A stretch of 64,000 nt of DNA from a virus, in IMG/VR virus record IMGVR_UViG_3300046660_000716, positions 124,001 to 188,000 of that record. One strand, given 5' to 3'. Position 1 is the stretch's first letter, and each line of letters starts with the position of its first letter. Positions 1-64,000 of this stretch are shown piece by piece. The notes beneath the pieces are model-generated. The model made no database searches, was not told where the DNA came from, and saw nothing but the letters and a program-made list of their open reading frames with translations. The position numbers were made by a program, and so were the translations under genes.

Positions 1-892
1 CGGCGTGGCCGTCGAACTGCACGGTGCCGGACGCGTCGCCCGAGACGGACAGCGCCACGGCGTTGGCCAGCTTGGTAGCGGTGGACGCATTGCCAGCCAG
101 GGCCGCGGTCACGGTGCCGGCGGCGAAGTTGCCGCTCGCGTCGCGGTAGACCAGGGTGCTAGGCGTGTTCAGGTTGTCCGAGGCGATGACGATCTGCGGG
201 CTCGCCGCCTGTCCGTCGCCGTTGGCCACGCTCACGCCCAGACCGGTCGCGCCGATGGTGCGCAGTGCGGCGGCGCCGTCGGCCGTGCGGGCCAGCATGC
301 CGGTGCCGGTCAGGGCGGCGATCGCCGTCAGGTCCGAGTCCAGCGCCTGCGCGTCGGTGATGCCGTAGCCAGCGCGGGTGGTCGGCTTGCCGGTCAGGTT
401 GGTGAACGTGTGGGTGTGGCTGTCGTTCAGCACGGTGACGGTGATCGTTGCGTCGTCGGAGCCGTCGAAGAAGACGGAGCCGGTGGCGTCGCCGCCGAGC
501 TGGATGATGCGCGCGGTCAGCAGCTTCGTCGCGGTCGCGGCGTTGCCGACGCCCTGGCCCGAGGCCAGCAGGTCGCGCAGCGACTTCTGGTTGACGATCT
601 GGCCGTCGGGGGACTGGCCGTCCAGGTTCGGCGCCAGCGGCACGCCTGTCAGGTGCGGCGAGTCCAGCGACGCCAGGAGTGCGAGGGCGTTCTGCAGGCC
701 GACGATCTCCGAGATGCCGTGCGTGTGGTCGGAGTTGGCGGTCAGGATGCCGCCGGGGGTGATGCCGTCCTGGACGCGGATCTGCTTCAGATCCATGTCA
801 ATCACGACTTCACCGAACTGGCCGATGTACGCCGCTGCCAGCTCCGTGGTGCCGCGCTTCAGGCGGATATTGCGGATTTCAGTAGTGCTCAT
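1..892 (-). CDS. Tail fibre protein (C-terminal part beyond window)
   Basis: The start is the ATG at 892-890, preceded on the minus strand by an AGGAAAG ribosome site; the frame stays open to base 1, so at least 297 residues are present and the end is missing. The N-terminus (IRNIRLKRGTTELAA, then EVVIDMDLKQIRVQDG) resembles the small N-terminal domain of phage tropism and tail-fibre proteins. Further on are fibre-type repeats: a GNAATATKL segment repeated as GNASTATKL, HTHTFTNLTGKPTT, and YGITDAQALDSDLTAIAAL. These are known from trimeric side and tail fibres that bind the host surface. It lies downstream of the other tail genes in the same direction. The fibre class is confident; receptor specificity cannot be read. 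Confidence 0.75.
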   Translation of the reverse strand, partial: MSTTEIRNIRLKRGTTELAAAYIGQFGEVVIDMDLKQIRVQDGITPGGILTANSDHTHGISEIVGLQNALALLASLDSPHLTGVPLAPNLDGQSPDGQIVNQKSLRDLLASGQGVGNAATATKLLTARIIQLGGDATGSVFFDGSDDATITVTVLNDSHTHTFTNLTGKPTTRAGYGITDAQALDSDLTAIAALTGTGMLARTADGAAALRTIGATGLGVSVANGDGQAASPQIVIASDNLNTPSTLVYRDASGNFAAGTVTAALAGNASTATKLANAVALSVSGDASGTVQFDGHA

Positions 893-913
893 GGGGTGCT
901 TTCCTAGCAGTGG

Positions 914-1510
914 TTATTGGAGCTCGCCGCAGTCGATGTCGGTGCCGACCAGGGAGAAGAGCGAGTCGGACTCGGACTTGGTGTACGACGCGCCGGCCAC
1001 CTGCACCGCCACGCCGTTGATGAACAGGCCGGAGCTGTTGGCGGTCACGACGCCGGCTACGTCCAGCGTGAGGGCGTTGACGTTGCCCGCCTCGACCGTC
1101 GCCAGGAAGCGCTGCGCGTCGGCGAAGATCACCGCGCTGCCGGTGAACGCCTCCGGCATGGTGATCTTGAACGAGTCGTCGTCGACCAGCACCCGGTCCT
1201 GCCCCTGGATGATCGATCCGTCGTCGTGGTACGCCACGAAGATCACGTCGGTCGTGCCGAGGCCGTGGTTGACGGTCCACTCCGCGGACGCGATCGCCTG
1301 GTGGTGGGCCGCGCTGTTCTTCGGGTTGGTCAGCGGGAACCAGGCCGGGATTCCGGCGACCGTGGTGTAGGCCCAGATGGCGCCCTGCACCAAGCTGATC
1401 GAGTTGGGCTTCGGTTCCGGCGGAAAGTCTTCGTGGTTCGTCCCGATGATGAGCGCACCGCCGAAGTGCGCGTCGGCGCGAAAGCGCACCGTGGAATTTG
1501 TGTTGGACAT
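914..1510 (-). CDS. Putative virion protein, probably tail-fibre or baseplate associated
   Basis: A 198-residue protein with no catalytic motif that I recognise. The N-terminal half contains a phrase common in virion proteins (NSISLVQGAIWAYTTVAG, describing a wrapped text-like structural repeat) and the C-terminal part has GVVTANSSGLFINGVAVQV followed by YTKSESDSLFSLVG, similar in style to short fibre-tip segments. It sits 21 nt upstream of the fibre gene and in the same direction, so a role in the distal tail is inferred from position. The start ATG at 1510 fits; its ribosome site is weak. Confidence 0.5.
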   Translation of the reverse strand: MSNTNSTVRFRADAHFGGALIIGTNHEDFPPEPKPNSISLVQGAIWAYTTVAGIPAWFPLTNPKNSAAHHQAIASAEWTVNHGLGTTDVIFVAYHDDGSIIQGQDRVLVDDDSFKITMPEAFTGSAVIFADAQRFLATVEAGNVNALTLDVAGVVTANSSGLFINGVAVQVAGASYTKSESDSLFSLVGTDIDCGELQ

Positions 1511-1562
1511 TGAGTGCTCCGCTTAGAAGAGGTGTAGGGCGCCATAGCGGCGATCCTGTTTT

Positions 1563-1772
1563 TCAATCATCTGTTGTCCCGGATGGTGGATCTGCCTTCG
1601 GGCGGGGCGCGCCGGAGAACACGGCCTTCCCCTCCAGGACCTTCAGGGTGACCGCCAGGATTGCGTATTGCTGCGAGAAGCTCTCGGCGTCGGCCCCGGT
1701 CCGCTGGAGGCGCGCGATGTTGTCGTCGCACTTGGACAGCCAGTCCACGATCCTTGCGTTGATTGCTTTCAT
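1563..1772 (-). CDS. Small hypothetical protein in tail operon
   Basis: Sixty-nine residues starting MKAINARIVDWL; an AGGGAG site precedes this ATG, whereas a longer upstream extension has none. The start overlaps the stop of the preceding gene by ATGA, so the two are probably translationally coupled. The body is predicted helical (DNIARLQRTGADAESFSQQYAILAVTL in two runs) and ends in a short polar tail. No family recognised; position suggests a small tail or chaperone-like factor. Confidence 0.55.
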   Translation of the reverse strand: MKAINARIVDWLSKCDDNIARLQRTGADAESFSQQYAILAVTLKVLEGKAVFSGAPRPKADPPSGTTDD

Positions 1773-1984
1773 GGCGCGCTCCCTGCGTGGATGAGGGACC
1801 CGACGCGGCTGTAACACTGCTTGAGGAAGTCCATGTTCGCCCGGAAGACGTCGACTGTCTCCTCGTCGGAAAAGTCAGCTTTAGTGGACGCGTTTTTCAG
1901 AGCGGCGATGCAGGACCGGATGTGGGCGAGCCCGTCCTCGACCGTGGCGATCGAGGCGATGTCGAAATTCGGGAGAGGCGTCAT
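1769..1984 (-). CDS. Small hypothetical protein in tail operon
   Basis: Seventy-one residues starting MTPLPNFDIASI, with a GAGG site upstream. Mostly alpha-helical composition with alternating charged and hydrophobic positions, two cysteines and no motif. It overlaps the next small gene by ATGA. Similar length and helical character of the two neighbours raises the possibility that they form a pair, but they are not clearly alike in sequence. Confidence 0.5.
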   Translation of the reverse strand: MTPLPNFDIASIATVEDGLAHIRSCIAALKNASTKADFSDEETVDVFRANMDFLKQCYSRVGSLIHAGSAP

Positions 1985-2013
1985 GGCGTTGTCCTCGGTG
2001 GAGGCATATGAGA

Positions 2014-2041
2014 GGGAGGGTGGACCGAAGCCCACCCTCCC
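2014..2041 (-). terminator. Intergenic GC-rich hairpin
   Basis: A ten-base stem (GGGAGGGTGG paired with CCACCCTCCC) with an eight-base loop lies just after the stop of the repeat fibre gene. There is no U-run on the minus strand, so it may attenuate or protect the transcript end rather than terminate strongly. Confidence 0.5.
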
Positions 2042-2062
2042 TATCTACGACTCAGGCGCGGC

Positions 2063-3745
2063 TTACAGGCCCGGCAGCTTGCTTGCGAAGCCCTTGACCA
2101 GTGCGGCTTCGGTCAGGGTCACGGTCAGCGTGTCGATGTCGGTCTCTTCGACCGACACGATGTCGTTGTAGTACTTGCCGTTGTCGCCCTGGACCATGAA
2201 GCTGAAGTTCAGCGGGGTCGAGTGCAGGCCGTGGGCGAACACGTGCACCAGCTGGGCCGAACCGGCCTGGAAGGTGGCCGAGCTCGCGTTGATGGCGTCC
2301 GTCACGACCGCGATGGCGGCGTTGCGGGCGGTCACCTCGGCGGCGTCGGCGGCCGCGCGGGCGGCTGCTTCGGCGGTCACGGATGCGGCGATCACACCTT
2401 CAGCTGCCAGCGCGCGGGTGTTCTCGGCGGTGACGCTTGCGGCGACCACGCCCTCGGCTGCGGTGGCGCGGGTCACTTCGGCCGCGATCGCGTTCGAGTT
2501 CACCAGCTCTGCGGCCTGGGCGCGGGTGGCCTCGGCATCCACGCTCGCCTGCACGGCGGCCTCGGCCGCAGTTGCGCGGTCGATTTCGTCCTGCAGGGCG
2601 GTGCCAACGGTGCCGCCGGCGGCGTCGATGTTGGCCTGCAGCGCGGCTTCCGCTGCCTGGGCGCGGGTGGCCTCGGCTGCGATCGCGTTGGCGTTCAGCT
2701 GCTCGGCAGCGGTCGCGCGGGTGACTTCGTTGGACACGCTGGTGCCCAGCGCGATCTCGGCGGCTTGCGCACGCGAGGTCTCGGCGGTGATGGCACCAGC
2801 GTTGACGCCTTCAGCAGCGGTCGCACGGGCGATCTCTGCCGTCAGGTTCCCGGCGACGGTCGAGACTGCACCCTGGCGGGCGGTCACTTCCGCGTCGACG
2901 GCCTGCTGCACAGCCGACTCAGCGGCGGTAGCGCGGGTGGTCTCGGCAGCGATCGCGGTCGACAGCACGCCTTCCGCGGTGGTCGCGCGGGTGGCTTCGG
3001 CAGCCACGGCGGCGCCGCGTGCGGTCACTTCCGATGCCAGGCCGGCGTTGATCTCGTTGACGGCCGAGACCAGGTCGGTCTTGACGGTGGTGGTCAGATC
3101 GTCAACGTTACCGATCTTGCCACCGGCCTGCTGCTCGACGTCGCTCAGGCGCTGGTCCAGAGCTGCTTCGGCACCGGTCGCGCGGGTGATCTCCGAGGCC
3201 AGGCCGTCCGAGACGGTGGTGATCGAGGCGTTCAGCGCGTCGGTGGCCGCGGTCAGCGCGTTGGCAGCGCCGGTCACGGCGGCGGCGACGGCTGCCTCGT
3301 TCGCGTGCAGGCCCGTTTCCAGGGCGCCCAGGGTGTTGAACGCGGTGTCAACGTCGCCGCGCAGCTCTTCCTTGGCGGCGGTGATGTTGGTGCCGATCAG
3401 TGCGGTGATCGTGTTGTACAGGTTCGGGTCGTTGTTCAGCGCGGCAGAGATCTCCTGCAGCGTGTCCAGCAGCTCGGGCGTCGTGCCCTTCAGCGCGGTG
3501 ATGGCCGCGTCGGTGTAGGCGTTGGCCGAGGCCAGGGCCGCGGTCAGCTCCGCGCTGGACGAGAAGGTCGCCTTGACGACGGCGCCGGTGTTGTCCAGGG
3601 TCGTGAAGTTGAACTGCTTGGTGGTGGTGTTCAGCCACAGGCGGCCCGCGGTCAGCGGGGCCGGGTCAGCGGTGAGGCGTTCGACGTTCAGGTTCTCGAT
3701 GACGCTGCCGGCGGCCATCTTGATGCCATGTGCTTTGATAGACAT
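2063..3745 (-). CDS. Tail-fibre-like protein with 18-residue coiled-coil repeats
   Basis: A 560-residue alanine-rich structural protein. The N-terminus (MSIKAHGIKMAAGSVIENL, then LTAGRLWLNTTTKQ) is of the type found on phage fibre proteins that dock to the tail. From about residue 240 to 470 the sequence is built from roughly eleven tandem 18-residue units with consensus xAEATRAxAAExxxxxxI/V; one spacer interrupts them after AALQANI. An 18-residue period equals five helical turns (7+11), which suits a long parallel coiled coil, probably trimeric. The C-terminal 75 residues (from FQAGSAQLVHVFAHG) are beta-type and could be the tip. Its role as a fibre shaft is inferred; it sits in the tail operon. 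Confidence 0.65.
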   Translation of the reverse strand: MSIKAHGIKMAAGSVIENLNVERLTADPAPLTAGRLWLNTTTKQFNFTTLDNTGAVVKATFSSSAELTAALASANAYTDAAITALKGTTPELLDTLQEISAALNNDPNLYNTITALIGTNITAAKEELRGDVDTAFNTLGALETGLHANEAAVAAAVTGAANALTAATDALNASITTVSDGLASEITRATGAEAALDQRLSDVEQQAGGKIGNVDDLTTTVKTDLVSAVNEINAGLASEVTARGAAVAAEATRATTAEGVLSTAIAAETTRATAAESAVQQAVDAEVTARQGAVSTVAGNLTAEIARATAAEGVNAGAITAETSRAQAAEIALGTSVSNEVTRATAAEQLNANAIAAEATRAQAAEAALQANIDAAGGTVGTALQDEIDRATAAEAAVQASVDAEATRAQAAELVNSNAIAAEVTRATAAEGVVAASVTAENTRALAAEGVIAASVTAEAAARAAADAAEVTARNAAIAVVTDAINASSATFQAGSAQLVHVFAHGLHSTPLNFSFMVQGDNGKYYNDIVSVEETDIDTLTVTLTEAALVKGFASKLPGL

Positions 3746-3780
3746 GAGTGTTTCCTTCGAAGGGTTGTGATGCTGGGGTC

Positions 3781-3804
3781 AACAGCTGCATCTATGCGGC
3801 TGTT
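3781..3804 (-). other. Intergenic hairpin upstream of repeat fibre gene
   Basis: AACAGCTGC pairs with GCGGCTGTT around a six-base loop, in the 75-base gap between two tail genes. No U-run follows on the minus strand. It could be an attenuator or a processing site. Confidence 0.35.
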
Positions 3805-3820
3805 AAAGAGGAGGTCGTTC

Positions 3821-4312
3821 TCAGACCGTGTCGAACGTCAGCGAGCATACTCCAGCAACGGGCTCGGTGAAGTCTATTTGGATGCGGTTGGCGTCCAGGG
3901 GGCGCCAGCCCGCGAGGTTCTGCTGCCCATCGCTGTCGATGATCATGATGGCGATGGGCACGCGCCCGCGGTTGTGCGAGATGACGGGGTTCTGGTTCAG
4001 CTGGAACGGGAACTGCTTCGTCACCGTCGCGTCGGTCGGGGCGAAGTAGAGCGTCCAGTTCGAGAGCTGCGTGGCCGGGAGCGCGGACAGCTTGTACCCG
4101 GCCGAGATGTCCGCGCGGCGGCAGAAATCGCCCACCCGCGCGGCCAGCGCCAGCATGTGGTTGACGTCGCTCGCTTCGAAGAAGCGCGGCATCGCGTCCA
4201 CCTGGGTCTTGTCGGCCTTCAGGCCGATGAGGCTGCGGAGCTCCAGGACGCGGGCTCCGACGAAGTTCCCGATGCGGGTCAGCGTCAGGGTGTTGGTGAT
4301 AGGGTCACTCAT
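3821..4312 (-). CDS. Putative virion protein (tail/baseplate region)
   Basis: A 163-residue protein beginning MSDPITNTLTLTRIGNFVG. It ends in an all-beta stretch (IQIDFTEPVAGVCSLTFDTV) close in style to the C-terminal segments of the 914-1510 and 2063-3745 products, where a similar HGL/NPVISHN-type loop precedes a strand describing an oriented position. Its start overlaps the stop of the upstream gene by ATGA. No recognised family; structural role is inferred from the operon. Confidence 0.5.
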   Translation of the reverse strand: MSDPITNTLTLTRIGNFVGARVLELRSLIGLKADKTQVDAMPRFFEASDVNHMLALAARVGDFCRRADISAGYKLSALPATQLSNWTLYFAPTDATVTKQFPFQLNQNPVISHNRGRVPIAIMIIDSDGQQNLAGWRPLDANRIQIDFTEPVAGVCSLTFDTV

Positions 4313-4893
4313 GCTTCAGTCTCCCCTGCCACGCCGGCCTGGTAGCCGCCGTAGAAGTCGTCAAAAGATTCGAGGGGGAGGAAGGGTGGCGCGGGCAGGA
4401 TCTGTTCAGCCAGCTCGTCGGGCACCCCGTCTCCGTTTGCGTCGATGCCGGCGCCAGTGCTCGAGGGGCGACCCTCTGCGGAGATCTGGATCGTCAGGTG
4501 GCCTGTGGTCGGCTCGACTCCGCTGGTGTACTTCATCAGGACCGTGGACGGCCCGTCGAGGTTCGCCTGGATTGCGGGCTTGGTCAGCGGGAACTGCTTC
4601 GTGTTGCCCGCCCGCGCCGTTACGATCCCGATCAGCTCGGCGTCGGAGGCGTCGAACAGCACGTACGCCGCATCCGCCTCGAAGGCGTGCGACGTGCGGA
4701 CGAGGATCGACGAGATGGTGAATCCGGCGTCCACCGCGAAGAGCATGGTGCCCTCGGACGGGAGCGGCAGCGGGACGTCGATCTCGTAGACGAGCTGGCG
4801 CTTGAATGGCACTCCAGCCACCTTGATCGTGTCGTCCCGCTTCAGGCGGTACGGCAGGTCCGGCGACGGGGCGACTCCTTGTGGGATGGTCAT
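4309..4893 (-). CDS. Putative virion protein with a calcium-loop-like motif
   Basis: The 194-residue reading starting MTIPQGVAPSPDL is preferred; upstream in-frame codons lack a ribosome site and would run into a hairpin. The middle is beta-rich with regular hydrophobic alternation. Near the C-terminus DANGDGVPDELAE matches the DxNxDGxxD calcium-binding loop seen in EF-hand, dockerin and thrombospondin-3 repeats, which is common in extended structural proteins. It overlaps the next gene by ATGA and follows the tail tube gene, so a tail or baseplate position is likely. Calcium binding is inferred only from the loop. Confidence 0.5.
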   Translation of the reverse strand: MTIPQGVAPSPDLPYRLKRDDTIKVAGVPFKRQLVYEIDVPLPLPSEGTMLFAVDAGFTISSILVRTSHAFEADAAYVLFDASDAELIGIVTARAGNTKQFPLTKPAIQANLDGPSTVLMKYTSGVEPTTGHLTIQISAEGRPSSTGAGIDANGDGVPDELAEQILPAPPFLPLESFDDFYGGYQAGVAGETEA

Positions 4894-4954
4894 AAAGTTA
4901 TCTTTCTGACGGAGGTCATGTATATGACCTTGTTGCACCCCGGCGCGCGGTGAG

Positions 4955-4982
4955 GCCCCCATCCCCCGAAAGGGATGGGGGC
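4955..4982 (-). terminator. Hairpin after tail tube gene
   Basis: An eleven-base stem (GCCCCCATCCC against its complement) with a six-base loop begins 20 bases past the tail tube stop. No U-run on the minus strand. It belongs to the family of similar hairpins found at unit ends across the window. Confidence 0.55.
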
Positions 4983-5001
4983 TCAGCGCCGTGGGAGGGG
5001 A

Positions 5002-5736
5002 TTAGCCCTCGTACTTGAAATCGCCCATGTTCATGAAGCCGTACTGCAGCTTCTTGAGCTGTTCGATCGCCAGATCATCGACTGCGGGAGCGATGTGCGG
5101 GACGCCGATGAACGGCATCTCGATCTCGGTGCCCTCGTTCGTGCCGGCCGTGAAGTTCAGGTGGCTCAGGGCCACCTTGGTCGGCATGACCATGGTGTAC
5201 AGGCACGCGAACTCGACGATCTTGCCGTTGTCGGTGTTGTCCGCGTCGGGACGGGTCATGATGTAAATCAGCTCGCCCGTGTGGTTCTTGGCCGAGTACT
5301 CGACGCCGTACTTCTTGGGGTACGTCGCGACGTTGGTCACAGGGTCGCGCACGCCAGTCACCCAGTGGCTGTACGAGTTACGGATCGGCGAGCCGCTGTA
5401 CTCGCGGTGCGTCATCGAGAAGCCCTGGAACATCTGGCTGCCGCCGGCGAACATGACCTCGGACTGACTGAAGCCCTCGTTGATCGCGAAGGTGTTCATC
5501 TCGATGTCGTTGATGCCGGACAGCGCGCGGAAGTTCTTCTCGGTCAGGGCCGCGAAGTCGGGGTACTCCTTCGTGACCCAGTCGGGAACGTGCAGCCACT
5601 TGATGAACGCGTAGCCGCTTACCAGCGGATCGCGAACGATCGTGTCGGACTGGAACTGGCCCTGGAAGAAGCCCGGGGTCGACGCCGACGAGTAGTTGAA
5701 CGGGTTGATGTTGCTGCTTGGTTTGACGAGAGACAT
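5002..5736 (-). CDS. Probable tail tube protein
   Basis: A 244-residue protein without enzymatic motifs. It is expressed just after the sheath gene, separated only by one small gene, which is the usual order sheath then tube in contractile tails. The sequence is rich in aromatic and beta-forming residues (SGYAFIKWLHVPDWV, HWVTGVRDPVTNVATYP) and ends with FMNMGDFKYEG. Tube proteins in large myoviruses are of this size range and are present in many copies, and the GC-strong codon usage fits high expression. The assignment rests on position, size and character, not on a diagnostic motif. Confidence 0.55.
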   Translation of the reverse strand: MSLVKPSSNINPFNYSSASTPGFFQGQFQSDTIVRDPLVSGYAFIKWLHVPDWVTKEYPDFAALTEKNFRALSGINDIEMNTFAINEGFSQSEVMFAGGSQMFQGFSMTHREYSGSPIRNSYSHWVTGVRDPVTNVATYPKKYGVEYSAKNHTGELIYIMTRPDADNTDNGKIVEFACLYTMVMPTKVALSHLNFTAGTNEGTEIEMPFIGVPHIAPAVDDLAIEQLKKLQYGFMNMGDFKYEG

Positions 5737-5755
5737 GGATTATCCTCTTTCGGTG

Positions 5756-6007
5756 TTAGGTACGCTGCAGGGTCAGCTCGGCGGTCTCGCCGAGGACGAC
5801 GGCAGTCACCTGGATCCGGCCGGCAACGACGTCGTCGCGGCTGGCTCGCACCTTCACGAAGTAGTCGTTGCCGACTTCCTCGCGGAGGATGGTGCCCAGC
5901 TGGCGGCGGATCTGCATGCGCGATGCGCCGCGATTCGCGTCCAGGAGGGCCTCGTTGGTGTCCAGCTGGGTCTGCAGCTCGTCGACGATTTCTGGTACGG
6001 TTTTCAT
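5756..6007 (-). CDS. Small hypothetical protein between sheath and tube genes
   Basis: Eighty-three residues. The first half is helical (VPEIVDELQTQLDTNEALLDANRG), followed by RRQLGTILREEV and a beta-type end (VKVRASRDDVVAGRIQVTAVVLG). Such small proteins between sheath and tube are often minor tail components. No family recognised. Confidence 0.55.
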   Translation of the reverse strand: MKTVPEIVDELQTQLDTNEALLDANRGASRMQIRRQLGTILREEVGNDYFVKVRASRDDVVAGRIQVTAVVLGETAELTLQRT

Positions 6008-6067
6008 GTGGCTTTCTCCGTTGGGGTCGGACCGCGACTGGCGCGGCCCTTCCTCTCAGATTACTGT

Positions 6068-7924
6068 TTACTTGTCGACGACGATGTCGATCATCACACG
6101 CTCGATCAGGCCGTTGAATACGACTTCGGCTTTGATACGGACGATGCGCTGCTGACGGTCGTAGGCGCTGGCGTACACGGTGCCGCTCGCCGAGTCCAGG
6201 GCGCGGTTGCTCACCCAGGTCTGCAGGTAGCTGTTGACCGAGTACTGCAGCGAGTCCCAGGTCTGGCCGTCGTTGAACTCGAACTCGTAGGTCTCACCGA
6301 TGTTCTCGAGCTCGCGGCGGATGCGCAGCAGGGTGCGGACGTGGCTGATGTCGCTCAGCGCCGAGTTGACGAACTGGCTCGTCGACTGGCTGTTGAACTT
6401 GGTCTGGCGCACGTCGCGCTCGACGTAGTTCAGCTTGGCCTTGTACAGCTCTTCGCGGTACACGTCGTTCGGAGCCCAGGACATCGACTTGAAGCCGGCC
6501 ACGGCGCCGCGGCGCGGGCCGACGAACGGCCAGTGGATGCCGAAGGCCGCGTCGTTCGACGGGATCTTCTCGGCCAGGAAGTAGGTCGGCGTGACCTGGA
6601 TGTCGTTGCCCTGGAACTCGTCTTCCACAACGAAGTCCTGCACGAAGATCGCGCTGTAGAACGAGTTGATGGACAGCTGGTTCTGGCGGATCTTGATGGC
6701 CTGGCCCGGCGAGCCGGTGAAGCCGACGTCCAGGATCGACATGAAGTCGCCGCGCGCGGAAGCGAAGTTCGACATCGCCACCTTGACCGACATCGGGTAG
6801 TTGGCGTCCAGCATCATGTCGAACGGGTACGCCTTCTTGTCCCACGCGTCCGAGAACAGCGTGTCGTAGATGTTGGCGCCGCTCGACGGATCGATGAAGT
6901 CGCCCGAGCCCGAGTACGCCTTGTACAGCAGCGCCTCCAGGCTGTTCGGGCCTACCCAGTCACCGTCCGAGCCGCCGCCCATCGGGCGGAAGACCTCGGG
7001 GGTCGGGGTCAGGTCGGCCGAGCCGCTGGCGACGGTCACGCCCGCGTGGATGGTTTCCGGCACGGACACGCTGCGCTCTTGCAGGGTGAACATGTCGATT
7101 TTCTTCGCCACGGTCGCATCGTCGTTGATGTACTCGGTGATCGCGTCGTAGCCGTCCTCGCTGAACAGGCCGCGGCCGTAGTTCGAAAAGTTCTTCAGCA
7201 CGTCGACGAAGAACTGGCTGGCGCCCGAGTTGTTGGTGGCTTCAGGGTAGAACGACACCAGGAAGGTCTCGCGCTGGTCCGACGCCGAGGCGTAGAACGC
7301 CATGTCGTAGACGCGGTGCGCGTAGGTCTCGTCCAGGCGATCGTTCAGATCGATGGACAGGCCGAATGCGTTGTACTTCACGCCGCGGTCCTTGCCGCGG
7401 ATCACGGCCAGGGGGTGGTACATGAAGCCGTCGGCTTCGGGGTCGTCCGGCTGCGCCAGGACCAGGCCCTGCAGCGACGCGTCGGTGCGGATGGCCTTCT
7501 CGGTGGCCGCCGGCAGCGCGCCGCGGCCATCGCCCAGGGTGCGGGTGCGGACCTTGACTTGCTTGCCGTTGGCGGTGTCGACCTTGCAGCCGACTTCGAG
7601 GATGTACGCAGCGTAGGTCGACTGCTGCAGCGGTGCATCGTTCGCATCCTTCTCGATGTACGGCAGCACGCGCAGGCACAGCGCGGCACCGCCGGCGCGG
7701 AGCCAGCGCACCACGTTGTACGCGGTCTGGCCGTACTTGCGCATGTTGGGTGCACCGTAGTAGAAGAGGAACTCGCTGTCGGTGGTGACCAGTTGGATGC
7801 GATTGTCCGGACCAGATTCAGCCGGGAAAGCAGCGTAAAGCAGAGTCAGACCGACTGCCGTCACGAAGACCTGACTGTTGTCAATGATCCGCGAGGTTAC
7901 AGAAGGGTGGAGGTATTCAGCCAT
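6068..7924 (-). CDS. Tail sheath protein
   Basis: A 618-residue protein starting MAEYLHPSVTSRIIDNSQVF, the canonical opening of contractile tail sheath subunits (M-x-x-Y-L/x-H-P-G/S-V). An AAGGAG site precedes the ATG at 7924; longer in-frame reading upstream is non-coding. The C-terminal third carries the usual sheath core elements (YREELYKAKLNYVERDVRQTKF, then FVNSALSDISHVRTLLRIRREL) and a final strand (ERVMIDIVVDK) that would augment the neighbouring subunit. Sheath subunits wrap the tube and contract on infection, which makes this phage a myovirus. Length is within the normal range for T4-like and jumbo phage sheaths. Confidence 0.88.
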   Translation of the reverse strand: MAEYLHPSVTSRIIDNSQVFVTAVGLTLLYAAFPAESGPDNRIQLVTTDSEFLFYYGAPNMRKYGQTAYNVVRWLRAGGAALCLRVLPYIEKDANDAPLQQSTYAAYILEVGCKVDTANGKQVKVRTRTLGDGRGALPAATEKAIRTDASLQGLVLAQPDDPEADGFMYHPLAVIRGKDRGVKYNAFGLSIDLNDRLDETYAHRVYDMAFYASASDQRETFLVSFYPEATNNSGASQFFVDVLKNFSNYGRGLFSEDGYDAITEYINDDATVAKKIDMFTLQERSVSVPETIHAGVTVASGSADLTPTPEVFRPMGGGSDGDWVGPNSLEALLYKAYSGSGDFIDPSSGANIYDTLFSDAWDKKAYPFDMMLDANYPMSVKVAMSNFASARGDFMSILDVGFTGSPGQAIKIRQNQLSINSFYSAIFVQDFVVEDEFQGNDIQVTPTYFLAEKIPSNDAAFGIHWPFVGPRRGAVAGFKSMSWAPNDVYREELYKAKLNYVERDVRQTKFNSQSTSQFVNSALSDISHVRTLLRIRRELENIGETYEFEFNDGQTWDSLQYSVNSYLQTWVSNRALDSASGTVYASAYDRQQRIVRIKAEVVFNGLIERVMIDIVVDK

Positions 7925-8062
7925 TAGGCTCTCCTTGGAAAAGGGGATAGTCAGACGATCTCGGCTCTGTGCCGGATTCAATGACCTGTTGGACCGCCCC
8001 CTCTGGACGGGAGCCAGGTTTTCATGGGATCCTGACCGCGGCGGCCCCCATCCGCGGCCCCA

Positions 8063-8068
8063 TATCAT
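8063..8068 (+). promoter_or_regulatory. TATCAT -10-like hexamer
   Basis: TATCAT (in CATATCATGC) lies 36 bases before the start of the 8104 gene in a divergent gap. The same ten-base block occurs in the promoter at 38011. No convincing -35 is visible here, so it is either an extended or phage-specific promoter or chance. Confidence 0.35.
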
Positions 8069-8103
8069 GCCTCCGAGACCACAACCACCACCGGAGGAAC
8101 ACC

Positions 8104-8346
8104 ATGAAATCCAGCACCTACCTGAAGTTTTCCGCCTGGCTCGCCCTGGCATGGGCGCTCGCGGCCGTCGCCGTGTTCATCTGCATGAAGACCACCCTGC
8201 CGGACGGCCAGGCGCTCGGGCTCACGATCATCGCCGGCCTGTGCTCGGCCATGGCCGTGGTGCACGGTTTTTACGGGATTTTCAAGGACACGCAGCCGGT
8301 GAGCAGGGCTAGCGGCGCATGGCGAGCGCGCCCGTCGGTGCAGTAA
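8104..8346 (+). CDS. Small membrane protein, two transmembrane helices
   Basis: Eighty residues with a GGAGG site seven bases before the ATG. Two hydrophobic helices are visible at about residues 9-28 (FSAWLALAWALAAVAVFICM) and 38-60 (GLTIIAGLCSAMAVVHGFYG), followed by a short basic tail. It is transcribed alone, between the divergent sheath gene and a convergent operon, and flanked by a terminator. Possible roles are membrane modification, superinfection exclusion or holin-like activity; none can be chosen from sequence. Confidence 0.6.
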   Translation: MKSSTYLKFSAWLALAWALAAVAVFICMKTTLPDGQALGLTIIAGLCSAMAVVHGFYGIFKDTQPVSRASGAWRARPSVQ

Positions 8347-8348
8347 AG

Positions 8349-8378
8349 GAGGGGGATAGGCCATCGGCCTATCCCCTC
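8349..8378. terminator. Bidirectional terminator between convergent units
   Basis: A 13-base-pair stem with one bulged G around a short loop (core GATAGGCC/GGCCTATC) starts two bases after the stop of the 8104 gene and ends before the stop of the convergent 8396 gene. T-rich sequence follows on the plus strand. Confidence 0.7.
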
Positions 8379-8395
8379 TTCGGTTCCTTTTTTCT

Positions 8396-8689
8396 TCACT
8401 CGACGCCTATGTCCGGGTAGAGATCCTGCTCGCCCTCGACCACGCCGTCGGCGGCCAGCACCTGCGCCGCTTCGATGAGCGCGATACCCATGGCCCACTC
8501 GAACGGCGTGTGGCATGCCATCCAATCCTGCAGCGTCAGCTCGTGCCTGTCGTCGAAGTTCGGATCGAGCCATTTGTCGACGAGCTCCTCGGATGGATCC
8601 TCGCCCGGCTTGCACAGGGCCGTGAGCGCCTCCAGGAACCGCACGCGGAATGTCTTACGGACGGGCTCGACCCTCTTGGCGCGGCTCAC
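8396..8689 (-). CDS. Hypothetical protein, last gene of a four-gene operon
   Basis: Ninety-seven residues, basic at the N-terminus (MSRAKRVEPVRKTFRVRF) and acidic at the C-terminus (GVVEGEQDLYPDIGVE), with a helical middle (LQDWMACHTPFEWAMGIALIEAAQVL). The start overlaps the stop of the previous gene by ATGA. No family recognised. Confidence 0.55.
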   Translation of the reverse strand: MSRAKRVEPVRKTFRVRFLEALTALCKPGEDPSEELVDKWLDPNFDDRHELTLQDWMACHTPFEWAMGIALIEAAQVLAADGVVEGEQDLYPDIGVE

Positions 8690-9414
8690 ATCTTCACCAG
8701 CTCTTCCATCGGGCTGATGCTCTGGCGCTCGCCCGTCATGGTCTTGCGCACCGCGGTCTGCACGGCCAGCTGGATGTCCTCGAAGCCGATGCCGGTGAAG
8801 ACACTGTTCAGGCGCGGCAGATCCTTGAGTTTGACGATGATCATGTCGTCCTCCGTAGCCTTGCCCTGGTGCAGGGGGATGCGCAGCGGGATGCTCGTGT
8901 CCTTGCTCCAGCGGGCCATGTCGGAGATGACCGCCTCCATGACGGAGCGCGTGACGCCCGTCCCGGCGCCGTTCAGCTTGGCGCCGTCGATGAACAGGCT
9001 GGACATGTCGACGTAGGACACGCCCGTGATGCGCGCACCAGCCAGGATGCGGAACAGCCCGGACACATTGTCGGAGCTCTGCACCACGTTCACGTCCTCG
9101 ACCAGCACATCGCCGGCCTTGGAGGAGAACACGCGGAGCTTGTCGCCCTCGGAGTCCTCCTCTATCGACGTCTCGTTGTAGCGGACGCGTATGCGAGCCG
9201 GCAGGCGCAGGCCGAAGGTGCGCGGCTCCGAGCCCTCCTTCTCGTAGGCTCGGATGTCGACGAAGCAGAGCACGTCGACCACGCCGCCGAGGTCCTCGGC
9301 GAGCGGCGGCTCGGAGAAGTAGCTGTCCGAGATGAGGACGTCCACCCGGTCCCAGACGACGACGATGCTGTCGCCCTCCTCGGACGCGAAGGGCATGTTG
9401 GCGAGGGCGGCCAT
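8686..9414 (-). CDS. Hypothetical protein, probable virion component
   Basis: A 242-residue acidic protein without recognised motifs. It contains several beta-type runs (DSIVVVWDRVDVLISDSYF, GDVLVEDVNVVQSSDNVSG) and a C-terminal helical part (GFEDIQLAVQTAVRKTMTGE). It is translationally coupled to the downstream gene and separated by only 2 bases from the upstream one. The four genes 11260-8396 form one unit next to the tail genes, so a structural or assembly role is plausible but unproven. Confidence 0.55.
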   Translation of the reverse strand: MAALANMPFASEEGDSIVVVWDRVDVLISDSYFSEPPLAEDLGGVVDVLCFVDIRAYEKEGSEPRTFGLRLPARIRVRYNETSIEEDSEGDKLRVFSSKAGDVLVEDVNVVQSSDNVSGLFRILAGARITGVSYVDMSSLFIDGAKLNGAGTGVTRSVMEAVISDMARWSKDTSIPLRIPLHQGKATEDDMIIVKLKDLPRLNSVFTGIGFEDIQLAVQTAVRKTMTGERQSISPMEELVKM

Positions 9415-9416
9415 GA

Positions 9417-10451
9417 TCAGCTGGCCTCGTGCACGACGACGTCGTCGATGATCGCGGTGCCGTTGTTAGCCTGCGCCACGCGCACGACGTTGTCGTCCAG
9501 CAGGCGGAGCGTCTCCGCCTGCTTGTCGGTCAGCGCGCTGCGATCGATGGTCGGCTTCACGTAGCCGGCCAGCGCAGCCTCCTCCGCGAAGACGCGAGTG
9601 CCACCCAGCAGCGCCTTGTCGTTGAGCGCGGCCGTGCGCACGGGCATGCTGTCAAAGAGGGACACGCGGGGCGTGCGCTTGGCCAGCTCGGCCTCGTGGG
9701 CGACGCGCTCCTTGCGGTGGGCCTCGTACATGAAGCTCTGGATGGCGGCCAGGGCGGAGGCCACCAGCTCGACCTTCTCCTTGTCGTAGACCGATCCCTC
9801 GGGTAGCGACTGGAGGTAGCGGTCGGTGCCCGCGGCCGTGGTCAGGCGGCGAGTCGCCACGGACAGCGGCATGCCGTCCTCGATCAGGTTGCAGTTGGCG
9901 AAGTAATAGGCCAGGCGCAGGCGCAGCTCGTCGCGGTTGATGGTCGGGATCGCGGTGGCGAGATTCAGGGCGCCGTCGATGATGACCTGCGGGTCGACCA
10001 TCAGCCACTTGGCCTTGCGGAAGCGCTTGCGGGCCACGTTGATCAGCGGGATGGCACGGCCCGGGAACTTGAAGTCGCCGGCCTGGGGCTGGCGGTTGTT
10101 GCACACCGACAGGTCGATGACACCCGGGCGCACGGCATTCAGCTGCGCTTCCATGCGCTCGATCTGGCGCAGGCGGATCTCGGCCGCGCGGCCGGTCATC
10201 TGCGACAGCTGGACGCGCTGCTGGGCGACGGTGCGCACCATGTCGTCCACCATCGTGGCGGCCTTGGCGTTGAAGTCCTTGGCCTCGGCCTTGGACGTGT
10301 CGGCGAACACCTTCTGGTCGGCGGCTGTCAGGCCCAGGTTGTTCAGCGTGTCGGTGATCACTTCCTCGACTGTCGCGGTGGTCAGGCGGTCCTCCAGGCT
10401 CTCGTCCTGGTGGGCTTGGATCTCTTGGGCGGTGCTGGTGGCGTCGTTCAT
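9417..10451 (-). CDS. Hypothetical protein with helical N-terminus, probable virion component
   Basis: The preferred start is MNDATSTAQEI at 10451, which overlaps the upstream stop by ATGA; further in-frame sequence upstream is the previous gene read in another frame. The 344-residue product has a long helical, charged stretch at residues 20-105 (coiled-coil-like, QRVQLSQMTGRAAEIRLRQ) followed by a mixed domain with FPGRAIPLINVARKRF and a helical C-terminus. No enzyme motif. Gene order suggests a structural protein. Confidence 0.55.
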   Translation of the reverse strand: MNDATSTAQEIQAHQDESLEDRLTTATVEEVITDTLNNLGLTAADQKVFADTSKAEAKDFNAKAATMVDDMVRTVAQQRVQLSQMTGRAAEIRLRQIERMEAQLNAVRPGVIDLSVCNNRQPQAGDFKFPGRAIPLINVARKRFRKAKWLMVDPQVIIDGALNLATAIPTINRDELRLRLAYYFANCNLIEDGMPLSVATRRLTTAAGTDRYLQSLPEGSVYDKEKVELVASALAAIQSFMYEAHRKERVAHEAELAKRTPRVSLFDSMPVRTAALNDKALLGGTRVFAEEAALAGYVKPTIDRSALTDKQAETLRLLDDNVVRVAQANNGTAIIDDVVVHEAS

Positions 10452-11260
10452 TCTGCGGTTTCCGTTTGGTTGTCGGTTTTCTTGGGTGCGTCGTTCATCC
10501 AGCGGTCCTGGAGGTTCATGCTGGTGACGGACGCGTTCTCGTCGACCAGCGCCGGCTGGCAGTAGCGCTCGGCGAAGTCGTCGTTGTTCCACACGGACGA
10601 GATGCGGGACACGAGGGAGCCGGGCGTGGCTCCGAGCATCTGGGCGCTCTCGGCGAAGTTGAAGCCCCAGTTGCCCTCGCCGCGGAGGTCCTCGATGATC
10701 TGCGGGATGCTGACCCACACGACCACGTCGTCGAAGGAGACGAACACGCGCCGGGCCTCGGCCACGGTCTGGTTCTTCTTCTCGACGACCTTGCGGTAGC
10801 TCTCGGCAAAGCGCTTGCGGGCCGACACGACGACCTGCGCCAGGAGCTCGCGCCCCAGGGCCAGGCGGTCCACGACCATGAAGCGGTAGAGCTCGAGGAC
10901 GTCGTCGTAGTATGAGCCGGAGCTCGGATCGAGGCCGACCTGCGTCAGGTCGACGTCCCACTCGTCCTGGATGCGACCGACGACGCGGGAGAGGATGCTG
11001 CGGAGGCTCGAGTCCAGCGACGCAACGACCTCGGGGCGTCCCTCGTAGCGCTGGCGGAGCACCGCCGCCGAGTCGAGGATCGGCGCGAGGTAGTCCGTGC
11101 TGGTGAAGCCCGTCTTGCCGGTCGCGAGCTGGGCTTCCAGCGCCCCGACGATCAGGGTGGTCGGCAGACCGGCAACCACCGTCTCCGGGGTGTCGTCTGG
11201 TAGCAGACCGGCGCCGGGCAGGATGTCCGATGCGTCCGTGGAGATGGCGGTGTCTTCCAT
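10448..11260 (-). CDS. Hypothetical protein, first gene of a four-gene operon
   Basis: A 270-residue acidic protein (MEDTAISTDASDILPG at the start). Middle part is helical with a charged segment (ARKRFAESYRKVVEKKNQ) and a conserved-looking run (VFVSFDDVVVWVSIPQIIEDL). It heads a unit of four coupled genes that all lack recognised function. An AGAAACCC stretch precedes the ATG, a weak ribosome site. Confidence 0.5.
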   Translation of the reverse strand: MEDTAISTDASDILPGAGLLPDDTPETVVAGLPTTLIVGALEAQLATGKTGFTSTDYLAPILDSAAVLRQRYEGRPEVVASLDSSLRSILSRVVGRIQDEWDVDLTQVGLDPSSGSYYDDVLELYRFMVVDRLALGRELLAQVVVSARKRFAESYRKVVEKKNQTVAEARRVFVSFDDVVVWVSIPQIIEDLRGEGNWGFNFAESAQMLGATPGSLVSRISSVWNNDDFAERYCQPALVDENASVTSMNLQDRWMNDAPKKTDNQTETAE

Positions 11261-11381
11261 TTGGGTTTCTCTGGTGGTGATGGGTTAGGGACTATCGTGA
11301 CTGTTCCCGCAGCGAGCAGGACTGCCACGATGACCTGTTGGGAGCCACCGTGGTGAAAAAACGTTGATCGCTCAGGGGAGG

Positions 11382-11402
11382 GGAACCCCTTTAGGGGGTT
11401 CC
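11382..11402 (+). other. Perfect inverted repeat before a -10-like element
   Basis: GGAACCCC and GGGGTTCC flank a five-base loop, 20 bases before the TATAAT at 11423. It could be a terminator stem from the left, an operator covering the -35 region, or both. Confidence 0.4.
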
Positions 11403-11422
11403 ACCCCACCGCGCCGACAGCA

Positions 11423-11428
11423 TATAAT
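11423..11428 (+). promoter_or_regulatory. TATAAT -10-like hexamer
   Basis: A perfect TATAAT lies about 60 bases upstream of the 11489 gene. The region 16-18 bases further upstream is GC-rich and has only a poor -35 (TTCCAC). It is in a 228-base divergent gap between the minus-strand operon and the plus-strand block. Confidence 0.45.
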
Positions 11429-11488
11429 TTCTCTGACCACTCGGTCGAATCCCACCAACCACACAGAGTATCAGAAGGAGAGTACCAG

Positions 11489-11749
11489 ATGTTATCCATC
11501 GTCAAAGCACTGAAAGAACTGGCCAGCCCCAGCGCGAGCTTCTTCGAGGAGGACGTGTCCGTAGGCGGCGTGACGACCAAAATGGTCGTGCCCCGCGAGA
11601 CCGCCGAGAGCATCGAGCAGCGCCGCCAGGAGGCCATCGCGAAGATGGGCCGCAACTGGGTCGGCCACCCCGACTACATGCCGCAGTCCAAGCACTCCCA
11701 CTACCAGCACGAGTGGGCCGGCGCGCGCACCCTGCGCTACAACCACTAA
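11489..11749 (+). CDS. Small hypothetical protein, monocistronic
   Basis: Eighty-six residues with an AGAAGGAG site before the ATG. N-terminal helix (LSIVKALKELASP), then TTKMVVPRETAESIEQRRQEAIAKMG and a histidine/tyrosine-rich tail (GHPDYMPQSKHSHYQHEW). It has its own promoter-like element and its own strong terminator, which suggests separately regulated, possibly early, expression. No family recognised. Confidence 0.6.
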   Translation: MLSIVKALKELASPSASFFEEDVSVGGVTTKMVVPRETAESIEQRRQEAIAKMGRNWVGHPDYMPQSKHSHYQHEWAGARTLRYNH

Positions 11750-11756
11750 TTCCCCG

Positions 11757-11802
11757 ATGGATGCGATCACCCGGCGAGGGTGCCGCATCCATATTATTTT
11801 TT
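11757..11802 (+). terminator. Strong intrinsic terminator
   Basis: ATGGATGCG pairs with CGCATCCAT, with an inner CACCC/GGGTG stem, followed directly by ATTATTTTTT. This is a classical stem plus U-run on the plus strand, ending the 11489 unit. Confidence 0.85.
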
Positions 11803-11826
11803 CGTCGAAACTGAAAGAAAAACCCT

Positions 11827-12921
11827 ATGATCCAATCTAACACGAATCAGAATTCAGCTTTGGCGGCCCCGCTCGCCGCCCTGACGGATCACGAGAGCCG
11901 CACGTTCGGCAAGATGGCGCCCGGCGACGCCAAGGTGTTCGGCTCCTCGCTGCTGGGCGGGGACTTCGGCGACATCGACCTGGCCATCGCGTCCAACGAC
12001 ACGATGACCATGGCGTTCCTGCTGGCGACGGCGGCCTCCACGCGCATTCACCCCGTGCACATCCGCCAGACTTGCTACGAAGAACTCCAGGACTACATCT
12101 CGTGGCGCAACCTGTGCGCGACCTCGGACCTCCGGGGCGAGATGAAGATCAGCGCACTGTACATCGACAGCAAAACGCTGGTGTTCAACCCGAAGTCGAA
12201 GACTCTCTTCCCAGACTTTCACACCGTCATGCGCGCCGCGAAGAAGCTCGAGCAGCGCGGATACACCATGGGCACGGGCGAGCGCTGGCGCGCCGAGTGG
12301 CATCTGACCGGAGACCTGGAGGCGCTAGCATCCGTGTGCTACGCGGCGACCGGTCCTGCCCTAGCTAAGCGCATGTCCGACAACCGCGCCATCGTGGCCG
12401 GCGGCTTCCTCCGCGATGAGGCCCAGGGCGTCGCGCCGAAGGACATGGACATCTTCACCCACACCGAGCAGGAGTGGAACGCTATGTGCGAGGCCATGCT
12501 CGACCTCGGCTTCGAGGAAATTACGTTCGACATACCGCCTGGCAAGCGCGTGAATCTGCGGAAGTTCCGTGCAGCCAGCCCGCTGCACGGACACGAGTGT
12601 CTGGTCTACGACGTCATCAACTACGATTTCGTGAGCAGCAAGGAGCATATCGTCGAGACGTTCGATTTCCGGCACAACATGGTCTGGTGGGACCCGGCCT
12701 CCCACGAGGTCCGCGGCCCGACGGCGTCGTTCGGTGGCATCCAGGCGGCAATGGAGGACATTCGCCTGAAGCGCCTCGTCGTCGGTGACAACCTGTGGTA
12801 CCGCGCCGGGCTGGCGCGCGCCCTGATGCGCTGGCAGCGCTTCCGCCGCGAGGGCTACACCGCCGACGAGGCGAACGTCCGCAAGTACCAGGAATACGTC
12901 AAGCTCTTCCAGGGCAAGTGA
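11827..12921 (+). CDS. Nucleotidyltransferase-like protein with two NTase-type motifs
   Basis: A 364-residue protein with two sequence signatures of the DNA polymerase beta nucleotidyltransferase fold. At residues 39-51 GSSLLGGDFGDIDLA matches the GS...DxD motif with acidic residues D49 and D51. At 190-210 VAGGFLRDEAQGVAPKDMD resembles the GG-x-x-RD...KDxD signature of CCA-adding and poly(A) polymerase-type enzymes, with D206 and D208. A later CLVYDVINYDF could supply the third acidic residue. Such enzymes transfer NMP to RNA, protein or small molecules. Substrate unknown. It begins the plus-strand block after the terminator at 11757. Either domain may be inactive, as acid residues alone do not prove activity. 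Confidence 0.6.
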   Translation: MIQSNTNQNSALAAPLAALTDHESRTFGKMAPGDAKVFGSSLLGGDFGDIDLAIASNDTMTMAFLLATAASTRIHPVHIRQTCYEELQDYISWRNLCATSDLRGEMKISALYIDSKTLVFNPKSKTLFPDFHTVMRAAKKLEQRGYTMGTGERWRAEWHLTGDLEALASVCYAATGPALAKRMSDNRAIVAGGFLRDEAQGVAPKDMDIFTHTEQEWNAMCEAMLDLGFEEITFDIPPGKRVNLRKFRAASPLHGHECLVYDVINYDFVSSKEHIVETFDFRHNMVWWDPASHEVRGPTASFGGIQAAMEDIRLKRLVVGDNLWYRAGLARALMRWQRFRREGYTADEANVRKYQEYVKLFQGK

Positions 12922-12930
12922 CAGATCAGC

Positions 12931-12954
12931 CCCCTATCCCGCGAGGGGTAGGGG
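12931..12954 (+). terminator. Intergenic hairpin, CCCCTATCCC type
   Basis: A ten-base-pair stem with one G-U pair and a GCGA loop, 10 bases after the stop of the nucleotidyltransferase-like gene. No U-run; the following ribosome site begins 15 bases later. Confidence 0.55.
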
Positions 12955-12978
12955 CGAAGCAGCACAGAAAGGGAACCA

Positions 12979-13968
12979 ATGAAGTTTCACTCGGACAACA
13001 TCAAAGCCACGTCCGGCCAGCTGGCCGTGCACAACCTCAACTTCTTCACCCACGGCGATGGGATGACGCGGGAGGAATCTTTCCGCGAGGCCATGCGGCG
13101 TGCGGCGCTCCTAGCTGACGAGGCATACCAGCACTATGCGAAATTCCGGGAAAACCGCAGCCTGGCTCAGATGATCGACAACTATGGGCACCCGCTCCTG
13201 CTCATCGCCGTCCCGCGCATAGCATGCATGGGCGATCATGTGTACAAGCTGGAAGGCGGCATCATGCTGTGGAGCGAGCACCTGTTCCGCCAGGGTGCCA
13301 TCTTTTCGGTCGAGGGCAATGACATCAATTTCATCACGCCGGATCTGATCGAGCCGGCGACAACGGTTGAAGCCGACTTCAACCGCCTCGCATTTGACAC
13401 CTACAACCAGACACCGCTGATCGACGTGGACCGCGAGGTTCTGGAAGAGCTGGATGTGGCCGTCGACTTCGCCCAGCTGCAGAATCCACGGGACGATAGC
13501 TTGTACGACGGCGACGTCGACATGGTCCACTACCTGAGCGTCTACGCCCCGAATGCAGCGAGCGTCGCGCGGCGCAAGCGCGTCTACGCCATATCGAAGG
13601 GCGAGCCAAAAGATGACGAAGGCTTCGACACGACGTTCTTTGACTCGTTGATGGCAATCAACGATTGGAACAGTCTGACGCACTTCGACCACTTCCTCAT
13701 CGAGCTGACGGGGCCGAACGCCATCTTCTCGTACGTGGCGATTGAGTACATGTCGGGACACGTGCTCCCGGCTAAGCAGTTCACAGACCAGCAAGCGATG
13801 GGCACGCCCGGAATCACCTCCGACGGCAGCTTCATGTCCATGGCCAACGCATTCACGGCGCTATTCGACAATAGCAACGTCGAGCAACTGAACGTCACGG
13901 GTGGCCTGCAGCGCTGCCATCTCGACGAACTGCGCCGGGCCGCGGGCTTCTCCCGCAAGCTATCCTAA
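12979..13968 (+). CDS. Hypothetical protein, paralogue of the next gene
   Basis: A 329-residue protein with an AAAGGGA site upstream. It shares a clear scaffold with the 14014 product: MKFHSDNIKATSGQLAVHNL against MKRFSDNIIATAGPVPVQNL at the start; PRIACMGDHVYKLEGGIMLW against PRISPLGNGQYRIDGGLFFW; and FDTYNQTPLIDVDREVLEELDVA against the matching YDTYNASPL segment near the middle. The pair is a tandem duplication that has diverged. Beta-rich with no catalytic motif. A virion or host-surface role is possible, but the accessory context gives no decision. Confidence 0.6.
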   Translation: MKFHSDNIKATSGQLAVHNLNFFTHGDGMTREESFREAMRRAALLADEAYQHYAKFRENRSLAQMIDNYGHPLLLIAVPRIACMGDHVYKLEGGIMLWSEHLFRQGAIFSVEGNDINFITPDLIEPATTVEADFNRLAFDTYNQTPLIDVDREVLEELDVAVDFAQLQNPRDDSLYDGDVDMVHYLSVYAPNAASVARRKRVYAISKGEPKDDEGFDTTFFDSLMAINDWNSLTHFDHFLIELTGPNAIFSYVAIEYMSGHVLPAKQFTDQQAMGTPGITSDGSFMSMANAFTALFDNSNVEQLNVTGGLQRCHLDELRRAAGFSRKLS

Positions 13969-13973
13969 ACCGA

Positions 13974-13979
13974 TATCAT
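13974..13979 (+). promoter_or_regulatory. TATCAT -10-like hexamer
   Basis: TATCAT lies 35 bases before the ATG of the 14014 gene in the short gap between the two paralogues. Position and sequence match other such hexamers in the window, but no -35 can be seen. Confidence 0.3.
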
Positions 13980-14013
13980 ACAACCGCATCCACAACCAAC
14001 AAAGGAGATCCAC

Positions 14014-15057
14014 ATGAAACGCTTCTCGGACAACATCATCGCCACGGCCGGCCCTGTTCCGGTTCAGAACCTCAACGCCTTCGTCGCCGTCCCGGGCGAG
14101 AGCGATTACGCATCGTTCGCCCGCGCGATGTCGCGCGCTGCCACCGGCATTGGCCTCGCGCTCGCCGAGGAAACTCGCTACAGTAACGAGATCCACCAAG
14201 CATCCGTCGCCCTGCTCTCCGCACCGCGCATCTCGCCGCTGGGAAACGGCCAGTACCGCATCGACGGCGGCCTGTTCTTCTGGAACGGTATGCAGTTCGA
14301 CAAGGGCGCCGAATTCAGCGTGTCGCAAGCCAACGGCATGCAGATCTTGACCCCGGACCTGGTCCATCGCGCCGCGCTGGTACCGGCCGCATTCAACGAG
14401 ATGAAATACGATACCTATAACGCCAGCCCGCTCGATGAGATCGAAGACCAGGTGCTGTCCGAACTGGATGTCACCATCGACCGCGCGAAAGTGCAGGAGC
14501 TAACGGATCCGGAAGGCGATGGCGATTACATCGAATTCAGCATGGTCAAGTACATGAGCATCTACGCGCCGTCGCTGTCCTCGGCAACCGAAGGTCGCGC
14601 GATCGCTCTGGCGAGCAACGGCGGATCCTACGCCTCGTCCCAAAGCGAAGTTTCGAACCAGCAGCTTACGCACGATCCCGAGGACACGTCCTACCTCCAG
14701 CATCTCCTGGATGCGCGCATCCACTATGACGAGTTCATGGTGCAGTTCATCGACAAGGCAAATCCATTCGCGTACGTCACCATGGAAGTCGTCCGCGATG
14801 CCAAGGTGGATGTGATCGGCTCGGCGCCTGACGGCCTACCCGACGGCACTGGCGTGTTCACGACCGATGCGGGAAGCACGGACGGCACCGACACGAAGGT
14901 ATCGTTCTACGACGGCAACGCCGTGCTGTTTGCCGACAATGCCGTGCCGGTGACCCGTACGACCCACGGCCATACCTACACCGGCCCGGAAGTTGTCGAA
15001 GACTGGAAGGCCCGTGCCGCAACCCTGCAGCAGATCGCCGACGAGCTGAGCGCTTGA
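14014..15057 (+). CDS. Hypothetical protein, paralogue of the previous gene
   Basis: A 347-residue protein with an AAAGGAG site before the ATG. It aligns with the 12979 product through most of its first two-thirds. It differs in having a C-terminal extension rich in D, G and T (SAPDGLPDGTGVFTTDAGS) ending in HGHTYTGPEV and a short helix. The extension has the style of adhesive or fibre-tip sequences. Function not known. The pair is followed by three short genes in close coupling. Confidence 0.6.
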   Translation: MKRFSDNIIATAGPVPVQNLNAFVAVPGESDYASFARAMSRAATGIGLALAEETRYSNEIHQASVALLSAPRISPLGNGQYRIDGGLFFWNGMQFDKGAEFSVSQANGMQILTPDLVHRAALVPAAFNEMKYDTYNASPLDEIEDQVLSELDVTIDRAKVQELTDPEGDGDYIEFSMVKYMSIYAPSLSSATEGRAIALASNGGSYASSQSEVSNQQLTHDPEDTSYLQHLLDARIHYDEFMVQFIDKANPFAYVTMEVVRDAKVDVIGSAPDGLPDGTGVFTTDAGSTDGTDTKVSFYDGNAVLFADNAVPVTRTTHGHTYTGPEVVEDWKARAATLQQIADELSA

Positions 15058-15059
15058 CG

Positions 15060-15281
15060 ATGGGTGCCGGTCAAATGGCACTCTACAAGGACACCTTCGT
15101 GGCCAAGGGCAGCGAGCTCGAGGCTGCCATCGCGAAGGGTCCAGACGAGGCCAAGAAGGTTTACGACGAGACCACCAGGCGCTACGAGGCGCAGTACTCG
15201 CAGGCCGACCGCGACTGGTTCTGGACTCACCAGAAGGACGCGATCGCAACTTACAAACGAACGAAAGGTAGCGCACAATGA
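15060..15281 (+). CDS. Small hypothetical protein, charged and helical
   Basis: The reading from ATG 15060 gives 73 residues; a TTG six bases upstream and the ATG at 15075 (MALYKDTFVAKG) are alternatives, and none has a strong ribosome site. The sequence is strongly charged (ELEAAIAKGPDEAKKVYDE) and aromatic (DRDWFWTHQKD). Its stop overlaps the next start by ATGA. Confidence 0.5.
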   Translation: MGAGQMALYKDTFVAKGSELEAAIAKGPDEAKKVYDETTRRYEAQYSQADRDWFWTHQKDAIATYKRTKGSAQ

Positions 15282-15823
15282 GCAGCGACATGACCACCCA
15301 GGCAGACAACCTGAACCTGCAGGAGCTCCTGCGGAAGAAATTGTCCGACCAGATCAAGAGCGGCTTCGTCAACCTGATCCCGGACGAAGCGTTCGAGAAG
15401 ATGATCGGCGCAGCCATGGACGACTTCATGCACGGTCCGCGCAACAAGCGCTTCAAGATGACTACCGAGTGGCTGGAGGAGGACGATCCGCGCAACACGC
15501 TCGGCCGCACCGGAAACGTCCAGGTCGAGACCCCGTTCGTGGACCCGACCTACGACGTGATGCGCGATCCGAACACGCTGCCCGGCATGATCATGGCCGA
15601 GCTGCACGCCCTGGCGAAGGCCGACCTGATCAAGACGATCAGCCAGGACCCGATCTTCCAGCAGAAGTACGTCGACGGCCAGTACGTGACCGACGCGCTG
15701 AAGGGCATCGTGACCGACAACCCTGGTCCGTTCATGGAGGCGCTGGTCGGCGGCATCATCTCGCGCTCCATGATGAACTTCATGAATGAGATGCGCAACA
15801 GCAGCGGTCGCCTCTATGGATAA
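15278..15823 (+). CDS. Hypothetical protein
   Basis: A 181-residue mostly helical protein. The first 50 residues form an amphipathic region (LQELLRKKLSDQIKSGFVNL), the centre is acidic (EWLEEDDPRNTLGRTGN) and the end is helical and methionine-rich (GGIISRSMMNFMNEMRN). It is coupled to both neighbours by overlaps of 4 and 8 bases. No family recognised. Confidence 0.55.
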   Translation: MSSDMTTQADNLNLQELLRKKLSDQIKSGFVNLIPDEAFEKMIGAAMDDFMHGPRNKRFKMTTEWLEEDDPRNTLGRTGNVQVETPFVDPTYDVMRDPNTLPGMIMAELHALAKADLIKTISQDPIFQQKYVDGQYVTDALKGIVTDNPGPFMEALVGGIISRSMMNFMNEMRNSSGRLYG

Positions 15824-16235
15824 GCCGCTCAAGCTTGAGCGCGGTCTGCGGCCGGCCAAACCCATCGCCGGTCAGATGGCCCGCATAGACGGCGTGATGT
15901 CCTACTACTCGCTCACGGGCGAGTGGGTGCCGTTCCCGACCTACGAGTGGCATCCGTCGGATGCCATTCCGCCTGGCATGGACGAGAACGGCGGCGGAAG
16001 GTCCTCCGAGCTGCTGCTCGAGCTGAGCGACGGTGTGATTCGCCGTGGAACGGTTCACTTCCACCGCGGCAGCGTTCACAGCTGGTTCATTGTCGTCGGC
16101 GGGCACTCGTACCACATCGGATGCGATGTCGCGAACGGCGCCACGGTGAAGCGCTGGCGTCAGGTGCCGGAACCGCGCGACCTCGCCGCCATCCTCGACA
16201 TCCACGCCCAGTGGATGAACCAACAAGCAACCTAA
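15816..16235 (+). CDS. Hypothetical beta-rich protein
   Basis: The 139-residue reading begins MDKPLKLERGLRPA at the ATG that overlaps the previous stop by eight bases. The middle is beta-rich with alternating residues (GTVHFHRGSVHSWFIVVGGH) and the C-terminus is helical. No motif recognised. Confidence 0.55.
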   Translation: MDKPLKLERGLRPAKPIAGQMARIDGVMSYYSLTGEWVPFPTYEWHPSDAIPPGMDENGGGRSSELLLELSDGVIRRGTVHFHRGSVHSWFIVVGGHSYHIGCDVANGATVKRWRQVPEPRDLAAILDIHAQWMNQQAT

Positions 16236-16246
16236 CAGGAAACGAC

Positions 16247-16432
16247 ATGAATAACACCAACACCGACACCGCGCAAGCAGCGGAGGTCAAGACCGATGGT
16301 GCCGCCGACGATCCAAAGGCCCATCAGTACACCCCGGCGCAGCTCGAGATTATCGAGGGGCAACGCCGCTACCACGAGGCATGCCGCCACGCGCGACAGT
16401 TCAACTACGCCTCCCCACAACACTATTTCTGA
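16247..16432 (+). CDS. Small hypothetical protein
   Basis: Sixty-one residues with a CAGGAAA site. The first half is low-complexity and polar (MNNTNTDTAQAAEVK), the second half helical and basic (QLEIIEGQRRYHEACRHARQ). It sits 12 bases after one gene and 11 before the radical-SAM gene, so spacing supports a true small gene. Confidence 0.45.
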   Translation: MNNTNTDTAQAAEVKTDGAADDPKAHQYTPAQLEIIEGQRRYHEACRHARQFNYASPQHYF

Positions 16433-16443
16433 GGTGCCCAGCC

Positions 16444-17394
16444 ATGGCCAAATGGACAACGACTGAGCTCGCGCAGTACGAACGCGATCGCCTCGCGTCG
16501 ATCGGCTCGAAGAAGGATCCGATGCTCTTCCAGGCGATGCGGTCGGCCGCCCCCAGCGAGCGCACACAGAACCGCACGGTGATCGTGAACTACGCGGACG
16601 AGACGACCCGCTTCGGCTGCCGGTTCGACTGCTCGTTCTGCTCCTGGAAGGAGCGCGCAGAGGAGCAGGGCGACATTTATCCAACCCGCGACGGACTGCA
16701 GTCCTTCCTGAAAGGGTTCGAGGGCTACAAGGTCACGCTGTCGGGCGGCGGCGATCCGCTGTACGACCTGGACCGGAACGGTACGCGTCTGCGCACGCTG
16801 GTCGACTGGATCCACGAGCTCGGCTTCCTGGTAGAGGTCGTGACCAAGGAGACCCGCAACGTGGCCATGTCCTTCGGGATGGCGGCGCCTCGGTACATCC
16901 CAATCGCGAGCGATGCTGCCAGGGCGGTGCCGACCGCACCGCTCGACGGGCGCAGCGCGCTACGCGAGATCGACATGTGGAGCTTCAGCTACGAGGTGGC
17001 CAACAACGGCGCCATGCACGAGGTGTCCAGCGTCGCGATCGACCGTCCGGTGCGCGTGTCGAAGGTCGTCAGCCCCGGCATCGCCCGCAAGGACGAGCGC
17101 ACGCGGACGCCCGGTCGCTTCCTGTGCGACTACGTGGAGAACTTCTCGGATGCCGGCGCCTACCAGGTCCTGCTCCGCGAGGACTTCAATGTGGCCGTTG
17201 GGGAACCGCTGTCCAGGGAGGATGCCGCCAGCGTGGTCAGAGCGCTCGACGGCTCGCTCCGGCCCGAGTGGCACCGCACGCGGGGTGCCGGCTACGCCCG
17301 CTACCTGCTCAACAAGGTCTGCAGCAACAACCTCTTCCTCATCGGCAGCGACACCTTCATCGGCGACGCGGCGCTCGGCGGGGTGGCGAAATGA
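16444..17394 (+). CDS. Radical SAM domain protein
   Basis: A 316-residue protein carrying the radical SAM cluster motif CX3CX2C at C59, C63 and C66 (FGCRFDCSFCSWKE), which binds a [4Fe-4S] cluster and S-adenosylmethionine. Downstream LSGGGDP at residues 99-105 fits the glycine-rich SAM-contacting segment (GGEP-like), and the barrel-type alternation of strands and helices continues (LVEVVTKETRNVA). The start ATG 16444 is 11 bases after the previous stop; an earlier in-frame ATG lies within the previous gene. The enzyme would make a 5'-deoxyadenosyl radical and act on an unknown substrate. Nucleotide modification is one option for a phage; QueE-type activity is possible but not shown. Overlaps the next gene by ATGA. 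Confidence 0.8.
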   Translation: MAKWTTTELAQYERDRLASIGSKKDPMLFQAMRSAAPSERTQNRTVIVNYADETTRFGCRFDCSFCSWKERAEEQGDIYPTRDGLQSFLKGFEGYKVTLSGGGDPLYDLDRNGTRLRTLVDWIHELGFLVEVVTKETRNVAMSFGMAAPRYIPIASDAARAVPTAPLDGRSALREIDMWSFSYEVANNGAMHEVSSVAIDRPVRVSKVVSPGIARKDERTRTPGRFLCDYVENFSDAGAYQVLLREDFNVAVGEPLSREDAASVVRALDGSLRPEWHRTRGAGYARYLLNKVCSNNLFLIGSDTFIGDAALGGVAK

Positions 17395-17588
17395 GCGAGC
17401 TCAGGACGCTGGAGGTGGCGGAGGAGATGCGCTTCGGTATGGTCGACCGCGCGGATCCTCCGCTGAACTACATCAAAGCCCTGGAGATCATGCTCCAGGC
17501 GATCAAGGATGCCGGCATCGAGCTGCCGTCCTTCCCGGACCAATACCAACCCAAGGAGCAAAGAAATGATTCGAATCAGCCACAGTGA
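17391..17588 (+). CDS. Small hypothetical protein coupled to radical-SAM gene
   Basis: Sixty-five residues starting with an ATGA overlap with the radical-SAM stop. The middle is a helix (NYIKALEIMLQAIKDAGIEL) and the end is proline- and glutamine-rich. Tight coupling suggests a partner or small accessory of the radical-SAM enzyme. Confidence 0.55.
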   Translation: MSELRTLEVAEEMRFGMVDRADPPLNYIKALEIMLQAIKDAGIELPSFPDQYQPKEQRNDSNQPQ

Positions 17589-17892
17589 CCTGGACTTCCA
17601 GAAGACCGACGACAGCGGCAGCCTGGCCACCGGCACCGCGCTGCTCGCCACGATGGCCATCGGCCCCCACCGCTACCACGTCGAGGCGTACGCGGTCACC
17701 GGCATCGCGCGCGAGGACGACGCGGACGGCCACGCCGCCGAGGGCGTCGCCGCGTCCTACGGCCTGGTCACGGTGGACCCGAGCCTGCAAGAAAAGCTGG
17801 ACGCCGTGTGCACCCTGGTCGGCGCGAAGCCGCAAACGACCCAGATCGACGGGCGCGAGTACGTCCTGGCGGTCTTCCCCTTCTCGCCATGA
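17566..17892 (+). CDS. Hypothetical protein
   Basis: The 108-residue reading from MIRISHSDLDFQ has an AAGGAG site; it overlaps the preceding gene by 23 bases in another frame. The protein is a compact beta-alpha fold by pattern (LLATMAIGPHRYHVEAYAVTG, then VDPSLQEKLDAVCTLVG). No family recognised. Ends in an ATGA overlap with the nucleotidyltransferase gene. Confidence 0.55.
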   Translation: MIRISHSDLDFQKTDDSGSLATGTALLATMAIGPHRYHVEAYAVTGIAREDDADGHAAEGVAASYGLVTVDPSLQEKLDAVCTLVGAKPQTTQIDGREYVLAVFPFSP

Positions 17893-18416
17893 TCAAGAAG
17901 GCTAGGCCGCCGCGTCCGGGTGTTATGACCGAGGCGCAAAGCAAGGCGGCCGGGATCATGTCGGTGGCCGAGCGCGCGCAGACGTACGGCACCCGCACGA
18001 GCTACGAGCTGGAGGATGCGTTTCGAGTTCTCCTGCGGCCCACTTCAGCTCCAGACCCGAGCATGCCGATCAAGACAGTATCCGTGAAGCGCCGCGACTT
18101 TGCCGTCCTGGCTGACATCAGCCGCCTCGCCGCAGTGATGGAAGGCGTAGCCCAGGATGCCGGGTACAATCTGGCGTTCTACGGCAGCACGGTGCGCAAC
18201 GGCGAGGGCCGCGACATCGACGTGATGGCGGTGTCGTGGAGGGAGTACCCGAGTCGCGATCTGCTCCTGGAATACTTCGAACAGCGCGGCTACGCTAAGG
18301 CGTCCTCGTGGGCCGTCAGCGCTGTTCTCAACAAGCACACCATCCTGCTAAGGGAGGTCTCTACGGGCCTGATACTGGATCTGGTGGTCATAGACTGCGA
18401 GGTAAGAAAATGGTAA
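17889..18416 (+). CDS. Nucleotidyltransferase-fold protein
   Basis: A 175-residue protein starting MIKKARPPRPG in an ATGA overlap. LAFYGSTVRNGEGRDIDVMAV at residues 96-114 is the nucleotidyltransferase signature: GS at 99-100 and acidic D109 and D111. A later strand LILDLVVID offers a third acidic residue. This matches minimal nucleotidyltransferases of the DNA polymerase beta superfamily. With the 11827 gene it makes at least two such enzymes in 7 kb. The preceding small beta protein might be its partner. Substrate unknown. Confidence 0.65.
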   Translation: MIKKARPPRPGVMTEAQSKAAGIMSVAERAQTYGTRTSYELEDAFRVLLRPTSAPDPSMPIKTVSVKRRDFAVLADISRLAAVMEGVAQDAGYNLAFYGSTVRNGEGRDIDVMAVSWREYPSRDLLLEYFEQRGYAKASSWAVSAVLNKHTILLREVSTGLILDLVVIDCEVRKW

Positions 18417-19264
18417 CAGCACTACAGCGCGAGGGAAGCCTGCGCCCGCTCTTCGTGAGGGAGGGCTTCATTATCTGCTGGCAGGCACTTCCCGACTACG
18501 AAGACTACGACCGGGCGTACGCGGGCCGCTCGATGAAACTGTCCGAGCACCGCGCCCAGATGGCGGAGGTTTTCGCGGGCGAAACCCACCTCTTCGTCTC
18601 CGAAGTGAGCGCCTGGAAGCACGGGCGCCTCTTCGGGCGCGCAACCATTTCCGGCTGCTTCTGGCAGACCCCGGAGGCGTTCATCACGGAGTCGCCGTAC
18701 TTCGAGCAGATGGTCGAAGAAGCGCTCGTGGAGGCCCGCATGGACGAGCCCGAGCAGGCGCCTACGTGCGGCAGCGTGTGCGACGAGATGGGCGACAAGC
18801 CGTTCGAGATGAACGACATGCAGAAGCGCGCGGTCGAAGTGGCCCAGGAGTTCTTGCACAACGACGACAGGCGCGATCTGTCCGGCCTCCACAGCATCCG
18901 CATCAAGGGCGAGATGATGACGCGCGGCGGAGTGGCCGACCTGCTGAAGGTGGCATTCACCGGCCGCTTCAAGGACAACACCAACACCAGGGAACCACGA
19001 AACATGACTGAATCGAACGACGAGCGCAGCCCCGAGGGCACGGCCGAGCACGACCTGCAGCAGGCCATGCGAGGGCACGACTGGCACTACGCCCGCGCCG
19101 AGGACCGGACGGTCGTCCGCGAGGGCACCGACCGCCACAAGCGCATCAACTATCTGTACAAGCAGCTCGTGGCGCTGGTGGGGACGGCCAAGGCCGTCGA
19201 GGTCTGGAACGAGCTTGCGCCCGAGGACTTCAAGCGCCCCGTGCCGACGGGCGAGGCTTCCTGA
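18410..19264 (+). CDS. Hypothetical protein
   Basis: The 284-residue reading begins MVTALQREGSLRP, overlapping the previous stop by seven bases. The N-terminal part is a mixed fold with VREGFIICWQALPDYED; a cysteine pair appears at PTCGSVCDEM; the C-terminal 90 residues are charged (EHDLQQAMRGHDWHYARAED) and end with a helix (YLYKQLVALVGTAKAVEVWN). A short polar junction (KDNTNTREPRNMTESNDERS) suggests two domains. No family recognised. Confidence 0.55.
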   Translation: MVTALQREGSLRPLFVREGFIICWQALPDYEDYDRAYAGRSMKLSEHRAQMAEVFAGETHLFVSEVSAWKHGRLFGRATISGCFWQTPEAFITESPYFEQMVEEALVEARMDEPEQAPTCGSVCDEMGDKPFEMNDMQKRAVEVAQEFLHNDDRRDLSGLHSIRIKGEMMTRGGVADLLKVAFTGRFKDNTNTREPRNMTESNDERSPEGTAEHDLQQAMRGHDWHYARAEDRTVVREGTDRHKRINYLYKQLVALVGTAKAVEVWNELAPEDFKRPVPTGEAS

Positions 19265-19324
19265 CACGCATCGGAAAGTTAATTTCCGTAACGCCCTCCA
19301 ATGTTGACTCCTTAATATTCTCAT

Positions 19325-19363
19325 GAGAAGAACCGCACGACGGTGCGGGCGCCTCTTCTTCTC
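19325..19363 (+). other. Long imperfect hairpin in 5' region of signal-peptide gene
   Basis: GAGAAGAA and TTCTTCTC form the base of a stem continued by CCGCAC/GTGCGG with a seven-base bulge. It lies in a 195-base gap without genes, about 100 bases before the 19460 start. It may end the previous unit or regulate the next gene. Confidence 0.45.
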
Positions 19364-19459
19364 CGCCCCGGCGTTTGCACACCGGAACCAGGCGGAGAAC
19401 CAACAACAGCCTGCCGATCCTGATCCGATCGGAATGCAACTGGCAGTGAGAAGGAGATC

Positions 19460-19696
19460 ATGATGACTGTAGCACGACAAATCGCAAGCGTCGCCGTAGG
19501 GCTTTCCGTAGCGGCCGGAGCCGCACTAGCGGATGAGCCGACGTTCCATGAGGACCAGCCCACGCTGTCCCGCGCCGCCATGCAGGCGGTCGTGGAGGAG
19601 GCGGACGGCATGTCCGACGAGGTGCAGTCGGCGACGCACGGTATTGTCAGCGGCTTCATGGCGGCGGGCGAGTTCGCCACAGACATGTACGCCTAG
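19460..19696 (+). CDS. Small secreted protein with signal peptide
   Basis: Seventy-eight residues with a strong AGAAGGAG site. The first 25 residues are a typical signal peptide: a short basic start (MMTVARQ), a hydrophobic core (IASVAVGLSVAAGAA) and a likely cleavage ALA-DE. The mature part is about 53 residues, acidic and helical (RAAMQAVVEEADGMSDEVQ). Exported phage proteins of this size can act on the periplasm, the envelope or receptor blocking; here the role is unknown. It is preceded by a long structured leader and followed by a hairpin. Confidence 0.65.
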   Translation: MMTVARQIASVAVGLSVAAGAALADEPTFHEDQPTLSRAAMQAVVEEADGMSDEVQSATHGIVSGFMAAGEFATDMYA

Positions 19697-19714
19697 CTTG
19701 CAGAAGAGAGGCCA

Positions 19715-19737
19715 CCCCTACCCTCCCGGGGTAGGGG
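19715..19737 (+). terminator. Intergenic hairpin, CCCCTACCC type
   Basis: CCCCTACCC pairs with GGGTAGGGG around a five-base loop, 18 bases after the stop of the secreted protein gene. No U-run. A member of the recurring hairpin family. Confidence 0.6.
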
Positions 19738-19766
19738 CAATCGAAAACCAACCGAAGGAGAATCAC

Positions 19767-19808
19767 ATGAACACCCAAGCACGCGTGGAGGCGCAGGATG
19801 AACGATAA
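19767..19808 (+). CDS. 13-codon minicistron upstream of 19798 gene
   Basis: An ATG with a strong GAAGGAG site opens a 13-codon frame (MNTQARVEAQDER) that ends 11 bases inside the next gene. Either it is a coupling leader or the ribosome site belongs to a misassigned start. A similar 11-codon frame exists at 40420. Confidence 0.35.
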   Translation: MNTQARVEAQDER

Positions 19809-20259
19809 CCCGTTCACGAGCTCCACGTTCGGCCGACCGACGCCGAGCCAGCTGGCCTCCTGGAAGGAGCGCCTGCCGCAGGCGCCGGGCTACACGTTCC
19901 TCTACTGCGAGGAGCTGGCCTCCAACGCGCCGAAGGGGGCGAAGCCCGACCAGACGACCTACCTGGTCGTCGACGGCAAGGCGATCTACGCCTCCTCGAT
20001 GAATAGCGCCCTGCCCGCGGAAATCGCGGCGCACGGCGGAGGCGTCTCGGCCATCGCCCTGCCGGGCCAGTCGTTCAACGTTGCGTCCATAGTAGACATG
20101 GGCGTGGCGCGCTCGGGCAAGGTCTACGAGATCCGGGCCGGCACCTACGACGGCTTCCTTGCCGGGTGCGACAAGATCGAGGTCCAGCGCAAGGTGCCCA
20201 AGGGCTCCATCCGGCGCTTCTTCGAGAAGTACCGCGCCACGCTCGAGCGTGGCAAGTAG
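19798..20259 (+). CDS. Hypothetical protein
   Basis: A 153-residue protein starting MNDNPFTSSTFGR with GGAG eight bases upstream. Mixed alpha/beta pattern with YTFLYCEELASNAP, a glycine-rich segment (AAHGGGVSAIALPG) and a basic C-terminus (RRFFEKYRATLERGK). No motif recognised. It ends the plus-strand block and converges with the terminase gene. Confidence 0.55.
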   Translation: MNDNPFTSSTFGRPTPSQLASWKERLPQAPGYTFLYCEELASNAPKGAKPDQTTYLVVDGKAIYASSMNSALPAEIAAHGGGVSAIALPGQSFNVASIVDMGVARSGKVYEIRAGTYDGFLAGCDKIEVQRKVPKGSIRRFFEKYRATLERGK

Positions 20260-20268
20260 GACGACAGA

Positions 20269-20304
20269 GCCCATGCCCCGCGGGGCATGGGCCTTGCGCT
20301 CCTT
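20269..20304. terminator. Bidirectional terminator between convergent units
   Basis: An eleven-base-pair perfect stem (GCCCATGCCCC with its complement) is followed on the plus strand by a T-rich run. It separates the 19798 gene from the stop of the terminase gene. Confidence 0.8.
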
Positions 20305-20312
20305 CTTTTTTC

Positions 20313-22415
20313 CTACATCGGGAAGTCGCCGCCGCTCCCAGACGAGTTGAGGTCGTTCAGGATGCTCGCCATGCGCGCCCTCTTGGCCGCCTTCTCGTCG
20401 GTCATGGCGTGGTCCGCCCGCGCGACGTAGTCGTCCACGCTGACCTCCTTCTTTCCGGTCAGGGCGACGGGCACCGCCGGCCGGTCGCCGACGATGTTGA
20501 GGGCCGACACCGCGTTCATCTGGGACGCGTTGCGCTCTCCGCCCTGGCGGCCGCGCGAGATCATGCCGCGGAGCACAGGCTGGTCGTGGCGGTCGGCATA
20601 GATGCCGATCAGGAAGGACATCAGCACGTCGTCGTGGAACCCGGCGCGCGCCTCGATCTTGCCGGTCTTCTTGCGGTGCAGCGTCCGGATCTCGTCCTGC
20701 AGGTCCTCCGCTCGGATCAGGTGCGGCAGCTCGTCCACGATCTGGAAGAGGTGCCGGAACATGGCCTCGCGGCTCTCGGCGGTCGTGTCGACGCCGTAGA
20801 CGCGCACGCGCTTCTTCTGCTTAACGACCATCTTGCCGATCGTGCGCTCCGCCTCGCGCTCCTTCTCCAGGTAGAAGATCCGGGGCTCCAGGCCGGGGAC
20901 TTTCAGCAGGTGGTTGATGACCACGATGCCCAGGTAGTTGCGCTCGATGACCGCGATGCAGCGCGGGAAGAGGGACGTCATGAAGTGCTCGGTGAGCGCC
21001 CTCACCGCTCCGTCGTCGGCGGTGTTCGTCTTCAGCGTGCCGATGATGCGCATGTCGTCCGGGTGCAGCAGGTTGAACGCGGTGTAGTCGCGCCCGACGC
21101 CGCCGGACGTGTCGACGGTGAGCAGGTACGGCAGCACAGTGTCCGGCATCTCGGTGAACTCGACCTCCAGTCCCGGCTGGATGTGGGCGTGGCGCAGCTT
21201 GACCGGCAGGGTCGCCACGACGGGCTTCTGGTGCTTGCGCAGGTTCTCGAGCTGGTTCTCGTCGAAGACGGCGCCCTCGGTCGAGATCGGCCAGACCAGC
21301 AGGATCTCCCGCTTGATCTTCATCTGGTCGTTCAGCAGCTCGCGGCACTGCTCCTTGAACCACGCCTCGCTCCGGCCGAGCTCCTTGTAGGTGTACTCGG
21401 CGTAGAGGTAGTTGTACTCGGCGAGCTCCTCCATCATCTGGCGGACCTTGGTCGGGCCGTAGTCGTAGAACTCCAGGCGGAAGCGCAGGGAGCCGTTGCG
21501 GATCATGTAGGCGAACATGCCGGACGGGTCGTCCTGCGAGTTCGGCGTCGTGGTGATCACGGTGCCGAACGGGACGCCCATCTTGATCGCGGATGCGCGG
21601 GCCTGGGACTGCGCGGGGACCGCGGCCATGTACGTCTCGCGGATGAACTTCATGAACGCGATCTCGTCGTACCACACGGACGGCACGGTGTTGCCTCGTC
21701 CAAGCTTGTCGGCGTGCTCGGTGCTGGTGCCGGCCGCCTTCGGATCGATGCGGTTCTTGCGATTCTCGGAGTAGATGTACTCGATCGCGTTGCGGTCGCT
21801 GTCGTGGTCCAGGACGTTCTCCCGCAGCCAGTTCGGCAGGTTGTCCTGGATGTCCTTGACGCGCTTCAGATTGTTCTGGCTGTCCTTGAGCTCCTTGTTG
21901 AAGAACAGCATGTGGCTGTTGGTCGTCGAGAAGCCGTACTGCCAGAGGTAGATCGCGCAGGCCGACACCGTCTTGTAGTTCTGGCGCGGCAGGAGGAGGT
22001 AGCAGTTCAGGTTGCTGACCATCGCCCACGTCAGGAAGAGGTTCCCCAGGTGGAGCTCGTAGGGCACCCAGCCGCCCGGCACCGGAATGCGGACGACCTC
22101 GCGGATGAAGTAGAACGGGTTGCGGGTGATCTCCACCAGGATGCGGGCTTGGATCTCCTCCGGGAGGTCCTCGCGGTGGGGGTCGACTCCCACCAGGTCC
22201 AGGTCGTACAGCGCCAGCATGAAGGCGTTGTTCTTGATCCCCTTCTCCGCCAGGTGCGCGGAGACCTTGGTGAAGCTCTTGTTGTTCGTCCCGAAGTCGG
22301 CGTAGTAAGGGCGGCCCGGGATCTGCACGACTCCCACAGGCTGCTTCACGGGCACGGGCACCTTCAGGCGGGGCGGCAGCATGACCGGCGCCCTCTCTTT
22401 GACTGCAGCAGCCAT
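20313..22415 (-). CDS. terL: Terminase large subunit
   Basis: A 700-residue packaging motor and nuclease. The start MAAAVKERAPV at 22415 has a GAAAGGG site; an upstream GTG does not. ATPase half: LLPRQNYKTVSA at 141-152 occupies the Walker A place, VPSVWYDE at 244-251 is Walker B with the catalytic glutamate, and ITTTPN at 287-292 is the coupling motif. Nuclease half (RNase H fold): D435 in VDTSGGVGRDYTAF, E491 in AVIERNYLG and D595/D596 in FHDDVLMSF. It acts on the prohead portal to translocate and cut DNA. The Walker A lacks the usual GKT glycine (NYKT), which is odd but tolerated in some terminases. C-terminal 100 residues are polar and may bind the portal. Confidence 0.88.
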   Translation of the reverse strand: MAAAVKERAPVMLPPRLKVPVPVKQPVGVVQIPGRPYYADFGTNNKSFTKVSAHLAEKGIKNNAFMLALYDLDLVGVDPHREDLPEEIQARILVEITRNPFYFIREVVRIPVPGGWVPYELHLGNLFLTWAMVSNLNCYLLLPRQNYKTVSACAIYLWQYGFSTTNSHMLFFNKELKDSQNNLKRVKDIQDNLPNWLRENVLDHDSDRNAIEYIYSENRKNRIDPKAAGTSTEHADKLGRGNTVPSVWYDEIAFMKFIRETYMAAVPAQSQARASAIKMGVPFGTVITTTPNSQDDPSGMFAYMIRNGSLRFRLEFYDYGPTKVRQMMEELAEYNYLYAEYTYKELGRSEAWFKEQCRELLNDQMKIKREILLVWPISTEGAVFDENQLENLRKHQKPVVATLPVKLRHAHIQPGLEVEFTEMPDTVLPYLLTVDTSGGVGRDYTAFNLLHPDDMRIIGTLKTNTADDGAVRALTEHFMTSLFPRCIAVIERNYLGIVVINHLLKVPGLEPRIFYLEKEREAERTIGKMVVKQKKRVRVYGVDTTAESREAMFRHLFQIVDELPHLIRAEDLQDEIRTLHRKKTGKIEARAGFHDDVLMSFLIGIYADRHDQPVLRGMISRGRQGGERNASQMNAVSALNIVGDRPAVPVALTGKKEVSVDDYVARADHAMTDEKAAKRARMASILNDLNSSGSGGDFPM

Positions 22416-22459
22416 GGCTGGCCCTTTCTGTTGGATGTCTATCACAAGTGGATGTTTCG

Positions 22460-22485
22460 CCCCATCCGGCGGCGGCCGGATGGGG
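22460..22485 (-). terminator. Hairpin between 22494 gene and terminase
   Basis: CCCCATCCGG pairs with CCGGATGGGG around a six-base loop, 8 bases after the stop of the coiled-coil gene on the minus strand. No U-run. Confidence 0.55.
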
Positions 22486-22493
22486 TTGTAGGA

Positions 22494-23144
22494 TCATCGG
22501 CCCGGCGGACGGGGCGCGGTGATCGGGGCGTCGGCGGTCTTCGCCTTCTCGGCCACGAGGCCCTTCAGGGTCTGGTCGGCGGTCAGCTGCCAGTCGTGCA
22601 TGCTGCGCAGCTCGGTGGCGACGTAGCCGATGGAGGTCACGATTACCATCTGGATGATGCCCATGAGCACGGACGCGGCGAACCAGGCGCCCTTGCCCTT
22701 GTTGATCCAGGATTCCGACTCGGCCTTGACCGTGGTCACCTTGGTGTCCAGGCTGGAGACGCTCTGGGTCAGCACCTCGAGGGCGGTGGTCATCTGGTTG
22801 GCGATCTCGTTGCGGTGGCTCGTTGTGAACTCGTGGAACTCGATGCGCACCTTCTGCGTGTCGTCTTGGACCTGCGCGCGAACGTCGTCCATGCGCTCGT
22901 GGACCCGGATGATGGACTTCTCCATCTTCTCCAGGATCTCGGCGAGACGCTGGTCCGTGTCCATCTGGCGACGCTCGGTGGTGGCCTGTCGCTCCAGCAG
23001 CGCCGGGTAGGAGTTGACGGTCTGCTTGATCTCGCCGACCGCGGTGGTGAGGTGGCGGATCTCCGTCACCAGCACCTGAATGGTGCCGGCCGTGCCGCCG
23101 TCGTCCCGGCCGTGCTGCATGGTTGAAATTTCGCCGTGGCTCAT
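22494..23144 (-). CDS. Membrane-anchored coiled-coil protein
   Basis: A 216-residue protein. Residues 20-145 are heptad-like (IRHLTTAVGEIKQTVNSYP, then KMEKSIIRVHERMDDVRAQV), with a single hydrophobic segment near 155-180 (GAWFAASVLMGIIQMVIVT) and a short C-terminal tail rich in proline. The topology would place the coiled coil on one side of the membrane. It lies between terminase and major capsid genes, which is unusual for a membrane protein. Possibilities include a lysis-related, DNA-ejection or membrane-docking factor. The start at 23144 has a poor ribosome site; an internal ATG at MQHGRDDGG is an alternative. Confidence 0.55.
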   Translation of the reverse strand: MSHGEISTMQHGRDDGGTAGTIQVLVTEIRHLTTAVGEIKQTVNSYPALLERQATTERRQMDTDQRLAEILEKMEKSIIRVHERMDDVRAQVQDDTQKVRIEFHEFTTSHRNEIANQMTTALEVLTQSVSSLDTKVTTVKAESESWINKGKGAWFAASVLMGIIQMVIVTSIGYVATELRSMHDWQLTADQTLKGLVAEKAKTADAPITAPRPPGR

Positions 23145-23215
23145 GTGGAAGTCCGTTGGTAAATTGGGTGGGTGTCGCGGCTAACGCGTCTATCAGTTAG
23201 TTCCGCGAGACCGGC

Positions 23216-23248
23216 AAAAAGAGTCGCTTCCCCCGAGAGGGAAGCGAC
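23216..23248 (-). terminator. Intrinsic terminator, minus strand
   Basis: GTCGCTTCCC pairs with GGGAAGCGAC around a six-base loop, followed on the minus strand by a run of five U. It is the second of two tandem minus-strand terminators after the capsid gene; the 120 bases between them contain no convincing gene. Confidence 0.75.
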
Positions 23249-23367
23249 CAAAGTCTTGGCAGGGATGGGCCAGGATCAGCAGAAAGGAAAACACAGCGGG
23301 AAACCGTACACGCCTTCATGGGTATGTTGACCGGCGGACTCATCCAGAGAGTGACTTCGGACGCGGT

Positions 23368-23404
23368 GAAAAAGCCCCTACCCCGCGAAGGGTAGAGGCT
23401 TTTC
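23368..23404 (-). terminator. Intrinsic terminator after major capsid gene
   Basis: AGCCCCTACCC pairs with GGGTAGAGGCT (one mismatch) around CGCGAA, and the minus strand continues into five U. It lies 16 bases after the capsid stop and is suited to a highly expressed gene. Confidence 0.85.
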
Positions 23405-23419
23405 TGGTCGGACCAGGAA

Positions 23420-25036
23420 TTACGCAGGCAGGGTGCCGTTGTTGTTCTTGATCACGATCTTGCCAACCAGCGGAACGAATTCCTGGAAGGCTTGGCGCTT
23501 GGTCAGCAGGACGCTCGGCACGTTCGGCGAGTTAGGCGACACGAAGCCCGAGGCACTACGCTCCACGTTGAACGTGTATGGGTAGTACATCAGGGTCTTG
23601 ATGTCGTCCTGACCTGGCACGAAGAACACCCACAGCTCGCCAGCCGGCAGGTTCTGGCTGGAGAACATCATGTAGCGCTGGGTGCCGCTCATGGCGCCGA
23701 TGCTGTAGTTCACGTCCACGCCGTCGCGCTGAGCGTCGGCCTGTGCGGTGAAGATCCAGTTGACGCCGGTGAACAGGTTCACGTCGATCGGGTTGCCGAC
23801 GATCATGAACGTGCCGCCCGAGAAGTTCGAGTAGTTGCGCATCGACTGGGCCAGATTGTCGGTGATGCGCTTCAGCTCGTTCAGCCAGTCGGTAGGCGAA
23901 CCCATGTAGTTGCCGGTCGGCCACACGTCGAAGGTGCGCACGAACTGTGCGCCCTGGGCGGCGATGTGGTCGGCAGCGTCGGAGATGAAGCCGGCGCCTT
24001 GCAGGTCCACCTTCTGGGCCAGCACTTCGGTCATGATGTCCACGACCTTCAGGGTGCCGTCGATGTTGTACAGCGCCAGGTTGTCCTGGAGCCATTCCAG
24101 CGGCAGCGCTGCATCGAAGTGCTCACCGGTGCCGATGTGGATCTCGGTGGTCTTGATGTCGAAGCCGATGGTGGTCGACTGCTTGTTGGAGGTGGTCTCC
24201 AGCTTGCCCGACAGGTAGATCTTGGTGATCTGCGCCTTGGCGGCGGTCGCGCCCGACGACAGCGAGGTCGCGGTCAGGGTGCCGTCGGCGGTCGACACGA
24301 AGCCGAACACGGTGTCGCTCGACTCGTGGCCGTCCACGCTGTGCTGGGCGGTCGCGGTGAAGCGGATGTTGCCCTGGCGGGTCTCGGCCTTGCCGTCGTA
24401 CACTGGCACCTTGACCTGGGTCTCGGCGTTGGCACCGGCGGCGTCGGTCACGACGATGTCGACAGCGACAACCGCGAACACTGGGTCCAGGTTGTAGCCA
24501 GCCGAAACCGGGCAGCCGACAGGCATGATGTCCACGACGTCCATCGGCAGCGCGTGCGCGGCGCCGTCGATCTTCTTCTGCGAATTGCCCAGGGCAGGAT
24601 CGCGCAGAGCTTGCGGCAGCTCTTTCTTCAGGCCGGTGACCGGATCCTTGATGTAAGGAATCAGGTGCGACACGGTGAATTTCGGGGTCTTGACCGGCTC
24701 GGTCGGCAGCGCTTCCTTGATGCCGATCTTCGGCCAGGCCTTGCGCAGCATCGGCATGGTCAGGACGGACACCGGTTGGATGCCGCTCAGCGAGCTCTCG
24801 CGGAACACGGTAGCCTGGAAGTTATCTGCCAGGATCGACAGCGCGTCGGCGCTGTCTGCGCTCATGCCTTCGGACAGCATGGACTTGTACTGGCGGTACA
24901 GGGCTGGCTCGGTCAGAGCTTCCTGCATGCCGGCGATCGTCAGGACGTTGACGTGGTCTTTGGCGCGCAGGGTGTCGACGGTCTCGCGCAGCACGGCGGA
25001 ATAGCCATCGTTGCGCGCATTATTGAATTGCGTCAT
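23420..25036 (-). CDS. Major capsid protein
   Basis: A 538-residue protein placed between an acidic scaffold-like gene and terminase. The N-terminus is helical and helps assembly (DTLRAKDHVNVLTIAGMQE). A HK97/T4-gp23-type body follows; conserved-looking C-terminal phrases (PAGELWVFFVPGQDDIKTLM, YYPYTFNVERSASGFVSPN, KRQAFQEFVPLVGKIVIKN) are typical of T4-gp23-like capsid proteins of large myoviruses. A GGAGAAAT site precedes the ATG. The prohead protease at 32868 could trim it. An insertion rich in T, A and G (residues 235-300) may be a surface domain. Its single-gene unit with a strong terminator fits high expression. Identity is inferred from these and from context. Confidence 0.75.
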   Translation of the reverse strand: MTQFNNARNDGYSAVLRETVDTLRAKDHVNVLTIAGMQEALTEPALYRQYKSMLSEGMSADSADALSILADNFQATVFRESSLSGIQPVSVLTMPMLRKAWPKIGIKEALPTEPVKTPKFTVSHLIPYIKDPVTGLKKELPQALRDPALGNSQKKIDGAAHALPMDVVDIMPVGCPVSAGYNLDPVFAVVAVDIVVTDAAGANAETQVKVPVYDGKAETRQGNIRFTATAQHSVDGHESSDTVFGFVSTADGTLTATSLSSGATAAKAQITKIYLSGKLETTSNKQSTTIGFDIKTTEIHIGTGEHFDAALPLEWLQDNLALYNIDGTLKVVDIMTEVLAQKVDLQGAGFISDAADHIAAQGAQFVRTFDVWPTGNYMGSPTDWLNELKRITDNLAQSMRNYSNFSGGTFMIVGNPIDVNLFTGVNWIFTAQADAQRDGVDVNYSIGAMSGTQRYMMFSSQNLPAGELWVFFVPGQDDIKTLMYYPYTFNVERSASGFVSPNSPNVPSVLLTKRQAFQEFVPLVGKIVIKNNNGTLPA

Positions 25037-25126
25037 GGGGGATTTCTCCTAAAACGGGTAATGTGGCGGAACAGAAACCGAGGCTATTCGCTTTTCCCTT
25101 GGGCTGTCGAGGCCGGCGGGGTGTTC

Positions 25127-25762
25127 CTAGTTTGTTGGTCCGGAGTCGGGTTTCCGGAAGTCATCGTCACCATCAATTACGTGTTTGATGATTTCGGCCA
25201 CAGCGGACACTCTTTCTCGCACGGTGACGTACACGTCGCGGACGCGTTCGTAGCCGAGGTCGGCGAACCGGGCGCGCAGCGTGGTGCACTGCTCGTTCGC
25301 CTCGTCGATCAGAGCCTTGGAGCGCGTGATGTACTTCTGGCCGACTGGGTCCTTGATGCGGTCCAGCAGCTGCTCCGACGCCGTGCTGAGCGCCTGGCAC
25401 TGGGCCTGGATCTCAACGAGGCTGTCGTACATGCGCTCGCGCTTGATCTTCTCGGACGCGGGGTCCGGGGCGGAGGCCGGAGCCCCGTCGGCGGAGCCGT
25501 CTCCGGGATCGTCACTGCCCAGCTCGGATGTGTCGCTGTTGTCGTCGTCATCGATGTTGAAGTCCGACGATCCGTCGTCGGCAGGAGGGTCCGCCGGGTC
25601 CGCGTCCGGCTTGGCTGCGGGTTTGGCCTTCGGATCTTTGGGCGCGTCGGGCTTGGCCGCTGGATCCACGGCAGCCTTGCCGCCCGGCTCCTTCAGCTCC
25701 TTCTCGTCCTTCGGGGGGTCGCCCGGCGCCTCGTTCAGGGGCACGTAGCCGGTCAGGATCAT
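25127..25762 (-). CDS. Acidic scaffold-like protein
   Basis: A 211-residue protein. Residues 10-100 are low-complexity, rich in D, P, A, K and G (PKDPKAKPAAKPDADPADPP, then NIDDDDNSDTSELGSDDPG). Residues 105-200 are helical (RERMYDSLVEIQAQCQALS, TLRARFADLGYERVRDVYV). Such acidic-plus-helical architecture next to a capsid gene is typical for scaffold or prohead core proteins, but no family is recognised. It is coupled to the upstream HU-like gene by ATGA. Confidence 0.45.
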   Translation of the reverse strand: MILTGYVPLNEAPGDPPKDEKELKEPGGKAAVDPAAKPDAPKDPKAKPAAKPDADPADPPADDGSSDFNIDDDDNSDTSELGSDDPGDGSADGAPASAPDPASEKIKRERMYDSLVEIQAQCQALSTASEQLLDRIKDPVGQKYITRSKALIDEANEQCTTLRARFADLGYERVRDVYVTVRERVSAVAEIIKHVIDGDDDFRKPDSGPTN

Positions 25763-26106
25763 ACGCCCGCCGTTTTGCGCTTGACCGCGTCCTTGAGGAC
25801 CTTGGCGGCGCGGAAGGACACGCGGCGGCCGGCCTCGATGGCGACGACCTCGCTGGTGCGGGGGTTGCGGCCCTCGCGCGGCTTGGTCTCGATGATGCGG
25901 AAGTTGCCCAGGTTCGGCACCCGGACCGTGGCGAAGCGCCCGGCCAGGGAGGCGATGCCGCGGGTCACGCTGTCCACGATCTTGTTGGAATCGGCCTTGG
26001 TGGTGTCCAGGTCCTTGGAGACGAAGGCGACCAGCTCCTCGCGGCCCGCCGGGTCCGGCTCACCGGCCAGGCGCCGGGTTCGCGGCGCTGCGGTTTCAGT
26101 AGTCAT
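25759..26106 (-). CDS. HU/IHF-like DNA-binding protein
   Basis: A 115-residue protein. After a 25-residue basic and polar N-terminus, the rest fits the HU/IHF fold: two helices (REELVAFVSKDL, KIVDSVTRGIASLAGRF), a beta arm starting VRVPNLGNFRIIETKPREGRNP and the conserved end RVSFRAAKVLKDAV. The GRNPRTSEVV segment is the DNA-wrapping arm. Phage HU-like proteins bend DNA, aid replication or package DNA. It starts the capsid operon and overlaps the next gene by ATGA. Confidence 0.85.
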   Translation of the reverse strand: MTTETAAPRTRRLAGEPDPAGREELVAFVSKDLDTTKADSNKIVDSVTRGIASLAGRFATVRVPNLGNFRIIETKPREGRNPRTSEVVAIEAGRRVSFRAAKVLKDAVKRKTAGV

Positions 26107-26207
26107 TTGGTAAATCCTCGTGGTCGCGGCGATGGCGCCGCAGGGTGGAGTCTATCCCCTTGTTGATCCGGAACGAGGGGCGGACATCGAGAAACCGAAA
26201 TTTTGCA

Positions 26208-26235
26208 TTGAAAAAACATGCAACTGCTATATAAT
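26208..26235 (+). promoter_or_regulatory. Sigma70-type promoter for RNA polymerase beta piece
   Basis: TTGAAA at 26208-26213 and a perfect TATAAT at 26230-26235 are separated by 16 bases, and AT-rich sequence surrounds them. It points at the 26298 gene. This is the best sigma70-like promoter in the window and suggests early transcription by the host polymerase. Confidence 0.75.
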
Positions 26236-26297
26236 TCTCTTGAAACACCCCCGGACACTGCCCCGCACGCGGGCGGTCCCAACAAGAAAGGACCCGC

Positions 26298-27779
26298 ATG
26301 TCATCTGTATCCGAAAAACTCTATGCACGCTTTCAGAGCGCGAACCCGGAGAACACCTTCAATGACGACTTGATTTTCTGGCGCGAGAAGGACGATCCCG
26401 AGGGCTACCTCGAGGACGTGTTCCAGGCGCTCGAAGTCGTCCCAGGGATCAAGTTCAACGGCGTGACGGTCATGCGCGACGAGAGCCGCTACCCGAAGGA
26501 CCTGATGTTCAACGACATCGAGCCGTCGCGCCTGGACCTGGCACAGGTGCGCTTCCACCTGGAGATGCAGGAGAACGTCAAAGACATCACCCTGTCCATC
26601 TTCCTGCCGAAGCTGAAGGACCGCATGTTCTACGAGCTGAACGGCAGCCCGTACTACCCGATCCTCCAGCTGGTCGACCGCGGTACCTACGTGACCCGCA
26701 AGACCTTCACGCTGAAGACGCTGCTGATGCCGCTGGTGTTCCGCCGCGACTCGGTAGTCAAGGTGCAGGACACGGTCAGCGAGAAGGAGTACGAGGAGCT
26801 GATCTACACGCTCGACCTCTTCCGCAACCGCATCAACATCTTCCGCTACCTCTTTGCCAGCAAGGGCATGGCCGGCACGATGGAGTTCCTCGGCATCAAC
26901 ACCGAGACCGAGGTCATGCTGTGCGTCAAGGACGAGGTGAAGAACACTGAGCCCGGCACGTACCGCATCTACGACGTCAAGGGCGCCGCCGGCCTGTGCG
27001 TCGTCGCGGAGGAGTCGTGGGTCGCGCAGAACCCGCACTACCGCGGAGCCATCATGGTGACGCTGGCCGACGCCCTGGACGGCATCCAGCGCCGCCTGAT
27101 CGAGGAGGACGACATCGCGCAGTGGAAGCGCCGCCTCGGCCGCCACTTCACGCAGAACTCCAACGGCTACGAGGAAAAGGCGGACAAGATCCTCATCAGC
27201 CTGCAGCGCATCCTGGACCAGCGCACCAAGAAGAACCTGGCGCACGTCGCGCCAGAGGACAAGGTGGACGTGTACTGTATCCTCCGCTGGATGATGCGCG
27301 AGTATAAGACGCTGGTGCAGGTCGACGGCATGGACGTGCGCAACAAGCGCATCCGCGTGTCCGAGTACCTGATCCACCCGCTGCTGCTGAAGTTCTCCGA
27401 GTCCACGTACCGCCTGCTGAACTCGAAGAACCTAACCTTCCGCTCCCTGGTCGGCGTGTTCCGTCCGTTCATCCACGACGTCGACGACCCGAAGTCGAAG
27501 CCACAGACGAACTTCCTCATCAAGAAGCTGGTGATGAACGAGCTTTTGAGATATAACAATATGGTCAACTCGTTCGACCTGATCCCTGCGCTCCGGTGGA
27601 CGACGCGCGGGCCGCAGTCCCTGAGCGACCGGAGCCGATCGGACATCTCGTTGCGGTTCAGGGGCCACCACCCATCGTACGTTGGGCGTATCGGGTTGAG
27701 CGCAGCAAGCGCATCCGATCCTGGCACGAGTGGCACGTTGGTGCCGTTTTGCAAGACCGATTCGCAGTTCTTTCTGTAA
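26298..27779 (+). CDS. Phage RNA polymerase beta-type subunit, N-terminal piece
   Basis: A 493-residue polypeptide matching the first half of bacterial beta. MDVRNKRIRVSEYLIHPL at 345-362 corresponds to the DHLGNRR-R segment. TTRGPQSLSDRSRSD near 435-449 matches the ALGPGGLTRERAG segment, and GHHPSYVGRIGLS near 456-468 matches [21 protein letters not shown]. The protein stops just after this, so the rest of beta, including the catalytic lysines, must be encoded elsewhere. Split beta subunits are known in phiKZ-like and AR9-like jumbo phages. The AAGAAAGGA site before the ATG and the sigma70-like promoter upstream suggest early expression. It is not the N-terminus of the beta at 61780, which has its own copy of the same regions. 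Confidence 0.85.
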   Translation: MSSVSEKLYARFQSANPENTFNDDLIFWREKDDPEGYLEDVFQALEVVPGIKFNGVTVMRDESRYPKDLMFNDIEPSRLDLAQVRFHLEMQENVKDITLSIFLPKLKDRMFYELNGSPYYPILQLVDRGTYVTRKTFTLKTLLMPLVFRRDSVVKVQDTVSEKEYEELIYTLDLFRNRINIFRYLFASKGMAGTMEFLGINTETEVMLCVKDEVKNTEPGTYRIYDVKGAAGLCVVAEESWVAQNPHYRGAIMVTLADALDGIQRRLIEEDDIAQWKRRLGRHFTQNSNGYEEKADKILISLQRILDQRTKKNLAHVAPEDKVDVYCILRWMMREYKTLVQVDGMDVRNKRIRVSEYLIHPLLLKFSESTYRLLNSKNLTFRSLVGVFRPFIHDVDDPKSKPQTNFLIKKLVMNELLRYNNMVNSFDLIPALRWTTRGPQSLSDRSRSDISLRFRGHHPSYVGRIGLSAASASDPGTSGTLVPFCKTDSQFFL

Positions 27780-27788
27780 AGGAACCCC

Positions 27789-27953
27789 ATGATCCAATTC
27801 TCCCTGTACCAGACCACCAACGGCAGCTATCGCGTGCTGGTCAACGGTAAGGTCCACCCGCTGATGTGCGGCGTCGAGGACGAGGCCGACGCCATCAAGC
27901 GCATCAAGAAGGTCTTCGACATTGACGTTCCCTGCGTCGAAGCGGCGGTGTGA
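27789..27953 (+). CDS. Small hypothetical protein after RNA polymerase beta
   Basis: Fifty-four residues (MIQFSLYQTTNGSYRVLVNG, ending CVEAAV) with an AAAGGAA site, nine bases after the polymerase stop. A short beta hairpin then a basic helix (AIKRIKKVF). It overlaps the next gene by GTGA. Spacing and coupling support it as a real small gene. Confidence 0.5.
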   Translation: MIQFSLYQTTNGSYRVLVNGKVHPLMCGVEDEADAIKRIKKVFDIDVPCVEAAV

Positions 27954-28507
27954 CCGTGGACTTCGCGGACATCAGGCCGAGGGGCGAGCCGATCGTGGTC
28001 GCGGGAGCCGGCCCGCTCGCGACCGTGGGCCTGTCCCACATCATGAAGATGATGCAGGAGTCCATCGGCCCGGTCCTGCCGGGCCGCCACCGCGCGCCCC
28101 TGATGCTGGAGGAGAGCATAAACCGCGACATCGCGGACATCCGCGCCAGCATCACCAGCATGAGCGAGCCGACGGTGTCGAGCGCGGAATTCGTCGCGTC
28201 GATGGAGAAGCAGCTGCGCGGCCTCGTGAGCGGCCTCTTCCAGACGGCCGGCGTCGCGAATCACAAGCTCGACAGCTGGCGCCCGGTGGGCGTCATGATT
28301 CGCAGCCACGCTTCCGGAGCAGACGTCATCTACTTCGGCGAGGACGGGCGCTTCCAGAGGGTGAGGGGCCGGAGCTACGGCGGTCGCCGCGCTGCGCGGG
28401 TTGCCCTGAAGAAGCGACCGATCGACTTCAGGACGGTAATCTGCACGAGCATCGTGTACGACCACCCCGTTCCTGTGACGACCTACACCCTCGACATCAC
28501 GTTCTGA
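27950..28507 (+). CDS. Hypothetical protein (GTG start)
   Basis: A 185-residue protein starting with GTG in a GTGA overlap. It has a PIVVAGAGPLATVGLSHIMK segment of nucleotide-site flavour, though no full P-loop is present. The middle is a helical membrane-like or amphipathic region (SMEKQLRGLVSGLFQTAG) and the end is basic (RVRGRSYGGRRAARVALKK). No family recognised. Confidence 0.55.
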   Translation: MTVDFADIRPRGEPIVVAGAGPLATVGLSHIMKMMQESIGPVLPGRHRAPLMLEESINRDIADIRASITSMSEPTVSSAEFVASMEKQLRGLVSGLFQTAGVANHKLDSWRPVGVMIRSHASGADVIYFGEDGRFQRVRGRSYGGRRAARVALKKRPIDFRTVICTSIVYDHPVPVTTYTLDITF

Positions 28508-28519
28508 AACCAAAGCGGT

Positions 28520-28545
28520 CCTACCCTTCGCGGGTAGGGCTCTTT
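28520..28545 (+). terminator. Intergenic hairpin, CCTACCC type
   Basis: CCTACCC pairs with GGGTAGG around TTCGC, with a weak T-run (CTCTTTCC) following. It lies 12 bases after the stop of the 27950 gene. Confidence 0.6.
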
Positions 28546-28569
28546 CCAACCTAACCGAAGGAGCAATTC

Positions 28570-28845
28570 ATGACATTCGAAATATCCCAGGGCTTTGATA
28601 CGCCCCGATCCCTCCTCAAGATCCTGGAGCAGGTCCCGGACTACATGCTGGACGTACCCTTCGCCTTCGTGTACGAGTCCGACGACGGCATCACGATCCT
28701 CAAGGAGCGCAGCGACGGCGGAGATTGCGAGGCACCGGACGTCGGGGCGCGCGAAGCAACTCTCGACGGCATCGACACCATCAACGGCGGCAACCACGAG
28801 ATCGGCATGCGGATCACGTTCGTCGGCAAGAGCGCGTCCAACTAG
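28570..28845 (+). CDS. Small hypothetical protein
   Basis: Ninety-one residues with a GAAGGAG site. Acidic, alpha/beta pattern (LLKILEQVPDYMLDVPFAFVY, then EIGMRITFVGK). No motif recognised. It starts a run of four small genes in the same direction. Confidence 0.55.
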   Translation: MTFEISQGFDTPRSLLKILEQVPDYMLDVPFAFVYESDDGITILKERSDGGDCEAPDVGAREATLDGIDTINGGNHEIGMRITFVGKSASN

Positions 28846-28854
28846 GAGAAGCGC

Positions 28855-29097
28855 ATGGACATCGACGAATTCCAAACGCAGTATGGCCCAGCCAGGCGCT
28901 ACGCCATGCCGAATGCCGCGACCACCCAGGAGAACCTGGACGCAGTGGACGAGCGCCTCATCTGGACCGAGGTGCGGCGCGACCAGGGACGCCGCCTGCT
29001 GAATGGTCGCTGGCCTGAGCATGCGACCGCCTACCGCATTGCCGCAACGCCCTGGGACGTCCGCCATCCGCGCGGCGCCATCGAAATCGCGCTGTAG
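28855..29097 (+). CDS. Small hypothetical protein
   Basis: Eighty residues, GGAGAAGCGC before the ATG. Polar and helical (NLDAVDERLIWTEVRRDQGRR). Followed by an ATG one base after the stop. No motif. Confidence 0.5.
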   Translation: MDIDEFQTQYGPARRYAMPNAATTQENLDAVDERLIWTEVRRDQGRRLLNGRWPEHATAYRIAATPWDVRHPRGAIEIAL

Positions 29098-29098
29098 G

Positions 29099-29326
29099 AT
29101 GGACGAAGACGACGACAGGCCGTCCCTGTGGGAACGGATAAAGTGCTTCTTCGGCCGGCACCGCTACCAGCCGGCCTTCCACCGCCGCACGTGGTACGCC
29201 AAGCGCAAGCAGCGATACCTGATCACCGAATTCCGACTCAGGTGCAAGCACTGCGACAGACCGACGCGCTGGTGGCCTCAGCGCCGCATGGCCGAGATAA
29301 CCAAGAAACTGAACGTGAGGTGGTGA
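29099..29326 (+). CDS. Small basic protein with a CxxC pair
   Basis: Seventy-five residues starting MDEDDDRPSLWERIKCFFG. Very basic middle (TWYAKRKQRYL) and a CKHCDRP knuckle that could be part of a zinc site with the C in IKCFFGRH. Nucleic-acid binding is a guess. The next gene begins one base after the stop. Confidence 0.5.
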   Translation: MDEDDDRPSLWERIKCFFGRHRYQPAFHRRTWYAKRKQRYLITEFRLRCKHCDRPTRWWPQRRMAEITKKLNVRW

Positions 29327-29327
29327 C

Positions 29328-29543
29328 ATGAGCCCAGGAGAAATCAACGCAAAGTACCCCGAGCCGGTGTACCGCTGCCGGGCGTGCCGGTCGGCCGAGA
29401 ACCTGCGGTGGTTCGGCGGCACTTCCTGCCCGGTGTGCGACAAGCCCGAGTGCTCCGCCGCCCTGGTGAAGGAAATCGAGGATTCCAACGCGTACGAGGA
29501 ATCCCTGGACCAACTCTACGCCGACCGCTACGGCAACCCATAA
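29328..29543 (+). CDS. Small zinc-ribbon protein
   Basis: Seventy-one residues with two CxxC pairs (YRCRACRSAENL and TSCPVCDKPEC), spaced like a zinc ribbon, and an acidic helical tail (VKEIEDSNAYEESLDQLY). Such small ribbons often bind nucleic acids or protein partners, sometimes the transcription machinery. Context gives no more. Confidence 0.6.
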   Translation: MSPGEINAKYPEPVYRCRACRSAENLRWFGGTSCPVCDKPECSAALVKEIEDSNAYEESLDQLYADRYGNP

Positions 29544-29560
29544 CTGAAGGAGAAGAACGC

Positions 29561-30208
29561 ATGAACGAAGATCAAAAGTGGTACCGACTCAAGCAGGACC
29601 TGTACGCGTTAGGCAAGCTCGATTCGCGCGGCTATGTCACGGCCGTCGAGCTGAAGGACGCCACGACCCTGGTCCACAAGGCCGGCGACGTCTATCTGCT
29701 GGACCCGAGCGGCGAATACCTGTCCGGCCCGATGGGCGACTACTCGGTGGGCATCGGTGGCGCCAAGGGCGAGCCCGACCTGTGGGAACGGGTCGAGACC
29801 GCGCCGAACATGGCCGAACGGGAGCACCGCCGCGCGGGCGCGATCTACTCCGCCAAGGCGCCGAACGGTCTGGCGATCGTCGGCACATCCGACACGGCCC
29901 CGATGGTGTGTCTCGCATCGCAGTTCCAGCTGAATGGCAACTTCCTGCTGGAGGCGCTGTATGAAGACCAGACTGATGTGGACTGGAACAACCAGACCGT
30001 GCAGACCCTCCACGACGAGAAGCTGTACGTCGACGAGCAGGGCAACCGCTGGCGCGAGAACCAGCTGGTGCTGGCGGAGGTCATCGAAGAAAGCGATGCA
30101 CCGCATCACACGCTGGTGGGCGCGGACTACCGTCCGATCACCCCAGTGGTCACTGAACCGACCACCTACGCCGGCGCCGCCGAGACCGAGGGAGGCTCAG
30201 TTGACTAA
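29561..30208 (+). CDS. Hypothetical protein
   Basis: A 215-residue protein starting MNEDQKWYRLKQDLYA with an AAGGAG site. Beta-rich with repeated polar loops (DVYLLDPSGEYLSGPMGDYS) and a segment (APNGLAIVGTSDTAPMVCLAS). No catalytic motif seen. Its end overlaps the next gene by eight bases. Confidence 0.55.
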   Translation: MNEDQKWYRLKQDLYALGKLDSRGYVTAVELKDATTLVHKAGDVYLLDPSGEYLSGPMGDYSVGIGGAKGEPDLWERVETAPNMAEREHRRAGAIYSAKAPNGLAIVGTSDTAPMVCLASQFQLNGNFLLEALYEDQTDVDWNNQTVQTLHDEKLYVDEQGNRWRENQLVLAEVIEESDAPHHTLVGADYRPITPVVTEPTTYAGAAETEGGSVD

Positions 30209-30542
30209 GTCCTTCATGGTCATGTCCAATCTCGCCAACTGGGACATGGACTCGCTCGGCTACGTCGGAGCCTTCATAGGCGAAGATCCGAACCTCGGCC
30301 TGCAGGCGTTCATCCAGTCGGACGAGGTCCAAAAGCGCCTGGCTGACACCTACTACGCCTCGACAAAGCCGACGCTTGCATCATTCCCTCTGACCGACGA
30401 CGAGTGGACTGAGCTGATCAACAAGCAAGAGATCAACTGCTACTTCCACGGTGCCGAGGTGGCGTGGGGCGTGGTGCCCGACGGGACCGAAAGGCCATAT
30501 CTCTTCGCCGCGGTCGAAGTCAAAGAGGGGCTCAACGCATGA
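30201..30542 (+). CDS. Hypothetical protein of a local paralogous family (TTG start)
   Basis: Start chosen as TTG 30201 because GGAGG lies five bases upstream; ATG 30216 is the alternative. The 113-residue product begins TKSFMVMSNLANWDMDSLGYVGAF and aligns with the N-termini of the 30539 and 40452 proteins (KIYAVFSNNGAWNYKSLGLV and KQLYCIFSTSGPWSSDELCYV). A second shared segment is FHGAEVAWGVVPDGTERPYLFAAVEV. It thus forms part of a phage-specific family. Function unknown. Confidence 0.6.
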   Translation: MTKSFMVMSNLANWDMDSLGYVGAFIGEDPNLGLQAFIQSDEVQKRLADTYYASTKPTLASFPLTDDEWTELINKQEINCYFHGAEVAWGVVPDGTERPYLFAAVEVKEGLNA

Positions 30543-31195
30543 AGATCTATGCCGTGTTCTCCAACAACGGAGCCTGGAACTACAAGTCCCTGGGCTTGGT
30601 GCGCGTGCTGCCTGCCAAGGACGCCACCGACGCGGCCGCCTTGGTGGCCGAGTCCGACAGCCGACCGGGCTGGGCTCCGACCACCACGGGCATCTACACC
30701 GGCCAGGCGAATATCATGCGCTTGACCTCTAAGATGGAGCTCCTGTACAAGAGCCCCATCGAAATCGAGCTGCTCATGGTCTACGGCGCCCATAGCAACG
30801 CGCACCCACTACTGCCAGGTAGCACGGTGATGTACGCCGTCGTGCCGGTCGAGCTACCCGACGTCGTCGTGCCGCCGATGAAGAACCCCAACCCGATCAC
30901 GGCGGCGAGCTTCCACAGCGGCGAGCTGACAGTCAAGCCGAAGACGACCGGCGTGGTCGAGTTCGGCATCGACGGCGACGAGCAGGCGAGCGAGCACCAG
31001 AACGCCACTCTGGACGTCCAGGGCGAACTCGCGATCACGGTGCAGACCATCGTGAAGGTGCCGGAGGAAACTCTGGCGCGCGGCGAAGAGGAGGTCGCCC
31101 ACTGGCTGCGCATGACCTTCGGGTCCGTGCGCACCCTCCACCCCCACTTCACGTTCAACGCGTGGGTGGGAAAAAACGAACCGAGTGACAAGTAA
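30539..31195 (+). CDS. Hypothetical protein of a local paralogous family
   Basis: A 218-residue protein starting in an ATGA overlap. The first 35 residues match the N-termini of the 30201 and 40452 proteins; the second half differs and is beta-rich (VVEFGIDGDEQASEHQNATL, LAITVQTIVKVPEETLARG). The shared domain would be about 100 residues. Unknown function. Confidence 0.6.
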   Translation: MKIYAVFSNNGAWNYKSLGLVRVLPAKDATDAAALVAESDSRPGWAPTTTGIYTGQANIMRLTSKMELLYKSPIEIELLMVYGAHSNAHPLLPGSTVMYAVVPVELPDVVVPPMKNPNPITAASFHSGELTVKPKTTGVVEFGIDGDEQASEHQNATLDVQGELAITVQTIVKVPEETLARGEEEVAHWLRMTFGSVRTLHPHFTFNAWVGKNEPSDK

Positions 31196-31205
31196 GGAGA
31201 AAGAC

Positions 31206-31445
31206 ATGGGCATGAATGACGGACAGATCCAGCAGGCTATCGCGGCGACCACCAAGGGCAAGCCCCAGGTGACCTGGGGAGAGATCTCCGACGGCGTGAA
31301 GGCCGCAGGAACGATCCCGAAGAACGGCTGGGGTAAGGTGCGCAACAACCTTCAGGGCCTCATCAACGCGGGCTACCTGCTGCGCAACACCGAGAACATC
31401 CGCGGTCCCGAGCTCTACGACGTACTGAAGGAGCTGCCGCAGTGA
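31206..31445 (+). CDS. Small hypothetical protein, winged-helix-like
   Basis: Seventy-nine residues with an AAGGAG site. The pattern WGEISDGVKAAGTIPKNGWGKVRNNLQGLINAGYLLR resembles a winged-helix fold (helix, turn, helix, then a strand for the wing), but this is pattern only. It overlaps the next gene by GTGA. Confidence 0.5.
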   Translation: MGMNDGQIQQAIAATTKGKPQVTWGEISDGVKAAGTIPKNGWGKVRNNLQGLINAGYLLRNTENIRGPELYDVLKELPQ

Positions 31446-31630
31446 CCGCCGAGAAGAAGGGCACGGTCGCGAGGATCGCCGACATTCTCGAGGACGTGGC
31501 CGACCTGTTCGGCATCGGCTCGCGCGTGGTGCGCAACGCCTCGGACCTCGTGTCCAAGGACGGCCGCCAGCAGGTGAAGGACGAGATCGCGGAGCGCTCG
31601 CGGCGCCCCGCCGATCCACCGACCAAGTAA
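31442..31630 (+). CDS. Small hypothetical protein (GTG start)
   Basis: Sixty-two residues starting with GTG in a GTGA overlap. A single helix (VARIADILEDVADLFGIGSRVV) is followed by a polar, basic tail. Last gene before a strong terminator. Confidence 0.5.
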   Translation: MTAEKKGTVARIADILEDVADLFGIGSRVVRNASDLVSKDGRQQVKDEIAERSRRPADPPTK

Positions 31631-31633
31631 GAC

Positions 31634-31660
31634 GAGGGGCCTCCGGGCCTCTCTTTTTTT
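31634..31660 (+). terminator. Strong intrinsic terminator
   Basis: GAGGGGCC pairs with GGCCTCTC (one G-U) around TCCG, followed immediately by seven T. Ends the unit of small genes after the polymerase beta piece. Confidence 0.88.
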
Positions 31661-31685
31661 ACCGGAGCGCTCAACGCGATATCCT

Positions 31686-31691
31686 TATAGT
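31686..31691 (+). promoter_or_regulatory. TATAGT -10-like hexamer
   Basis: TATAGT lies 35 bases before the 31726 start and right after a strong terminator, a natural place for a promoter. No good -35 is visible. Confidence 0.4.
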
Positions 31692-31725
31692 GTAGGCCAC
31701 CCGAAACCAACAGAAGGAGAATGGA

Positions 31726-32826
31726 ATGACGCAAAAGAAAGCCACCCGCAAGCTGCCGTCGCTGCCGAGCATCACCGCGCCGAAGGTCGTCGATGCGCGC
31801 TCCCAGGAGCAGCGCGATGCAGACTTCAATGCCCGTGGCAAGCGCGAGTCGCGCAAAGTGGATTTCAAAGTAACGGTCACCGTCGCCAAGTACCGCAACC
31901 GGGGCCGCGTCACGATCGCCGTGGCTCCGCGCGACGTCGCCAAGATGCGCGGCGTGTTCGGCCTGCGGCCCGGCGCCAAGCTGCGCCTGCAGGCGCTGGC
32001 CTCCTCCAAGGGCATCCTCCACCTGAGCGCCCACGAGGGCGGCTACGCGCTGAGCGACAGCTGCCTGGCGCTCACCAGCCTGGACCGGATCAACATCGCC
32101 GAGCCGCTGGTCGACATCGCCAAGCACGAGACCACCATGGAGTGGGGCGCCGACGGCTACGTCATCCAGATGGCGGGCTTTGCTGTGTACCAGGATCGCG
32201 GCGGCGACGGAATGCGCAAGCGCGACTCGAACGGTCGCCCCGCCGGTGCCAGCAACAAGGCCAAGTCCGAGCGCCGCCCGATCGCGGACGCGCCGGCCAA
32301 CCCGAAGAGCGACGAGCCCGCGTCCCCGCAGGGCCAGCTCAAGCTCGAGCCGGCGAAGCCGGACGTGGGCCGCGGCCTCGTTAACCCGTGCGTCGAGATC
32401 CCCGACCTGGGCGAGAAGCCGTTCAGCGTGCTGGGGCTCTTCCCCTTCACCAAGGACCCGAGCTGCGTCCACCGCCACAACGTCAACTCGCCGCCGCTGG
32501 CCAACGCCCTGTGGATGCGCCTGGTCCGCACCAAGTCGCCCCGCATCGAGAGCGTGGACGGCATCTACGTCTTGGGCTTCACCGCGCTCGACCCGCAGAC
32601 CGTCGTGCTGCGCGGCTTCGACATGGCCGACAGCTACTACGGCGGCATCGGCGACCTGGTGCTGGAGCTGCGCATGGACGACCTGACGTCGCGCGAGCTC
32701 GAGATGCTCGCCATGGAGATGGGCACCATCATGGACGCCCGCGCCGAGAACGAGTACCAGCGCCGCAACGCCGAGCGCCGGGCCAACGAGGTCCGCGCCA
32801 TCCGCGAGGAGATGTACGGCATCTGA
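31726..32826 (+). CDS. Hypothetical protein, two-domain
   Basis: A 366-residue basic protein with an AGAAGGAG site. N-terminal part (to about 160) is beta-rich with VDFKVTVTVAKYRNRGRVTIA; then a low-complexity lysine/proline linker (ADAPANPKSDEPASPQG); then a second domain starting at about 220 (NPCVEIPDLGEKPFSVLGLF) with a long helical C-terminus (AENEYQRRNAERRANEVRA). It stands alone between a terminator and the hairpin at 32835. No family recognised. Confidence 0.55.
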   Translation: MTQKKATRKLPSLPSITAPKVVDARSQEQRDADFNARGKRESRKVDFKVTVTVAKYRNRGRVTIAVAPRDVAKMRGVFGLRPGAKLRLQALASSKGILHLSAHEGGYALSDSCLALTSLDRINIAEPLVDIAKHETTMEWGADGYVIQMAGFAVYQDRGGDGMRKRDSNGRPAGASNKAKSERRPIADAPANPKSDEPASPQGQLKLEPAKPDVGRGLVNPCVEIPDLGEKPFSVLGLFPFTKDPSCVHRHNVNSPPLANALWMRLVRTKSPRIESVDGIYVLGFTALDPQTVVLRGFDMADSYYGGIGDLVLELRMDDLTSRELEMLAMEMGTIMDARAENEYQRRNAERRANEVRAIREEMYGI

Positions 32827-32834
32827 TTGAAAGC

Positions 32835-32859
32835 CCCCATGCCCGCGGAGGGCATGGGG
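32835..32859. terminator. Bidirectional hairpin between convergent genes
   Basis: CCCCATGCCC pairs with GGGCATGGGG around GCGGA. It lies between the stop of the 31726 gene and the stop of the prohead protease gene. Confidence 0.7.
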
Positions 32860-32867
32860 CGATTGAA

Positions 32868-33686
32868 TTACAGCGACAGCAGCGCGCCGCGGAACTCGCT
32901 GCGGATGTCTGCCTCCAGAAAGACCTTGACGATGGCCTGGCTCGACTTGACGATCATGTTCATCTGGCTCTCGTCCAGCGAGTACTCGACGCCCTCCAGC
33001 TCGAACTGCTCCACCAGCGAGCGCACGTTGGCGCTCTGGTCGCGGGCGTACTCGGCGGCCTGGGACATCGTCACCACGCACGCGCCCTCGTTCTTCATCG
33101 ACGCGGTGTCCATGTAGGCGCCGGAGTGTGACGGGAAGGTCACCCAGTCGTACGTCACCAGGGCCAGCGGCTTGGTGACCTCGACCAGATCCTGGCCCTG
33201 CACCTTGCGAACGCCGCCCATGCCGCGCATCGAGAAGGCCACGGTGGACTTGTTCTCGACGATCAGGCCGCGCATGTCGCGGCCGCAGGCGGTGGCCGCG
33301 GTCTCCAGCTGGCCGCGCACCACGCCGCCCCGCGCGCCGTCCAGGCCGGTCACGATGTGGCTGATGCGGGTCTGGTCGATGATCATCTGGCGGGCCAGGT
33401 CCGTGGTGAACGGGTGGTTGGCCTCGCCATACATGGTGCGGGTGCGCAGGCGCTCCTGCACTGCCGGCGCCGAGATGGCGTGCGTCAGCACGTCCTCGTT
33501 GTACAGGCGCTTGTTGCGGTTGGGCTTCGTGTCCTGCAGGTGCGACTCGAAGCGCACGATGCCGCCGGAGCCCGTGTCGGAGACGATCTTCGGCTCGGCG
33601 GCCATGATCGTGAGCTCCTGCAGGATCACGCCGATCAGCGGCTCGCCCGCGAACTCGCGCAGCACTGCGATGTTGTGGTTGTGCAT
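32868..33686 (-). CDS. Prohead core protease, T4 gp21-like
   Basis: A 272-residue protein with features of the phage prohead serine protease family. YGEANHPFTTDLARQ corresponds to the GE-x-x-HP segment holding the catalytic histidine; ISHIVTGLDGARGGVVRG to the ISHIV-containing strand; and STVAFSMRGMGGV to the catalytic serine region (SSRG-like). The C-terminal part is acidic and helical (SLVEQFELEGVEYSLDES), as in a self-cleaved scaffold tail. Such proteases mature the prohead by cleaving core and capsid proteins. It is isolated from the capsid operon by 7 kb. The start at 33686 has a GGGA site. Confidence 0.75.
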   Translation of the reverse strand: MHNHNIAVLREFAGEPLIGVILQELTIMAAEPKIVSDTGSGGIVRFESHLQDTKPNRNKRLYNEDVLTHAISAPAVQERLRTRTMYGEANHPFTTDLARQMIIDQTRISHIVTGLDGARGGVVRGQLETAATACGRDMRGLIVENKSTVAFSMRGMGGVRKVQGQDLVEVTKPLALVTYDWVTFPSHSGAYMDTASMKNEGACVVTMSQAAEYARDQSANVRSLVEQFELEGVEYSLDESQMNMIVKSSQAIVKVFLEADIRSEFRGALLSL

Positions 33687-33717
33687 GTCATTTCCCTATC
33701 ATAAGAAGGAGTACCAA

Positions 33718-34335
33718 TTGATTTTTCTGAAGATCTACCTCTGGGCCGGCCCCATTATCGCCGCGGCCTTCATGCTGTACGAGTACGCCAGGCGCGGACT
33801 GCGCTGGGCGCTGGGGCGAATCCTGCCCCGCGCCAGCCAGCCCTTCTGGGTGTGCTACCGCGGTCCCGAGGACGGCAAGGTCTGGGTGCTGTGGGCGTTC
33901 GCCATCGTGACCTGCATCCCTGTGGCAAACTTCTACGTCCTGTACATCCTGACCATCGGCTCCTGGCTGAACGAGGCGCGGTGGAAGCGGGAGCGCCTCG
34001 CCAGGGAGCAGGCAGCTTCGGCCGCTGAGATCCTGGCCGACCGTGTAGACGGGATAGCCAGGCCGTCCCAGGGGCGGTCCGGTGAAGGCTACGCCGTCTT
34101 CTCATTCAGCAAGGCGCAGATTCGCAAGCTCTTCCCTGACATGAAGGGCGAGATTGAGATGCGCAAAGCCGCGGATGCCTTCGCCGAGGCCATCAATCCG
34201 GCGGCGAATTACGACGGGCCGGGCCATGTCATACCGATCACGCTGGATTCGGACTCGTCCGACGCCGCGCGCTGGAAGTCCGGCCAGCCGCTGAAGACGA
34301 TCGACAGCATCATGACCTACTACGAGGAGCGCTGA
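33718..34335 (+). CDS. Membrane protein, two transmembrane segments (TTG start)
   Basis: TTG at 33718 has GAAGGAG six bases upstream; no ATG fits better. The 205-residue product begins LIFLKIYLWAGPIIAAAFML, a first membrane segment, and has a second at about residues 60-85 (VLWAFAIVTCIPVANFYVLY). The C-terminal 110 residues are soluble and charged (RWKRERLAREQAASAAEIL). It overlaps the next small gene by TGATG. Role unknown. Confidence 0.55.
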   Translation: MIFLKIYLWAGPIIAAAFMLYEYARRGLRWALGRILPRASQPFWVCYRGPEDGKVWVLWAFAIVTCIPVANFYVLYILTIGSWLNEARWKRERLAREQAASAAEILADRVDGIARPSQGRSGEGYAVFSFSKAQIRKLFPDMKGEIEMRKAADAFAEAINPAANYDGPGHVIPITLDSDSSDAARWKSGQPLKTIDSIMTYYEER

Positions 34336-34484
34336 TGGACGAGCGAGACCTGGTGGCCCTCGTAATTCTTGCCATGGGCCTCACACTGTACGGCATCCCC
34401 GTCCTGTTCTACTTCGGCGTGCACCTGGTCTGCTGGCTCCGAGACCAGCGGCGGAAGCACATACTCACCAGCAAAAGGAAATGA
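34335..34484 (+). CDS. Small single-pass membrane protein
   Basis: Forty-nine residues: acidic start MDERDL, one transmembrane helix (VALVILAMGLTLYGIPVLF) and a basic C-terminus (RDQRRKHILTSKRK). The start sits in a TGATG overlap with the preceding membrane protein gene. Such a pair of coupled small membrane genes is seen in lysis or envelope modules, but no identity can be given. Confidence 0.5.
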   Translation: MDERDLVALVILAMGLTLYGIPVLFYFGVHLVCWLRDQRRKHILTSKRK

Positions 34485-34486
34485 CC

Positions 34487-35239
34487 ATGTCCAAAGACAA
34501 ATCCCCGATCGACCTGAACAGCTACAACTGCTCGCTCGCGTGCGCGCTGTGCAGCAACTCCAACGAGCACGACGCGGGCACCGAGCTTTACACCGCCGAA
34601 AAGATCCTCAAGGACCTCAACGAGATGCTGGGCGACAGCATGTTCGAAGCCGAGTACGACGACTTCATCTCCGAGCTCAACGCAATCGGCAAGAAGGGCC
34701 AGATCGTCGTCGCCAACCGCCTCTTCAATTACGAGTTGGGTGACGACCACAACTTCGCCACTTTGAGCGAGGTCCTCGGACTGAACGACGCGACCACGCT
34801 GAAGCGCATCGAGGAAGGCCGCGCTCGCGGCCTAGGCCTGATGACGGCTATCGAGTCCGTCGACTTCAGCACGGCGACGCCGGACCTCCAGAGCGCCCTG
34901 CGCCGCTTCCTGTGGCTGGGCCACTGGGTGCTGGACCGGTTGGACCCGGGCAGCATCCGCGACGCTGAGCGCGCGGGCAACCTGTACACGCGCGCCGATG
35001 GCACTGTGGTCGGCACCGTCGAGAAGAAGTACACCTTCGATGTCGCCAGCATGACCAGCACCATCTTCAAGGGCGTGCCGCAGACGCAGTACACCCTCGT
35101 CCGTACCGCTGATCTCCTGGCCGCCAACCTGGAAGGCGTTGATGCGGACGATACGGAGAACACGCCGCTGCTGATCGAGCGCGGCAACTTCAACGACAGC
35201 TTCCCCGACATGATGGCGGACCTACGCAGCGAGGAGTGA
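34487..35239 (+). CDS. Hypothetical protein with a CX3CX2C motif
   Basis: The reading from MSKDKSPIDL (AAAGGAA eight bases upstream) gives 250 residues; an ATG six bases earlier overlaps the previous stop. Near the start NCSLACALCSN (C15, C19, C22) has the spacing of a radical SAM cluster, but no further radical SAM elements are seen and the rest is helical and acidic (LKDLNEMLGDSMFEAEYDD). It may be a small metal or Fe-S site. Function unknown. Confidence 0.5.
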   Translation: MSKDKSPIDLNSYNCSLACALCSNSNEHDAGTELYTAEKILKDLNEMLGDSMFEAEYDDFISELNAIGKKGQIVVANRLFNYELGDDHNFATLSEVLGLNDATTLKRIEEGRARGLGLMTAIESVDFSTATPDLQSALRRFLWLGHWVLDRLDPGSIRDAERAGNLYTRADGTVVGTVEKKYTFDVASMTSTIFKGVPQTQYTLVRTADLLAANLEGVDADDTENTPLLIERGNFNDSFPDMMADLRSEE

Positions 35240-35254
35240 CCGAGGCAGTGTAAG

Positions 35255-35280
35255 GGCGGGAACGGTCGCCCGTTCCCGCC
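35255..35280 (+). terminator. Intergenic hairpin
   Basis: A perfect 11-base-pair stem (GGCGGGAACGG and its complement) with a four-base loop lies 15 bases after the 34487 stop, between convergent genes. No U-run. Confidence 0.7.
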
Positions 35281-35303
35281 ACGTTGTGCTGCTCGTGCGC
35301 TGG

Positions 35304-35744
35304 TTAGTTGCGCGTGTCCGGATTGCTCAGCGACGATGGGCGCTGCGAGATGTCGACCATGTTGCGCTTGCCGGCGTTGGCCAGCAGCTTGCGTGCGGTC
35401 GTGGTGGCCTGCGAGCCGTACTTCTTCGCGATGATGGCGCGGATCGAGCGCTTCAGCATCGCGGCGCGCGCGTACTTGGCGAACAGCGGGTCCTTCTTCT
35501 GCTGAGCCAGCACCAGCGCGCTGCGCATGGTCAGGCTCGACAGCTTGGCCTGGCGGTTCAGGCGCACGATGTTGGCGGCTTCGGCCAGCGGGCCGCCTGC
35601 GGCGACTGCCTCGTCAAAGGCGATCAGCGCCTTCGATTCTTCTTCCGTGACCATCAGGCCCAGGTTTTCGGCGATCTGGTAGATGGCGTTCTCGCCAGCT
35701 TCGGTCAGGGTAGCTGGCAGGTTGTCGTTATTGTCAAGAATCAT
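35304..35744 (-). CDS. Hypothetical protein with basic C-terminus
   Basis: The 146-residue reading begins MILDNNDNLPATL (GGAGC upstream); an extension upstream lacks a ribosome site. It is helical with a strongly basic C-terminal part (MLKRSIRAIIAKKYGSQATT, then RKLLANAGKRN) that could bind nucleic acid or a membrane. It is a single minus-strand gene inserted between plus-strand units. Confidence 0.5.
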   Translation of the reverse strand: MILDNNDNLPATLTEAGENAIYQIAENLGLMVTEEESKALIAFDEAVAAGGPLAEAANIVRLNRQAKLSSLTMRSALVLAQQKKDPLFAKYARAAMLKRSIRAIIAKKYGSQATTTARKLLANAGKRNMVDISQRPSSLSNPDTRN

Positions 35745-35975
35745 GGGTTTGCTCCGGTTTTCTTCGAAGAGGAAGGGAAAGCGGGGCGCCGTCGCGGCCC
35801 GCAAGGTGATCAATGATCTATGTTTCAGTTCGGCACCAAACAGACGCGAGGTTTCGGCTTTCGCTCCCCATCTGGGTATCGGGCCGAACGGCGCTCTGGC
35901 ACCGCGAGCGCAAATGCGGTGCAACAGCAATTCATCGGGATCGCTCCGATCTCAGCATCAAAGAAGGGAAAGCAG

Positions 35976-37967
35976 ATGTCAGAAGTACTTCCGTTCCTCA
36001 AGACCTACATGGACACGGCGTCCGAGCGCCTGCAGGCCCTGTGGGGCCGGCCGCTCACCGCGTCGGAGCAGGCGCGCCTACTGCACGTCACCGAGACCGG
36101 CTACCGCGACAAGCAGGCCGTCATCGTCAACGCGCACCGCCAGGTCCGCGTCCCGACCAGCCTCGCCAAGGTGGCGGACTGGATGCACAACCGCAAGCCT
36201 CACGCCCCCATCATCACGGGCCACGGCACGATGTTCCGCCCCCACGAGGAGTACCGCTCCACGGTGGGCGACATGGTCTCGTTCCTCCTGGCGCAGCGCA
36301 AGGTGCTCAAGAACCGCATGTTCGACCTGATGCGCGAGGGCCGCCCGCCCGAGGACGCCGAGGTCAAGGCGCTCGACCAGGGCCAGAAGATCTACAAGCT
36401 GCTCGCCGTGTCGTTCTACGGCGCGTACGGCGAGAAGGGCTTCCACTTCTACAACGACGCGCTCGGCCCCGCCGTGACGTTCACGGGCCAGCTCATCATC
36501 GCTTCGACGCTGTACGGCTTCGAGAGCTTCATGATGAACAACCTGTGGCTGCGCAACCCGAACGAGATGGCCCGCCACGTCGCCATCTGCGTCGGCCAGT
36601 GCGAGGGCGGCGACCCCCGCGAGGAGTGGGGCGACCATCCGCAGGTGCCAGAGGTCACGCCGGAAATGGTCGTCGACCGCCTGATCGACGCGTCCGCTCC
36701 GGGCTGGGACTCGCGCACCTGCGCCGAGGGCCTGGTCGTCGGGCTGCCCGAGTCGGCGCTGTGGGCCATCCTCTTCCGGGGCAACCCGTTCCAGTTCCTC
36801 GGCTTCCCGCGCGCCCAGGAGCTGCTGATCACGGCCCTCAACGGCAAGATCAGCGAGGCGGACCCGGGCAAGATGGAGAAGCACCACCCCGAGGGCAAGC
36901 TCGCCATCGAGGCGCTGTGGGAGGGCATGAGCCGCTGGGTCGCCATCCACTGGATGCCCGCCGACATGCCACGCCTCATCGGCGAGATGACTCGCCGCGT
37001 GGTCATCCTGACCGACACCGACTCGACGTTCCTGAACCTGCTGCCCTGGATGGAGTGGCTCCGCGCATCCTTCGAACTGCCGGAGAACGACGAAGACCAG
37101 ATGCTCACCTGCCTGAACGTTATGGTGTACCTGCTGCGCCTCGTCAGCGACTTCCAGATGGGCGAGCTGACCAAGAACCTCGGCGTGCCCGAGGACAAGC
37201 GCCGGATGATCAACTTCAAATCCGAGTTCGTGATCTCTCGCATGGTCTTGACCAACGGCAAGAAGAACTATGTCGCGCTCGAGATGTACCAGGAGGGCGC
37301 GCGCATCGTCGGCGACAAGGTGACGCTGAAGGGCCTGTCCATGAAGAAGACGACCGTGGCGAAGAGCACCGGCGAGTTCCTCAAGGAATCCATCGAGACC
37401 AAGATCCTGCGCAGCAAGGACATCGATCGGGTCGGCGTGCTGCGCGACCTGGTGACCCTAGAGGACACGATCCGCGAGCAGACCCTCGCCGGCGTCCCGG
37501 AGTACTCGTCGCCGGCCACGCTCGGCCGGATGTCCGAGTACGCCGACAAGTACGCCATGCCCGTCGTGCGCGGCGCGCTGGCGTACAATGTGGCCGAGCC
37601 TGAAATGCCCATCCGGGAGGGCGATCGCGTCGCCATGTACAGGACGGTCGTCAACACGGACGTTGGGCGACTCGCGGAGGAGATCGCCAAGCACGAGCCG
37701 GGCACGCGAGGCCACGAGGCCCTGTCAGCGCTGCTCACGGAGTTCTTCGGCGACAACGCCCCGGAGGAGATGTCCAAGAACGGGTTCAACTGGTTCTGCA
37801 TCCCGAAGGACGCGGCAGCCATCCCGGACTACATGCTGCCACTGATCGACGTCGAGAGCGTCCTGCAGGCGAACTCCACGCCGATGCACCCGATCCTGGA
37901 GGCGATCGGCATACGGGTCTCGCGGGCGTCGAGCGTGGACTCCTACTCAAACATCATCCGCTTCTGA
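35976..37967 (+). CDS. B-family DNA polymerase, C-terminal (palm/thumb) part
   Basis: The 663-residue reading begins MSEVLPFLKT after a GAAGGGAAAG site; an upstream in-frame ATG at 35820 is less likely. Motif B is QKIYKLLAVSFYGAYG at 137-152, motif C is DTDS at 347-350 (VVILTDTDSTFLN), and NGKKNYVAL at 427-435 matches the KKRYA-type thumb-side motif. The segment FRPHEEYRSTVGDMVSFLLA resembles sequence that follows motif A in B-family enzymes, but the motif A strand itself (DxxSLYPS) and the 3'-5' exonuclease are absent. They must lie in another gene, giving a split polymerase. There are about 195 residues between motifs B and C, more than usual. Replicates phage DNA. Confidence 0.75.
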   Translation: MSEVLPFLKTYMDTASERLQALWGRPLTASEQARLLHVTETGYRDKQAVIVNAHRQVRVPTSLAKVADWMHNRKPHAPIITGHGTMFRPHEEYRSTVGDMVSFLLAQRKVLKNRMFDLMREGRPPEDAEVKALDQGQKIYKLLAVSFYGAYGEKGFHFYNDALGPAVTFTGQLIIASTLYGFESFMMNNLWLRNPNEMARHVAICVGQCEGGDPREEWGDHPQVPEVTPEMVVDRLIDASAPGWDSRTCAEGLVVGLPESALWAILFRGNPFQFLGFPRAQELLITALNGKISEADPGKMEKHHPEGKLAIEALWEGMSRWVAIHWMPADMPRLIGEMTRRVVILTDTDSTFLNLLPWMEWLRASFELPENDEDQMLTCLNVMVYLLRLVSDFQMGELTKNLGVPEDKRRMINFKSEFVISRMVLTNGKKNYVALEMYQEGARIVGDKVTLKGLSMKKTTVAKSTGEFLKESIETKILRSKDIDRVGVLRDLVTLEDTIREQTLAGVPEYSSPATLGRMSEYADKYAMPVVRGALAYNVAEPEMPIREGDRVAMYRTVVNTDVGRLAEEIAKHEPGTRGHEALSALLTEFFGDNAPEEMSKNGFNWFCIPKDAAAIPDYMLPLIDVESVLQANSTPMHPILEAIGIRVSRASSVDSYSNIIRF

Positions 37968-37990
37968 GCCGTGCCGGTCGCGGGGCCCAA

Positions 37991-38018
37991 TTGAGTCCCG
38001 CGATCAGTCACATATCAT
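37991..38018 (+). promoter_or_regulatory. Sigma70-type promoter for 38060 gene
   Basis: TTGAGT at 37991-37996 and TATCAT at 38013-38018 are 16 bases apart, 42 bases before the ATG. The TATCAT context CATATCATGC is shared with the 8063 element. Confidence 0.65.
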
Positions 38019-38059
38019 GCTCCCGCACCACCAACCATAACACTTGAAGGAAACACAGT

Positions 38060-39001
38060 ATGACGCTCAACAGCAATCCAACAGCACGTCGTTCCGGCTT
38101 CGGCGGAGCCCAGGCACGCGGTGTAGGCGGCCCTGGTCGCACGGCCACGCCGGCCGATTCGGGATCCGGCGGCGGCGGTCGCGGCGGCTACGGCGACAAG
38201 CCGAAGCCATCGTGGACCACCGCGGTTGCATTGTACGACGAGTACCACTCGAGCATGGAAGTGCAGATCGTCGCCGAGACGTTCCGCACCGCGGTGGCAA
38301 TCAAGCTGGCGCCCGTCTTCGCCGAGGCGAAGGGTCCGAGCGAGGCCGCGAAGGGCCAGCGCAAGTACAACCACGACGAGTCCGCGATGGTCGTCCTGGA
38401 CCTGAACGAGGTCATCGTGCTGCGCGAGCAGCTGAACGCGTTCATCAACGGCGACCTGAGCGAGGTCATGCTGGCCCGCCTGGAAACCAAGCGCCTGCTG
38501 CTGCTGCGCGCCGAGGCCTACTACGACAACACCCACCCCGAGTACCAGATCCACGCCAACGGCCTGGCCCTGTCGATCGAGGAAGATCCGAGCGACAAGA
38601 GCACCGGCAAGGTGGTCGTGTTCATCAGCCGCCAGAGCGCGGTCGTGCTGGCGGACGGCGCGGAGCCCGTCGCCTTCTATCCCGAAATGCAGGCCCTGCT
38701 GGCCGTGCTGGACAGCTACCTGGCAAACTGCGCGCGCGTGGACTACGCCAGCGTCCGCCTGCTGAACAACGCCGCCAAGGAAGCGGCACCGGTCGGCCCT
38801 ACCGCATCGATGCCTATGCGTCGCGGCGGCATCGGCGCCCCGGTCGCGCGCGGCGCGGCCTCCGCTGCCCCTGCGGGCTCCGGCGGCGACGCTGAGCAGA
38901 ACGACGTGTCCGCTCCTGCGGGCCAGGTCCAGCAGCAGGCCGGTGCGGTCGCCGACGTCGACCTGGACGCGGCCCTGGGCGGCGAAGTGCCTAAGTTCTA
39001 A
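38060..39001 (+). CDS. Possible single-stranded DNA-binding protein
   Basis: A 313-residue protein after the DNA polymerase piece, with its own promoter and perfect palindromic terminator. N-terminus is glycine-rich (SGFGGAQARGVGGPGRTA, then GGGGRGGYGDK). The core has an alternating beta pattern (AVALYDEYHSSMEVQIVAETF, KVVVFISRQSAVVLADG). C-terminus is an alanine/glutamine linker ending ALGGEVPKF, reminiscent of an SSB acidic tip. This layout and location suggest an ssDNA-binding protein, though no OB-fold motif can be proved. Confidence 0.4.
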   Translation: MTLNSNPTARRSGFGGAQARGVGGPGRTATPADSGSGGGGRGGYGDKPKPSWTTAVALYDEYHSSMEVQIVAETFRTAVAIKLAPVFAEAKGPSEAAKGQRKYNHDESAMVVLDLNEVIVLREQLNAFINGDLSEVMLARLETKRLLLLRAEAYYDNTHPEYQIHANGLALSIEEDPSDKSTGKVVVFISRQSAVVLADGAEPVAFYPEMQALLAVLDSYLANCARVDYASVRLLNNAAKEAAPVGPTASMPMRRGGIGAPVARGAASAAPAGSGGDAEQNDVSAPAGQVQQQAGAVADVDLDAALGGEVPKF

Positions 39002-39013
39002 GCGTCACCAAGT

Positions 39014-39037
39014 GGACCTAGCCCGCGGGCTAGGTCC
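39014..39037 (+). terminator. Perfect palindromic hairpin
   Basis: A perfect 24-base palindrome centred on CCCGCGGG, 13 bases after the stop of the 38060 gene, followed by TTCTCTGC. Confidence 0.75.
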
Positions 39038-39066
39038 TTCTCTGCACCTCGGAAATAAAGAGACCG

Positions 39067-39747
39067 ATGAATAACGCCAAGCTCATAGCAGTAGACACCG
39101 ACGACGTGTTGGTCCACATCACCACCCCGTGGATCCTGCGCGCCGCCGCGCATCCGGACCTCCGCCAGTTGCTGGAGGCCGTGATCGGCAAGCACTACCC
39201 GAACGACGGCGACCTGACGCGCGCCCTGCTGGCGCGCCCGCACCCCTACATCCAGGACTGGCTGACCGCGGCGCACGCGCTCTCGCCTAGCCTGTACCCG
39301 GCGCTGGACATGGTGTACCGCGGCGACCCCGCCTTCTACGACGACCTGCCGCCGACCCAGTACTGCCAGGCCATCCGGGCCGCGATGTCGATGCCGGGCC
39401 GCGTGGCCCACGTGCACGTCATCACGCACAACTTCGACAACGCCGACCCGTGCGCCGAGAGCAAGGAGCGCTGGCTGCGCAGGTGGCTGGGGGAGCGCGA
39501 CCGCGTGACCATCCACCACGTCCAGGCCGGCCAGAAGAAGTCCGACGTGATCGCCGAGCACTGCCCCGAGGCGGACTCGTTCGCGGACGACTCAATGAAG
39601 AACGTCGTCGACATCCTGCTGCACGACGGCTGCAAGCCCCGCGAGATCCTGATCCCGCGCATGGGACACAACGTCATGAGCGAGCAGATCGCGACCCTGG
39701 CGGTGCTGCGCAAGATCAGCATCGTCTACTACGAAAACGCACTCTAG
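39067..39747 (+). CDS. HAD-superfamily phosphatase-like protein
   Basis: A 226-residue protein with HAD phosphatase motifs: motif I VDTDDVL (nucleophile D10, D12), motif II VITHN near residue 120, motif III lysine in QKKSDVI near 158, and motif IV FADDSMKNV near 178. The order and spacing match 5'(3')-deoxyribonucleotidase-type and polynucleotide-phosphatase-type enzymes, with a helical cap between motifs I and II. A role in nucleotide or nucleic-acid end processing is inferred. GAGACCG precedes the ATG, a weak site. Confidence 0.7.
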   Translation: MNNAKLIAVDTDDVLVHITTPWILRAAAHPDLRQLLEAVIGKHYPNDGDLTRALLARPHPYIQDWLTAAHALSPSLYPALDMVYRGDPAFYDDLPPTQYCQAIRAAMSMPGRVAHVHVITHNFDNADPCAESKERWLRRWLGERDRVTIHHVQAGQKKSDVIAEHCPEADSFADDSMKNVVDILLHDGCKPREILIPRMGHNVMSEQIATLAVLRKISIVYYENAL

Positions 39748-39755
39748 GAGACGTC

Positions 39756-40118
39756 ATGAAGGCCACCGTCCACCTGGCGCCAGGAAGCGCCGACTACGTG
39801 CCGCTCTTCGACGGTGAAGAGCGGTCCCTGACCGAGCAGCAGCGCCGGGAGGCGATGTACCGCGAAGGCCAGTACATCGCGTGCAGGCCGATCGAGGTCG
39901 CAATCGGCACCACCCCGCACCATGCGGCGGAGGAAATGTTCGATCTCACCAATAATCCCGGCCGCCAGGAAGAGCGGGAGCGGATGTACGGCACCGGCCG
40001 CTCGGTCTCCACGGGTGACATCGTGGAGGTCGAGGAGGTGCTGACCGGCAGGACGCACTGGCTGTGCATGAGCATCGGCTGGAAGCAGATCAACCAAAGA
40101 GAAGGCCCGAAAACGTGA
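39756..40118 (+). CDS. Small hypothetical protein
   Basis: A 120-residue protein with TAGGAG before the ATG. The end GRSVSTGDIVEVEEVLTGRT has the pattern of small phage proteins ending in a S-GD-V-E-strand, of unknown function. It overlaps the next gene by GTGA. Confidence 0.5.
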   Translation: MKATVHLAPGSADYVPLFDGEERSLTEQQRREAMYREGQYIACRPIEVAIGTTPHHAAEEMFDLTNNPGRQEERERMYGTGRSVSTGDIVEVEEVLTGRTHWLCMSIGWKQINQREGPKT

Positions 40119-40423
40119 GACACATCGAGCGCATAGCGCAGATCGAACGCCAGCTCGCCGGCGTCGACAAAATCATGAAGTGCGGCGACCTCATCGCGGC
40201 GGGCCTCTCGGTCTCGCTCACGATCGGTCCGACCGCCGAGGACCGCGCCCCGGACGTCGATCTCGAGATCACGACCGAGATGCTCCCCATCCTCGAGCTG
40301 ATGAAGAAGGCGCTCAACGAGTCCCGCCGCGTCACCGTGATGTTCGCGCGCGAGGACATGAAGAAGCTCCAGGAGTTCTTTGCACGCGAAGACGCTGCTG
40401 TAAAACCAAGGACCAAAGAATGA
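40115..40423 (+). CDS. Small hypothetical protein (GTG start)
   Basis: A 102-residue protein starting with GTG in a GTGA overlap. Helix (IERIAQIERQLAGVDKIMK), a strand pair (GLSVSLTIGPTAEDRAPDVD) and a C-terminal helix (VMFAREDMKKLQEFFARED). No motif. Confidence 0.55.
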   Translation: MRHIERIAQIERQLAGVDKIMKCGDLIAAGLSVSLTIGPTAEDRAPDVDLEITTEMLPILELMKKALNESRRVTVMFAREDMKKLQEFFAREDAAVKPRTKE

Positions 40424-40455
40424 GCAAACTGAACCAAATGGAGATGTCCAAATGA
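40420..40455 (+). CDS. 11-codon minicistron linking 40115 and 40452 genes
   Basis: An ATG overlapping the previous stop by ATGA opens MSKLNQMEMSK, whose stop overlaps the next ATG by ATGA. No ribosome site of its own. The perfect chaining suggests that translation is passed through it to the 40452 gene. Confidence 0.35.
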   Translation: MSKLNQMEMSK

Positions 40456-41267
40456 AGCAGCTGTACTGCATCTTCTCCACCAGCGGCCCCTGGAGCAGCG
40501 ACGAGCTGTGCTACGTCGGCACGCTGCGCTCCACGCCTGAGACGGTCGTCTCTGACCTCAGCATCACGTACGGCGCTGGCTTCGCAAGCGGTGTCGAAGT
40601 GGTCGGGTACGACGAGATCGCCAGGTACCTGGATGCACAGAACATCACCGCGAAGTACGAGGGCGCCGAGCTGGCGCTGATCGCCGGTCCGGTCAACGAC
40701 GAGCTGGTGGTCTACGTGGCCGTCGAGGCGCGCGGCGAGGGGCCTAGCGTTCCCGTGTTCCCGCTCCGCTTCACCGTCAGCGGCAGCGGCTCCCAGGACG
40801 GCATCTACGCCTTCCCGAGCGGCCTGGCCGAGCGCCCGTACATCAACAACGATTTCCTGGCCAGCAGCGTCGACATCGCAGAGCACCTGGACTTCTGGGC
40901 TCTGCAGCACGAGGGCGATGGCATCATCGCGTCCGACATCGACGTCCTCGACCTGGGCGGCATCGACGGCACCGGTCGCGCATTCGAGCCCGAGTGGGAC
41001 CACCGCCTGCACGCGCTGCTGTACCGCGCCGGCATCGCGGATCTGACGGTCGAGAACGACCAGGACCAGACCGTCGACCGCAGCAACGTAGTGGTCGTGC
41101 TCGTGTCCCGCGGTCTCGGACCGAGCCACAACGTGCTGATCGGCGGCCTGCCGGACCGCGCGCCGGTGTGCGTGGGTCGCTTCGTGCGCGCCGACCACGC
41201 GATGATGGTGGCCAACACCCTCGCAACCAAGATGGGCGCCGCCGGCGTCCGCCTCCAACAAGGATAA
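40452..41267 (+). CDS. Hypothetical protein of a local paralogous family, two domains
   Basis: A 271-residue protein. The N-terminal domain (KQLYCIFSTSGPWSSDELCYV, then KYEGAELALIAGPVNDEL) aligns with the 30201 and 30539 products. The C-terminal domain (ERPYINNDFLASSVDIAEHL, then DFWALQ) aligns with the 41272 product (GKPYSDGDFCATSIDIEEYL, DFWMLN). It joins two families in one protein. No enzymatic motif. Function unknown. Confidence 0.6.
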   Translation: MKQLYCIFSTSGPWSSDELCYVGTLRSTPETVVSDLSITYGAGFASGVEVVGYDEIARYLDAQNITAKYEGAELALIAGPVNDELVVYVAVEARGEGPSVPVFPLRFTVSGSGSQDGIYAFPSGLAERPYINNDFLASSVDIAEHLDFWALQHEGDGIIASDIDVLDLGGIDGTGRAFEPEWDHRLHALLYRAGIADLTVENDQDQTVDRSNVVVVLVSRGLGPSHNVLIGGLPDRAPVCVGRFVRADHAMMVANTLATKMGAAGVRLQQG

Positions 41268-41271
41268 CCGC

Positions 41272-41832
41272 ATGAGCAAGCAACGCCAGGGGGTCTTCCC
41301 CGAAGTATTCACCGTCACCGGCGGCCTGGGCTCGTTCGACTACAAGATCGACGGCACCCCGGTCGGCAAGCCCTACAGCGACGGCGACTTCTGCGCGACG
41401 TCGATCGACATCGAGGAATACCTCGACTTCTGGATGCTGAACAGCCCGGGCGGCGTTCCGACCGAGGAGAACATCGTCGGCCTAGGGCACCACAACCCGG
41501 ACGGCACCTACGTGCCGGCCGAGGTCAGCTTCCGCGTCGCGGCGCTGCTCGACCGCGCCAGCGAGAGCTTCATGGAAGCGTGGGAGAAGAACCCCCACGC
41601 CCGCGACCTCGATCTGGTGCACGGCTTCGTGGACGGCTACACCGTCCGCCTCGTCGTCCTGCGCGGCACCAAGCTGGAACGGACGTTCGTCGTCGGCCGC
41701 TTCCACATCGACGGCCACGCCACCGATGTGACCGCCGAGATCATCGAGGCGATGCACCTCCCGGGTGCGCGCTTCCTGGTCGAGGCGCCGCAGGACCTGG
41801 ATCCAGCGCCGACGGGCGTCGCGGTCCACTAA
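41272..41832 (+). CDS. Hypothetical protein, paralogue of C-terminal domain of 40452
   Basis: A 186-residue protein starting four bases after the previous stop. It shares a domain with the second half of the 40452 protein. Beta-rich, with a mid-region LVHGFVDGYTVRLVVLRGTK and acidic end. The neighbour relationship suggests tandem duplication followed by domain loss. Confidence 0.6.
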   Translation: MSKQRQGVFPEVFTVTGGLGSFDYKIDGTPVGKPYSDGDFCATSIDIEEYLDFWMLNSPGGVPTEENIVGLGHHNPDGTYVPAEVSFRVAALLDRASESFMEAWEKNPHARDLDLVHGFVDGYTVRLVVLRGTKLERTFVVGRFHIDGHATDVTAEIIEAMHLPGARFLVEAPQDLDPAPTGVAVH

Positions 41833-41841
41833 TTAGGGGCG

Positions 41842-41879
41842 ACCGCCGCCGCTGCGGGCCACATCGTTGGCGGCGGTCT
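41842..41879 (+). terminator. Hairpin after 41272 gene
   Basis: GACCGCCGCC pairs with GGCGGCGGTC around an 18-base loop, 9 bases after the stop. A long leader with a second hairpin follows. Confidence 0.55.
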
Positions 41880-41985
41880 CCTCTATGTGCCCCCGCAAGG
41901 GCGCATCTCCTTCATCACAGCCGCACGACGGGACGGCAATGTGGCAAACCCGCGGGTGTTCTGACCTTTCTTTCGCCCGAGATGG

Positions 41986-42036
41986 CCGCCATGGATCGCA
42001 AGGTCCATGGCGGTCCCCTAACCGCAACATTTTTTT
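41986..42036 (+). other. Hairpin plus U-run in leader of RNA polymerase beta-prime piece
   Basis: CCGCCATGGA pairs with TCCATGGCGG around an eight-base loop, with a run of seven T about 16 bases later, only 25 bases before the 42061 start. It may be an attenuator controlling beta-prime expression or the end of an upstream transcript. Confidence 0.5.
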
Positions 42037-42060
42037 GATCAACATCTTGGGATTTTTACC

Positions 42061-43587
42061 ATGGAACTCTCCGCACTCAACGTCGACAAGTTCATCGAGG
42101 TGAACCAGCTGCAGCCCGTGACGGCCCTCACCTTCTTCGAGGCGACCGGCGCTCCCACGGAGGGCGGCCTGTTCTCCACGTCCATCTTCGGGCGGGCCGG
42201 GTCCGAGGACCGCCGCCGCCGCTGGGCCTATATCGACCTCAACGGTCGCTTTCTGCATCCGCTCGTCTATAAAACGATCACCCAGTTGAACCGTAAGTTC
42301 CCCGACATCGTGGCCGGCCTGCAGCGCGTGCGGCTCACCCGCTCCGGCGAGATGCAGAACGTCCCCGACGAGGAGAACGAGGGCTGGAGCGGCCTGGACG
42401 CGCTGTACGAGCACTGGACCGAGATCAACTGGGGTGTGGCCGAGCCGGGCTCCCAGCGCGCCGAGCGCGTGGGCATGCTCAACGCCCTGCGCAAGCACCG
42501 CGACATCGCGTTCGTAACGAGGTGGCACGTCATCCCTGCCATGTTCCGCGACGTGGACACCTCCTCGGGCGACCGCATCAAGGAGGTCCCGCCCATCAAC
42601 TCGCTGTACATCCAGATGATGACCAGCGCGCCAACCCGCGTGTCCGGCCTCACCTTCGTCGACGGGACCAGGAAGCGCCGGGCGCAGGAGACGCTGTACG
42701 AGCTGCACCGCTCCGCCCTGGACCTCATCAGCGGCAAGCACGGCCTGATCCAGGACCGCGTGCTCGGCAAGTACACCGACTGGGCAGTGCGCGGCGTGCT
42801 GTCCGGCCCGGCGCTGGCCAAGGCGGCCAAGCCCGGGGAGCAGGAGGTTCCGTTCGGCACCATCGGCATGCCGCTGTACCTGGTGATCAACGCCTTCCAG
42901 CCGTTCGTCATCAAGCGGCTGACCGAGATCTTCCGACTGTACGCCACCGGGCAGGAGCGCATCCTGGTGCGCACCGAGGAGGGCAAGGAGCCGGTGTACT
43001 TCGAGATCCCGGCCGAAGCGAAGGCCCAGCTGGAGCCGGAGCTGTACAAGAAGTGGATCTCCCGCTTCATGCGCAGCCAGGCCAACAGGCTGGACGTGGT
43101 GTCGCTGAAGACAGGCAAGGGCAAGACGATCGCCCTGCCGCTGTACGACGCGGTGCTGGGGCGCCCGACGACCCTGCTGGACCTCTTCTTCATTGTAGCG
43201 CAGGACGTGATCGCGGACAAGTACGTGATGTTCACGCGGTACCCCGTCGAGGACTTCCGGGCGTGCCACTTCGCCAAGCCCGTGGTGCTGACCACGGAGC
43301 GAACGGAGTTGGTCACGATCGGTGCTCACGAGTATAAGCGCTACCCGATCATCACAGGGCGGCCAAGGTGGATTGACAGCTTCCGGATCAACAACAGCTA
43401 CACGAAGGCGATGGGCGCCGACTACGACGGAGACACGCACCGGGTGGTCGGAATCTTCACGCAGGAGGCCAACGCCGAGGCGGAGCATCTCATCCAGCAG
43501 CCGACGAACTACTGCGACGGCCAGGGCAACGCCAGCCGCCCCGTGGCCAACGAGGCCATACTCACGCTGTACGCTCTGACCAAGTAG
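42061..43587 (+). CDS. Phage RNA polymerase beta-prime subunit, N-terminal piece with catalytic motif
   Basis: A 508-residue polypeptide matching the first half of bacterial beta-prime. GGLFSTSIFG near residue 35 matches the zipper-region GGLFD..IFGP segment. LGKYTDWAVRGVLSGPALAKA corresponds to the LLGKRVDYSGRSVI segment (lid/rudder area). WHVIPAMFRDV matches the segment before the clamp. MGADYDGDTHR at 451-461 is the catalytic Mg-binding NADFDGD motif (D454, D456, D458). It ends right after VANEAILTLYALTK, at the known split site of jumbo phage beta-prime. The C-terminal half is probably the 52568 product. Followed by a terminator and an HNH endonuclease gene. Weak ribosome site. Confidence 0.9.
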   Translation: MELSALNVDKFIEVNQLQPVTALTFFEATGAPTEGGLFSTSIFGRAGSEDRRRRWAYIDLNGRFLHPLVYKTITQLNRKFPDIVAGLQRVRLTRSGEMQNVPDEENEGWSGLDALYEHWTEINWGVAEPGSQRAERVGMLNALRKHRDIAFVTRWHVIPAMFRDVDTSSGDRIKEVPPINSLYIQMMTSAPTRVSGLTFVDGTRKRRAQETLYELHRSALDLISGKHGLIQDRVLGKYTDWAVRGVLSGPALAKAAKPGEQEVPFGTIGMPLYLVINAFQPFVIKRLTEIFRLYATGQERILVRTEEGKEPVYFEIPAEAKAQLEPELYKKWISRFMRSQANRLDVVSLKTGKGKTIALPLYDAVLGRPTTLLDLFFIVAQDVIADKYVMFTRYPVEDFRACHFAKPVVLTTERTELVTIGAHEYKRYPIITGRPRWIDSFRINNSYTKAMGADYDGDTHRVVGIFTQEANAEAEHLIQQPTNYCDGQGNASRPVANEAILTLYALTK

Positions 43588-43640
43588 AGGGGCGCGGCTT
43601 TTTTTTGCCGGATTCCCGTCCCGCCGATGGCAAACGACAA

Positions 43641-43668
43641 CCGTGCATCCACGCGATGCACGGTTTTC
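43641..43668 (+). terminator. Strong intrinsic terminator
   Basis: CCGTGCATC pairs with GATGCACGG around CACGC, followed by TTTTCTAT. Ends the beta-prime unit. Confidence 0.85.
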
Positions 43669-43716
43669 TATCTGCTCGAAGCTTGGAATAAAAAATATCC
43701 CTACTGAACTAGAAAC

Positions 43717-43983
43717 ATGACAAAAACGAAGCCAACGACGTTTGTGAACGACCTCGGACCCGTAACGTGTAGCTGCTGTACAGAGCCCCGGCCGAGGGCG
43801 AAAAGCATCAAGATCAACATCGACCGCCTGCACTACAAATGGCTGTGCTCGCGCTGCTTCGCAACACAACTAAGAACACAGAAGGAATCCAATGACGCAA
43901 CAAGAGACGCCACGCCGTCCGGGCCGTCGTCCGATCCTAACGCCCGAGATCGTCGAGTCGTGCAAGGCGCGGCTTGCCGCTGA
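43717..43983 (+). CDS. Small zinc-finger-like protein overlapping the HNH gene
   Basis: An 88-residue frame starting MTKTKPTTFVNDLG. The first 60 residues hold two CxxC pairs (TCSCCTEP and LCSRCFATQ), likely a zinc site. The last 30 residues overlap the HNH gene in another frame and are low-complexity, so the protein may be shorter in practice. Starts 49 bases after the terminator; weak ribosome site. Confidence 0.45.
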   Translation: MTKTKPTTFVNDLGPVTCSCCTEPRPRAKSIKINIDRLHYKWLCSRCFATQLRTQKESNDATRDATPSGPSSDPNARDRRVVQGAACR

Positions 43984-44812
43984 GAGCGCGAACGACACGA
44001 TAGCCTCGCTGGCGCGGGAGTACAACGTTCACTCCACCACGATGCGCATGGCCGTGCGCGGGACAACGTGGGCCAACCGTGACCCCGCCTCCGTGCCCGA
44101 GCCCGAGGGCATGCGACGCATCCCTGGCTACTCTGCCTACTTCGCTGACCGGCGCGGCGACATCTACTCCGCCCGCCAGAGCGACTCGCTGAAGCCGCTG
44201 GCGTTCGGTGCCTCCGGCAAGGGTAGGAAGGTCTTCCTGATCGCGGACGGGGCCGAGAAGGGTCACACCGCGCAGGTCCACGATCTCATCTGCGCCGCGT
44301 GGCACGGCCCGCGTCCGACGGACCGCCACCGCGTCCGCCACATCGACGAGGACCGCACCCACAACTCGCCGGACAATCTGGCCTGGGGCGAGCCCGGCGA
44401 GGTTCCCCGCTCCGGCGGCGGGGCCACAGGGGAGGCGCACGGCCGCTCCAAGCTGACCGACGCTGACGTGCTGCAGGTGCTGGCCTACGCGGCGGCCGGC
44501 GAGCGCCCCGCCGACATCGCGCGGCACAAGCACGTCCACCCGACGACGATCTCGGGCATCGTGGCCCGCCGTCTATGGAGCCACGTCCAGATCCCGGACG
44601 GCGGCCTGCCGGCCGTCGCCCCGCTCCCGCACGCCGACCGGCGCGTGTCCTCCGGTCAGAACCACGGCCGCGCCAAGCTCAATGACGCCGCCGTCGGCCG
44701 TATCCGCCTCAGCCTGCCCCACAAGAGCAACGCGGAGCTCGCCAAGGAGGAGAAGGTCCACCCGACCACCATCGCAAGGATCCGCTCGGGCCGCGGCTGG
44801 AGGGCGCCGTGA
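43892..44812 (+). CDS. HNH endonuclease, probable homing endonuclease
   Basis: A 306-residue protein with AGAAGGA before the ATG. The core VHDLICAAWHG (H130), HRVRHIDEDRTHNSPDNLAW (H150, N158/N162) is a typical HNH nuclease centre. Three similar helix-turn-helix units flank it: residues 15-60 (ILTPEIVESCKARLAA...EYNVHSTTMRMAVRGTTW), 184-228 (KLTDADVLQVLAYAAAGERP) and 258-303 (KLNDAAVGRIRLSLPHKSN, ending STTIARI-like). Such repeats set DNA-site recognition. Homing endonucleases sit next to conserved genes such as RNA polymerase; this one lies directly downstream of beta-prime. Overlaps the next gene by GTGA. Confidence 0.8.
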   Translation: MTQQETPRRPGRRPILTPEIVESCKARLAAESANDTIASLAREYNVHSTTMRMAVRGTTWANRDPASVPEPEGMRRIPGYSAYFADRRGDIYSARQSDSLKPLAFGASGKGRKVFLIADGAEKGHTAQVHDLICAAWHGPRPTDRHRVRHIDEDRTHNSPDNLAWGEPGEVPRSGGGATGEAHGRSKLTDADVLQVLAYAAAGERPADIARHKHVHPTTISGIVARRLWSHVQIPDGGLPAVAPLPHADRRVSSGQNHGRAKLNDAAVGRIRLSLPHKSNAELAKEEKVHPTTIARIRSGRGWRAP

Positions 44813-46290
44813 GCGCCGTTGCGGCGGCGGACTTCGTCGGAACCGAGTTCGCCGGGGAGGTGGACGACAAGGGATATTTCCGGCGGGACTTCTCGCCCGA
44901 GCTGGAGGGTAGCCGGGAGCAGTGGACGGAGTACTGCGACGTGCAAGAAAGCTTCAGGACCCTGGGATACGAGCTCCGGGAACACTACTCAGAACACGAC
45001 TGCCTCACCGGCACCGTCGTCAAACTTAAGGCAGATATGACCATCGACCCATCCTCCATCAACCTGGAAGCCCTGCGCCAGGACGCTTGCAACTCGGCCC
45101 TGCGCAAGATCAACGCCAGCGAGACCCTGACCACCGCACTGATCGCCCGCGCCTGCTACGACGCGAACGGCGAGTACTGCAAGCTGGCCGGCGACGCCGA
45201 CCCGCTGCCGTGGGACCAGTGCTCCGCCTCGACCGAGGAGGGCGTGCTGTTCCGCATCAAGAATCCGGACGCTCCGAACAGCGCCCTGCACGAGAACTGG
45301 CTGAAGTCTAAGGCTGCGGACGGCTGGAAGTGGGGCGAGGTCAAGAACGTCGAGACCAAGGAGCACCCGGCGTTCCTGCCGTACGATAAGCTGCCCGAGA
45401 CCCAGCGCCTCAAGGACGAGCTGTTCACCCGCGTGGTGATGTTCCTGGTGCGCTATTTGGACCCGGCCCAGCTGGCCAACATCCGCTCGACTGGCACCGC
45501 GCCGGTCAGCGAGATCGCCTACGAGGGCGACGGCTTTGACGGGGACCCCGCCCTCGCTTTTAGCCAGGCCGACGCGATCGTAGCATCGGTCGTCGCCGGC
45601 CTGCCCAGCCACCGCGTGCTGACCGTCGGCGATCTCCCGAAGGCGTTCTACGATGCATGCAGCCTCTTCTACACCTCGCTGGGCGACACCGCGCAACTGG
45701 CCTACGTCGGCGGCGTGGTCGACAACTGCACCGCGCGCGTCATGTACGCGCTGGGCGGCGACTACGAGTCGGCCCAGGCCCAGCACGAGGACGTCGTCTC
45801 CATGATGCTGGAGGAGGGCTGGCGCTTCAGCACCGAGCGCGGCATCGACGCGGTCGCCATGGTCAGCCCGTACCTGTGCCCATGGGGCGACCTGCCGCTG
45901 CGCCGCAAGGTCGAGGAGACGATCCTGTTCGACGTCATCAAGGCCCTGAAGCCGGTGCTGGTGGGCCAGAAGGCGCCGGAGCCCGCCTCGATCGCGGGCC
46001 TGACCAACCTGTACAAGGGCGGGCAGGGCGACGCCCGCCAGTCGGACTCGCCCGTGCTCGATCCCGAGTGCAGCCTGTTCCGCAAGCGCTACCGCAAGCT
46101 GAGCGAGCCCGAGGTCGCGCTGCACGACGCGATCAAGGACAAGGCCGACGAGCTGTACCGCCTGTTCATGCAGGTCTCGCCGATCGACAAGGGCCAGGAC
46201 GCCAACCGCGAGCGCGGCGCCAACGTCCAGCTGGGCGTGCGCCACCTGGAGGACGCCGTGTACCGCGTGGTCAAGGGCCTGACGTCGTGA
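44809..46290 (+). CDS. Protein with two RyR-like domains
   Basis: A 493-residue acidic protein (GTG start in a GTGA overlap; an internal ATG at 45037 with AAGG upstream is an alternative). Residues about 150-215 carry a RyR-domain signature: NPDAPNSALHENWLKSKAAD, GWKWGEVKNVETKEHPAFLP and YDKLPETQRLKDELF. A second, weaker copy is at about 315-385 (MMLEEGWRFSTERGIDAVAM, then PWGDLPLRRKVEETILFDVI). A third weaker segment lies before the first. RyR domains are found in bacterial and phage proteins, some linked to conflict systems, and may sense a ligand. The role here is unknown. Confidence 0.65.
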   Translation: MSAVAAADFVGTEFAGEVDDKGYFRRDFSPELEGSREQWTEYCDVQESFRTLGYELREHYSEHDCLTGTVVKLKADMTIDPSSINLEALRQDACNSALRKINASETLTTALIARACYDANGEYCKLAGDADPLPWDQCSASTEEGVLFRIKNPDAPNSALHENWLKSKAADGWKWGEVKNVETKEHPAFLPYDKLPETQRLKDELFTRVVMFLVRYLDPAQLANIRSTGTAPVSEIAYEGDGFDGDPALAFSQADAIVASVVAGLPSHRVLTVGDLPKAFYDACSLFYTSLGDTAQLAYVGGVVDNCTARVMYALGGDYESAQAQHEDVVSMMLEEGWRFSTERGIDAVAMVSPYLCPWGDLPLRRKVEETILFDVIKALKPVLVGQKAPEPASIAGLTNLYKGGQGDARQSDSPVLDPECSLFRKRYRKLSEPEVALHDAIKDKADELYRLFMQVSPIDKGQDANRERGANVQLGVRHLEDAVYRVVKGLTS

Positions 46291-46529
46291 TCTCCGACTA
46301 CGTCCAGGCGCAGGCGCTGCTCTACCTCCAGTGGCTGGTCGAGCAGGCGAAGTACGACTGGGGCGTCCTGTCCCAGCCGTGGCTGTGGTACTGGGCGCTG
46401 GTTCCGGCCTTCTTCTACGCCGTCTTCGCCGTGTGCAAGTGGGTGATCATGCTGCTGCCAGTGTGGTTGCCCCTGCGGTTTGCACTGATGGCCGTCGCCG
46501 TCCTCATCCGCGCCTTCCGGGGCCGGTGA
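46287..46529 (+). CDS. Small membrane protein, two transmembrane helices (GTG start)
   Basis: Eighty residues starting with GTG in a GTGA overlap with the RyR gene. Two hydrophobic segments: WLWYWALVPAFFYAVFAVC at about 32-50 and MLLPVWLPLRFALMAVAVLI at about 55-75, with a basic C-terminal RAFRGR. Coupled to the RyR protein gene, it could anchor it at the membrane or act on its own. Confidence 0.6.
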   Translation: MISDYVQAQALLYLQWLVEQAKYDWGVLSQPWLWYWALVPAFFYAVFAVCKWVIMLLPVWLPLRFALMAVAVLIRAFRGR

Positions 46530-46544
46530 TCCGTTCGGAAAATG

Positions 46545-46568
46545 CCCGACTGCCCACCGGCAGTCGGG
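46545..46568 (+). terminator. Intergenic hairpin
   Basis: CCCGACTGCC pairs with GGCAGTCGGG around CACC, 15 bases after the membrane gene stop. No U-run. Confidence 0.6.
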
Positions 46569-46644
46569 ACCCCTCCGTCAACAGAACTTTGGTGCTTTCG
46601 CTGATGCGCGAACTCACCAATGAACCCTTTAGATTGGAGATGCC

Positions 46645-47883
46645 ATGGGCCAGGTAGTTTCTAGCGCCGAGATGAGGCGCGTCGTCGATGCGAACCTGCA
46701 CAGCTACATCGAGCAGGCGACGCAGACGTACTCCCGCCTCTTCGGCAAGACCCCGACTTTCGTGACGTACTACTCCCAGGACACGTCGCAGAGCTACGCG
46801 GACGTCAACCTGGGGGGCGCCATCCAGCTGGTCGGGCAGGAGAGCCCGCTCCGCTTCCAGAAGATCAACGACTTCCCCCTGTACGGGATGAGCGACGCGG
46901 ACGTCAGCTCCTCCTACGACGAGCTGCAGGGCATCGTCAGCGCCGGCGTCCACGGCGAGACCTACGCGCTCCCCGGCACGATCGAGCCGATGGAGAACGA
47001 CCGCTTCGTCATCGACTACCTCGAGACCAAACTGGTCTTCCGCGCGATCAGCTGCAACCCCGATCGCCTCGAGGGCAAGTCCTACTTCAAGATCGAGTGG
47101 GCGTTGGACCCGGTCGAGATCGGCACCATCGAGCGGCAGGTCGTCGAGTCCTTCGACTTCGAGCTGTCCACCATCGGCACGGGCGACAACCCGCTGATCG
47201 AGTCCGACCTGGCGATCCTGCTGCGCGAGATGGAGGTGCTGGTGGAGTTCCACCGCGCCTCCTACTGGAAGGCGTTCTACGACCGCAGCTCCGGCGCCCT
47301 GCTGTGCCGGACCGGCTTCGACAGACCGCTGCACGATCGCGGCGTGGACCTCATCGTGGCCAACAAGTCCCTGCTGGGGTCCAACGGCTACATGAAGGGC
47401 CGCACGGTCGTCCCTGTGGACTACTCCGACCGCGGCTCCTACGACGACATGGTGTACCCGCTGACCCTCTACTGGCAGGCCGAGCGCGGCAAGTGGGACC
47501 CGGCGGTGCAGACCCTGAACAGCGTCATGCTGGCGCCTTCCTCGCCGATCCGCCAGTCCAACCCGTTCTTCGCCGAGTTCGCGGTGGACGGCTACATCGA
47601 GGCCCTCACGGCCCCGAGCGCATCCTACCAGATCGGCGGTCCGGACTTCGTCGCCAAGACGACGGCGAAGGACTACGCCGATGATGTACCAATTCGTGCC
47701 CTGGCACGTCGATGCCTGCAGGAAGATGGAATGGGCACCGACACCCGCGTTGCATTGCGCGCGTTCAACCTAGCGCTGAACGATTCTTCCCTGGTCCTCA
47801 ACCGAGCAGACCAGTACTGGCTCATGCCGATCGTGCTGATGCGTGCAAAACGCTTCCGCGATCAGGCACGGGCGAACAACTGA
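46645..47883 (+). CDS. Hypothetical protein, probable virion component
   Basis: A 412-residue protein with TTGGAG before the ATG. Beta-rich, with many aromatic/acidic loops (YSRLFGKTPTFVTYYSQDTS, NLGGAIQLVGQESPLRFQK), a long strand pattern (FDFELSTIGTGDNPLIESD) and a basic C-terminal helix (VLMRAKRFRDQARANN). No catalytic motif. Size, composition and position ahead of a scaffold-like pair suggest a structural protein, without proof. Confidence 0.5.
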   Translation: MGQVVSSAEMRRVVDANLHSYIEQATQTYSRLFGKTPTFVTYYSQDTSQSYADVNLGGAIQLVGQESPLRFQKINDFPLYGMSDADVSSSYDELQGIVSAGVHGETYALPGTIEPMENDRFVIDYLETKLVFRAISCNPDRLEGKSYFKIEWALDPVEIGTIERQVVESFDFELSTIGTGDNPLIESDLAILLREMEVLVEFHRASYWKAFYDRSSGALLCRTGFDRPLHDRGVDLIVANKSLLGSNGYMKGRTVVPVDYSDRGSYDDMVYPLTLYWQAERGKWDPAVQTLNSVMLAPSSPIRQSNPFFAEFAVDGYIEALTAPSASYQIGGPDFVAKTTAKDYADDVPIRALARRCLQEDGMGTDTRVALRAFNLALNDSSLVLNRADQYWLMPIVLMRAKRFRDQARANN

Positions 47884-47951
47884 TTGACGCGCTGCGCCCC
47901 TGGGCATCCAGGGCGCACACCCACCCATCACACAACTTAGGAGATCACGCC

Positions 47952-48374
47952 ATGAGCGATACCTTCGCTGGGCTGAGCCGCCGCCTGAACGACCACATCC
48001 ACGACCGAGACACGGCCGAGGAGCTGTCCCACATCGTCGAAGAGACCGCAGAGCCTGGTCTGGACGGCGCCGACGCAATCATCGAGCTGGCGCTGGACGT
48101 CGGCTACGACCCGGACTCGTTCGACGCGGGCGACGCCGAGGACTCCGAGCTGGACGTCGTCATGAACATCGAAGAGGATGGCGACGACGCTCAGCTGGAA
48201 GTCGACGAGGACGGCAATCCGATCGATCCGAACGTCGACGACATGGAAGAGGGCGACATCGACGGCGCCCTGGACCTGCTGGCCGGCGAAATCGAATCCG
48301 AGGACGCGGAAGACGCGTCCCTGGGCCTGGGCGAGGCTGCAAAGCTGCGCACCGGCGAACTCCTGATCCTGTAA
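47952..48374 (+). CDS. Very acidic small protein
   Basis: A 140-residue protein with a TAGGAG site. Nearly a third of residues are D or E, concentrated at residues 50-115 (DAGDAEDSELDVVMNIEEDG). Mostly helical start (FAGLSRRLNDHIHDRDTAEE). Such acidity suits a DNA mimic, a scaffold or a nucleic-acid-competing protein. It is followed by the 48384 gene nine bases on. Confidence 0.55.
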   Translation: MSDTFAGLSRRLNDHIHDRDTAEELSHIVEETAEPGLDGADAIIELALDVGYDPDSFDAGDAEDSELDVVMNIEEDGDDAQLEVDEDGNPIDPNVDDMEEGDIDGALDLLAGEIESEDAEDASLGLGEAAKLRTGELLIL

Positions 48375-48383
48375 GGAGCCGCC

Positions 48384-48965
48384 ATGACACTCAGCCTCGT
48401 GACCATCAGTCACCCAACCGACCACTACAAGGAAGTGCCGTTCCTGAACGCGCCCGGTCCTTTCAAGAAGCTGGCCATCGAAACCTGGCGCGCCAACTCC
48501 ATCCGCTCCCAGGGCTTTGACGTGGAAGTCCACGAAGAGCCCTATGATCCGGTGGCGGCGCGCAACGCGGCAGCTGCGGACCTGGCCTCGCGCCTGTCCG
48601 CCGCGCCCGTGAACGTCCCCTCCGCGCCGGCTGTGCAGACAGCTCCGGCGGCACCGGAACCCGCTCCGACCCCCGCGGTCGCCCCTCCCGCACCGGCGGC
48701 GCCGGCTCCCGCACCGGAGCCTGGCCCTGCTGATGCCCCTCCAGCGGAAGGCGCCGGTGGCGCCGAGCTGGGCGAGGGCGGCGAGGACGAGCCGGCCGCG
48801 ATGACCGCCGAAGAGCTGGCAGCACTGCGCGCCCGCGTGGAGGACCTCAAGTCCGTGGTCGAAGCAACCGCCCTGGCGGCCGAGTTCGGCATCGAAGTTC
48901 CGGCCGACAAGACCAAGCTGAAGGACATCAAAGCCTTCATCATCGGTCTGATCGACGGCGAGTAA
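48384..48965 (+). CDS. Proline/alanine-rich linker protein with C-terminal helix-extension-helix-like domain
   Basis: A 193-residue protein with TAAGGAG before the ATG. N-terminal 60 residues look folded (LVTISHPTDHYKEVPFLN), then about 70 residues of proline/alanine (APEPAPTPAVAPPAPAAPAP), then an acidic helix and a short end domain (EFGIEVPADKTKLKDIKAF) of the HeH/LEM-like type seen in phage head and tail proteins. Probably an extended structural adaptor; not proven. Confidence 0.5.
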   Translation: MTLSLVTISHPTDHYKEVPFLNAPGPFKKLAIETWRANSIRSQGFDVEVHEEPYDPVAARNAAAADLASRLSAAPVNVPSAPAVQTAPAAPEPAPTPAVAPPAPAAPAPAPEPGPADAPPAEGAGGAELGEGGEDEPAAMTAEELAALRARVEDLKSVVEATALAAEFGIEVPADKTKLKDIKAFIIGLIDGE

Positions 48966-48980
48966 AAAAAAAAAGGAAGA

Positions 48981-49007
48981 GCCCCTACCCCTCGACGGGG
49001 TAGGGGC
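48981..49007. terminator. Bidirectional terminator, CCCCTACCCC type
   Basis: GCCCCTACCCC pairs with GGGGTAGGGGC around TCGAC, preceded by a run of 11 A that gives U-rich RNA on the minus strand. It separates convergent genes 48384 and 49013 and terminates the latter. Confidence 0.85.
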
Positions 49008-49012
49008 GTCCT

Positions 49013-49471
49013 TCACGCTTCCGCGTCGTCGGCCGGCTCGAACGAGACGACCATCTTCTTGCCGATGATGGCCAGCCAGCGGCGGGCGCACTCCATCGTG
49101 ATCGTCGGGCGCTTGCGCAGGCCGTACTCCAGGTTGTACGCCTGGTTCTCGCTGTCGAACAGCATGCCCGGCCCGTCGCCGATGAAGGCGTACAGGTCGC
49201 GGCGCGTCATGCCCGACTGATTGATCTCCTTCTTCAGCAGGACGACCAGCTCCTCGTCCGGCTTGCGCTCCGCCGAGCGCACGTCGGCGTGCAGCCCGTC
49301 GAAGATCTCAAACACCAGCACCTGGTCGGCGGTGTGCTTGTCGTCGTCGGGGGACGTGCGGCGCCCCTGGCGCGGCCCCGACGTGGAGCGGTGGATCTGC
49401 ACCTTCGGGGCGCGGCGCGTGCCGCTGGATTCCGCCATCCGGCCGAGCTTGTCTTCTCGGGATATCGTCAT
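49013..49471 (-). CDS. Hypothetical protein, possible helix-turn-helix
   Basis: A 152-residue protein. N-terminal 45 residues are basic and disordered (KVQIHRSTSGPRQGRRTSP). The C-terminal half (INQSGMTRRDLYAFIGDGPG, YNLEYGLRKRPTITMECARR) has the pattern of an XRE-type helix-turn-helix: a short helix, a turn around FIGDG, then a recognition-type helix with basic residues. Could be a regulator. It is the last gene of the minus-strand helicase unit but after a gap. Confidence 0.45.
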   Translation of the reverse strand: MTISREDKLGRMAESSGTRRAPKVQIHRSTSGPRQGRRTSPDDDKHTADQVLVFEIFDGLHADVRSAERKPDEELVVLLKKEINQSGMTRRDLYAFIGDGPGMLFDSENQAYNLEYGLRKRPTITMECARRWLAIIGKKMVVSFEPADDAEA

Positions 49472-49498
49472 TGCAATTCCTTTCTTGCTGTCACTTGT

Positions 49499-50254
49499 TT
49501 ATCGTTTCGCGAGGGTCGTCTTGGCGCCTGCGAGGCCTCCGAGGGTCCCGGCCTTGCGCTGCGGCATCTCGGCGGGGGCGCGCGACCGCATGACGCCGGG
49601 CACGCCGCCCATCTGCGCCACCGCGACCTGGACGGCGGCCCGGGACGTTGCGAAGAGGTCGAACCTCATGAAGAACTCGACGAACGCCGTGTAGTCCGAC
49701 AGGCGCACGTCCGAGTAGTAGTCCCAGCTCTTGATGTACATCCGCATGCCGGGCTCGCCGGCCGCGGCCATCGGGGCCTCGCCGTCGCCCTCCAGGTCCC
49801 GCTCGGAGCGGACGAACACCGTCGGTGCGAACGCCAGGAACCCGACCCCGATGAGGTCGTCCACGATCAGCGCGTCCTGCTTGCCCTTCTCGGTGAGCAC
49901 GTAGCCGTCTGCGCTCTCCTCGAAGCAGCCGTCGCGCACCATCTCGAGGGCGTCCTGCAGGCCCTCCACGAACCTGAACACGTGGGAGTACCCCATCATG
50001 ACCTGAATCCGCTCGGCGCCCTGTTCGAAGTTGACCACCCGGAAGGTCAGGAAGTCGTCGGTGCCGAGGTCCAGGCTCATGGCGTCTATTGGCGCCTCGT
50101 ACCTGTTGGACTGATACGTGCTACCCTTCAGCTTCGGGTAGCGCTGGCCGTTGGACCGACCTTTCTCGGCGAACGAGAACTCGGCCGCCGCCGCCACCTT
50201 GGGGAACGGGCAGTACAGGGACCAGGTGATCCTCTCCAGCGCGGCGGCGCTCAC
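49499..50254 (-). CDS. Hypothetical protein (GTG start)
   Basis: Start at GTG 50254 in a GTGA overlap. The 251-residue product begins VSAAALERITWSLYCPFPKVA, has acidic, beta-rich segments (DAMSLDLGTDDFLTFRVVNF) and an ending rich in G, R and K (AGTLGGLAGAKTTLAKR). The codon phase with the upstream membrane gene supports coupling. No family recognised. Confidence 0.55.
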   Translation of the reverse strand: MSAAALERITWSLYCPFPKVAAAAEFSFAEKGRSNGQRYPKLKGSTYQSNRYEAPIDAMSLDLGTDDFLTFRVVNFEQGAERIQVMMGYSHVFRFVEGLQDALEMVRDGCFEESADGYVLTEKGKQDALIVDDLIGVGFLAFAPTVFVRSERDLEGDGEAPMAAAGEPGMRMYIKSWDYYSDVRLSDYTAFVEFFMRFDLFATSRAAVQVAVAQMGGVPGVMRSRAPAEMPQRKAGTLGGLAGAKTTLAKR

Positions 50255-50466
50255 TTGAGCGCCCACTGAATCGCCTGGATGAGGCTCAGGAGCACGAACT
50301 GCGCCCCCAGAACGACCAGGCACAGAGTTAGGAGGCGACCGTTGCTCTCGCGCCTCCACCGGCGGTCGATGTCGCGCGACCACAGGGTCTGCTCGCGGTG
50401 GCGACGCCACTGCTCCAGGCGCCCGTTGATCGTCGGCGCGTCGTAGGTGATTCTTGACAGGCTCAT
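50251..50466 (-). CDS. Small membrane protein, single pass
   Basis: Seventy-one residues from MSLSRITYDA (ATGA overlap with the helicase stop). Basic N-terminal half (EQWRRHREQTLWSRDIDRRW) then a hydrophobic segment (LLTLCLVVLGAQFVLLSLIQ) near the C-terminus. Coupled to the helicase gene and to the next gene by GTGA. Role unknown. Confidence 0.55.
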   Translation of the reverse strand: MSLSRITYDAPTINGRLEQWRRHREQTLWSRDIDRRWRRESNGRLLTLCLVVLGAQFVLLSLIQAIQWALK

Positions 50467-52043
50467 TTCACGTAGTCCGTTTCTTCCAGCTCGAGGCTGA
50501 TTTTCTTGAAGAGCTTGCGTCGCTCCTTGCGGGACGACTCGATCTTCGGGAAGCCCGCATCCCAGATGTCCCACAGGTAGCAGGGCGCTCCGTCGACGCC
50601 GCGCAGGCGGCCCGACACCTGCTCCACCCACACCGCGCTGGAGATCGGCGCGAAGAGGAGGAGGTGGGTCATGCGGATGGGGTTGACGCTACCGTTGAAG
50701 CTTTTCTCCGTCGTGACGACGATGTCCTTGTGGAGCTCGACGTCACGCAGCTCGCCCGCCTTGACGCGGGACGAGAAGTTGCCGACCGAACGCTCCGGGA
50801 ACGTCGCCCTCATCAGCTTGACCGTGGCGTCCAGGAACTCCAGGCGCCCCGACACGACGATGCCGACGCTGTTGCAGTCCGGCGCGGCCAGAGCGCGGCC
50901 CACGAGGGCCGTCGCCATCTCGGCCCAGGCCTCCCACTGGTCGACCAGCGCGATGCGGTCGAAGAAGTAGACCGGGTCGAAGAACTTGCGGCGGTTGACG
51001 CTCTTCGCCACCTCCTTCTCGGTGGGATTGCTGTTGTACTTGATCTGGCGCACGATGAGCCGGGCCGGAGACGCGATGACCAGCGCCCAGTCGCGCGGCA
51101 TCTGCGCGCCGTACACGCGGTCCTCCATCCACTCCGATCGCTTGGCCGTGGCGGTGAGGTAGAACGTGCGCTCCACGTTGATCATCATGGCGAGAGTGAT
51201 CAGGCTGGCGAGCTCCAGGTGGCACTCGTCGGAGACGTGCGTGCCGACGCCCAGGTCCTGCACTAGCTTGACGAACTCGCTGACGCCGGACATGATCTCG
51301 CCGGTGACGACGCTGGAGGCGCAGGACGCCACCGTGCGGTGCAGGACCAGGCAGACCTTGGCCGTGGCCACGGTGCCCTTCTTGTACGCTTTGCGGATGC
51401 TCTCGCGGCCGTCGTCGATCACCAGGATCTCGTCCTCGGTCAGGTCCGTGAACTTGAGCAGCTCGACCCTGAAGTTCTCGAGGTGGGCGCTGGCGGCGAA
51501 GGTCCCGAGCAGCACGTCGCTGGAGTCCACCCAGGACCGGATGGCCGCGTAGCTCTTGCCGGCGGCGGTGCCCGCGACGACGAGGCGCGCGCCGGGGTTC
51601 TGGCCTGCGTAGTCGCCGACGCACGACAGGTAGTCGTGGACGCGGCGCTGGTCGTCGTTCTTGTACGGGAAGTCCTTGGTTTTGAACTTCACCCGGACCT
51701 TGCGCGCGACCCACACGCGGTCGTCGTCCACCAGCTTGTGAGCCGGGAACGCCGAGGAGATCTCGTCTGGGCTCAGGGCGCCCGGCAGGCGCAGGACGCG
51801 GCGGCGCTGGGGGTCCATGTCGTAGAGCATGGCCTTGTACGTCACCCAGCTGGCGCCGGTCGGCTCGCTCTCGCGCACGGACAGCCGGTTCTCCAGGGCG
51901 GAGAAGCCGGCGGCGTCCTTGCTCTGCGGGCTGTACACCAGCCAGTGGTTGCGGCGCCGGATGGCGAGCAGCGGCGCCGGAGCGCTGTCGGCCACGGCCT
52001 GCTGCGCGGGGGAGTCGGGGGGAGGGTTGCGGTGCGCCGTCAC
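50463..52043 (-). CDS. SF2 DNA/RNA helicase, UvsW-like
   Basis: A 526-residue protein (GTG start in a GTGA overlap). Superfamily 2 motifs in order: Walker A AGTAAGKS at 157-164; DECH motif II at 272-275 (VSDECHLE); TATA motif III at 297-300; and motif VI QVSGRLRG at 475-482. The N-terminal 110 residues are a separate domain. The DECH box, lack of Zn motifs and 526-residue size are like T4 UvsW, which remodels recombination and replication intermediates. It sits in an operon with small membrane proteins and near the SbcC-like gene. Confidence 0.8.
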   Translation of the reverse strand: MTAHRNPPPDSPAQQAVADSAPAPLLAIRRRNHWLVYSPQSKDAAGFSALENRLSVRESEPTGASWVTYKAMLYDMDPQRRRVLRLPGALSPDEISSAFPAHKLVDDDRVWVARKVRVKFKTKDFPYKNDDQRRVHDYLSCVGDYAGQNPGARLVVAGTAAGKSYAAIRSWVDSSDVLLGTFAASAHLENFRVELLKFTDLTEDEILVIDDGRESIRKAYKKGTVATAKVCLVLHRTVASCASSVVTGEIMSGVSEFVKLVQDLGVGTHVSDECHLELASLITLAMMINVERTFYLTATAKRSEWMEDRVYGAQMPRDWALVIASPARLIVRQIKYNSNPTEKEVAKSVNRRKFFDPVYFFDRIALVDQWEAWAEMATALVGRALAAPDCNSVGIVVSGRLEFLDATVKLMRATFPERSVGNFSSRVKAGELRDVELHKDIVVTTEKSFNGSVNPIRMTHLLLFAPISSAVWVEQVSGRLRGVDGAPCYLWDIWDAGFPKIESSRKERRKLFKKISLELEETDYVK

Positions 52044-52243
52044 GCCGTCACCTTCGGGCTCTCCGTGGTGAGCAGCTGCAGACCGTTCATGTTGAGCGAC
52101 ACGTCGCGCTCCGGCATGCGGGACTCGCCGCAGAACGCAGAAATGGCGCGGGCGAAGCTCTTCGCCCGGATCACGACGGCTGGCAGGGAGCCGTTGGTGC
52201 TGCTGCGGGACACCACGGTGTACTTGTGCTTTCGGCGATTCAT
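52040..52243 (-). CDS. Small basic hypothetical protein
   Basis: Sixty-seven residues, basic (MNRRKHKYTVVSRSSTNGSL) with AAAGGAG before the start. Coupled to the helicase by GTGA. Possibly a nucleic-acid-binding partner of the helicase. Confidence 0.5.
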   Translation of the reverse strand: MNRRKHKYTVVSRSSTNGSLPAVVIRAKSFARAISAFCGESRMPERDVSLNMNGLQLLTTESPKVTA

Positions 52244-52259
52244 GACAACTCCTTTCGGT

Positions 52260-52562
52260 CTATGTTGGGTCGGGTTCTACCTTGCCTACTATGCGGTAGC
52301 TCTTCGGGACGACTGCGTCCTGACTCCAGAGCGTGCCTTGGTCGTCGATCAGCATGCCGTCGGCGCTGCGCTTGGCAAACCGGCCGTGCCAGACGCCGTA
52401 CCCGCTGGGCTTGCCGTCGCTGAACACGGACGGCGCGCACTCCGAGCAGAGCGCCCGGCACACGTGTCCGGCGGGCCAGATCGAGGCGTCGTTCCTGGAC
52501 CACCATAGCCCCAGTGCGGTGTTCTCGACGCAGCCGCATTCCTCGCATCGGAAGAGACCCAT
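52260..52562 (-). CDS. Small zinc-binding protein
   Basis: A 100-residue protein starting MGLFRCEECGCVENTALGLW. Cysteine pairs CEECGC and CRALCSECAP form a probable zinc ribbon; the second half (FSDGKPSGYGVWHGRFAKRS) is of a type common in small phage zinc-ribbon proteins. It lies 17 bases before the 52243 start and five after the beta-prime C-terminal gene. Confidence 0.6.
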   Translation of the reverse strand: MGLFRCEECGCVENTALGLWWSRNDASIWPAGHVCRALCSECAPSVFSDGKPSGYGVWHGRFAKRSADGMLIDDQGTLWSQDAVVPKSYRIVGKVEPDPT

Positions 52563-52567
52563 CGCAA

Positions 52568-54436
52568 CTACCCACCAAAGAGGCTATCGATCACCCCGGG
52601 CTGCGTCTTGCGAAGGATGTCCGTGGAGGTCAGCTGCGCCTTGACGCGCTCGAACGCCAGCGAGTTGGTGACGCTCGGGCTGGACAGGATGGCCGGGGTC
52701 AGCTTCAGGACGGCGTACGGCGGCTCGTCCGGGCCGGTCGAGAAGTCCGGGCGGTTCATGTGGTCGGTGGCGCTGCGCACCTGGGCGCGCAGGATCATCT
52801 CGGCGTGGACCGACGGGGTGCGCAGCTCGGATTTGGTGAGCAGCGCCATCAGGCGGGCGTACGCGTCGTGGTACGTGGCGATCTCCTCGCGCTCGATCAG
52901 GTTGAAGATCGAGTGCAGGGCCTCGGACAGGTCCGTGTTGCTGATCGGGACCTGGAAGACCGAGCTGTCCTGCAGCGGGGACAGGGTGAGCTCGCCGTCG
53001 TCGACCTCGGTGTTCTCCCACGCCTCGTCGTCGAGGTAGATGGGCACCGGGGTCGTAATCTTGATCCGGCTCTGCTTGCCGGCGATCTTGTAGTAGAAGA
53101 TCGTGGTGGAGCGGCGGTCCTCGTCCTCGTCGAGCTCGATGTCGTCCTGCTTGACGTACACGCGGAAGACGGTGCTCTCGGCGATGACCGAGGTGCGCTC
53201 GACGGAGAAGTGCTTGAGGAAGTCCTCCGGCCAGTTGATCTTGGTCGGGCGAGCCTTCAGCAGGTGCTTGGAGGACAGCAGGCGCTGCAGGATCTGCTCG
53301 GAGATGATCAGCACACCGTAGATGCCGGCGTGGATGCTCGCGTTGCTGCGGGCCAGGGCGCCGTAGCAGTGGTGGCAGACGCCGTTCTTGCCCGCGCAGG
53401 TGATCGGCGAGCGCAGGGCGATGTCCTGTTCGACCAGGCCCTCCAGCTCGCCTTCCTCGGCGAGGTGCCACTGCTGGTTGGCGTGGGTGGCGATGTAGCG
53501 ACCCTCCAGGCGAGCCGCGTGGTCCAGGCTCAGGACCTTGGTCTGCACGCCGTGCAGCGTCTCGCAGTCCTCCAGGTCCGGGTCGATGAAGTGGTTGGCG
53601 ACCAGCAGGACCAGCTTGCGCGACAGGTAGCCCGAAGTCTTCACCTGCTTGTAGTTGGTGGTCAGCGCCTTGCGGGCGCCGATCGCGCAGATGTAGAAGT
53701 CTTCGACGCCGCGCATGCCGCGCAGGAAGCTGGTGTCGATCGGCTCCGGCATCAGCTGGCCGTCCATCAGGCCCGGCTTCACGCCGATGCTCACGAACGC
53801 CTGGCGCATCTGGCCGATGTTGACGGCCGAGCCCGAGCGCAGGAGGCGACCCAGCTCGCCGGGCAGCGCCTTCAGGCGCGTGTTCAGCTCTTCGGTGGCC
53901 GCGTCGGCGGCCTTCTCGATGTCGCCCAGCTCGCCCACGGGGGCCTGCCAGCGCAGCAGCTTGCGGATCTCGGGGTCGCGCTCGCCGGCCTCGAAGAGGC
54001 CCTTGATGCTGATGCTCGTGCCTACGCGCCCGACCACGGCGATCGCCAGGTCCTGCACGTAGTTCACGGCGGCGGCGACGGCCATGTTCAGGGTGTCCGG
54101 GTCCAGCACGCGGTACAGCGCCTTGATGGTGACGTCCAGGTGGACTTCCAGGTACTTCGCGTTGATGATCTCACGCACAAAGCGGTCGGCCGGCGGCTGG
54201 ACCTGGGCGACGTGGTACGGGTAGAGCAGCGACAGGCTCGCTAGCGCGCGCCCGACCGACATTTCCTCCGGCCCGTTGCCGCACTCGACGAGGATGGTGC
54301 CGTGGCGGCCGCCGTCCTCTCCCAGCGAGAGCTCGTGCAGCTGCTGCATGACGTCCTCGTAGCTCCCGCCTTCCTGGTCTGCCAGCGCGGCGACGAGGTC
54401 CACGACCTGAATGTCGGCTTCCATCATTTGATCCAT
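52568..54436 (-). CDS. Phage RNA polymerase beta-prime subunit, C-terminal piece
   Basis: A 622-residue polypeptide starting MDQMMEADIQ (AAGGGG site). Matches the second half of beta-prime: SGSAVNIGQMRQAF (residues 201-214) and FYICAIGARKALTTNYKQVK with TSGYLSRKLV (247-275) are the bridge helix and trigger loop region (SGARGSAAQIRQ, STHGARKGL...TANSGYLTRRLV). C291, C347, C354 and C357 (ITCAGKNGVCHHCYG) are the second zinc site, CX6CX2C. GVLIISEQILQRL matches the GVIAAQSIGEPGTQL segment. Ends at GVIDSLFGG, matching the ENVIVGRLIPAGTG end. It partners the 42061 N-terminal piece or its counterpart in the other polymerase. Own TATAAT lies upstream. Confidence 0.9.
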   Translation of the reverse strand: MDQMMEADIQVVDLVAALADQEGGSYEDVMQQLHELSLGEDGGRHGTILVECGNGPEEMSVGRALASLSLLYPYHVAQVQPPADRFVREIINAKYLEVHLDVTIKALYRVLDPDTLNMAVAAAVNYVQDLAIAVVGRVGTSISIKGLFEAGERDPEIRKLLRWQAPVGELGDIEKAADAATEELNTRLKALPGELGRLLRSGSAVNIGQMRQAFVSIGVKPGLMDGQLMPEPIDTSFLRGMRGVEDFYICAIGARKALTTNYKQVKTSGYLSRKLVLLVANHFIDPDLEDCETLHGVQTKVLSLDHAARLEGRYIATHANQQWHLAEEGELEGLVEQDIALRSPITCAGKNGVCHHCYGALARSNASIHAGIYGVLIISEQILQRLLSSKHLLKARPTKINWPEDFLKHFSVERTSVIAESTVFRVYVKQDDIELDEDEDRRSTTIFYYKIAGKQSRIKITTPVPIYLDDEAWENTEVDDGELTLSPLQDSSVFQVPISNTDLSEALHSIFNLIEREEIATYHDAYARLMALLTKSELRTPSVHAEMILRAQVRSATDHMNRPDFSTGPDEPPYAVLKLTPAILSSPSVTNSLAFERVKAQLTSTDILRKTQPGVIDSLFGG

Positions 54437-54471
54437 TTGGTACCCCTTGGTTTGTGTTGCGAGTGAATCAG

Positions 54472-54477
54472 ATTATA
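54472..54477 (-). promoter_or_regulatory. TATAAT -10-like hexamer before beta-prime C-terminal piece
   Basis: A TATAAT on the minus strand (GTGTATAATCTG) in AT-rich sequence 36 bases before the 54436 start. A TTGAAC 20 bases further upstream is too far for a usual -35. Confidence 0.5.
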
Positions 54478-54539
54478 CACTTTTTTGTTGCAAACGTGTT
54501 CAATTTTTCACCCAAAGCTAGTGCGATGCGAAAACAATA

Positions 54540-54563
54540 CCCCTACCCGTTCCCGGGTAGGGG
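54540..54563 (-). terminator. Hairpin after SbcC-like gene, CCCCTACCC type
   Basis: CCCCTACCC pairs with GGGTAGGGG around a six-base loop, 10 bases after the SbcC-like stop on the minus strand, followed by a partly U-rich stretch. Confidence 0.7.
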
Positions 54564-54572
54564 GCGTTGCTG

Positions 54573-57353
54573 TTACGAAAAGTCAGCCAGGACGACCTTG
54601 TTCTCGAGGAACGTCGGGTCGCCGACCGGCATGGAGTGGCCGGGGAAGAGCACGATGCCCGCCGGCGACGCCGCGAAGGAGTCGTTGTGCGAGATCATGA
54701 ACAGCTGCTCCAGCCCCAGGTCGCGGGACAGGTGCTCCACGATGTCGGCGAAGCGCTCGCGGTTCTTCTCGCGGTCGAGCATGCCGTCGATCTCGTCCAG
54801 GCCAATGATATTGTACCCGCCGGCCTGCTGGATGGTCTGCTTGACCAGCGCCAGCGACAGAATGGTCTTGCCCAGCGCGAGCTGCCCCATGCTGGCCTCG
54901 GTGATGTCCTTGATGACGCGGCCGGAGCCCTTCGAGACCGGCACGTTGAACTCCTTGTCGGTCAGCGAGAAGCCGATGCGGAACTCGCCCTGCATGGCCA
55001 GATCGAGCAGATCGTTGACGTTCTCGCGCGTCGTGTCCAGGAACACCTTCAGGAACTCGATCGGTGCGCCCTTGGCGGGGTGCGACGCGGCGGCCACCGG
55101 CAGCGCGCGCTCGATCTTACCCTGCATCTCCGCGAGGCGGGCCTCGTACTCGTCGCGGCGCTGCAGGCGCAGGGCCGCCTCGTTGCGCTGCTGGTCGGCG
55201 AGGTTCGCCGCGCGCTCGGCGTCGGCGCGGTCGGACGTGCCCATGGTGAGCTCGTCGTTGGCTGCGGTCCAGCGCGCGCGCAGCGCCTCCAGCGACTCGG
55301 CCAGCGTGGCCAGCTGAGAGGAGCGGTCGCGGGACTCGGACGCGGTCTTGTGGAGCGCCATCATCTGGTCGATCAGCTGCAGAGCCTGGGACCAGGTGCT
55401 TACGCGCTGCTCGGCGGAGGTGACCGCTTCGTCGTTGGTCGTGACCTCCGCGCGGGCCGTCGCGACGGCCTCCGTGGCGCGCGCTGCGGTGTCCTTCAGC
55501 TGGTCGGCGGCGCCTTGTAGCTGCTCCATGCTAGCGATGCGCTCCTTCACGCCCTCCAGCTGGCGGATGTTCTCGGACAGGTCGCGCTTGACGCCCAGCG
55601 AGTCCAGGAGGCGCGCAACGCTCAGCGTGTCGGCGGTCTGGATGGCGCCGGACGCCACGAGGTCGTAGAAGGCGCCGGACGGACCGATCGACGCCCAGAT
55701 CCCGGCAGCCTCCAGCACGGGCTTGGCGCGGCGCAGACGCGCGTGGGCGGCCTGCACCAGCTTGGCGGTGGACGCGGCGTGGCCAAAGTCGGCTACGTCC
55801 GCGTCGGCCTGGGCGATGCGGGCCTCCAGCGCGACCACCTCGTTCTGCTTGTCGACCAACTCGTCGGCCGCCGTCGCGTACTGGCTGATGTGGCGCTCGA
55901 AAGGGCAGCGGCTGTCGTTGCAGTGCATGCCTGCGAAGCGAGCGTGGAACGATGCCTGGGTCTCGATGGTCGTGATGCGGCTGCGCGTCACGTCGAGGCT
56001 GGTGCGCAGCTCGCGGGCGGCCTGCCGGCGGGCTGCCTGGACTCCGCGGATCTCGGCCTCGTCCATGTCGAAGCGGCGGGCCTCGCTCAGGGTGTCGGCG
56101 GTAGGGAACCCGTTGCGCAGATCGTTGATCTCGCCTTGCAGGTTGCCCATCATGTCGGAGACGACCTTGACTTCCGCGAAGTCCAGCCCGTCCGGTGCGC
56201 CCGGCAGGGTGGCCGCCTTGGCGGTCAGCTCGGCGATCGCGGCTTCCAGCGGAGCCACGCGGGCGCGCAACGTCGTCAGCTCGGTGGCCGAGGAGGTGGC
56301 CTTGCGCACGGCCAGGTTTGCCTGCACCTCGGCGTTGATCGCGGTGTCCAGGCGCATGCGGGCGCTGGAGCGGGTGCTGCGGTGGATCTCCAGCTCGCCG
56401 TTGGCGCGGGCGATGTTCTCGCGCAGCTCGTTCGACTTGGTGAGCGCCGCGGCCGGGTCGGTGAACGCCGACAGGCGCGGGCGCTCGTCCACCAGCTTGG
56501 AGATGGATGCCTCGGCGCGCGACTGAGCCTGGACGGCCTTGGCGTGCTCGTCGGCGATCGGGTTGAAGGACGCCGGATCGTCGGCGATGCCGGCGCGCTC
56601 CAGCAGGGCGGCTCGGGCCGGGGTCAGCTCGGCCAGCGTGCCTCGGGCCTCGCCCAGGCGGCCGTCGATGCGGCTGATGATCTCGCGGTGGCGCGCGTTC
56701 TCCGAGACGGCCAGGCGCACCGTGGCCTCCAGCGTGTCGCGCGGCTCGATGCGGTCCAGCTCCACCTGCATGCCGGAGAGCTGGTTGCGCATGATCGTGA
56801 TCCGCTTGGTTACGTTGCGGTTCATGGCGATCCACTCCTCGACCTCGGGCATGAACTGGCCGATGTACTCCTTGCGCTTGCCCGGCGACATGTCCAGGAA
56901 GCCGGACACGCTGGAGCCGATGCGTCCGATCTTCAGGAAGTCCGGCGTGAAGCCCATCGTGTCCTTCAGCTCGTCCATGTAGGTGCCGATGTTGCCCTTC
57001 TCGGTCAGTTTGGTCGGCTTGTCGCTCTCGTCCGTGTACATGAAGCAGGCGACCTTGCCCTTCGACGAGTGCTGGATGTCGCACTTGAAGGTGCGGCCGG
57101 TCGGCGAGATGAAGTCGATGGTCTTGCGGCCGGCGCGGCCGGGGATGATCAGCGCGCTGCGGTCGTCCATCTGGCCCGGGGCGGGGGTCAGCGCGTTCAC
57201 CAGCGTGGTCTTGCCGCTTCCGTTGCGGCCGAAGAACAGGATGCGGGCCAGGCCGGCGTCGTACGCCGGCTTGAAATCGATGTGCAGCTCGCTGCGGCCG
57301 GTTCCTTCCTGGATGTTCAGGTAGTTCTCGAGGTATACTTCTCCGATGCGCAT
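54573..57353 (-). CDS. SbcC/Rad50-like ATPase (T4 gp46-like)
   Basis: A 926-residue SMC-type protein starting MRIGEVYLENYLN with AAGGAG upstream. Walker A GRNGSGKTT at 42-50, a long coiled coil from about 170 to 800, a CxxxxC pair near residue 480 (MHCNDSRCPFER) at the hook position, and a C-terminal head with the signature-like GQLALGKTILSLALVKQ and Walker B IIGLDEIDGMLD at 849-860, then FMISHNDSF. This is the architecture of SbcC/Rad50 and T4 gp46, which pair with an Mre11/SbcD nuclease to process DNA ends for recombination-dependent replication. No nuclease partner is in the window. Divergent from the 57574 regulator candidate. Confidence 0.82.
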   Translation of the reverse strand: MRIGEVYLENYLNIQEGTGRSELHIDFKPAYDAGLARILFFGRNGSGKTTLVNALTPAPGQMDDRSALIIPGRAGRKTIDFISPTGRTFKCDIQHSSKGKVACFMYTDESDKPTKLTEKGNIGTYMDELKDTMGFTPDFLKIGRIGSSVSGFLDMSPGKRKEYIGQFMPEVEEWIAMNRNVTKRITIMRNQLSGMQVELDRIEPRDTLEATVRLAVSENARHREIISRIDGRLGEARGTLAELTPARAALLERAGIADDPASFNPIADEHAKAVQAQSRAEASISKLVDERPRLSAFTDPAAALTKSNELRENIARANGELEIHRSTRSSARMRLDTAINAEVQANLAVRKATSSATELTTLRARVAPLEAAIAELTAKAATLPGAPDGLDFAEVKVVSDMMGNLQGEINDLRNGFPTADTLSEARRFDMDEAEIRGVQAARRQAARELRTSLDVTRSRITTIETQASFHARFAGMHCNDSRCPFERHISQYATAADELVDKQNEVVALEARIAQADADVADFGHAASTAKLVQAAHARLRRAKPVLEAAGIWASIGPSGAFYDLVASGAIQTADTLSVARLLDSLGVKRDLSENIRQLEGVKERIASMEQLQGAADQLKDTAARATEAVATARAEVTTNDEAVTSAEQRVSTWSQALQLIDQMMALHKTASESRDRSSQLATLAESLEALRARWTAANDELTMGTSDRADAERAANLADQQRNEAALRLQRRDEYEARLAEMQGKIERALPVAAASHPAKGAPIEFLKVFLDTTRENVNDLLDLAMQGEFRIGFSLTDKEFNVPVSKGSGRVIKDITEASMGQLALGKTILSLALVKQTIQQAGGYNIIGLDEIDGMLDREKNRERFADIVEHLSRDLGLEQLFMISHNDSFAASPAGIVLFPGHSMPVGDPTFLENKVVLADFS

Positions 57354-57408
57354 TCGCGTCTCTCCTTGGGTTGGTCGGTGCGGGGCCGGAAGTCGCCCTT
57401 GCACTTCC

Positions 57409-57435
57409 ATGATATCGTTGCAACGGACCTGTCAG
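57409..57435 (-). promoter_or_regulatory. Promoter-like element for SbcC-like gene
   Basis: On the minus strand CTGACA (57430-57435) and TATCAT (57409-57414) are 15 bases apart, 56 bases before the 57353 start. A near-consensus sigma70 pair with a short spacer. Confidence 0.5.
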
Positions 57436-57534
57436 AAGTGAGAGGCCCTCGAATCATTTGTGGGCTCTCCCGCGAGCGCAAAAGCCCTGTGATCCGCCGC
57501 AGGACCCCACGCGTCTATGTCCATATTATTGCTT

Positions 57535-57540
57535 TGAGGA
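57535..57540 (+). promoter_or_regulatory. TATTAT -10-like hexamer
   Basis: TATTAT (in CCATATTATTGC) lies 34 bases before the 57574 start, in the divergent gap. Resembles the CATATCATGC elements elsewhere. No -35. Confidence 0.35.
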
Positions 57541-57573
57541 AATTCGAAGCCTCGTAACCAAGGATAGATATCT

Positions 57574-59190
57574 ATGAACAAGAAGCGGAAACCAGCAGTA
57601 GAGTGGACCGAGCTGCTCAAGGTCCTTGCCGAGAACCCCGGCGTGACCGGGGTGCAGTTCGGCAAGCTGACCAAGTGTAGCCGGAACCTGGGAACCACCA
57701 GGCTCACCCGCCTCGTCGACCGCGGGGTCGCAACCCGCAAGGAATCGACAGAGGCGGCGGGCCTCGTCCACCACTACTACGCAATCCAAGTGAATAACCC
57801 AGCCGAAGGAGAAGACCGCATGCCAATCACCACCCTAGACATACTCGAGCTGATCAAGAAGAACCCCGGCAAGAGCAGCACCGAGCTCGCGGTGCTGATC
57901 GGCATGCGCCCCGGTAGCATGTCCGCCCGCCTGACAGACATGATGGACAAGAAGACCATCCGCCGCGAGGACATCGCAACATCCGGCAAGCGCACCAACT
58001 ACATATACTTCGCTCCCGACGCTCCAAGCGCAGCCAGGCACACCGCGCCCTCGATGATCGAGCAGCTGGTGTCGACGGCGGTGGCGGAGATGTCTGCGAA
58101 GATCCAGGACGGCGTCATCGACACGGTCGTTGAAAATGTCAGCACCGAAGTCATCCTTCGCGTAACCAAGAACGTCGAGGCCGCCGCGCAGGGCATCGCC
58201 GACCGGGCCGCCGCCATCATCGCCGACGGCGTGACCAGGGCCATGGGCGGAGTGGCCGACAGCGCCGTCGCTGATCTCATGGAGCGCCTGCGCGTCGCCA
58301 TGGGCGGCTCGGCCGCCTCTACACCGGAGGAACCCGGCCGCCCAAAAGAGGATAGGGTCGTGCAGCGGCGCCCCCGCATCGTCTTGCATCTAAGCAAGGA
58401 CGAGGCGGGTGGCCGTGCTTCGGTGGCAACCGAGCGGCGCGATCCACCTGTCGGCATCAAGGTCATCCGCCCCGGCAGCCGCCCCCGGACCCCTGCTGGC
58501 TACGAGGGCATGGTCGCGGAGCTGGCGCAGGTCCAGGATGCCCCGGCAGAAGCTGCACCGGCGCCTGCCCCCGTCCCCGCGCCGGCCCCGACCGCAATGG
58601 CATCAGCAATGGCTGCGGCGGCCTCCAAGGCCAAGCCCGTTCCGCTGATGCTGAACTACGAAGCGCTGAGAGCCGCCGAGGCCGCGAGCAAGGTCCCGGC
58701 CGCCCCAGCGCCGTACACGCCGCCGCCGCCGGTGCCTGAAGCCGTAGCCAAGGTCGAAGCCGAGCTGCGCGACCACATGCTGGAGGACGCTGCACCGGGG
58801 TCCATCTCGGATGAGGTCATCGTTCCGGCCTACGTCCCGTACGTGAAGCCGGAGCTGCCGGCGGTCCCTGAGCAGTGCAAAAAGGCCCCGGGCGAGCGCC
58901 CCCGCGTCCTGGTGCTCGGTCTGCGCACCAACCACGTCGCGGCCGTCAACAAGGACTTCAGCGACTGCCTCGAAATGACGTTCTACGAGCACGCACCTAG
59001 CGCCGGAACCCTCGTCAAGCGGGCGCGTCGGTACGCCGACTACGTCTTCGTGATGGAGGAGACCTGCTCGCCCAAGGTCCGCAACGCCATCAAGTCCCAT
59101 CCGGGATACCGCCTCTGCAACGGATCGGCGGGCGCACTCAAGCGCATCCTGACGGACCTCTGCGAGAACGGGGTGCGTGGGGCCGACTAA
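57574..59190 (+). CDS. Putative regulator: two winged-helix domains plus DUF2325-like domain
   Basis: A 538-residue protein. Residues 8-70 (EWTELLKVLAENPGVTGVQF, LGTTRLTRLVDRGVATRKE) and 85-145 (LDILELIKKNPGKSSTELAV, SMSARLTDMMDKKTIRRED) are two winged helix-turn-helix units of MarR-like pattern. Residues 155-270 are helical (possible oligomerisation), 320-430 are proline/alanine rich, and the last 95 residues (RPRVLVLGLRTNHVAAVNKD, YADYVFVMEETCSPKVRNAI) resemble the Rossmann-like DUF2325 domain. It faces the SbcC-like gene across a divergent gap, a common layout for regulators. DNA binding is a good inference; its target is not known. Ribosome site: AAGGATAG. Confidence 0.6.
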   Translation: MNKKRKPAVEWTELLKVLAENPGVTGVQFGKLTKCSRNLGTTRLTRLVDRGVATRKESTEAAGLVHHYYAIQVNNPAEGEDRMPITTLDILELIKKNPGKSSTELAVLIGMRPGSMSARLTDMMDKKTIRREDIATSGKRTNYIYFAPDAPSAARHTAPSMIEQLVSTAVAEMSAKIQDGVIDTVVENVSTEVILRVTKNVEAAAQGIADRAAAIIADGVTRAMGGVADSAVADLMERLRVAMGGSAASTPEEPGRPKEDRVVQRRPRIVLHLSKDEAGGRASVATERRDPPVGIKVIRPGSRPRTPAGYEGMVAELAQVQDAPAEAAPAPAPVPAPAPTAMASAMAAAASKAKPVPLMLNYEALRAAEAASKVPAAPAPYTPPPPVPEAVAKVEAELRDHMLEDAAPGSISDEVIVPAYVPYVKPELPAVPEQCKKAPGERPRVLVLGLRTNHVAAVNKDFSDCLEMTFYEHAPSAGTLVKRARRYADYVFVMEETCSPKVRNAIKSHPGYRLCNGSAGALKRILTDLCENGVRGAD

Positions 59191-59208
59191 ACCAACAAGG
59201 AGCCAAGA

Positions 59209-59661
59209 ATGAGAGAACTACCCTTCGACGCCAACCAGAAGCGCAAGGCCGCCAATCTCAAGCTGATAGCGGAGTGGAAGCACTCGCCTAAGCACGAGAT
59301 CGTCGTGGCGCTGAGCGACACCGAGATCCTCCGTCTGATCGGCTACTGGGGGCCGGCGCGGACCGTCCACCGGACCAGAAAGGCCAGGATGGACATGGTC
59401 GGCGGGGGCCAGCTGCAGTGCGTGTCCGGCCGGAACGTGCGCCTCACCGGCATGATCGGGCCGGCGCTGAAGACCATCGAAGGATGGTGGTCTCGCGCGC
59501 CCTCCCAGTTCCAGCTCGATGTGGCCGGTAAGAACGGCTCGGAGGCGCGTACCAAAGCAATCGGGAAGGCATACATCGCCGCCATGAAAAAAATACTCGA
59601 CAACGGGTCCTACGGCAGTCATGCCAACATACACAACCGCAACACAACCGGAGAGCCGTGA
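59209..59661 (+). CDS. Hypothetical protein, basic
   Basis: A 150-residue basic protein with AAGGAG before the ATG. Helix-rich start (NQKRKAANLKLIAEWKHSP), a short beta part (GQLQCVSGRNVRLTGMIGP) and a helical end. No motif. Overlaps the next small gene. Confidence 0.5.
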   Translation: MRELPFDANQKRKAANLKLIAEWKHSPKHEIVVALSDTEILRLIGYWGPARTVHRTRKARMDMVGGGQLQCVSGRNVRLTGMIGPALKTIEGWWSRAPSQFQLDVAGKNGSEARTKAIGKAYIAAMKKILDNGSYGSHANIHNRNTTGEP

Positions 59662-59882
59662 TGTACATCTCACAAACAGCCGTTAGCGAAAAGGAGCTCG
59701 CCGACCTGCAGTCTACCCTGCGCATCGTGGGGGCCGCGATGAGCGACGACGAGCTGGCGACCTGCGCCAAGGCGGAGGTGTGGTCCAGTAGCTTCAGCGA
59801 TCCTGGTCCCGACTTCAACGAACTGCGCCTGTTCGATGCAAGCGGGGCGCAATATGCCACGAAGCAGATCGCCGGCTATTAG
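59661..59882 (+). CDS. Small hypothetical protein
   Basis: Seventy-three residues from ATG 59661 (GGAG seven bases upstream; a GTG three bases earlier overlaps the previous stop). Helical N-terminal half (KELADLQSTLRIVGAAM). No motif. Confidence 0.5.
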   Translation: MYISQTAVSEKELADLQSTLRIVGAAMSDDELATCAKAEVWSSSFSDPGPDFNELRLFDASGAQYATKQIAGY

Positions 59883-59895
59883 CCACTGACCGATG

Positions 59896-59935
59896 CGGGG
59901 GCGCAACGCCCCCGTCCCGGTTGCCCTCTTTTTTT
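59896..59935 (+). terminator. Intrinsic terminator with spaced U-run
   Basis: CGGGGGCG pairs with CGCCCCCG around a three-base loop; a T-run (59928-59935) follows 13 bases later. Ends the 57574 unit. Confidence 0.65.
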
Positions 59936-59958
59936 CCCTCCCCTCAAAAATTTCGGGC

Positions 59959-59964
59959 ATAATT
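59959..59964 (+). promoter_or_regulatory. CATAAT -10-like hexamer
   Basis: CATAAT lies 37 bases before the 60001 start, downstream of the terminator at 59896. No clear -35. Confidence 0.35.
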
Positions 59965-60000
59965 GCGCCGAAGTTACTACACACCAGAAAGGAGGGCACC

Positions 60001-60213
60001 ATGTGCATCAAAATCACCCCGCTGTACCACCGCTGCATCAGCTCCGGCCCGGACGCCGGCAGCTTCTACGTGATCCCGTTCCGCACCTCGGCGTACGCCG
60101 TCGAGCGCGCGCAGGAAGAGCAGGACCGCCTGCGCGCCGCGGGACACCGCGTGGTGCCCGCCCCGACCACCGCCCTCCCCGAGGCCCGCCCGGTCCTGCG
60201 GCGCGTGGCGTAA
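60001..60213 (+). CDS. Small hypothetical protein
   Basis: Seventy residues with a strong AAAGGAGG site. MCIKITPLYHRCISSGPDAG starts with a beta/cysteine segment; then a basic helix (AYAVERAQEEQDRLRAAGHR). Own terminator at 60216. Function unknown. Confidence 0.55.
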   Translation: MCIKITPLYHRCISSGPDAGSFYVIPFRTSAYAVERAQEEQDRLRAAGHRVVPAPTTALPEARPVLRRVA

Positions 60214-60215
60214 GA

Positions 60216-60245
60216 AAGACCCAACGGCTCAGGCCGTTGGGTCTT
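60216..60245. terminator. Strong bidirectional hairpin
   Basis: A 13-base-pair stem (core GACCCAACGG) with a TCAG loop between the convergent genes 60001 and 60269. Confidence 0.8.
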
Positions 60246-60268
60246 CCGTAGTCAATTCCCCATCACAC

Positions 60269-60970
60269 CTAAGCGATCCACAGCCTGCGGGCCGTGGACG
60301 ACTTCAGCTGCTTGCTCTCCATCCGCTCGATGATCTCCGGCCGCTTGTCCGCCTGGGCGTTCAGCCGCTCCAGGTTCAGGTTCAGCTCGCCGAAGATCGT
60401 CTGCACGGTCTGGAAGTACTGCCGGACGCTCAAGATGTCGATGGCGATGTCCGCCAGCATCAGCTCCCTGAAGATCTCCCTGGCCCCCGGGTGGATGGTG
60501 CGGAAGTGCGTCGCGTGCACGCACTTGCACTCCACGTAGAGGTCGGAATATTGGAGGCCCTTTGGGAAAATTTCGATGATGTTGGGAGGGCGGTAGTCGA
60601 ACGTCAGGGAGAGCTCGGAAGCCGACTGGCGGTCGGCCACCAGCTGGCGGTCCAGGACGTCGCCGAACATGAGAGGATCATATGGGAAGGCGCCGAAAGC
60701 CCCAACCCCTTCACGCACACGATTCACGCCGAGAATTCGTTCGCCTTGCGGGCGGATCTGGTAGACGCCCTCGCGCTGGTCGATGCGGTCGGCCACTGTG
60801 TCAATTTTGAGATCGACCATGTACGGCAAGTAGATCGAGAACGTCGGTAGGGTCTCGGCGTCAATGCAGGCGAGTATGTCGGCGTCGTTGAAGTCGATCG
60901 GACCTGTAACCGTCTGCCCTAAGAAGGACCTACAGCGGTTCGTAACCCACGTCGCGTCGATTATGGACAT
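60269..60970 (-). CDS. Hypothetical protein, probable virion component
   Basis: A 233-residue protein with AAGGAA before the ATG, which lies inside the end of the HNH gene. Beta/helix mix with DFNDADILACIDAETLPTFS, DYRPPNIIEIFPKG (a phrase found in structural proteins of large phages) and a helical C-terminus (ELNLNLERLNAQADKRPEII). A neck or baseplate-type role is possible. Separated from the polymerase beta by the HNH gene. Confidence 0.5.
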   Translation of the reverse strand: MSIIDATWVTNRCRSFLGQTVTGPIDFNDADILACIDAETLPTFSIYLPYMVDLKIDTVADRIDQREGVYQIRPQGERILGVNRVREGVGAFGAFPYDPLMFGDVLDRQLVADRQSASELSLTFDYRPPNIIEIFPKGLQYSDLYVECKCVHATHFRTIHPGAREIFRELMLADIAIDILSVRQYFQTVQTIFGELNLNLERLNAQADKRPEIIERMESKQLKSSTARRLWIA

Positions 60971-61722
60971 TGGAATTCCTTAAAAAGGTGGTGATAGGCC
61001 GGAATATCGTTGAGACAGATCCTTCGCACTGTCACCTTATGTGGTTTGCCATTCAACAGCACAGCAATTTCGGTATACGTCTTCTTGTCAACGAAATGCA
61101 GCGTGTAGACTCTCTTTACTAGCTCGTCATCAAGAAGACGAGAGGTAGGTATCCTGGATTGCGTTTCCTGGAAGTCGCGCGGCTCATATCCTAGCGGTAC
61201 ATGCGACCAGAATTTACCCTTGTACACATCTACGACATACGATGGACTCAGGTTGAGCCTCACGGCAGCGCTGGCGGGCGTTTCGCCGTTGTGTAACGCC
61301 GTTCGGAGAGCAATTACTTCCTCGCGCGTAAGCTTTGCCCGTGGGTGGTCCTCGTCCCGTGCCAAGCGGTGTGCAAGCCGATCCGCCATGTTCTGAACCT
61401 TGGTGCCCCAGTACAAATTACTGCACACGGGGTTTGACCTAACGCCATCCTTATGGCACGCCTCCAAGATTGCGTCCGACTCTGGAAGAGGGATGAACGT
61501 GCGCGCAACCATGTTGTGCACTATAAACATGGCATCACCGCCTAATTTCAGTCGTAGACTGATATGCACATATCCAGTTGTACTAGACACATGCGTTTTC
61601 ATTTGCCTTGGCGTCGAACTACGCAGCGTGGAAAACACTTCTCCACGCCGATTGATGAAATAGCCGTCTACCAGACGATCATCGACAATTGGAAATAGTT
61701 CTGCGGTATCTTCTTCGGTCAT
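60961..61722 (-). CDS. HNH homing endonuclease of lower GC content
   Basis: A 253-residue protein (GGGGAGG site). HNH-like core: VHNMVARTFIPLPESDAIL, EACHKDGVRSNPVCSNLYWG (the H/N/N-type residues of an HNH nuclease), followed by AKLTREEVIALRTALHNGET and SYVVDVYKGKFWSHV, a helix-turn-helix unit of the same type as in the 43892 protein. GC content is near 48 percent by rough count against about two-thirds elsewhere. It lies directly after the RNA polymerase beta gene, a typical homing site. Recent acquisition is inferred. Its stop overlaps the 60269 start. Confidence 0.8.
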   Translation of the reverse strand: MTEEDTAELFPIVDDRLVDGYFINRRGEVFSTLRSSTPRQMKTHVSSTTGYVHISLRLKLGGDAMFIVHNMVARTFIPLPESDAILEACHKDGVRSNPVCSNLYWGTKVQNMADRLAHRLARDEDHPRAKLTREEVIALRTALHNGETPASAAVRLNLSPSYVVDVYKGKFWSHVPLGYEPRDFQETQSRIPTSRLLDDELVKRVYTLHFVDKKTYTEIAVLLNGKPHKVTVRRICLNDIPAYHHLFKEFQCP

Positions 61723-61743
61723 ACAATATCCTCCCCTGTGTGA

Positions 61744-61767
61744 ATGATACCCTGTTTGTCAAACAGG
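61744..61767 (-). promoter_or_regulatory. TATCAT element and adjoining 8-bp inverted repeat
   Basis: On the minus strand TATCAT (61744-61749) follows a near-perfect inverted repeat at 61751-61767 (CCTGTTTG and CAAACAGG around one base) in the gap between the beta gene and the HNH gene. TTGACA inside the repeat is only 7 bases from TATCAT, too close for a promoter. May be an operator or terminator. Confidence 0.4.
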
Positions 61768-61779
61768 AGAGGATATTTT

Positions 61780-64000
61780 TTACTCGTTGTAGATCTCCAA
61801 GACTCGCTTCTTCAGGTCGACCAGGACTGCGTTTGACCACATCGCCAGGAAGACGTCCGACGTCATGCGGCTGACGATCGACAGCGGGCTCGTGATGTAG
61901 TCCACCTGGTTGCCTTCCTCGTCCTCCGGCTCTTCGCCGTCCTCGAACACGCGGCTGACGATGCCCTTGAGCGGGGAGCTGCACACGAACTTGTCGCCCG
62001 GCGCCGCCTCGTCCTCGACCTGGATCAGGAACTGGATCAGCACGCCGTCCACGATCTCCCCGGCCACCTTGTCCCGCGTGATGCGGATCGGGGCGTTGGC
62101 GCGCACGGGCTCGTCGGTCGGGGCTCCGGCGCCGGCCTTCTTGCGCTCGTCCGCCAGCCGCTCCTGCAGCCTGATGAACTTCTGCAGCGACGGCGACAGC
62201 TGGTCGAGGTCCTTGTTGTAGTACGTGCGGATCTCGACCACCTTGCCGGCGTACTTCGCCACGGCCACGTTGCGTGTGAGCTCGGCGATCGCGTCGTCGA
62301 ACTCCTTGCCGACCCGCGCCAGCAGCGCCGACACGTCGGCGTCGTCCGTCACGTTCTCGAACACGGCCAGCGAGTCGTTCGGCTGTACAACGGTCCCGAC
62401 CTTGGCCACGCCCTGCAGGTTGGTCTTGGCGCCCAGGCTCACGGAGCGGGCCATCGTGACCAGGGCCACGGTGTCGCGCGTCAGCTTGGAGGTCACCATC
62501 AGGCTGTCCTCGTACGTCTGGTCCAGCGCCACGATGGCGATGCGAGCCAGGATCCCGCTCTTGTAGCCGGTGGAGCCGTCGTCGCTCGCCGCGAAGTAGG
62601 ACGGGTCGTGCGCCAGGATGTCGTCCTGGGCGAACCGCTTGCCCGGCTCCACGCCGGGGTTGAGCTTGAGCTGGGCTGTGATGTAGAAGCCGCCGCCCGA
62701 GTTCTTGACCGAGCGGGGCGACATGTCCACGTAGGCCAGCTCTCCGTCGTCGTACTTGATCTTAGCCAGCTGCGCCTTCTCGTCCAGCGAGACGAACACC
62801 CCTGCTTTGCGGGCCTTGTACGCGTACGTGTTGCCGATGGCGTAGGCCAGGGCCTTCTCGGCACCGGAGCCGACCAGCTGCGGCGTGTGCTTGGCGATCG
62901 GCATGGTGTGTGTCGCCTGCTTGGACTGCATGCCGATCCGCGGAGGGTCGGCGTGCTGCGCCACGAACGGCGTGATCAGCTCCCCCAGGGCCAGGACCGA
63001 TGCGGCGTCCGTGGCGGCCAGGTCCAGGTCGAACCTGCCGCGCACGTCCTTCACCGCGGCCGAGTAGGCCAGGGTGCGCTTGACGCCGATCTCGGCCGAG
63101 TCGGGCGAGTAGTAGCCGAAGATGCCGCGCATCGACTTGTGGTACGCGCGCATGGCGCGATTCACGGTGCGTCCGTCGCTCAGGCCGCCGGCGGCGCCGG
63201 TCCACGTGGCCTTGCCGCGCAGCTCAGCCTCGAGCAGGGGGTTCAGCAGGGAGACCTCCTCGACGTTGGAGGCGGCCTGGACCTGGCGGATCACCTCGAC
63301 CGGGTTGACCATGAGCTTCTGCGGCGAGGCCGACTCGCGGGTGGCGCGCACGCGCTCCATCTCCTTGTGCAGCACCTTGTACAGCATCGAGTTGACCAGC
63401 TCCGGGCCGCGCAGGCGGTACGACGCCATGTCGTTCGACTCGGGGTGCTCGTTGCTCTCCAGCATGGCGCTGGCATACAGCAGGACGTGGGCCATGTCGG
63501 TTGGCAGGCCGTCCTCGGCCAGCAGGTCGCGGGTCATCGGGTCGATGAACGATGCCTGGTAGTTGACCAGCGCCTTGGCGTGGCCCGGGCCGCCGAGGCG
63601 GTCGGCGATGTGGTCCACCCAGCCCATGCCGGCCGGGCCGAAGTCCGACATCGGCCGGTCCTCGGTGTCCAGCTCCTTCAGGCCGTTGATCAGCAGCGAG
63701 TCGCGCAGGCGCGTCGGGGCGAACACCACCACGCCGTCCTCGAACCGGATGGCGTCGCTCTCTGCGTAGCGGCTCTTGCGGTAGGCGCCGGCGTCGACGA
63801 TGGAGAACTGCACCTGCGCCGCGCGCAGCATGTTCGTCAGGCCGATGTCGTAGCCCACGATGACGGCGGTCGGCAGGTACTGGCTCAGCATCTTGACGCG
63901 GCTGTACATGTACTTGCGCTGGAGGACGCTCGGCTCCGGGAGGTCGGCCGCCGGGGCGGCCTCGCGCACCATGTCGTAAATCAGGGCGCCGATGTCCTTG
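61780..64000 (-). CDS. Phage RNA polymerase beta-type subunit (second), N-terminus beyond window
   Basis: At least 739 residues; the frame is open to the window edge, so the ATG at 63972 is internal. Beta landmarks: RGPELVNSMLYKVLH (DHLGNRR area), NPLLEAELRGKAT then TWTGAAGGLSDG (NPLSEITHKRR...GPGGL area), GMQSKQATHTMPI (NMQRQAVP), YEDSLMVTSKL (NYEDSI, in the active-site area), GDKFVCSSPLKGIVSR (GDKMAGRHGNKGV, conserved lysines) and TSPLSIVSRM (NPLGVPSRM). It ends 28 residues after this last motif and so lacks the C-terminal clamp (GGQRFGEME). It overlaps in content with the 26298 protein, so the phage has two beta subunits. Followed by an HNH gene. Confidence 0.88.
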   Translation of the reverse strand, partial: KDIGALIYDMVREAAPAADLPEPSVLQRKYMYSRVKMLSQYLPTAVIVGYDIGLTNMLRAAQVQFSIVDAGAYRKSRYAESDAIRFEDGVVVFAPTRLRDSLLINGLKELDTEDRPMSDFGPAGMGWVDHIADRLGGPGHAKALVNYQASFIDPMTRDLLAEDGLPTDMAHVLLYASAMLESNEHPESNDMASYRLRGPELVNSMLYKVLHKEMERVRATRESASPQKLMVNPVEVIRQVQAASNVEEVSLLNPLLEAELRGKATWTGAAGGLSDGRTVNRAMRAYHKSMRGIFGYYSPDSAEIGVKRTLAYSAAVKDVRGRFDLDLAATDAASVLALGELITPFVAQHADPPRIGMQSKQATHTMPIAKHTPQLVGSGAEKALAYAIGNTYAYKARKAGVFVSLDEKAQLAKIKYDDGELAYVDMSPRSVKNSGGGFYITAQLKLNPGVEPGKRFAQDDILAHDPSYFAASDDGSTGYKSGILARIAIVALDQTYEDSLMVTSKLTRDTVALVTMARSVSLGAKTNLQGVAKVGTVVQPNDSLAVFENVTDDADVSALLARVGKEFDDAIAELTRNVAVAKYAGKVVEIRTYYNKDLDQLSPSLQKFIRLQERLADERKKAGAGAPTDEPVRANAPIRITRDKVAGEIVDGVLIQFLIQVEDEAAPGDKFVCSSPLKGIVSRVFEDGEEPEDEEGNQVDYITSPLSIVSRMTSDVFLAMWSNAVLVDLKKRVLEIYNE

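What the first reader, a model, noticed from the sequence alone, without database searches (positions are those of the whole stretch)
35976..37967. B-family DNA polymerase without motif A or exonuclease
Motifs B and C and the thumb motif are present but the DxxSLYPS strand and exonuclease domain are missing. The polymerase must be split inside the palm, unlike most split polymerases that break elsewhere. The 195-residue gap between motifs B and C is also large.
Basis: partly seen in the sequence, partly recalled or inferred. Interest (0 to 1): 0.75.

Follow-up and report, generated by a model that had tools for sequence, protein, structure and literature searches.

The report
Jumbo-phage DNA polymerase in two genes
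This gene encodes the second half of a virus DNA-copying enzyme whose first half, carrying the missing active-site piece and the proofreading domain, lies about 49,000 bases away in the same genome; the arrangement is already known from related giant phages, so this is a new member of a known kind.

Summary
The ORF at 35976-37967 is a 663-residue family-B DNA polymerase fragment with fingers, motif B, motif C (DTDS) and the KKxY thumb motif, but no motif A and no exonuclease. The missing half is in the same 259-kb virus record, outside the window, at G000:C1:108964-110814, about 49 kb upstream. It is 616 residues long, has three exonuclease motifs, and ends 72 residues after the start of motif A (DATALYPS). 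The break falls between T4 gp43 residues ~433 and ~456. The ~200-residue spacing between motifs B and C is a family-wide helical insert. None of this is new in kind. The gene scores far above the cut-off of Pfam PF20286, both halves match PHROG families (2927 and 3011), and published phage AR9 has the same pair. All 19 records known to hold a C-half also hold an N-half, and no fused AR9- or phiKZ-type gene was found. A modest refinement is that motif A sits in the exonuclease-bearing chain in both AR9-type and phiKZ-type phages examined, so the chains should have to meet to form one active site. Verdict: real, understood in kind, low-to-moderate interest.

The parts
35976..37967 (+). C-terminal half of a split divergent family-B DNA polymerase (663 aa; fingers, second part of palm, thumb)
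35976..36221 (+). ~82-residue N-terminal leader without recognised T4 counterpart, predicted helical with a short strand pair; candidate docking element for the N-half (inferred)
36297..36311 (+). fingers RxxxK (R108, K112), aligned with the T4 QRKDWKK segment
36396..36422 (+). motif B KLLAVSFYG
36537..37013 (+). ~160-residue insert between motifs B and C where T4 has ~20 residues; mostly helical in the model
37014..37025 (+). motif C DTDS
37260..37271 (+). KKxY thumb motif (KKNY)
39067..39747 (+). homologue of the AR9 5'(3')-deoxyribonucleotidase (HAD type), which lies next to the AR9 C-half (synteny)
42061..43587 (+). multisubunit RNA polymerase beta' part; an RNAP beta' gene also lies close downstream of the AR9 C-half (synteny)

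Best explanation
The gene encodes the C-terminal half of the phage's own replicative family-B DNA polymerase. The N-terminal half (exonuclease domain plus the first palm strand with motif A) is a separate gene at G000:C1:108964-110814 (locus L008:1465-3315), outside the window. Shown here: both genes exist, each catalytic motif occurs once across the pair, and the pair is conserved and co-inherited in relatives. Inferred: the two chains bind each other and complete the palm in trans, so the metal-binding aspartates come from different polypeptides (motif A from the exonuclease chain, motif C from this chain) and neither chain can polymerise alone. The N-half tail and C-half leader probably help docking. 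The helical insert may add DNA grip, as suggested by Iyer et al. 2021 (PMC7824862).
For: The partner was found with phiR1-37 g170, E 1.4e-60. Its motifs are ADIEVD, NASFD, YGGKD and DATALYPS, and it aligns to RB69 gp43 183-426 through motif A. Both halves match PHROG DNA polymerase families and two adjoining parts of phrog_262. All 19 searched records known to hold a C-half also hold an N-half. No fused AR9- or phiKZ-type gene turned up among the ORFs, while T4-like controls hit both models. D-x-D-x4-YP occurs in 23 of 24 N-halves; in the 24th (LPJP1) the part with motif A lay outside the stretch used. N and C trees agree: Mantel r 0.94, 15 of 21 splits shared. Predicted structures of the C-half and of a relative's N-half hit RB69 gp43 best. 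In that isolated N-half model the stretch around motif A (461-525) has pLDDT below 50 while the rest is mostly confident, as expected if it needs the partner to fold. No other polymerase was found in the record.
Against: Nothing here shows physical association or activity, and no complex could be modelled. The record is classed linear, so completeness is unknown. Covalent joining by trans-splicing is not strictly excluded. Tree agreement is partial and could reflect vertical descent alone.
Confidence: 0.93

Rival explanations
1. The two halves are rejoined covalently, by a split intein or by trans-splicing of split group I intron RNA, into one chain before acting.
For: Apparent group I introns, several with HNH genes, interrupt the N-half in several relatives, one exactly inside motif A (L099), and an Rfam group I intron sits in the phiR1-37 C-half. 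Phage MIJ3 has a PolB interrupted by a putative split intein (PMC6892783).
Against: Here the C-half has its own ATG and ribosome-binding site, and the coding GC3 pattern begins only at that ATG. No intein family matched either half. No Rfam intron lies near either gene, and no match to the group I core string of the relatives lies near the C-half. Both chains carry extra ends rather than abutting ones. Rfam missed most introns in relatives, so this is not decisive.
Confidence: 0.04
2. The C-half is a decayed or inactive remnant, and the phage replicates with a host polymerase or an unrecognised one.
For: Motif A and the exonuclease are absent from this chain.
Against: All other catalytic residues are kept in 27 relatives at 15-29% identity, the reading frame is open with strong codon bias, and the missing part is kept in the same genome and in relatives.
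Confidence: 0.02
3. The split is an assembly or frameshift artefact of one gene.
For: None beyond the gene being partial.
Against: The halves lie 49 kb apart here, 15 kb apart in cultured AR9, and divergently in phiR1-37, with independent starts.
Confidence: 0.01

Closest known systems
Bacillus phage AR9 DNA polymerase pair (RefSeq gp151 polymerase and gp131 exonuclease plus partial catalytic domain; numbered gp152 and gp132 in PMC5312081)
   Same: Same two-gene split, same side of the break for each motif, same B-to-C insert, and similar neighbours (HAD nucleotidase, RNAP beta')
   Different: 27.5% identity in the C-half; the halves are 15 kb apart instead of 49 kb; high-GC genome here
Yersinia phage phiR1-37 g170 (N-half) and g167/g164 (C-half)
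   Same: Same split; its N-half finds the window phage's N-half at 39% identity over the best segment
   Different: The two genes are near neighbours and divergent, and the C-half is interrupted by a group I intron
phiKZ/EL-type divergent family-B polymerase (Pfam PF20286)
   Same: Colinear with this C-half; its partner also carries exonuclease motifs and a D-x-D-x4-YP motif A
   Different: 15-17% identity to the phiKZ-type members aligned; longer B-to-C insert (244-253 in those counted)
T4/RB69 gp43 single-chain family-B polymerase
   Same: Motif order and best fold match for both halves
   Different: One chain; ~20 residues where this family has the ~160-residue insert

Membership tests
Pfam PF20286 Divergent Family B DNA polymerase | Profile score above curated cut-off, colinear match | tested here: met
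   112.1 bits against a cut-off of 25.7; residues 380-701 of the long ORF match profile 380-693
AR9/phiR1-37-type split family-B polymerase | Separate gene with DnaQ-like exonuclease and motif A in the same genome | tested here: met
   L008:1465-3315
AR9/phiR1-37-type split family-B polymerase | Break between motif A and fingers | tested here: met
   N-half model aligns to T4 433, C-half from T4 456; phrog_262 positions 419 and 444
AR9/phiR1-37-type split family-B polymerase | Long insert between motifs B and C | tested here: met
   198 residues here, 183-210 in AR9-type relatives
AR9/phiR1-37-type split family-B polymerase | Heterodimer with polymerase activity | not testable with these tools
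   Needs biochemistry; no complex prediction available
Single-chain family-B polymerase (T4-like) | Exonuclease, motifs A, B and C in one chain | tested here: not met
   No motif A or exonuclease in this ORF, no second polymerase in the record
Split-intein or trans-spliced polymerase | Intein or half-intron features at the break | tested here: inconclusive
   None found, but Rfam sensitivity was low for the introns of relatives
Archaeal split PolB (Methanothermobacter type) | Position of the break | not tested
   Recalled only as a lead; no archaeal split sequence was compared

The most novel reading that the evidence does not exclude
Across both the AR9-type and phiKZ-type jumbo phages, the replicase active site is obligatorily built from two chains, with the proofreading exonuclease protein also supplying the motif A catalytic aspartate. 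What has been described as a polymerase lacking an exonuclease plus a stand-alone exonuclease would then be one enzyme broken through its palm, an ancestral feature of the group.
Probability: 0.8. Interest if true: 0.45.

Novelty: new member of a known kind. Interest (0 to 1): 0.3.

Why it matters
It shows that the 'missing' motif A is not missing, and it gives a clear rule for annotating phiKZ/AR9-type phages: the exonuclease-bearing gene should be treated as a catalytic half of the replicase. If assembly is obligatory, mixing or mutating the two halves is a direct test of how a polymerase palm can be completed in trans.

Tried and rejected
The search for related loci with single sequences gave no relatives; alignment queries worked. 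A pattern search for motif A at DNA level was uninformative. A covalently rejoined chain, a remnant and an assembly artefact were considered and judged unlikely. A stand-alone motif A peptide in L100, L178 and L180 was considered and rejected: the intervening DNA has recurring strings that I read as group I intron core (AATTGCTGG..., GACAATCAGCAGC, GTTCAACGACTATC, ATATAGTCTG). The HMM alignment of the C-half start to T4 495 was out of register; the pairwise alignment to T4 456-487 fits the conserved residues better. Its score for the window protein alone (38) is within the range of shuffles (highest 41), while for AR9 (52 against 46) it is above it, so that edge rests on the family and on phrog_262.

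Full report
What was checked. The window is G000:C1:124001-188000 of a 259,338-base IMG/VR virus record. The gene starts at ATG 35976 rather than at the longest-ORF start 35820: there is a ribosome-binding-like AAGGGAA, codon-position-3 GC of 0.946 inside against 0.635 in the extension, and relatives align from about that point. Pfam puts it in PF20286 (3e-32) and DNA_pol_B (2e-10). It holds the fingers RxxxK, motif B KLLAVSFYG, motif C DTDS and KKNY, and no motif A or exonuclease.

The missing half. tblastn found AR9, PBS1, phiR1-37 and staphylococcal jumbo phages as nearest named relatives, at about 24-28% identity; there is no DNA-level match. phiR1-37 g170, a neighbour of its C-half and annotated B-family DNA polymerase, carries exonuclease motifs and DLSSMYPS. 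Used as a query it finds one place in the window's own record, G000:C1:109075-110691, E 1.4e-60. The ORF there (L008:1465-3315, 616 aa) has ADIEVD, NASFD, YGGKD and DATALYPS, and ends 72 residues after the start of motif A. phmmer aligns it to RB69 gp43 183-426 through motif A.

Where the break lies. The N-half model aligns to T4 gp43 up to residue 433. The C-half aligns from about T4 456 (own 83-116 against T4 456-487), though this local score alone is not above shuffled sequence for the window protein and is for AR9. Independently, the two proteins match phrog_262 (856 positions) at 97-419 and from 444. The break is thus between motif A and the fingers, in the palm. T4 has ~20 residues (598-617) where this family has about 160 between motifs B and C. 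Iyer et al. [quoted passage not shown]

Conservation. Alignment-based scans returned 58 loci for the C-half and 80 for the N-half from IMG/VR; L077-L083 and L111-L163 among them proved to be single-chain T4-like polymerases. Among ORFs of the AR9/phiKZ type none carries both halves; T4 and the T4-like polymerases do, which shows that the test can see a fusion. Of 20 records searched, 19 were known to hold a C-half and one (DT01) was included for its N-half; all 20 have an N-half. In 24 paired genomes 23 N-halves show D-x-D-x4-YP; in the exception the second part of the gene lay outside the stretch used. Profile alignment of the EL and PS119XW N-halves, left out of the training set, places their DIDVEGAYP and DLDIVSTYP on motif A. 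EL's N-half is annotated DNA polymerase, PS119XW's hypothetical. N and C trees agree well but not fully (Mantel r 0.94; 15 of 21 splits).

Structure. The C-half model has mean pLDDT 83 and its best PDB matches are RB69 gp43, with modest TM-scores of about 0.3-0.45. An N-half model of the relative L084 has mean pLDDT 80 but below 50 over 461-525, which includes motif A; its best matches are also RB69 gp43. This fits a strand that needs its partner, though shallow alignments can give the same. No heterodimer could be predicted.

How it probably works. The two proteins bind and complete the palm, placing the motif A aspartate of the exonuclease chain beside the motif C aspartates of this chain. 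The co-presence, complementary motifs and break position are shown; association and activity are inferred from family knowledge. Rejoining by splicing is unlikely on the evidence listed under rivals.

What is known. [quoted passage not shown] phiKZ is said to have a 'split subunit DNA polymerase' (PMC5105663). Kazlauskas et al. 2020 treat PhiKZ as a divergent PolB cluster (PMC7544198). Iyer et al. [quoted passage not shown] The refinement here is that this other protein also carries motif A in both branches. Primary papers on the phiKZ split were not held, so this may already be printed.

Verdict. Observation confirmed, interpretation supported, novelty low: a new, divergent member of a known kind.

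Noticed in passing
L099, L100, L178, L180, L175, L015 (relatives): N-half genes interrupted, several of them near motif A, by apparent group I introns, some with HNH genes; in L099 the interruption splits motif A itself. Core strings recur, but Rfam flagged only the phiR1-37 intron (L005:9098-9497).
   Followed up: partly
L042:3905-7770: C-half gene directly followed by the N-half gene on the same strand (permuted order C then N), with the N-half ATG about 12 bases after the C-half stop.
   Followed up: partly
L008:470-1468 (own record, G000:C1:107969-108967): HNH endonuclease gene (phrog_374, 1.7e-69) whose stop overlaps the ATG of the N-half.
   Followed up: partly
L058 and L064 (IMGVR_UViG_3300025000_000053): Two C-half polymerase genes in one 250-kb contig, the second interrupted into two ORFs.
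   Followed up: no
L053, L057, L059: Motif C reads DSDS instead of DTDS in these C-halves.
   Followed up: no
window 44809-46290 +: 493-aa protein with a RyR domain and a C-terminal Acb2/Tad1 hairpin domain, the latter known from anti-CBASS sponges; function not tested.
   Followed up: no
window 43892-44812 +: HNH homing endonuclease-like gene with a helix-turn-helix, just downstream of the RNA polymerase beta' gene.
   Followed up: no
window 52568-54436 -: Another multisubunit RNA polymerase part (phrog_3015, 1.7e-57).
   Followed up: no
window 32868-33686 -: Prohead protease (Pfam Peptidase_S77, 6.8e-8).
   Followed up: no

Follow-up and report, generated by a model that had tools for sequence, protein, structure and literature searches.

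Two beta proteins on one phage contig

Why would a single stretch of phage DNA carry two genes for the beta subunit of RNA polymerase (RNAP)? The question is raised by the window analysed here, 64,000 nucleotides that form positions 124001-188000 of a 259-kb contig (259,338 bp; contig position = window position + 124000). In it, a first-pass annotation had found DHLGNRR-like and GPGGL-like beta regions in two open reading frames (ORFs), which it took for paralogues and not for two halves of one subunit, and had proposed that the phage carries two polymerases. The features concerned are as follows.

Window 26298-27779 (contig 150298-151779), plus strand: N-terminal half (493 aa) of the non-virion RNAP (nvRNAP) beta subunit, homologue of AR9 nvRNAP betaN
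Window 61780-64000, minus strand: C-terminal 739 of the 1362 aa of the virion RNAP (vRNAP) beta subunit (PHROG, PF00562, phiR1-37 g099)
Window 63067-63654, minus strand: v-beta residues 739-934, homologous to nv-betaN 266-482 (hhalign, E 2.9e-5)

Both proteins proved to be beta. The best solved relative of the first is AR9 nvRNAP betaN (PDB 7s00 chain c, E 5e-88); it also matches PHROG 2943 and is 36-39% identical to AR9 gp104 (RefSeq tag) and phiR1-37 g194. The second gene runs 1868 bp beyond the window end, and its whole product (contig 185780-189868, minus strand, 1362 aa) matches the vRNAP-beta families PHROG 14872 and 3148 (E 1e-141 and 1e-121, respectively), PF00562 and the vRNAP beta of phiR1-37 (g099, 32% identical), AR9, PBS1 and Staphylococcus jumbo phages. 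The ORF at 26298 encodes no more than the N-half of nv beta, and v beta is unsplit, its C-terminal part being encoded by the ORF at 61780.

Comparing nv-betaN with v-beta gave no significant match with the initial shallow alignments, whereas deeper family alignments (13 and 9 sequences, including IMG/VR relatives) placed nv-betaN 266-482 over v-beta 739-934. The aligned region covers both motif regions, with DVRNKRIR of nv-betaN over NDMASYRLR of v-beta and RGPQSLSD over TGAAGGLSD. The motifs that had first drawn attention are degenerate but in register, and the two proteins are therefore overlapping paralogues, as proposed, and not two halves. Residues 873-1340 of v-beta align to E. coli beta 516-1112, including GPGGL (hhalign, E 1e-16), and the match of nv-betaN to E. 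coli beta alone was weak (E 0.035).

A free-standing HNH-type ORF (window 60961-61722, minus strand) adjoins v beta and resembles the AR9 HNH endonuclease of the nv beta'N intron (E 1e-6).

Subunit sets of the two polymerases

Two multisubunit RNAPs are a known trait of AR9/phiKZ-type phages. The rest of the genome was searched for a second beta C-terminal piece, which is present, and the remaining subunits were located as well.

Contig 96677-98761, plus strand: nv betaC, AR9 betaC homologue (E 2e-106)
Contig 3006-4415, plus strand: nv beta'N, AR9 orthologue
Window 52568-54436 (contig 176568-178436), minus strand: nv beta'C, AR9 gp153 homologue (E 2e-75), PHROG 3015
Contig 234921-236438, plus strand: gp226-like promoter specificity subunit (E 3.7e-52)
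Window 42061-43587 (contig 166061-167587), plus strand: v beta'N with catalytic GADYDGD, AR9 gp144 (E 5e-69), PHROG 2986 (E 2e-81)
Contig 89787-90530, plus strand: v beta'mid, piece of the vRNAP set
Contig 242987-244255, minus strand: v beta'C, piece of the vRNAP set

The nvRNAP core (betaN, betaC, beta'N and beta'C) is present in full as AR9 orthologues, together with the gp226-type subunit, and the vRNAP set comprises beta, beta'N, beta'mid and beta'C. For most pieces the AR9 orthologue was the best match (RefSeq tags gp088, gp104, gp153, gp269 and gp225 for nvRNAP; gp188, gp144, gp077 and gp263 for vRNAP). All RNAP genes are uninterrupted reading frames; both enzymes keep the beta' catalytic motif (GADYDGD and GGDYDGD) and the beta catalytic lysines (PGDK and LKG in v beta, GSK and GKG in nv betaC). 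Downstream of the gp226-like gene comes a primase-like ORF, separated from it by a small ORF; AR9 and phiR1-37 have a similar gene order here. Judged by sequence, the two multisubunit polymerases are confirmed as gene content, each with complete beta and beta' sets and nvRNAP with its specificity subunit.

Other genes on the contig include a ThiF/E1-like protein, unusual for a phage (contig 9079-9813, plus strand; PF00899, E 2e-12), and a 493-aa protein (window 44809-46290, plus strand) in which two domains score above cut-off, RyR (PF02026, E 1e-10) and, at the C terminus, the Acb2/Tad1 hairpin (PF24729, E 1e-7). The latter protein could possibly be a sponge for cyclic-nucleotide defence signals, acting in CBASS/Thoeris counter-defence.

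Lineage and GC content

The pair of enzymes had been read as a phiKZ-type trait that is unusual in so GC-rich a phage. Two enzymes are indeed encoded, but phiKZ itself is not among the nearest relatives, which are AR9, PBS1, phiR1-37 and S6, all phages with uracil DNA. The nv-betaN protein matched AR9/phiR1-37/Staphylococcus/Listeria-type records only, with no match among phiKZ-type records, and its tree placed the phage as sister to the phiR1-37 clade (support 98/97) on a long branch. These protein comparisons put the phage in the AR9/PBS1/phiR1-37 lineage, for which uracil-containing DNA is known, and not in phiKZ proper.

No close relative came up in IMG/VR when single sequences were used as queries. 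Alignment queries retrieved 13 nv-betaN, 13 v-beta and 6 gp226-like loci, the last skewed to the VIW motif, since VIW served as the search pattern. GC content is 65% over the contig and even at 63-67% along the sequence, which makes a chimeric contig unlikely. The IMG/VR relatives include contigs with 50-57% GC, and Burkholderia and Xanthomonas jumbo phages with RNAP genes have about 56% GC around the v beta gene. Because RNAP-encoding relatives at 50-57% GC exist, the 65% is extreme but neither isolated nor unique. The phage is a deep-branching, GC-rich new representative of the AR9/phiR1-37 type.

Early-type promoters

Two boxes emerged from the intergenic k-mers of the phage. The genome has 28 copies of ATATCAT-6N-G, compared with 0 for a reversed-pattern control, and this motif lies upstream of nv beta'N, among other genes; ATATAAT-6N-G sits before nv betaN, the nv betaC operon and the gp226-like gene. 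An AT-rich box, six bases and G(+1) is the vRNAP promoter layout in AR9, phiKZ and phiR1-37 (PMC5312081). Examples in the window, as motif matches, are:

Window 26229-26242, plus strand: early-type promoter ATATAAT-6N-G of nv betaN
Window 57402-57415, minus strand: early-type promoter ATATCAT-6N-G of the SbcC-like gene

The TATAAT boxes at nvRNAP genes might instead be host sigma70 promoters, so that the host polymerase, and not vRNAP, would make nvRNAP. The genome holds just nine TATAAT, and they lie 41-75 nt upstream of five nvRNAP transcription units, three of them as TGnTATAAT, as this account would have it. However, three of the sites conform to ATATAAT-6N-G, which has the same layout as the ATATCAT-6N-G set; nv beta'N additionally has ATATCAT-6N-G; inspection by eye revealed no consistent -35 boxes; and early transcription in phiKZ and AR9 is independent of host RNAP (PMC7598289, PMC5312081). 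We consider host promoters unlikely here, and an A variant of the vRNAP box is the better reading than a separate sigma70-type class.

Late-type promoters

AACA-6N-T(A/G), the AR9 nvRNAP late promoter consensus (PMC5312081, PMC9209446), was tested in the phage as a prior hypothesis with dinucleotide shuffles as control. It occurred in 19 of 68 upstream regions, compared with 2.1 +/- 1.3 in the shuffles, and peaked sharply at spacing 6, with background counts at spacings 5 and 7 (1 and 4, respectively). In a hold-out of 40 kb of previously unused phage sequence, the motif was found in 4 of 11 regions (0.3 expected from shuffles). The identical procedure gave 68/152 against 14.8 in AR9, the positive control, and 4/26 against 2.0 in 50 kb of phiKZ, the negative control. 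The motif was likewise in excess in phiR1-37 (27/64 against 5.2) and in an IMG/VR relative, G002 (10/31 against 2.5), and MarsHill showed a weak peak (15/61 against 6.8). AACA ranked first among the 256 tetramers at spacing 6 in the phage, AR9 and phiR1-37. The late-type promoters of the phage include the following motif matches.

Window 26215-26226, plus strand: AACA-6N-TG before nv betaN
Window 42026-42037, plus strand: AACA-6N-TG of v beta'N
Window 54478-54489, minus strand: AACA-6N-TG of nv beta'C
Window 7979-7990, minus strand: AACA-6N-TG of the tail sheath gene (6068-7924)
Window 22445-22456, minus strand: AACA-6N-TG of the terminase gene (20313-22382)

Among the phiR1-37 genes tested, the motif lies upstream of 18 of 21 annotated as structural and of 9 of 43 others (Fisher p 9e-7); an RNA-seq study of that phage described early and late promoters without a sequence difference and no late motif (PMC4848604). 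The 40 kb sampled from a relative with 55% GC, G001, had no late peak (2/33 against 1.7), and this relative may have a different late code or the sample may be poor in late genes. Its gp226-like protein retains the valine (DRVMW) despite the absent AACA-6N-T(A/G) peak in those 40 kb.

A proposed two-step transcription cascade

Taking both motifs together, 23 of 79 upstream regions carried the late motif, 16 the early motif and 1 both, figures that, like our other promoter statistics, draw on 164 of the 259 kb, a home-made gene caller and discovery stretches mostly picked around RNAP genes. The two motif classes are nearly exclusive and divided by gene function. The early motif stands before nv beta'N, the gp226-like gene, the recombinase with nv betaC, topoisomerase, SbcC and a guanylate-kinase-like gene, and the late motif before the tail sheath, terminase, homologues of phiR1-37 structural proteins, a tape-measure-like gene, v beta'N and nv beta'C. 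A motif is not visible at every RNAP gene: nv betaN has both and nv beta'C the late motif only, and the regions immediately before v beta, v beta'mid, v beta'C and the protease gave no late motif.

This split by function fits a cascade from the v enzyme to the nv enzyme, and we put the probability that two alpha-less multisubunit RNAPs of AR9/phiR1-37 type drive a two-step cascade in this phage at about 0.92. By analogy with AR9 and phiR1-37, whose g099, g203 and g231 (phiR1-37) are annotated as structural proteins, the virion-type enzyme (one-piece beta; beta' as N, mid and C) would be packaged and come in with the DNA. It would initiate at the ATAT(C/A)AT-6N-G promoters ahead of the nvRNAP and other non-structural genes. 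The new non-virion enzyme (betaN and betaC, beta'N and beta'C, and the gp226-like subunit) would then initiate at AACA-6N-T(A/G) of the structural genes and would also read at least one vRNAP gene, beta'N; if it does transcribe v beta'N, the next virions would for that reason carry the v enzyme.

Two other accounts of the subunit genes fare worse than the cascade. That only one enzyme works, the other beta set being decayed or foreign (from a second phage or a chimeric contig), could be argued from the scatter of both subunit sets along the contig, but a single contig, whose GC stays at 63-67% throughout, carries all nine pieces as open frames, neither enzyme has lost its catalytic residues, and there are separate orthologues of both AR9 enzymes and two promoter classes, which makes this very improbable. 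That the ORFs at 26298 and 61780 are halves of one split beta is barely conceivable: nv beta is truly split, with the ORF at 26298 as its N-half, but its C-half lies elsewhere (contig 96677-98761) and the ORF at 61780 both overlaps the ORF at 26298 and belongs to a 1362-aa protein that has a separate N-terminal part, so that the overlap and the additional betaC gene refute it.

Predicted uracil in the phage DNA

AR9 nvRNAP requires U at template-strand positions -11 and -10, and V206 of AR9 gp226, reported to be invariant in known dU phages, blocks the thymine methyl group (PMC9209446). In the gp226-like protein of the phage the U-pocket residues V206 (V220 in its own numbering, within SDKVIW), I207 and Y210 are kept; in nv betaN, R363 is kept and K375 is not, likewise in phiR1-37 and MarsHill. 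Two genes bear on nucleotide supply.

Contig 239182-239817, plus strand: dCTP deaminase (PF22769, E 6e-20; TIGR02274, 103.8 bits, cut-off 92.8)
Window 39067-39747, plus strand: homologue of the AR9 deoxyribonucleotidase gp150 (blastp, E 3.5e-16, 26%)

The deaminase is a possible source of dUTP. The deoxyribonucleotidase homologue, for which Pfam, NCBIfam and PDB gave no match, lies between DNA polymerase and v beta'N, the same as in AR9, and is a candidate dTMP remover. Against uracil, the phage gave no match to dCMP deaminase, nor to Ugi in a search run with no positive control. Thymidylate synthase was not found in the phage. On balance we lean slightly towards uracil in the phage DNA. We give marginally better than even odds to a wider proposal, in which a 65%-GC genome would have uracil for thymine and a late enzyme needing template-strand uracils in AACA-6N-T(A/G), a code kept lineage-wide from Bacillus phages of about 28% GC to the present phage.

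Two-polymerase jumbo phages are already known. To our knowledge, few isolates of the uracil-DNA branch have been sequenced, and AR9 is the only one for which the late promoter is established. What is new is that both promoter classes could be read from sequence alone in a GC-rich genome, where they stand out against background, and that the AR9 late code is extended to phiR1-37 and to a genome with 65% GC. The phage is a strong candidate for a GC-rich uracil-DNA genome, and conservation of the uracil-reading promoter code becomes directly testable.

Comparison with known systems

With phiKZ (Chimalliviridae), the phage shares two alpha-less polymerases and early promoters of the AT-box-6N-G type. 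The phiKZ nvRNAP is related at a much greater distance (7ogp against P0003, E 2e-10; nothing for nv-betaN), and phiKZ differs in lacking an excess of AACA-6N-T(A/G) over the 50 kb covered and in its own thymine DNA and phage nucleus.

The likeness to the Bacillus phage AR9 (PBS1 group) extends to the two enzymes, the split nv beta and beta', the gp226-type subunit, the nvRNAP late consensus AACA-6N-T(A/G) and early promoters of the AT-box-6N-G type (PMC5312081, PMC9209446). The two phages differ in GC content (65% in ours, about 28% in AR9), with subunits 25-38% identical, and in the early box, ATAT(C/A)AT as opposed to AAATATATATTAT in AR9. Unlike in AR9, no introns were seen in the RNAP genes and Ugi was not found, and the phage has a dCTP deaminase where AR9, phiR1-37 and MarsHill have a dCMP deaminase.

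Apart from that dCMP deaminase, the Yersinia phage phiR1-37 differs in its 33% GC and an nv-betaN about 39% identical to that of the phage. It shares with the phage the one-piece v beta, an equal subunit set, a separate small mid-beta' (247 vs 248 aa) and AACA-6N-T(A/G) before structural genes.
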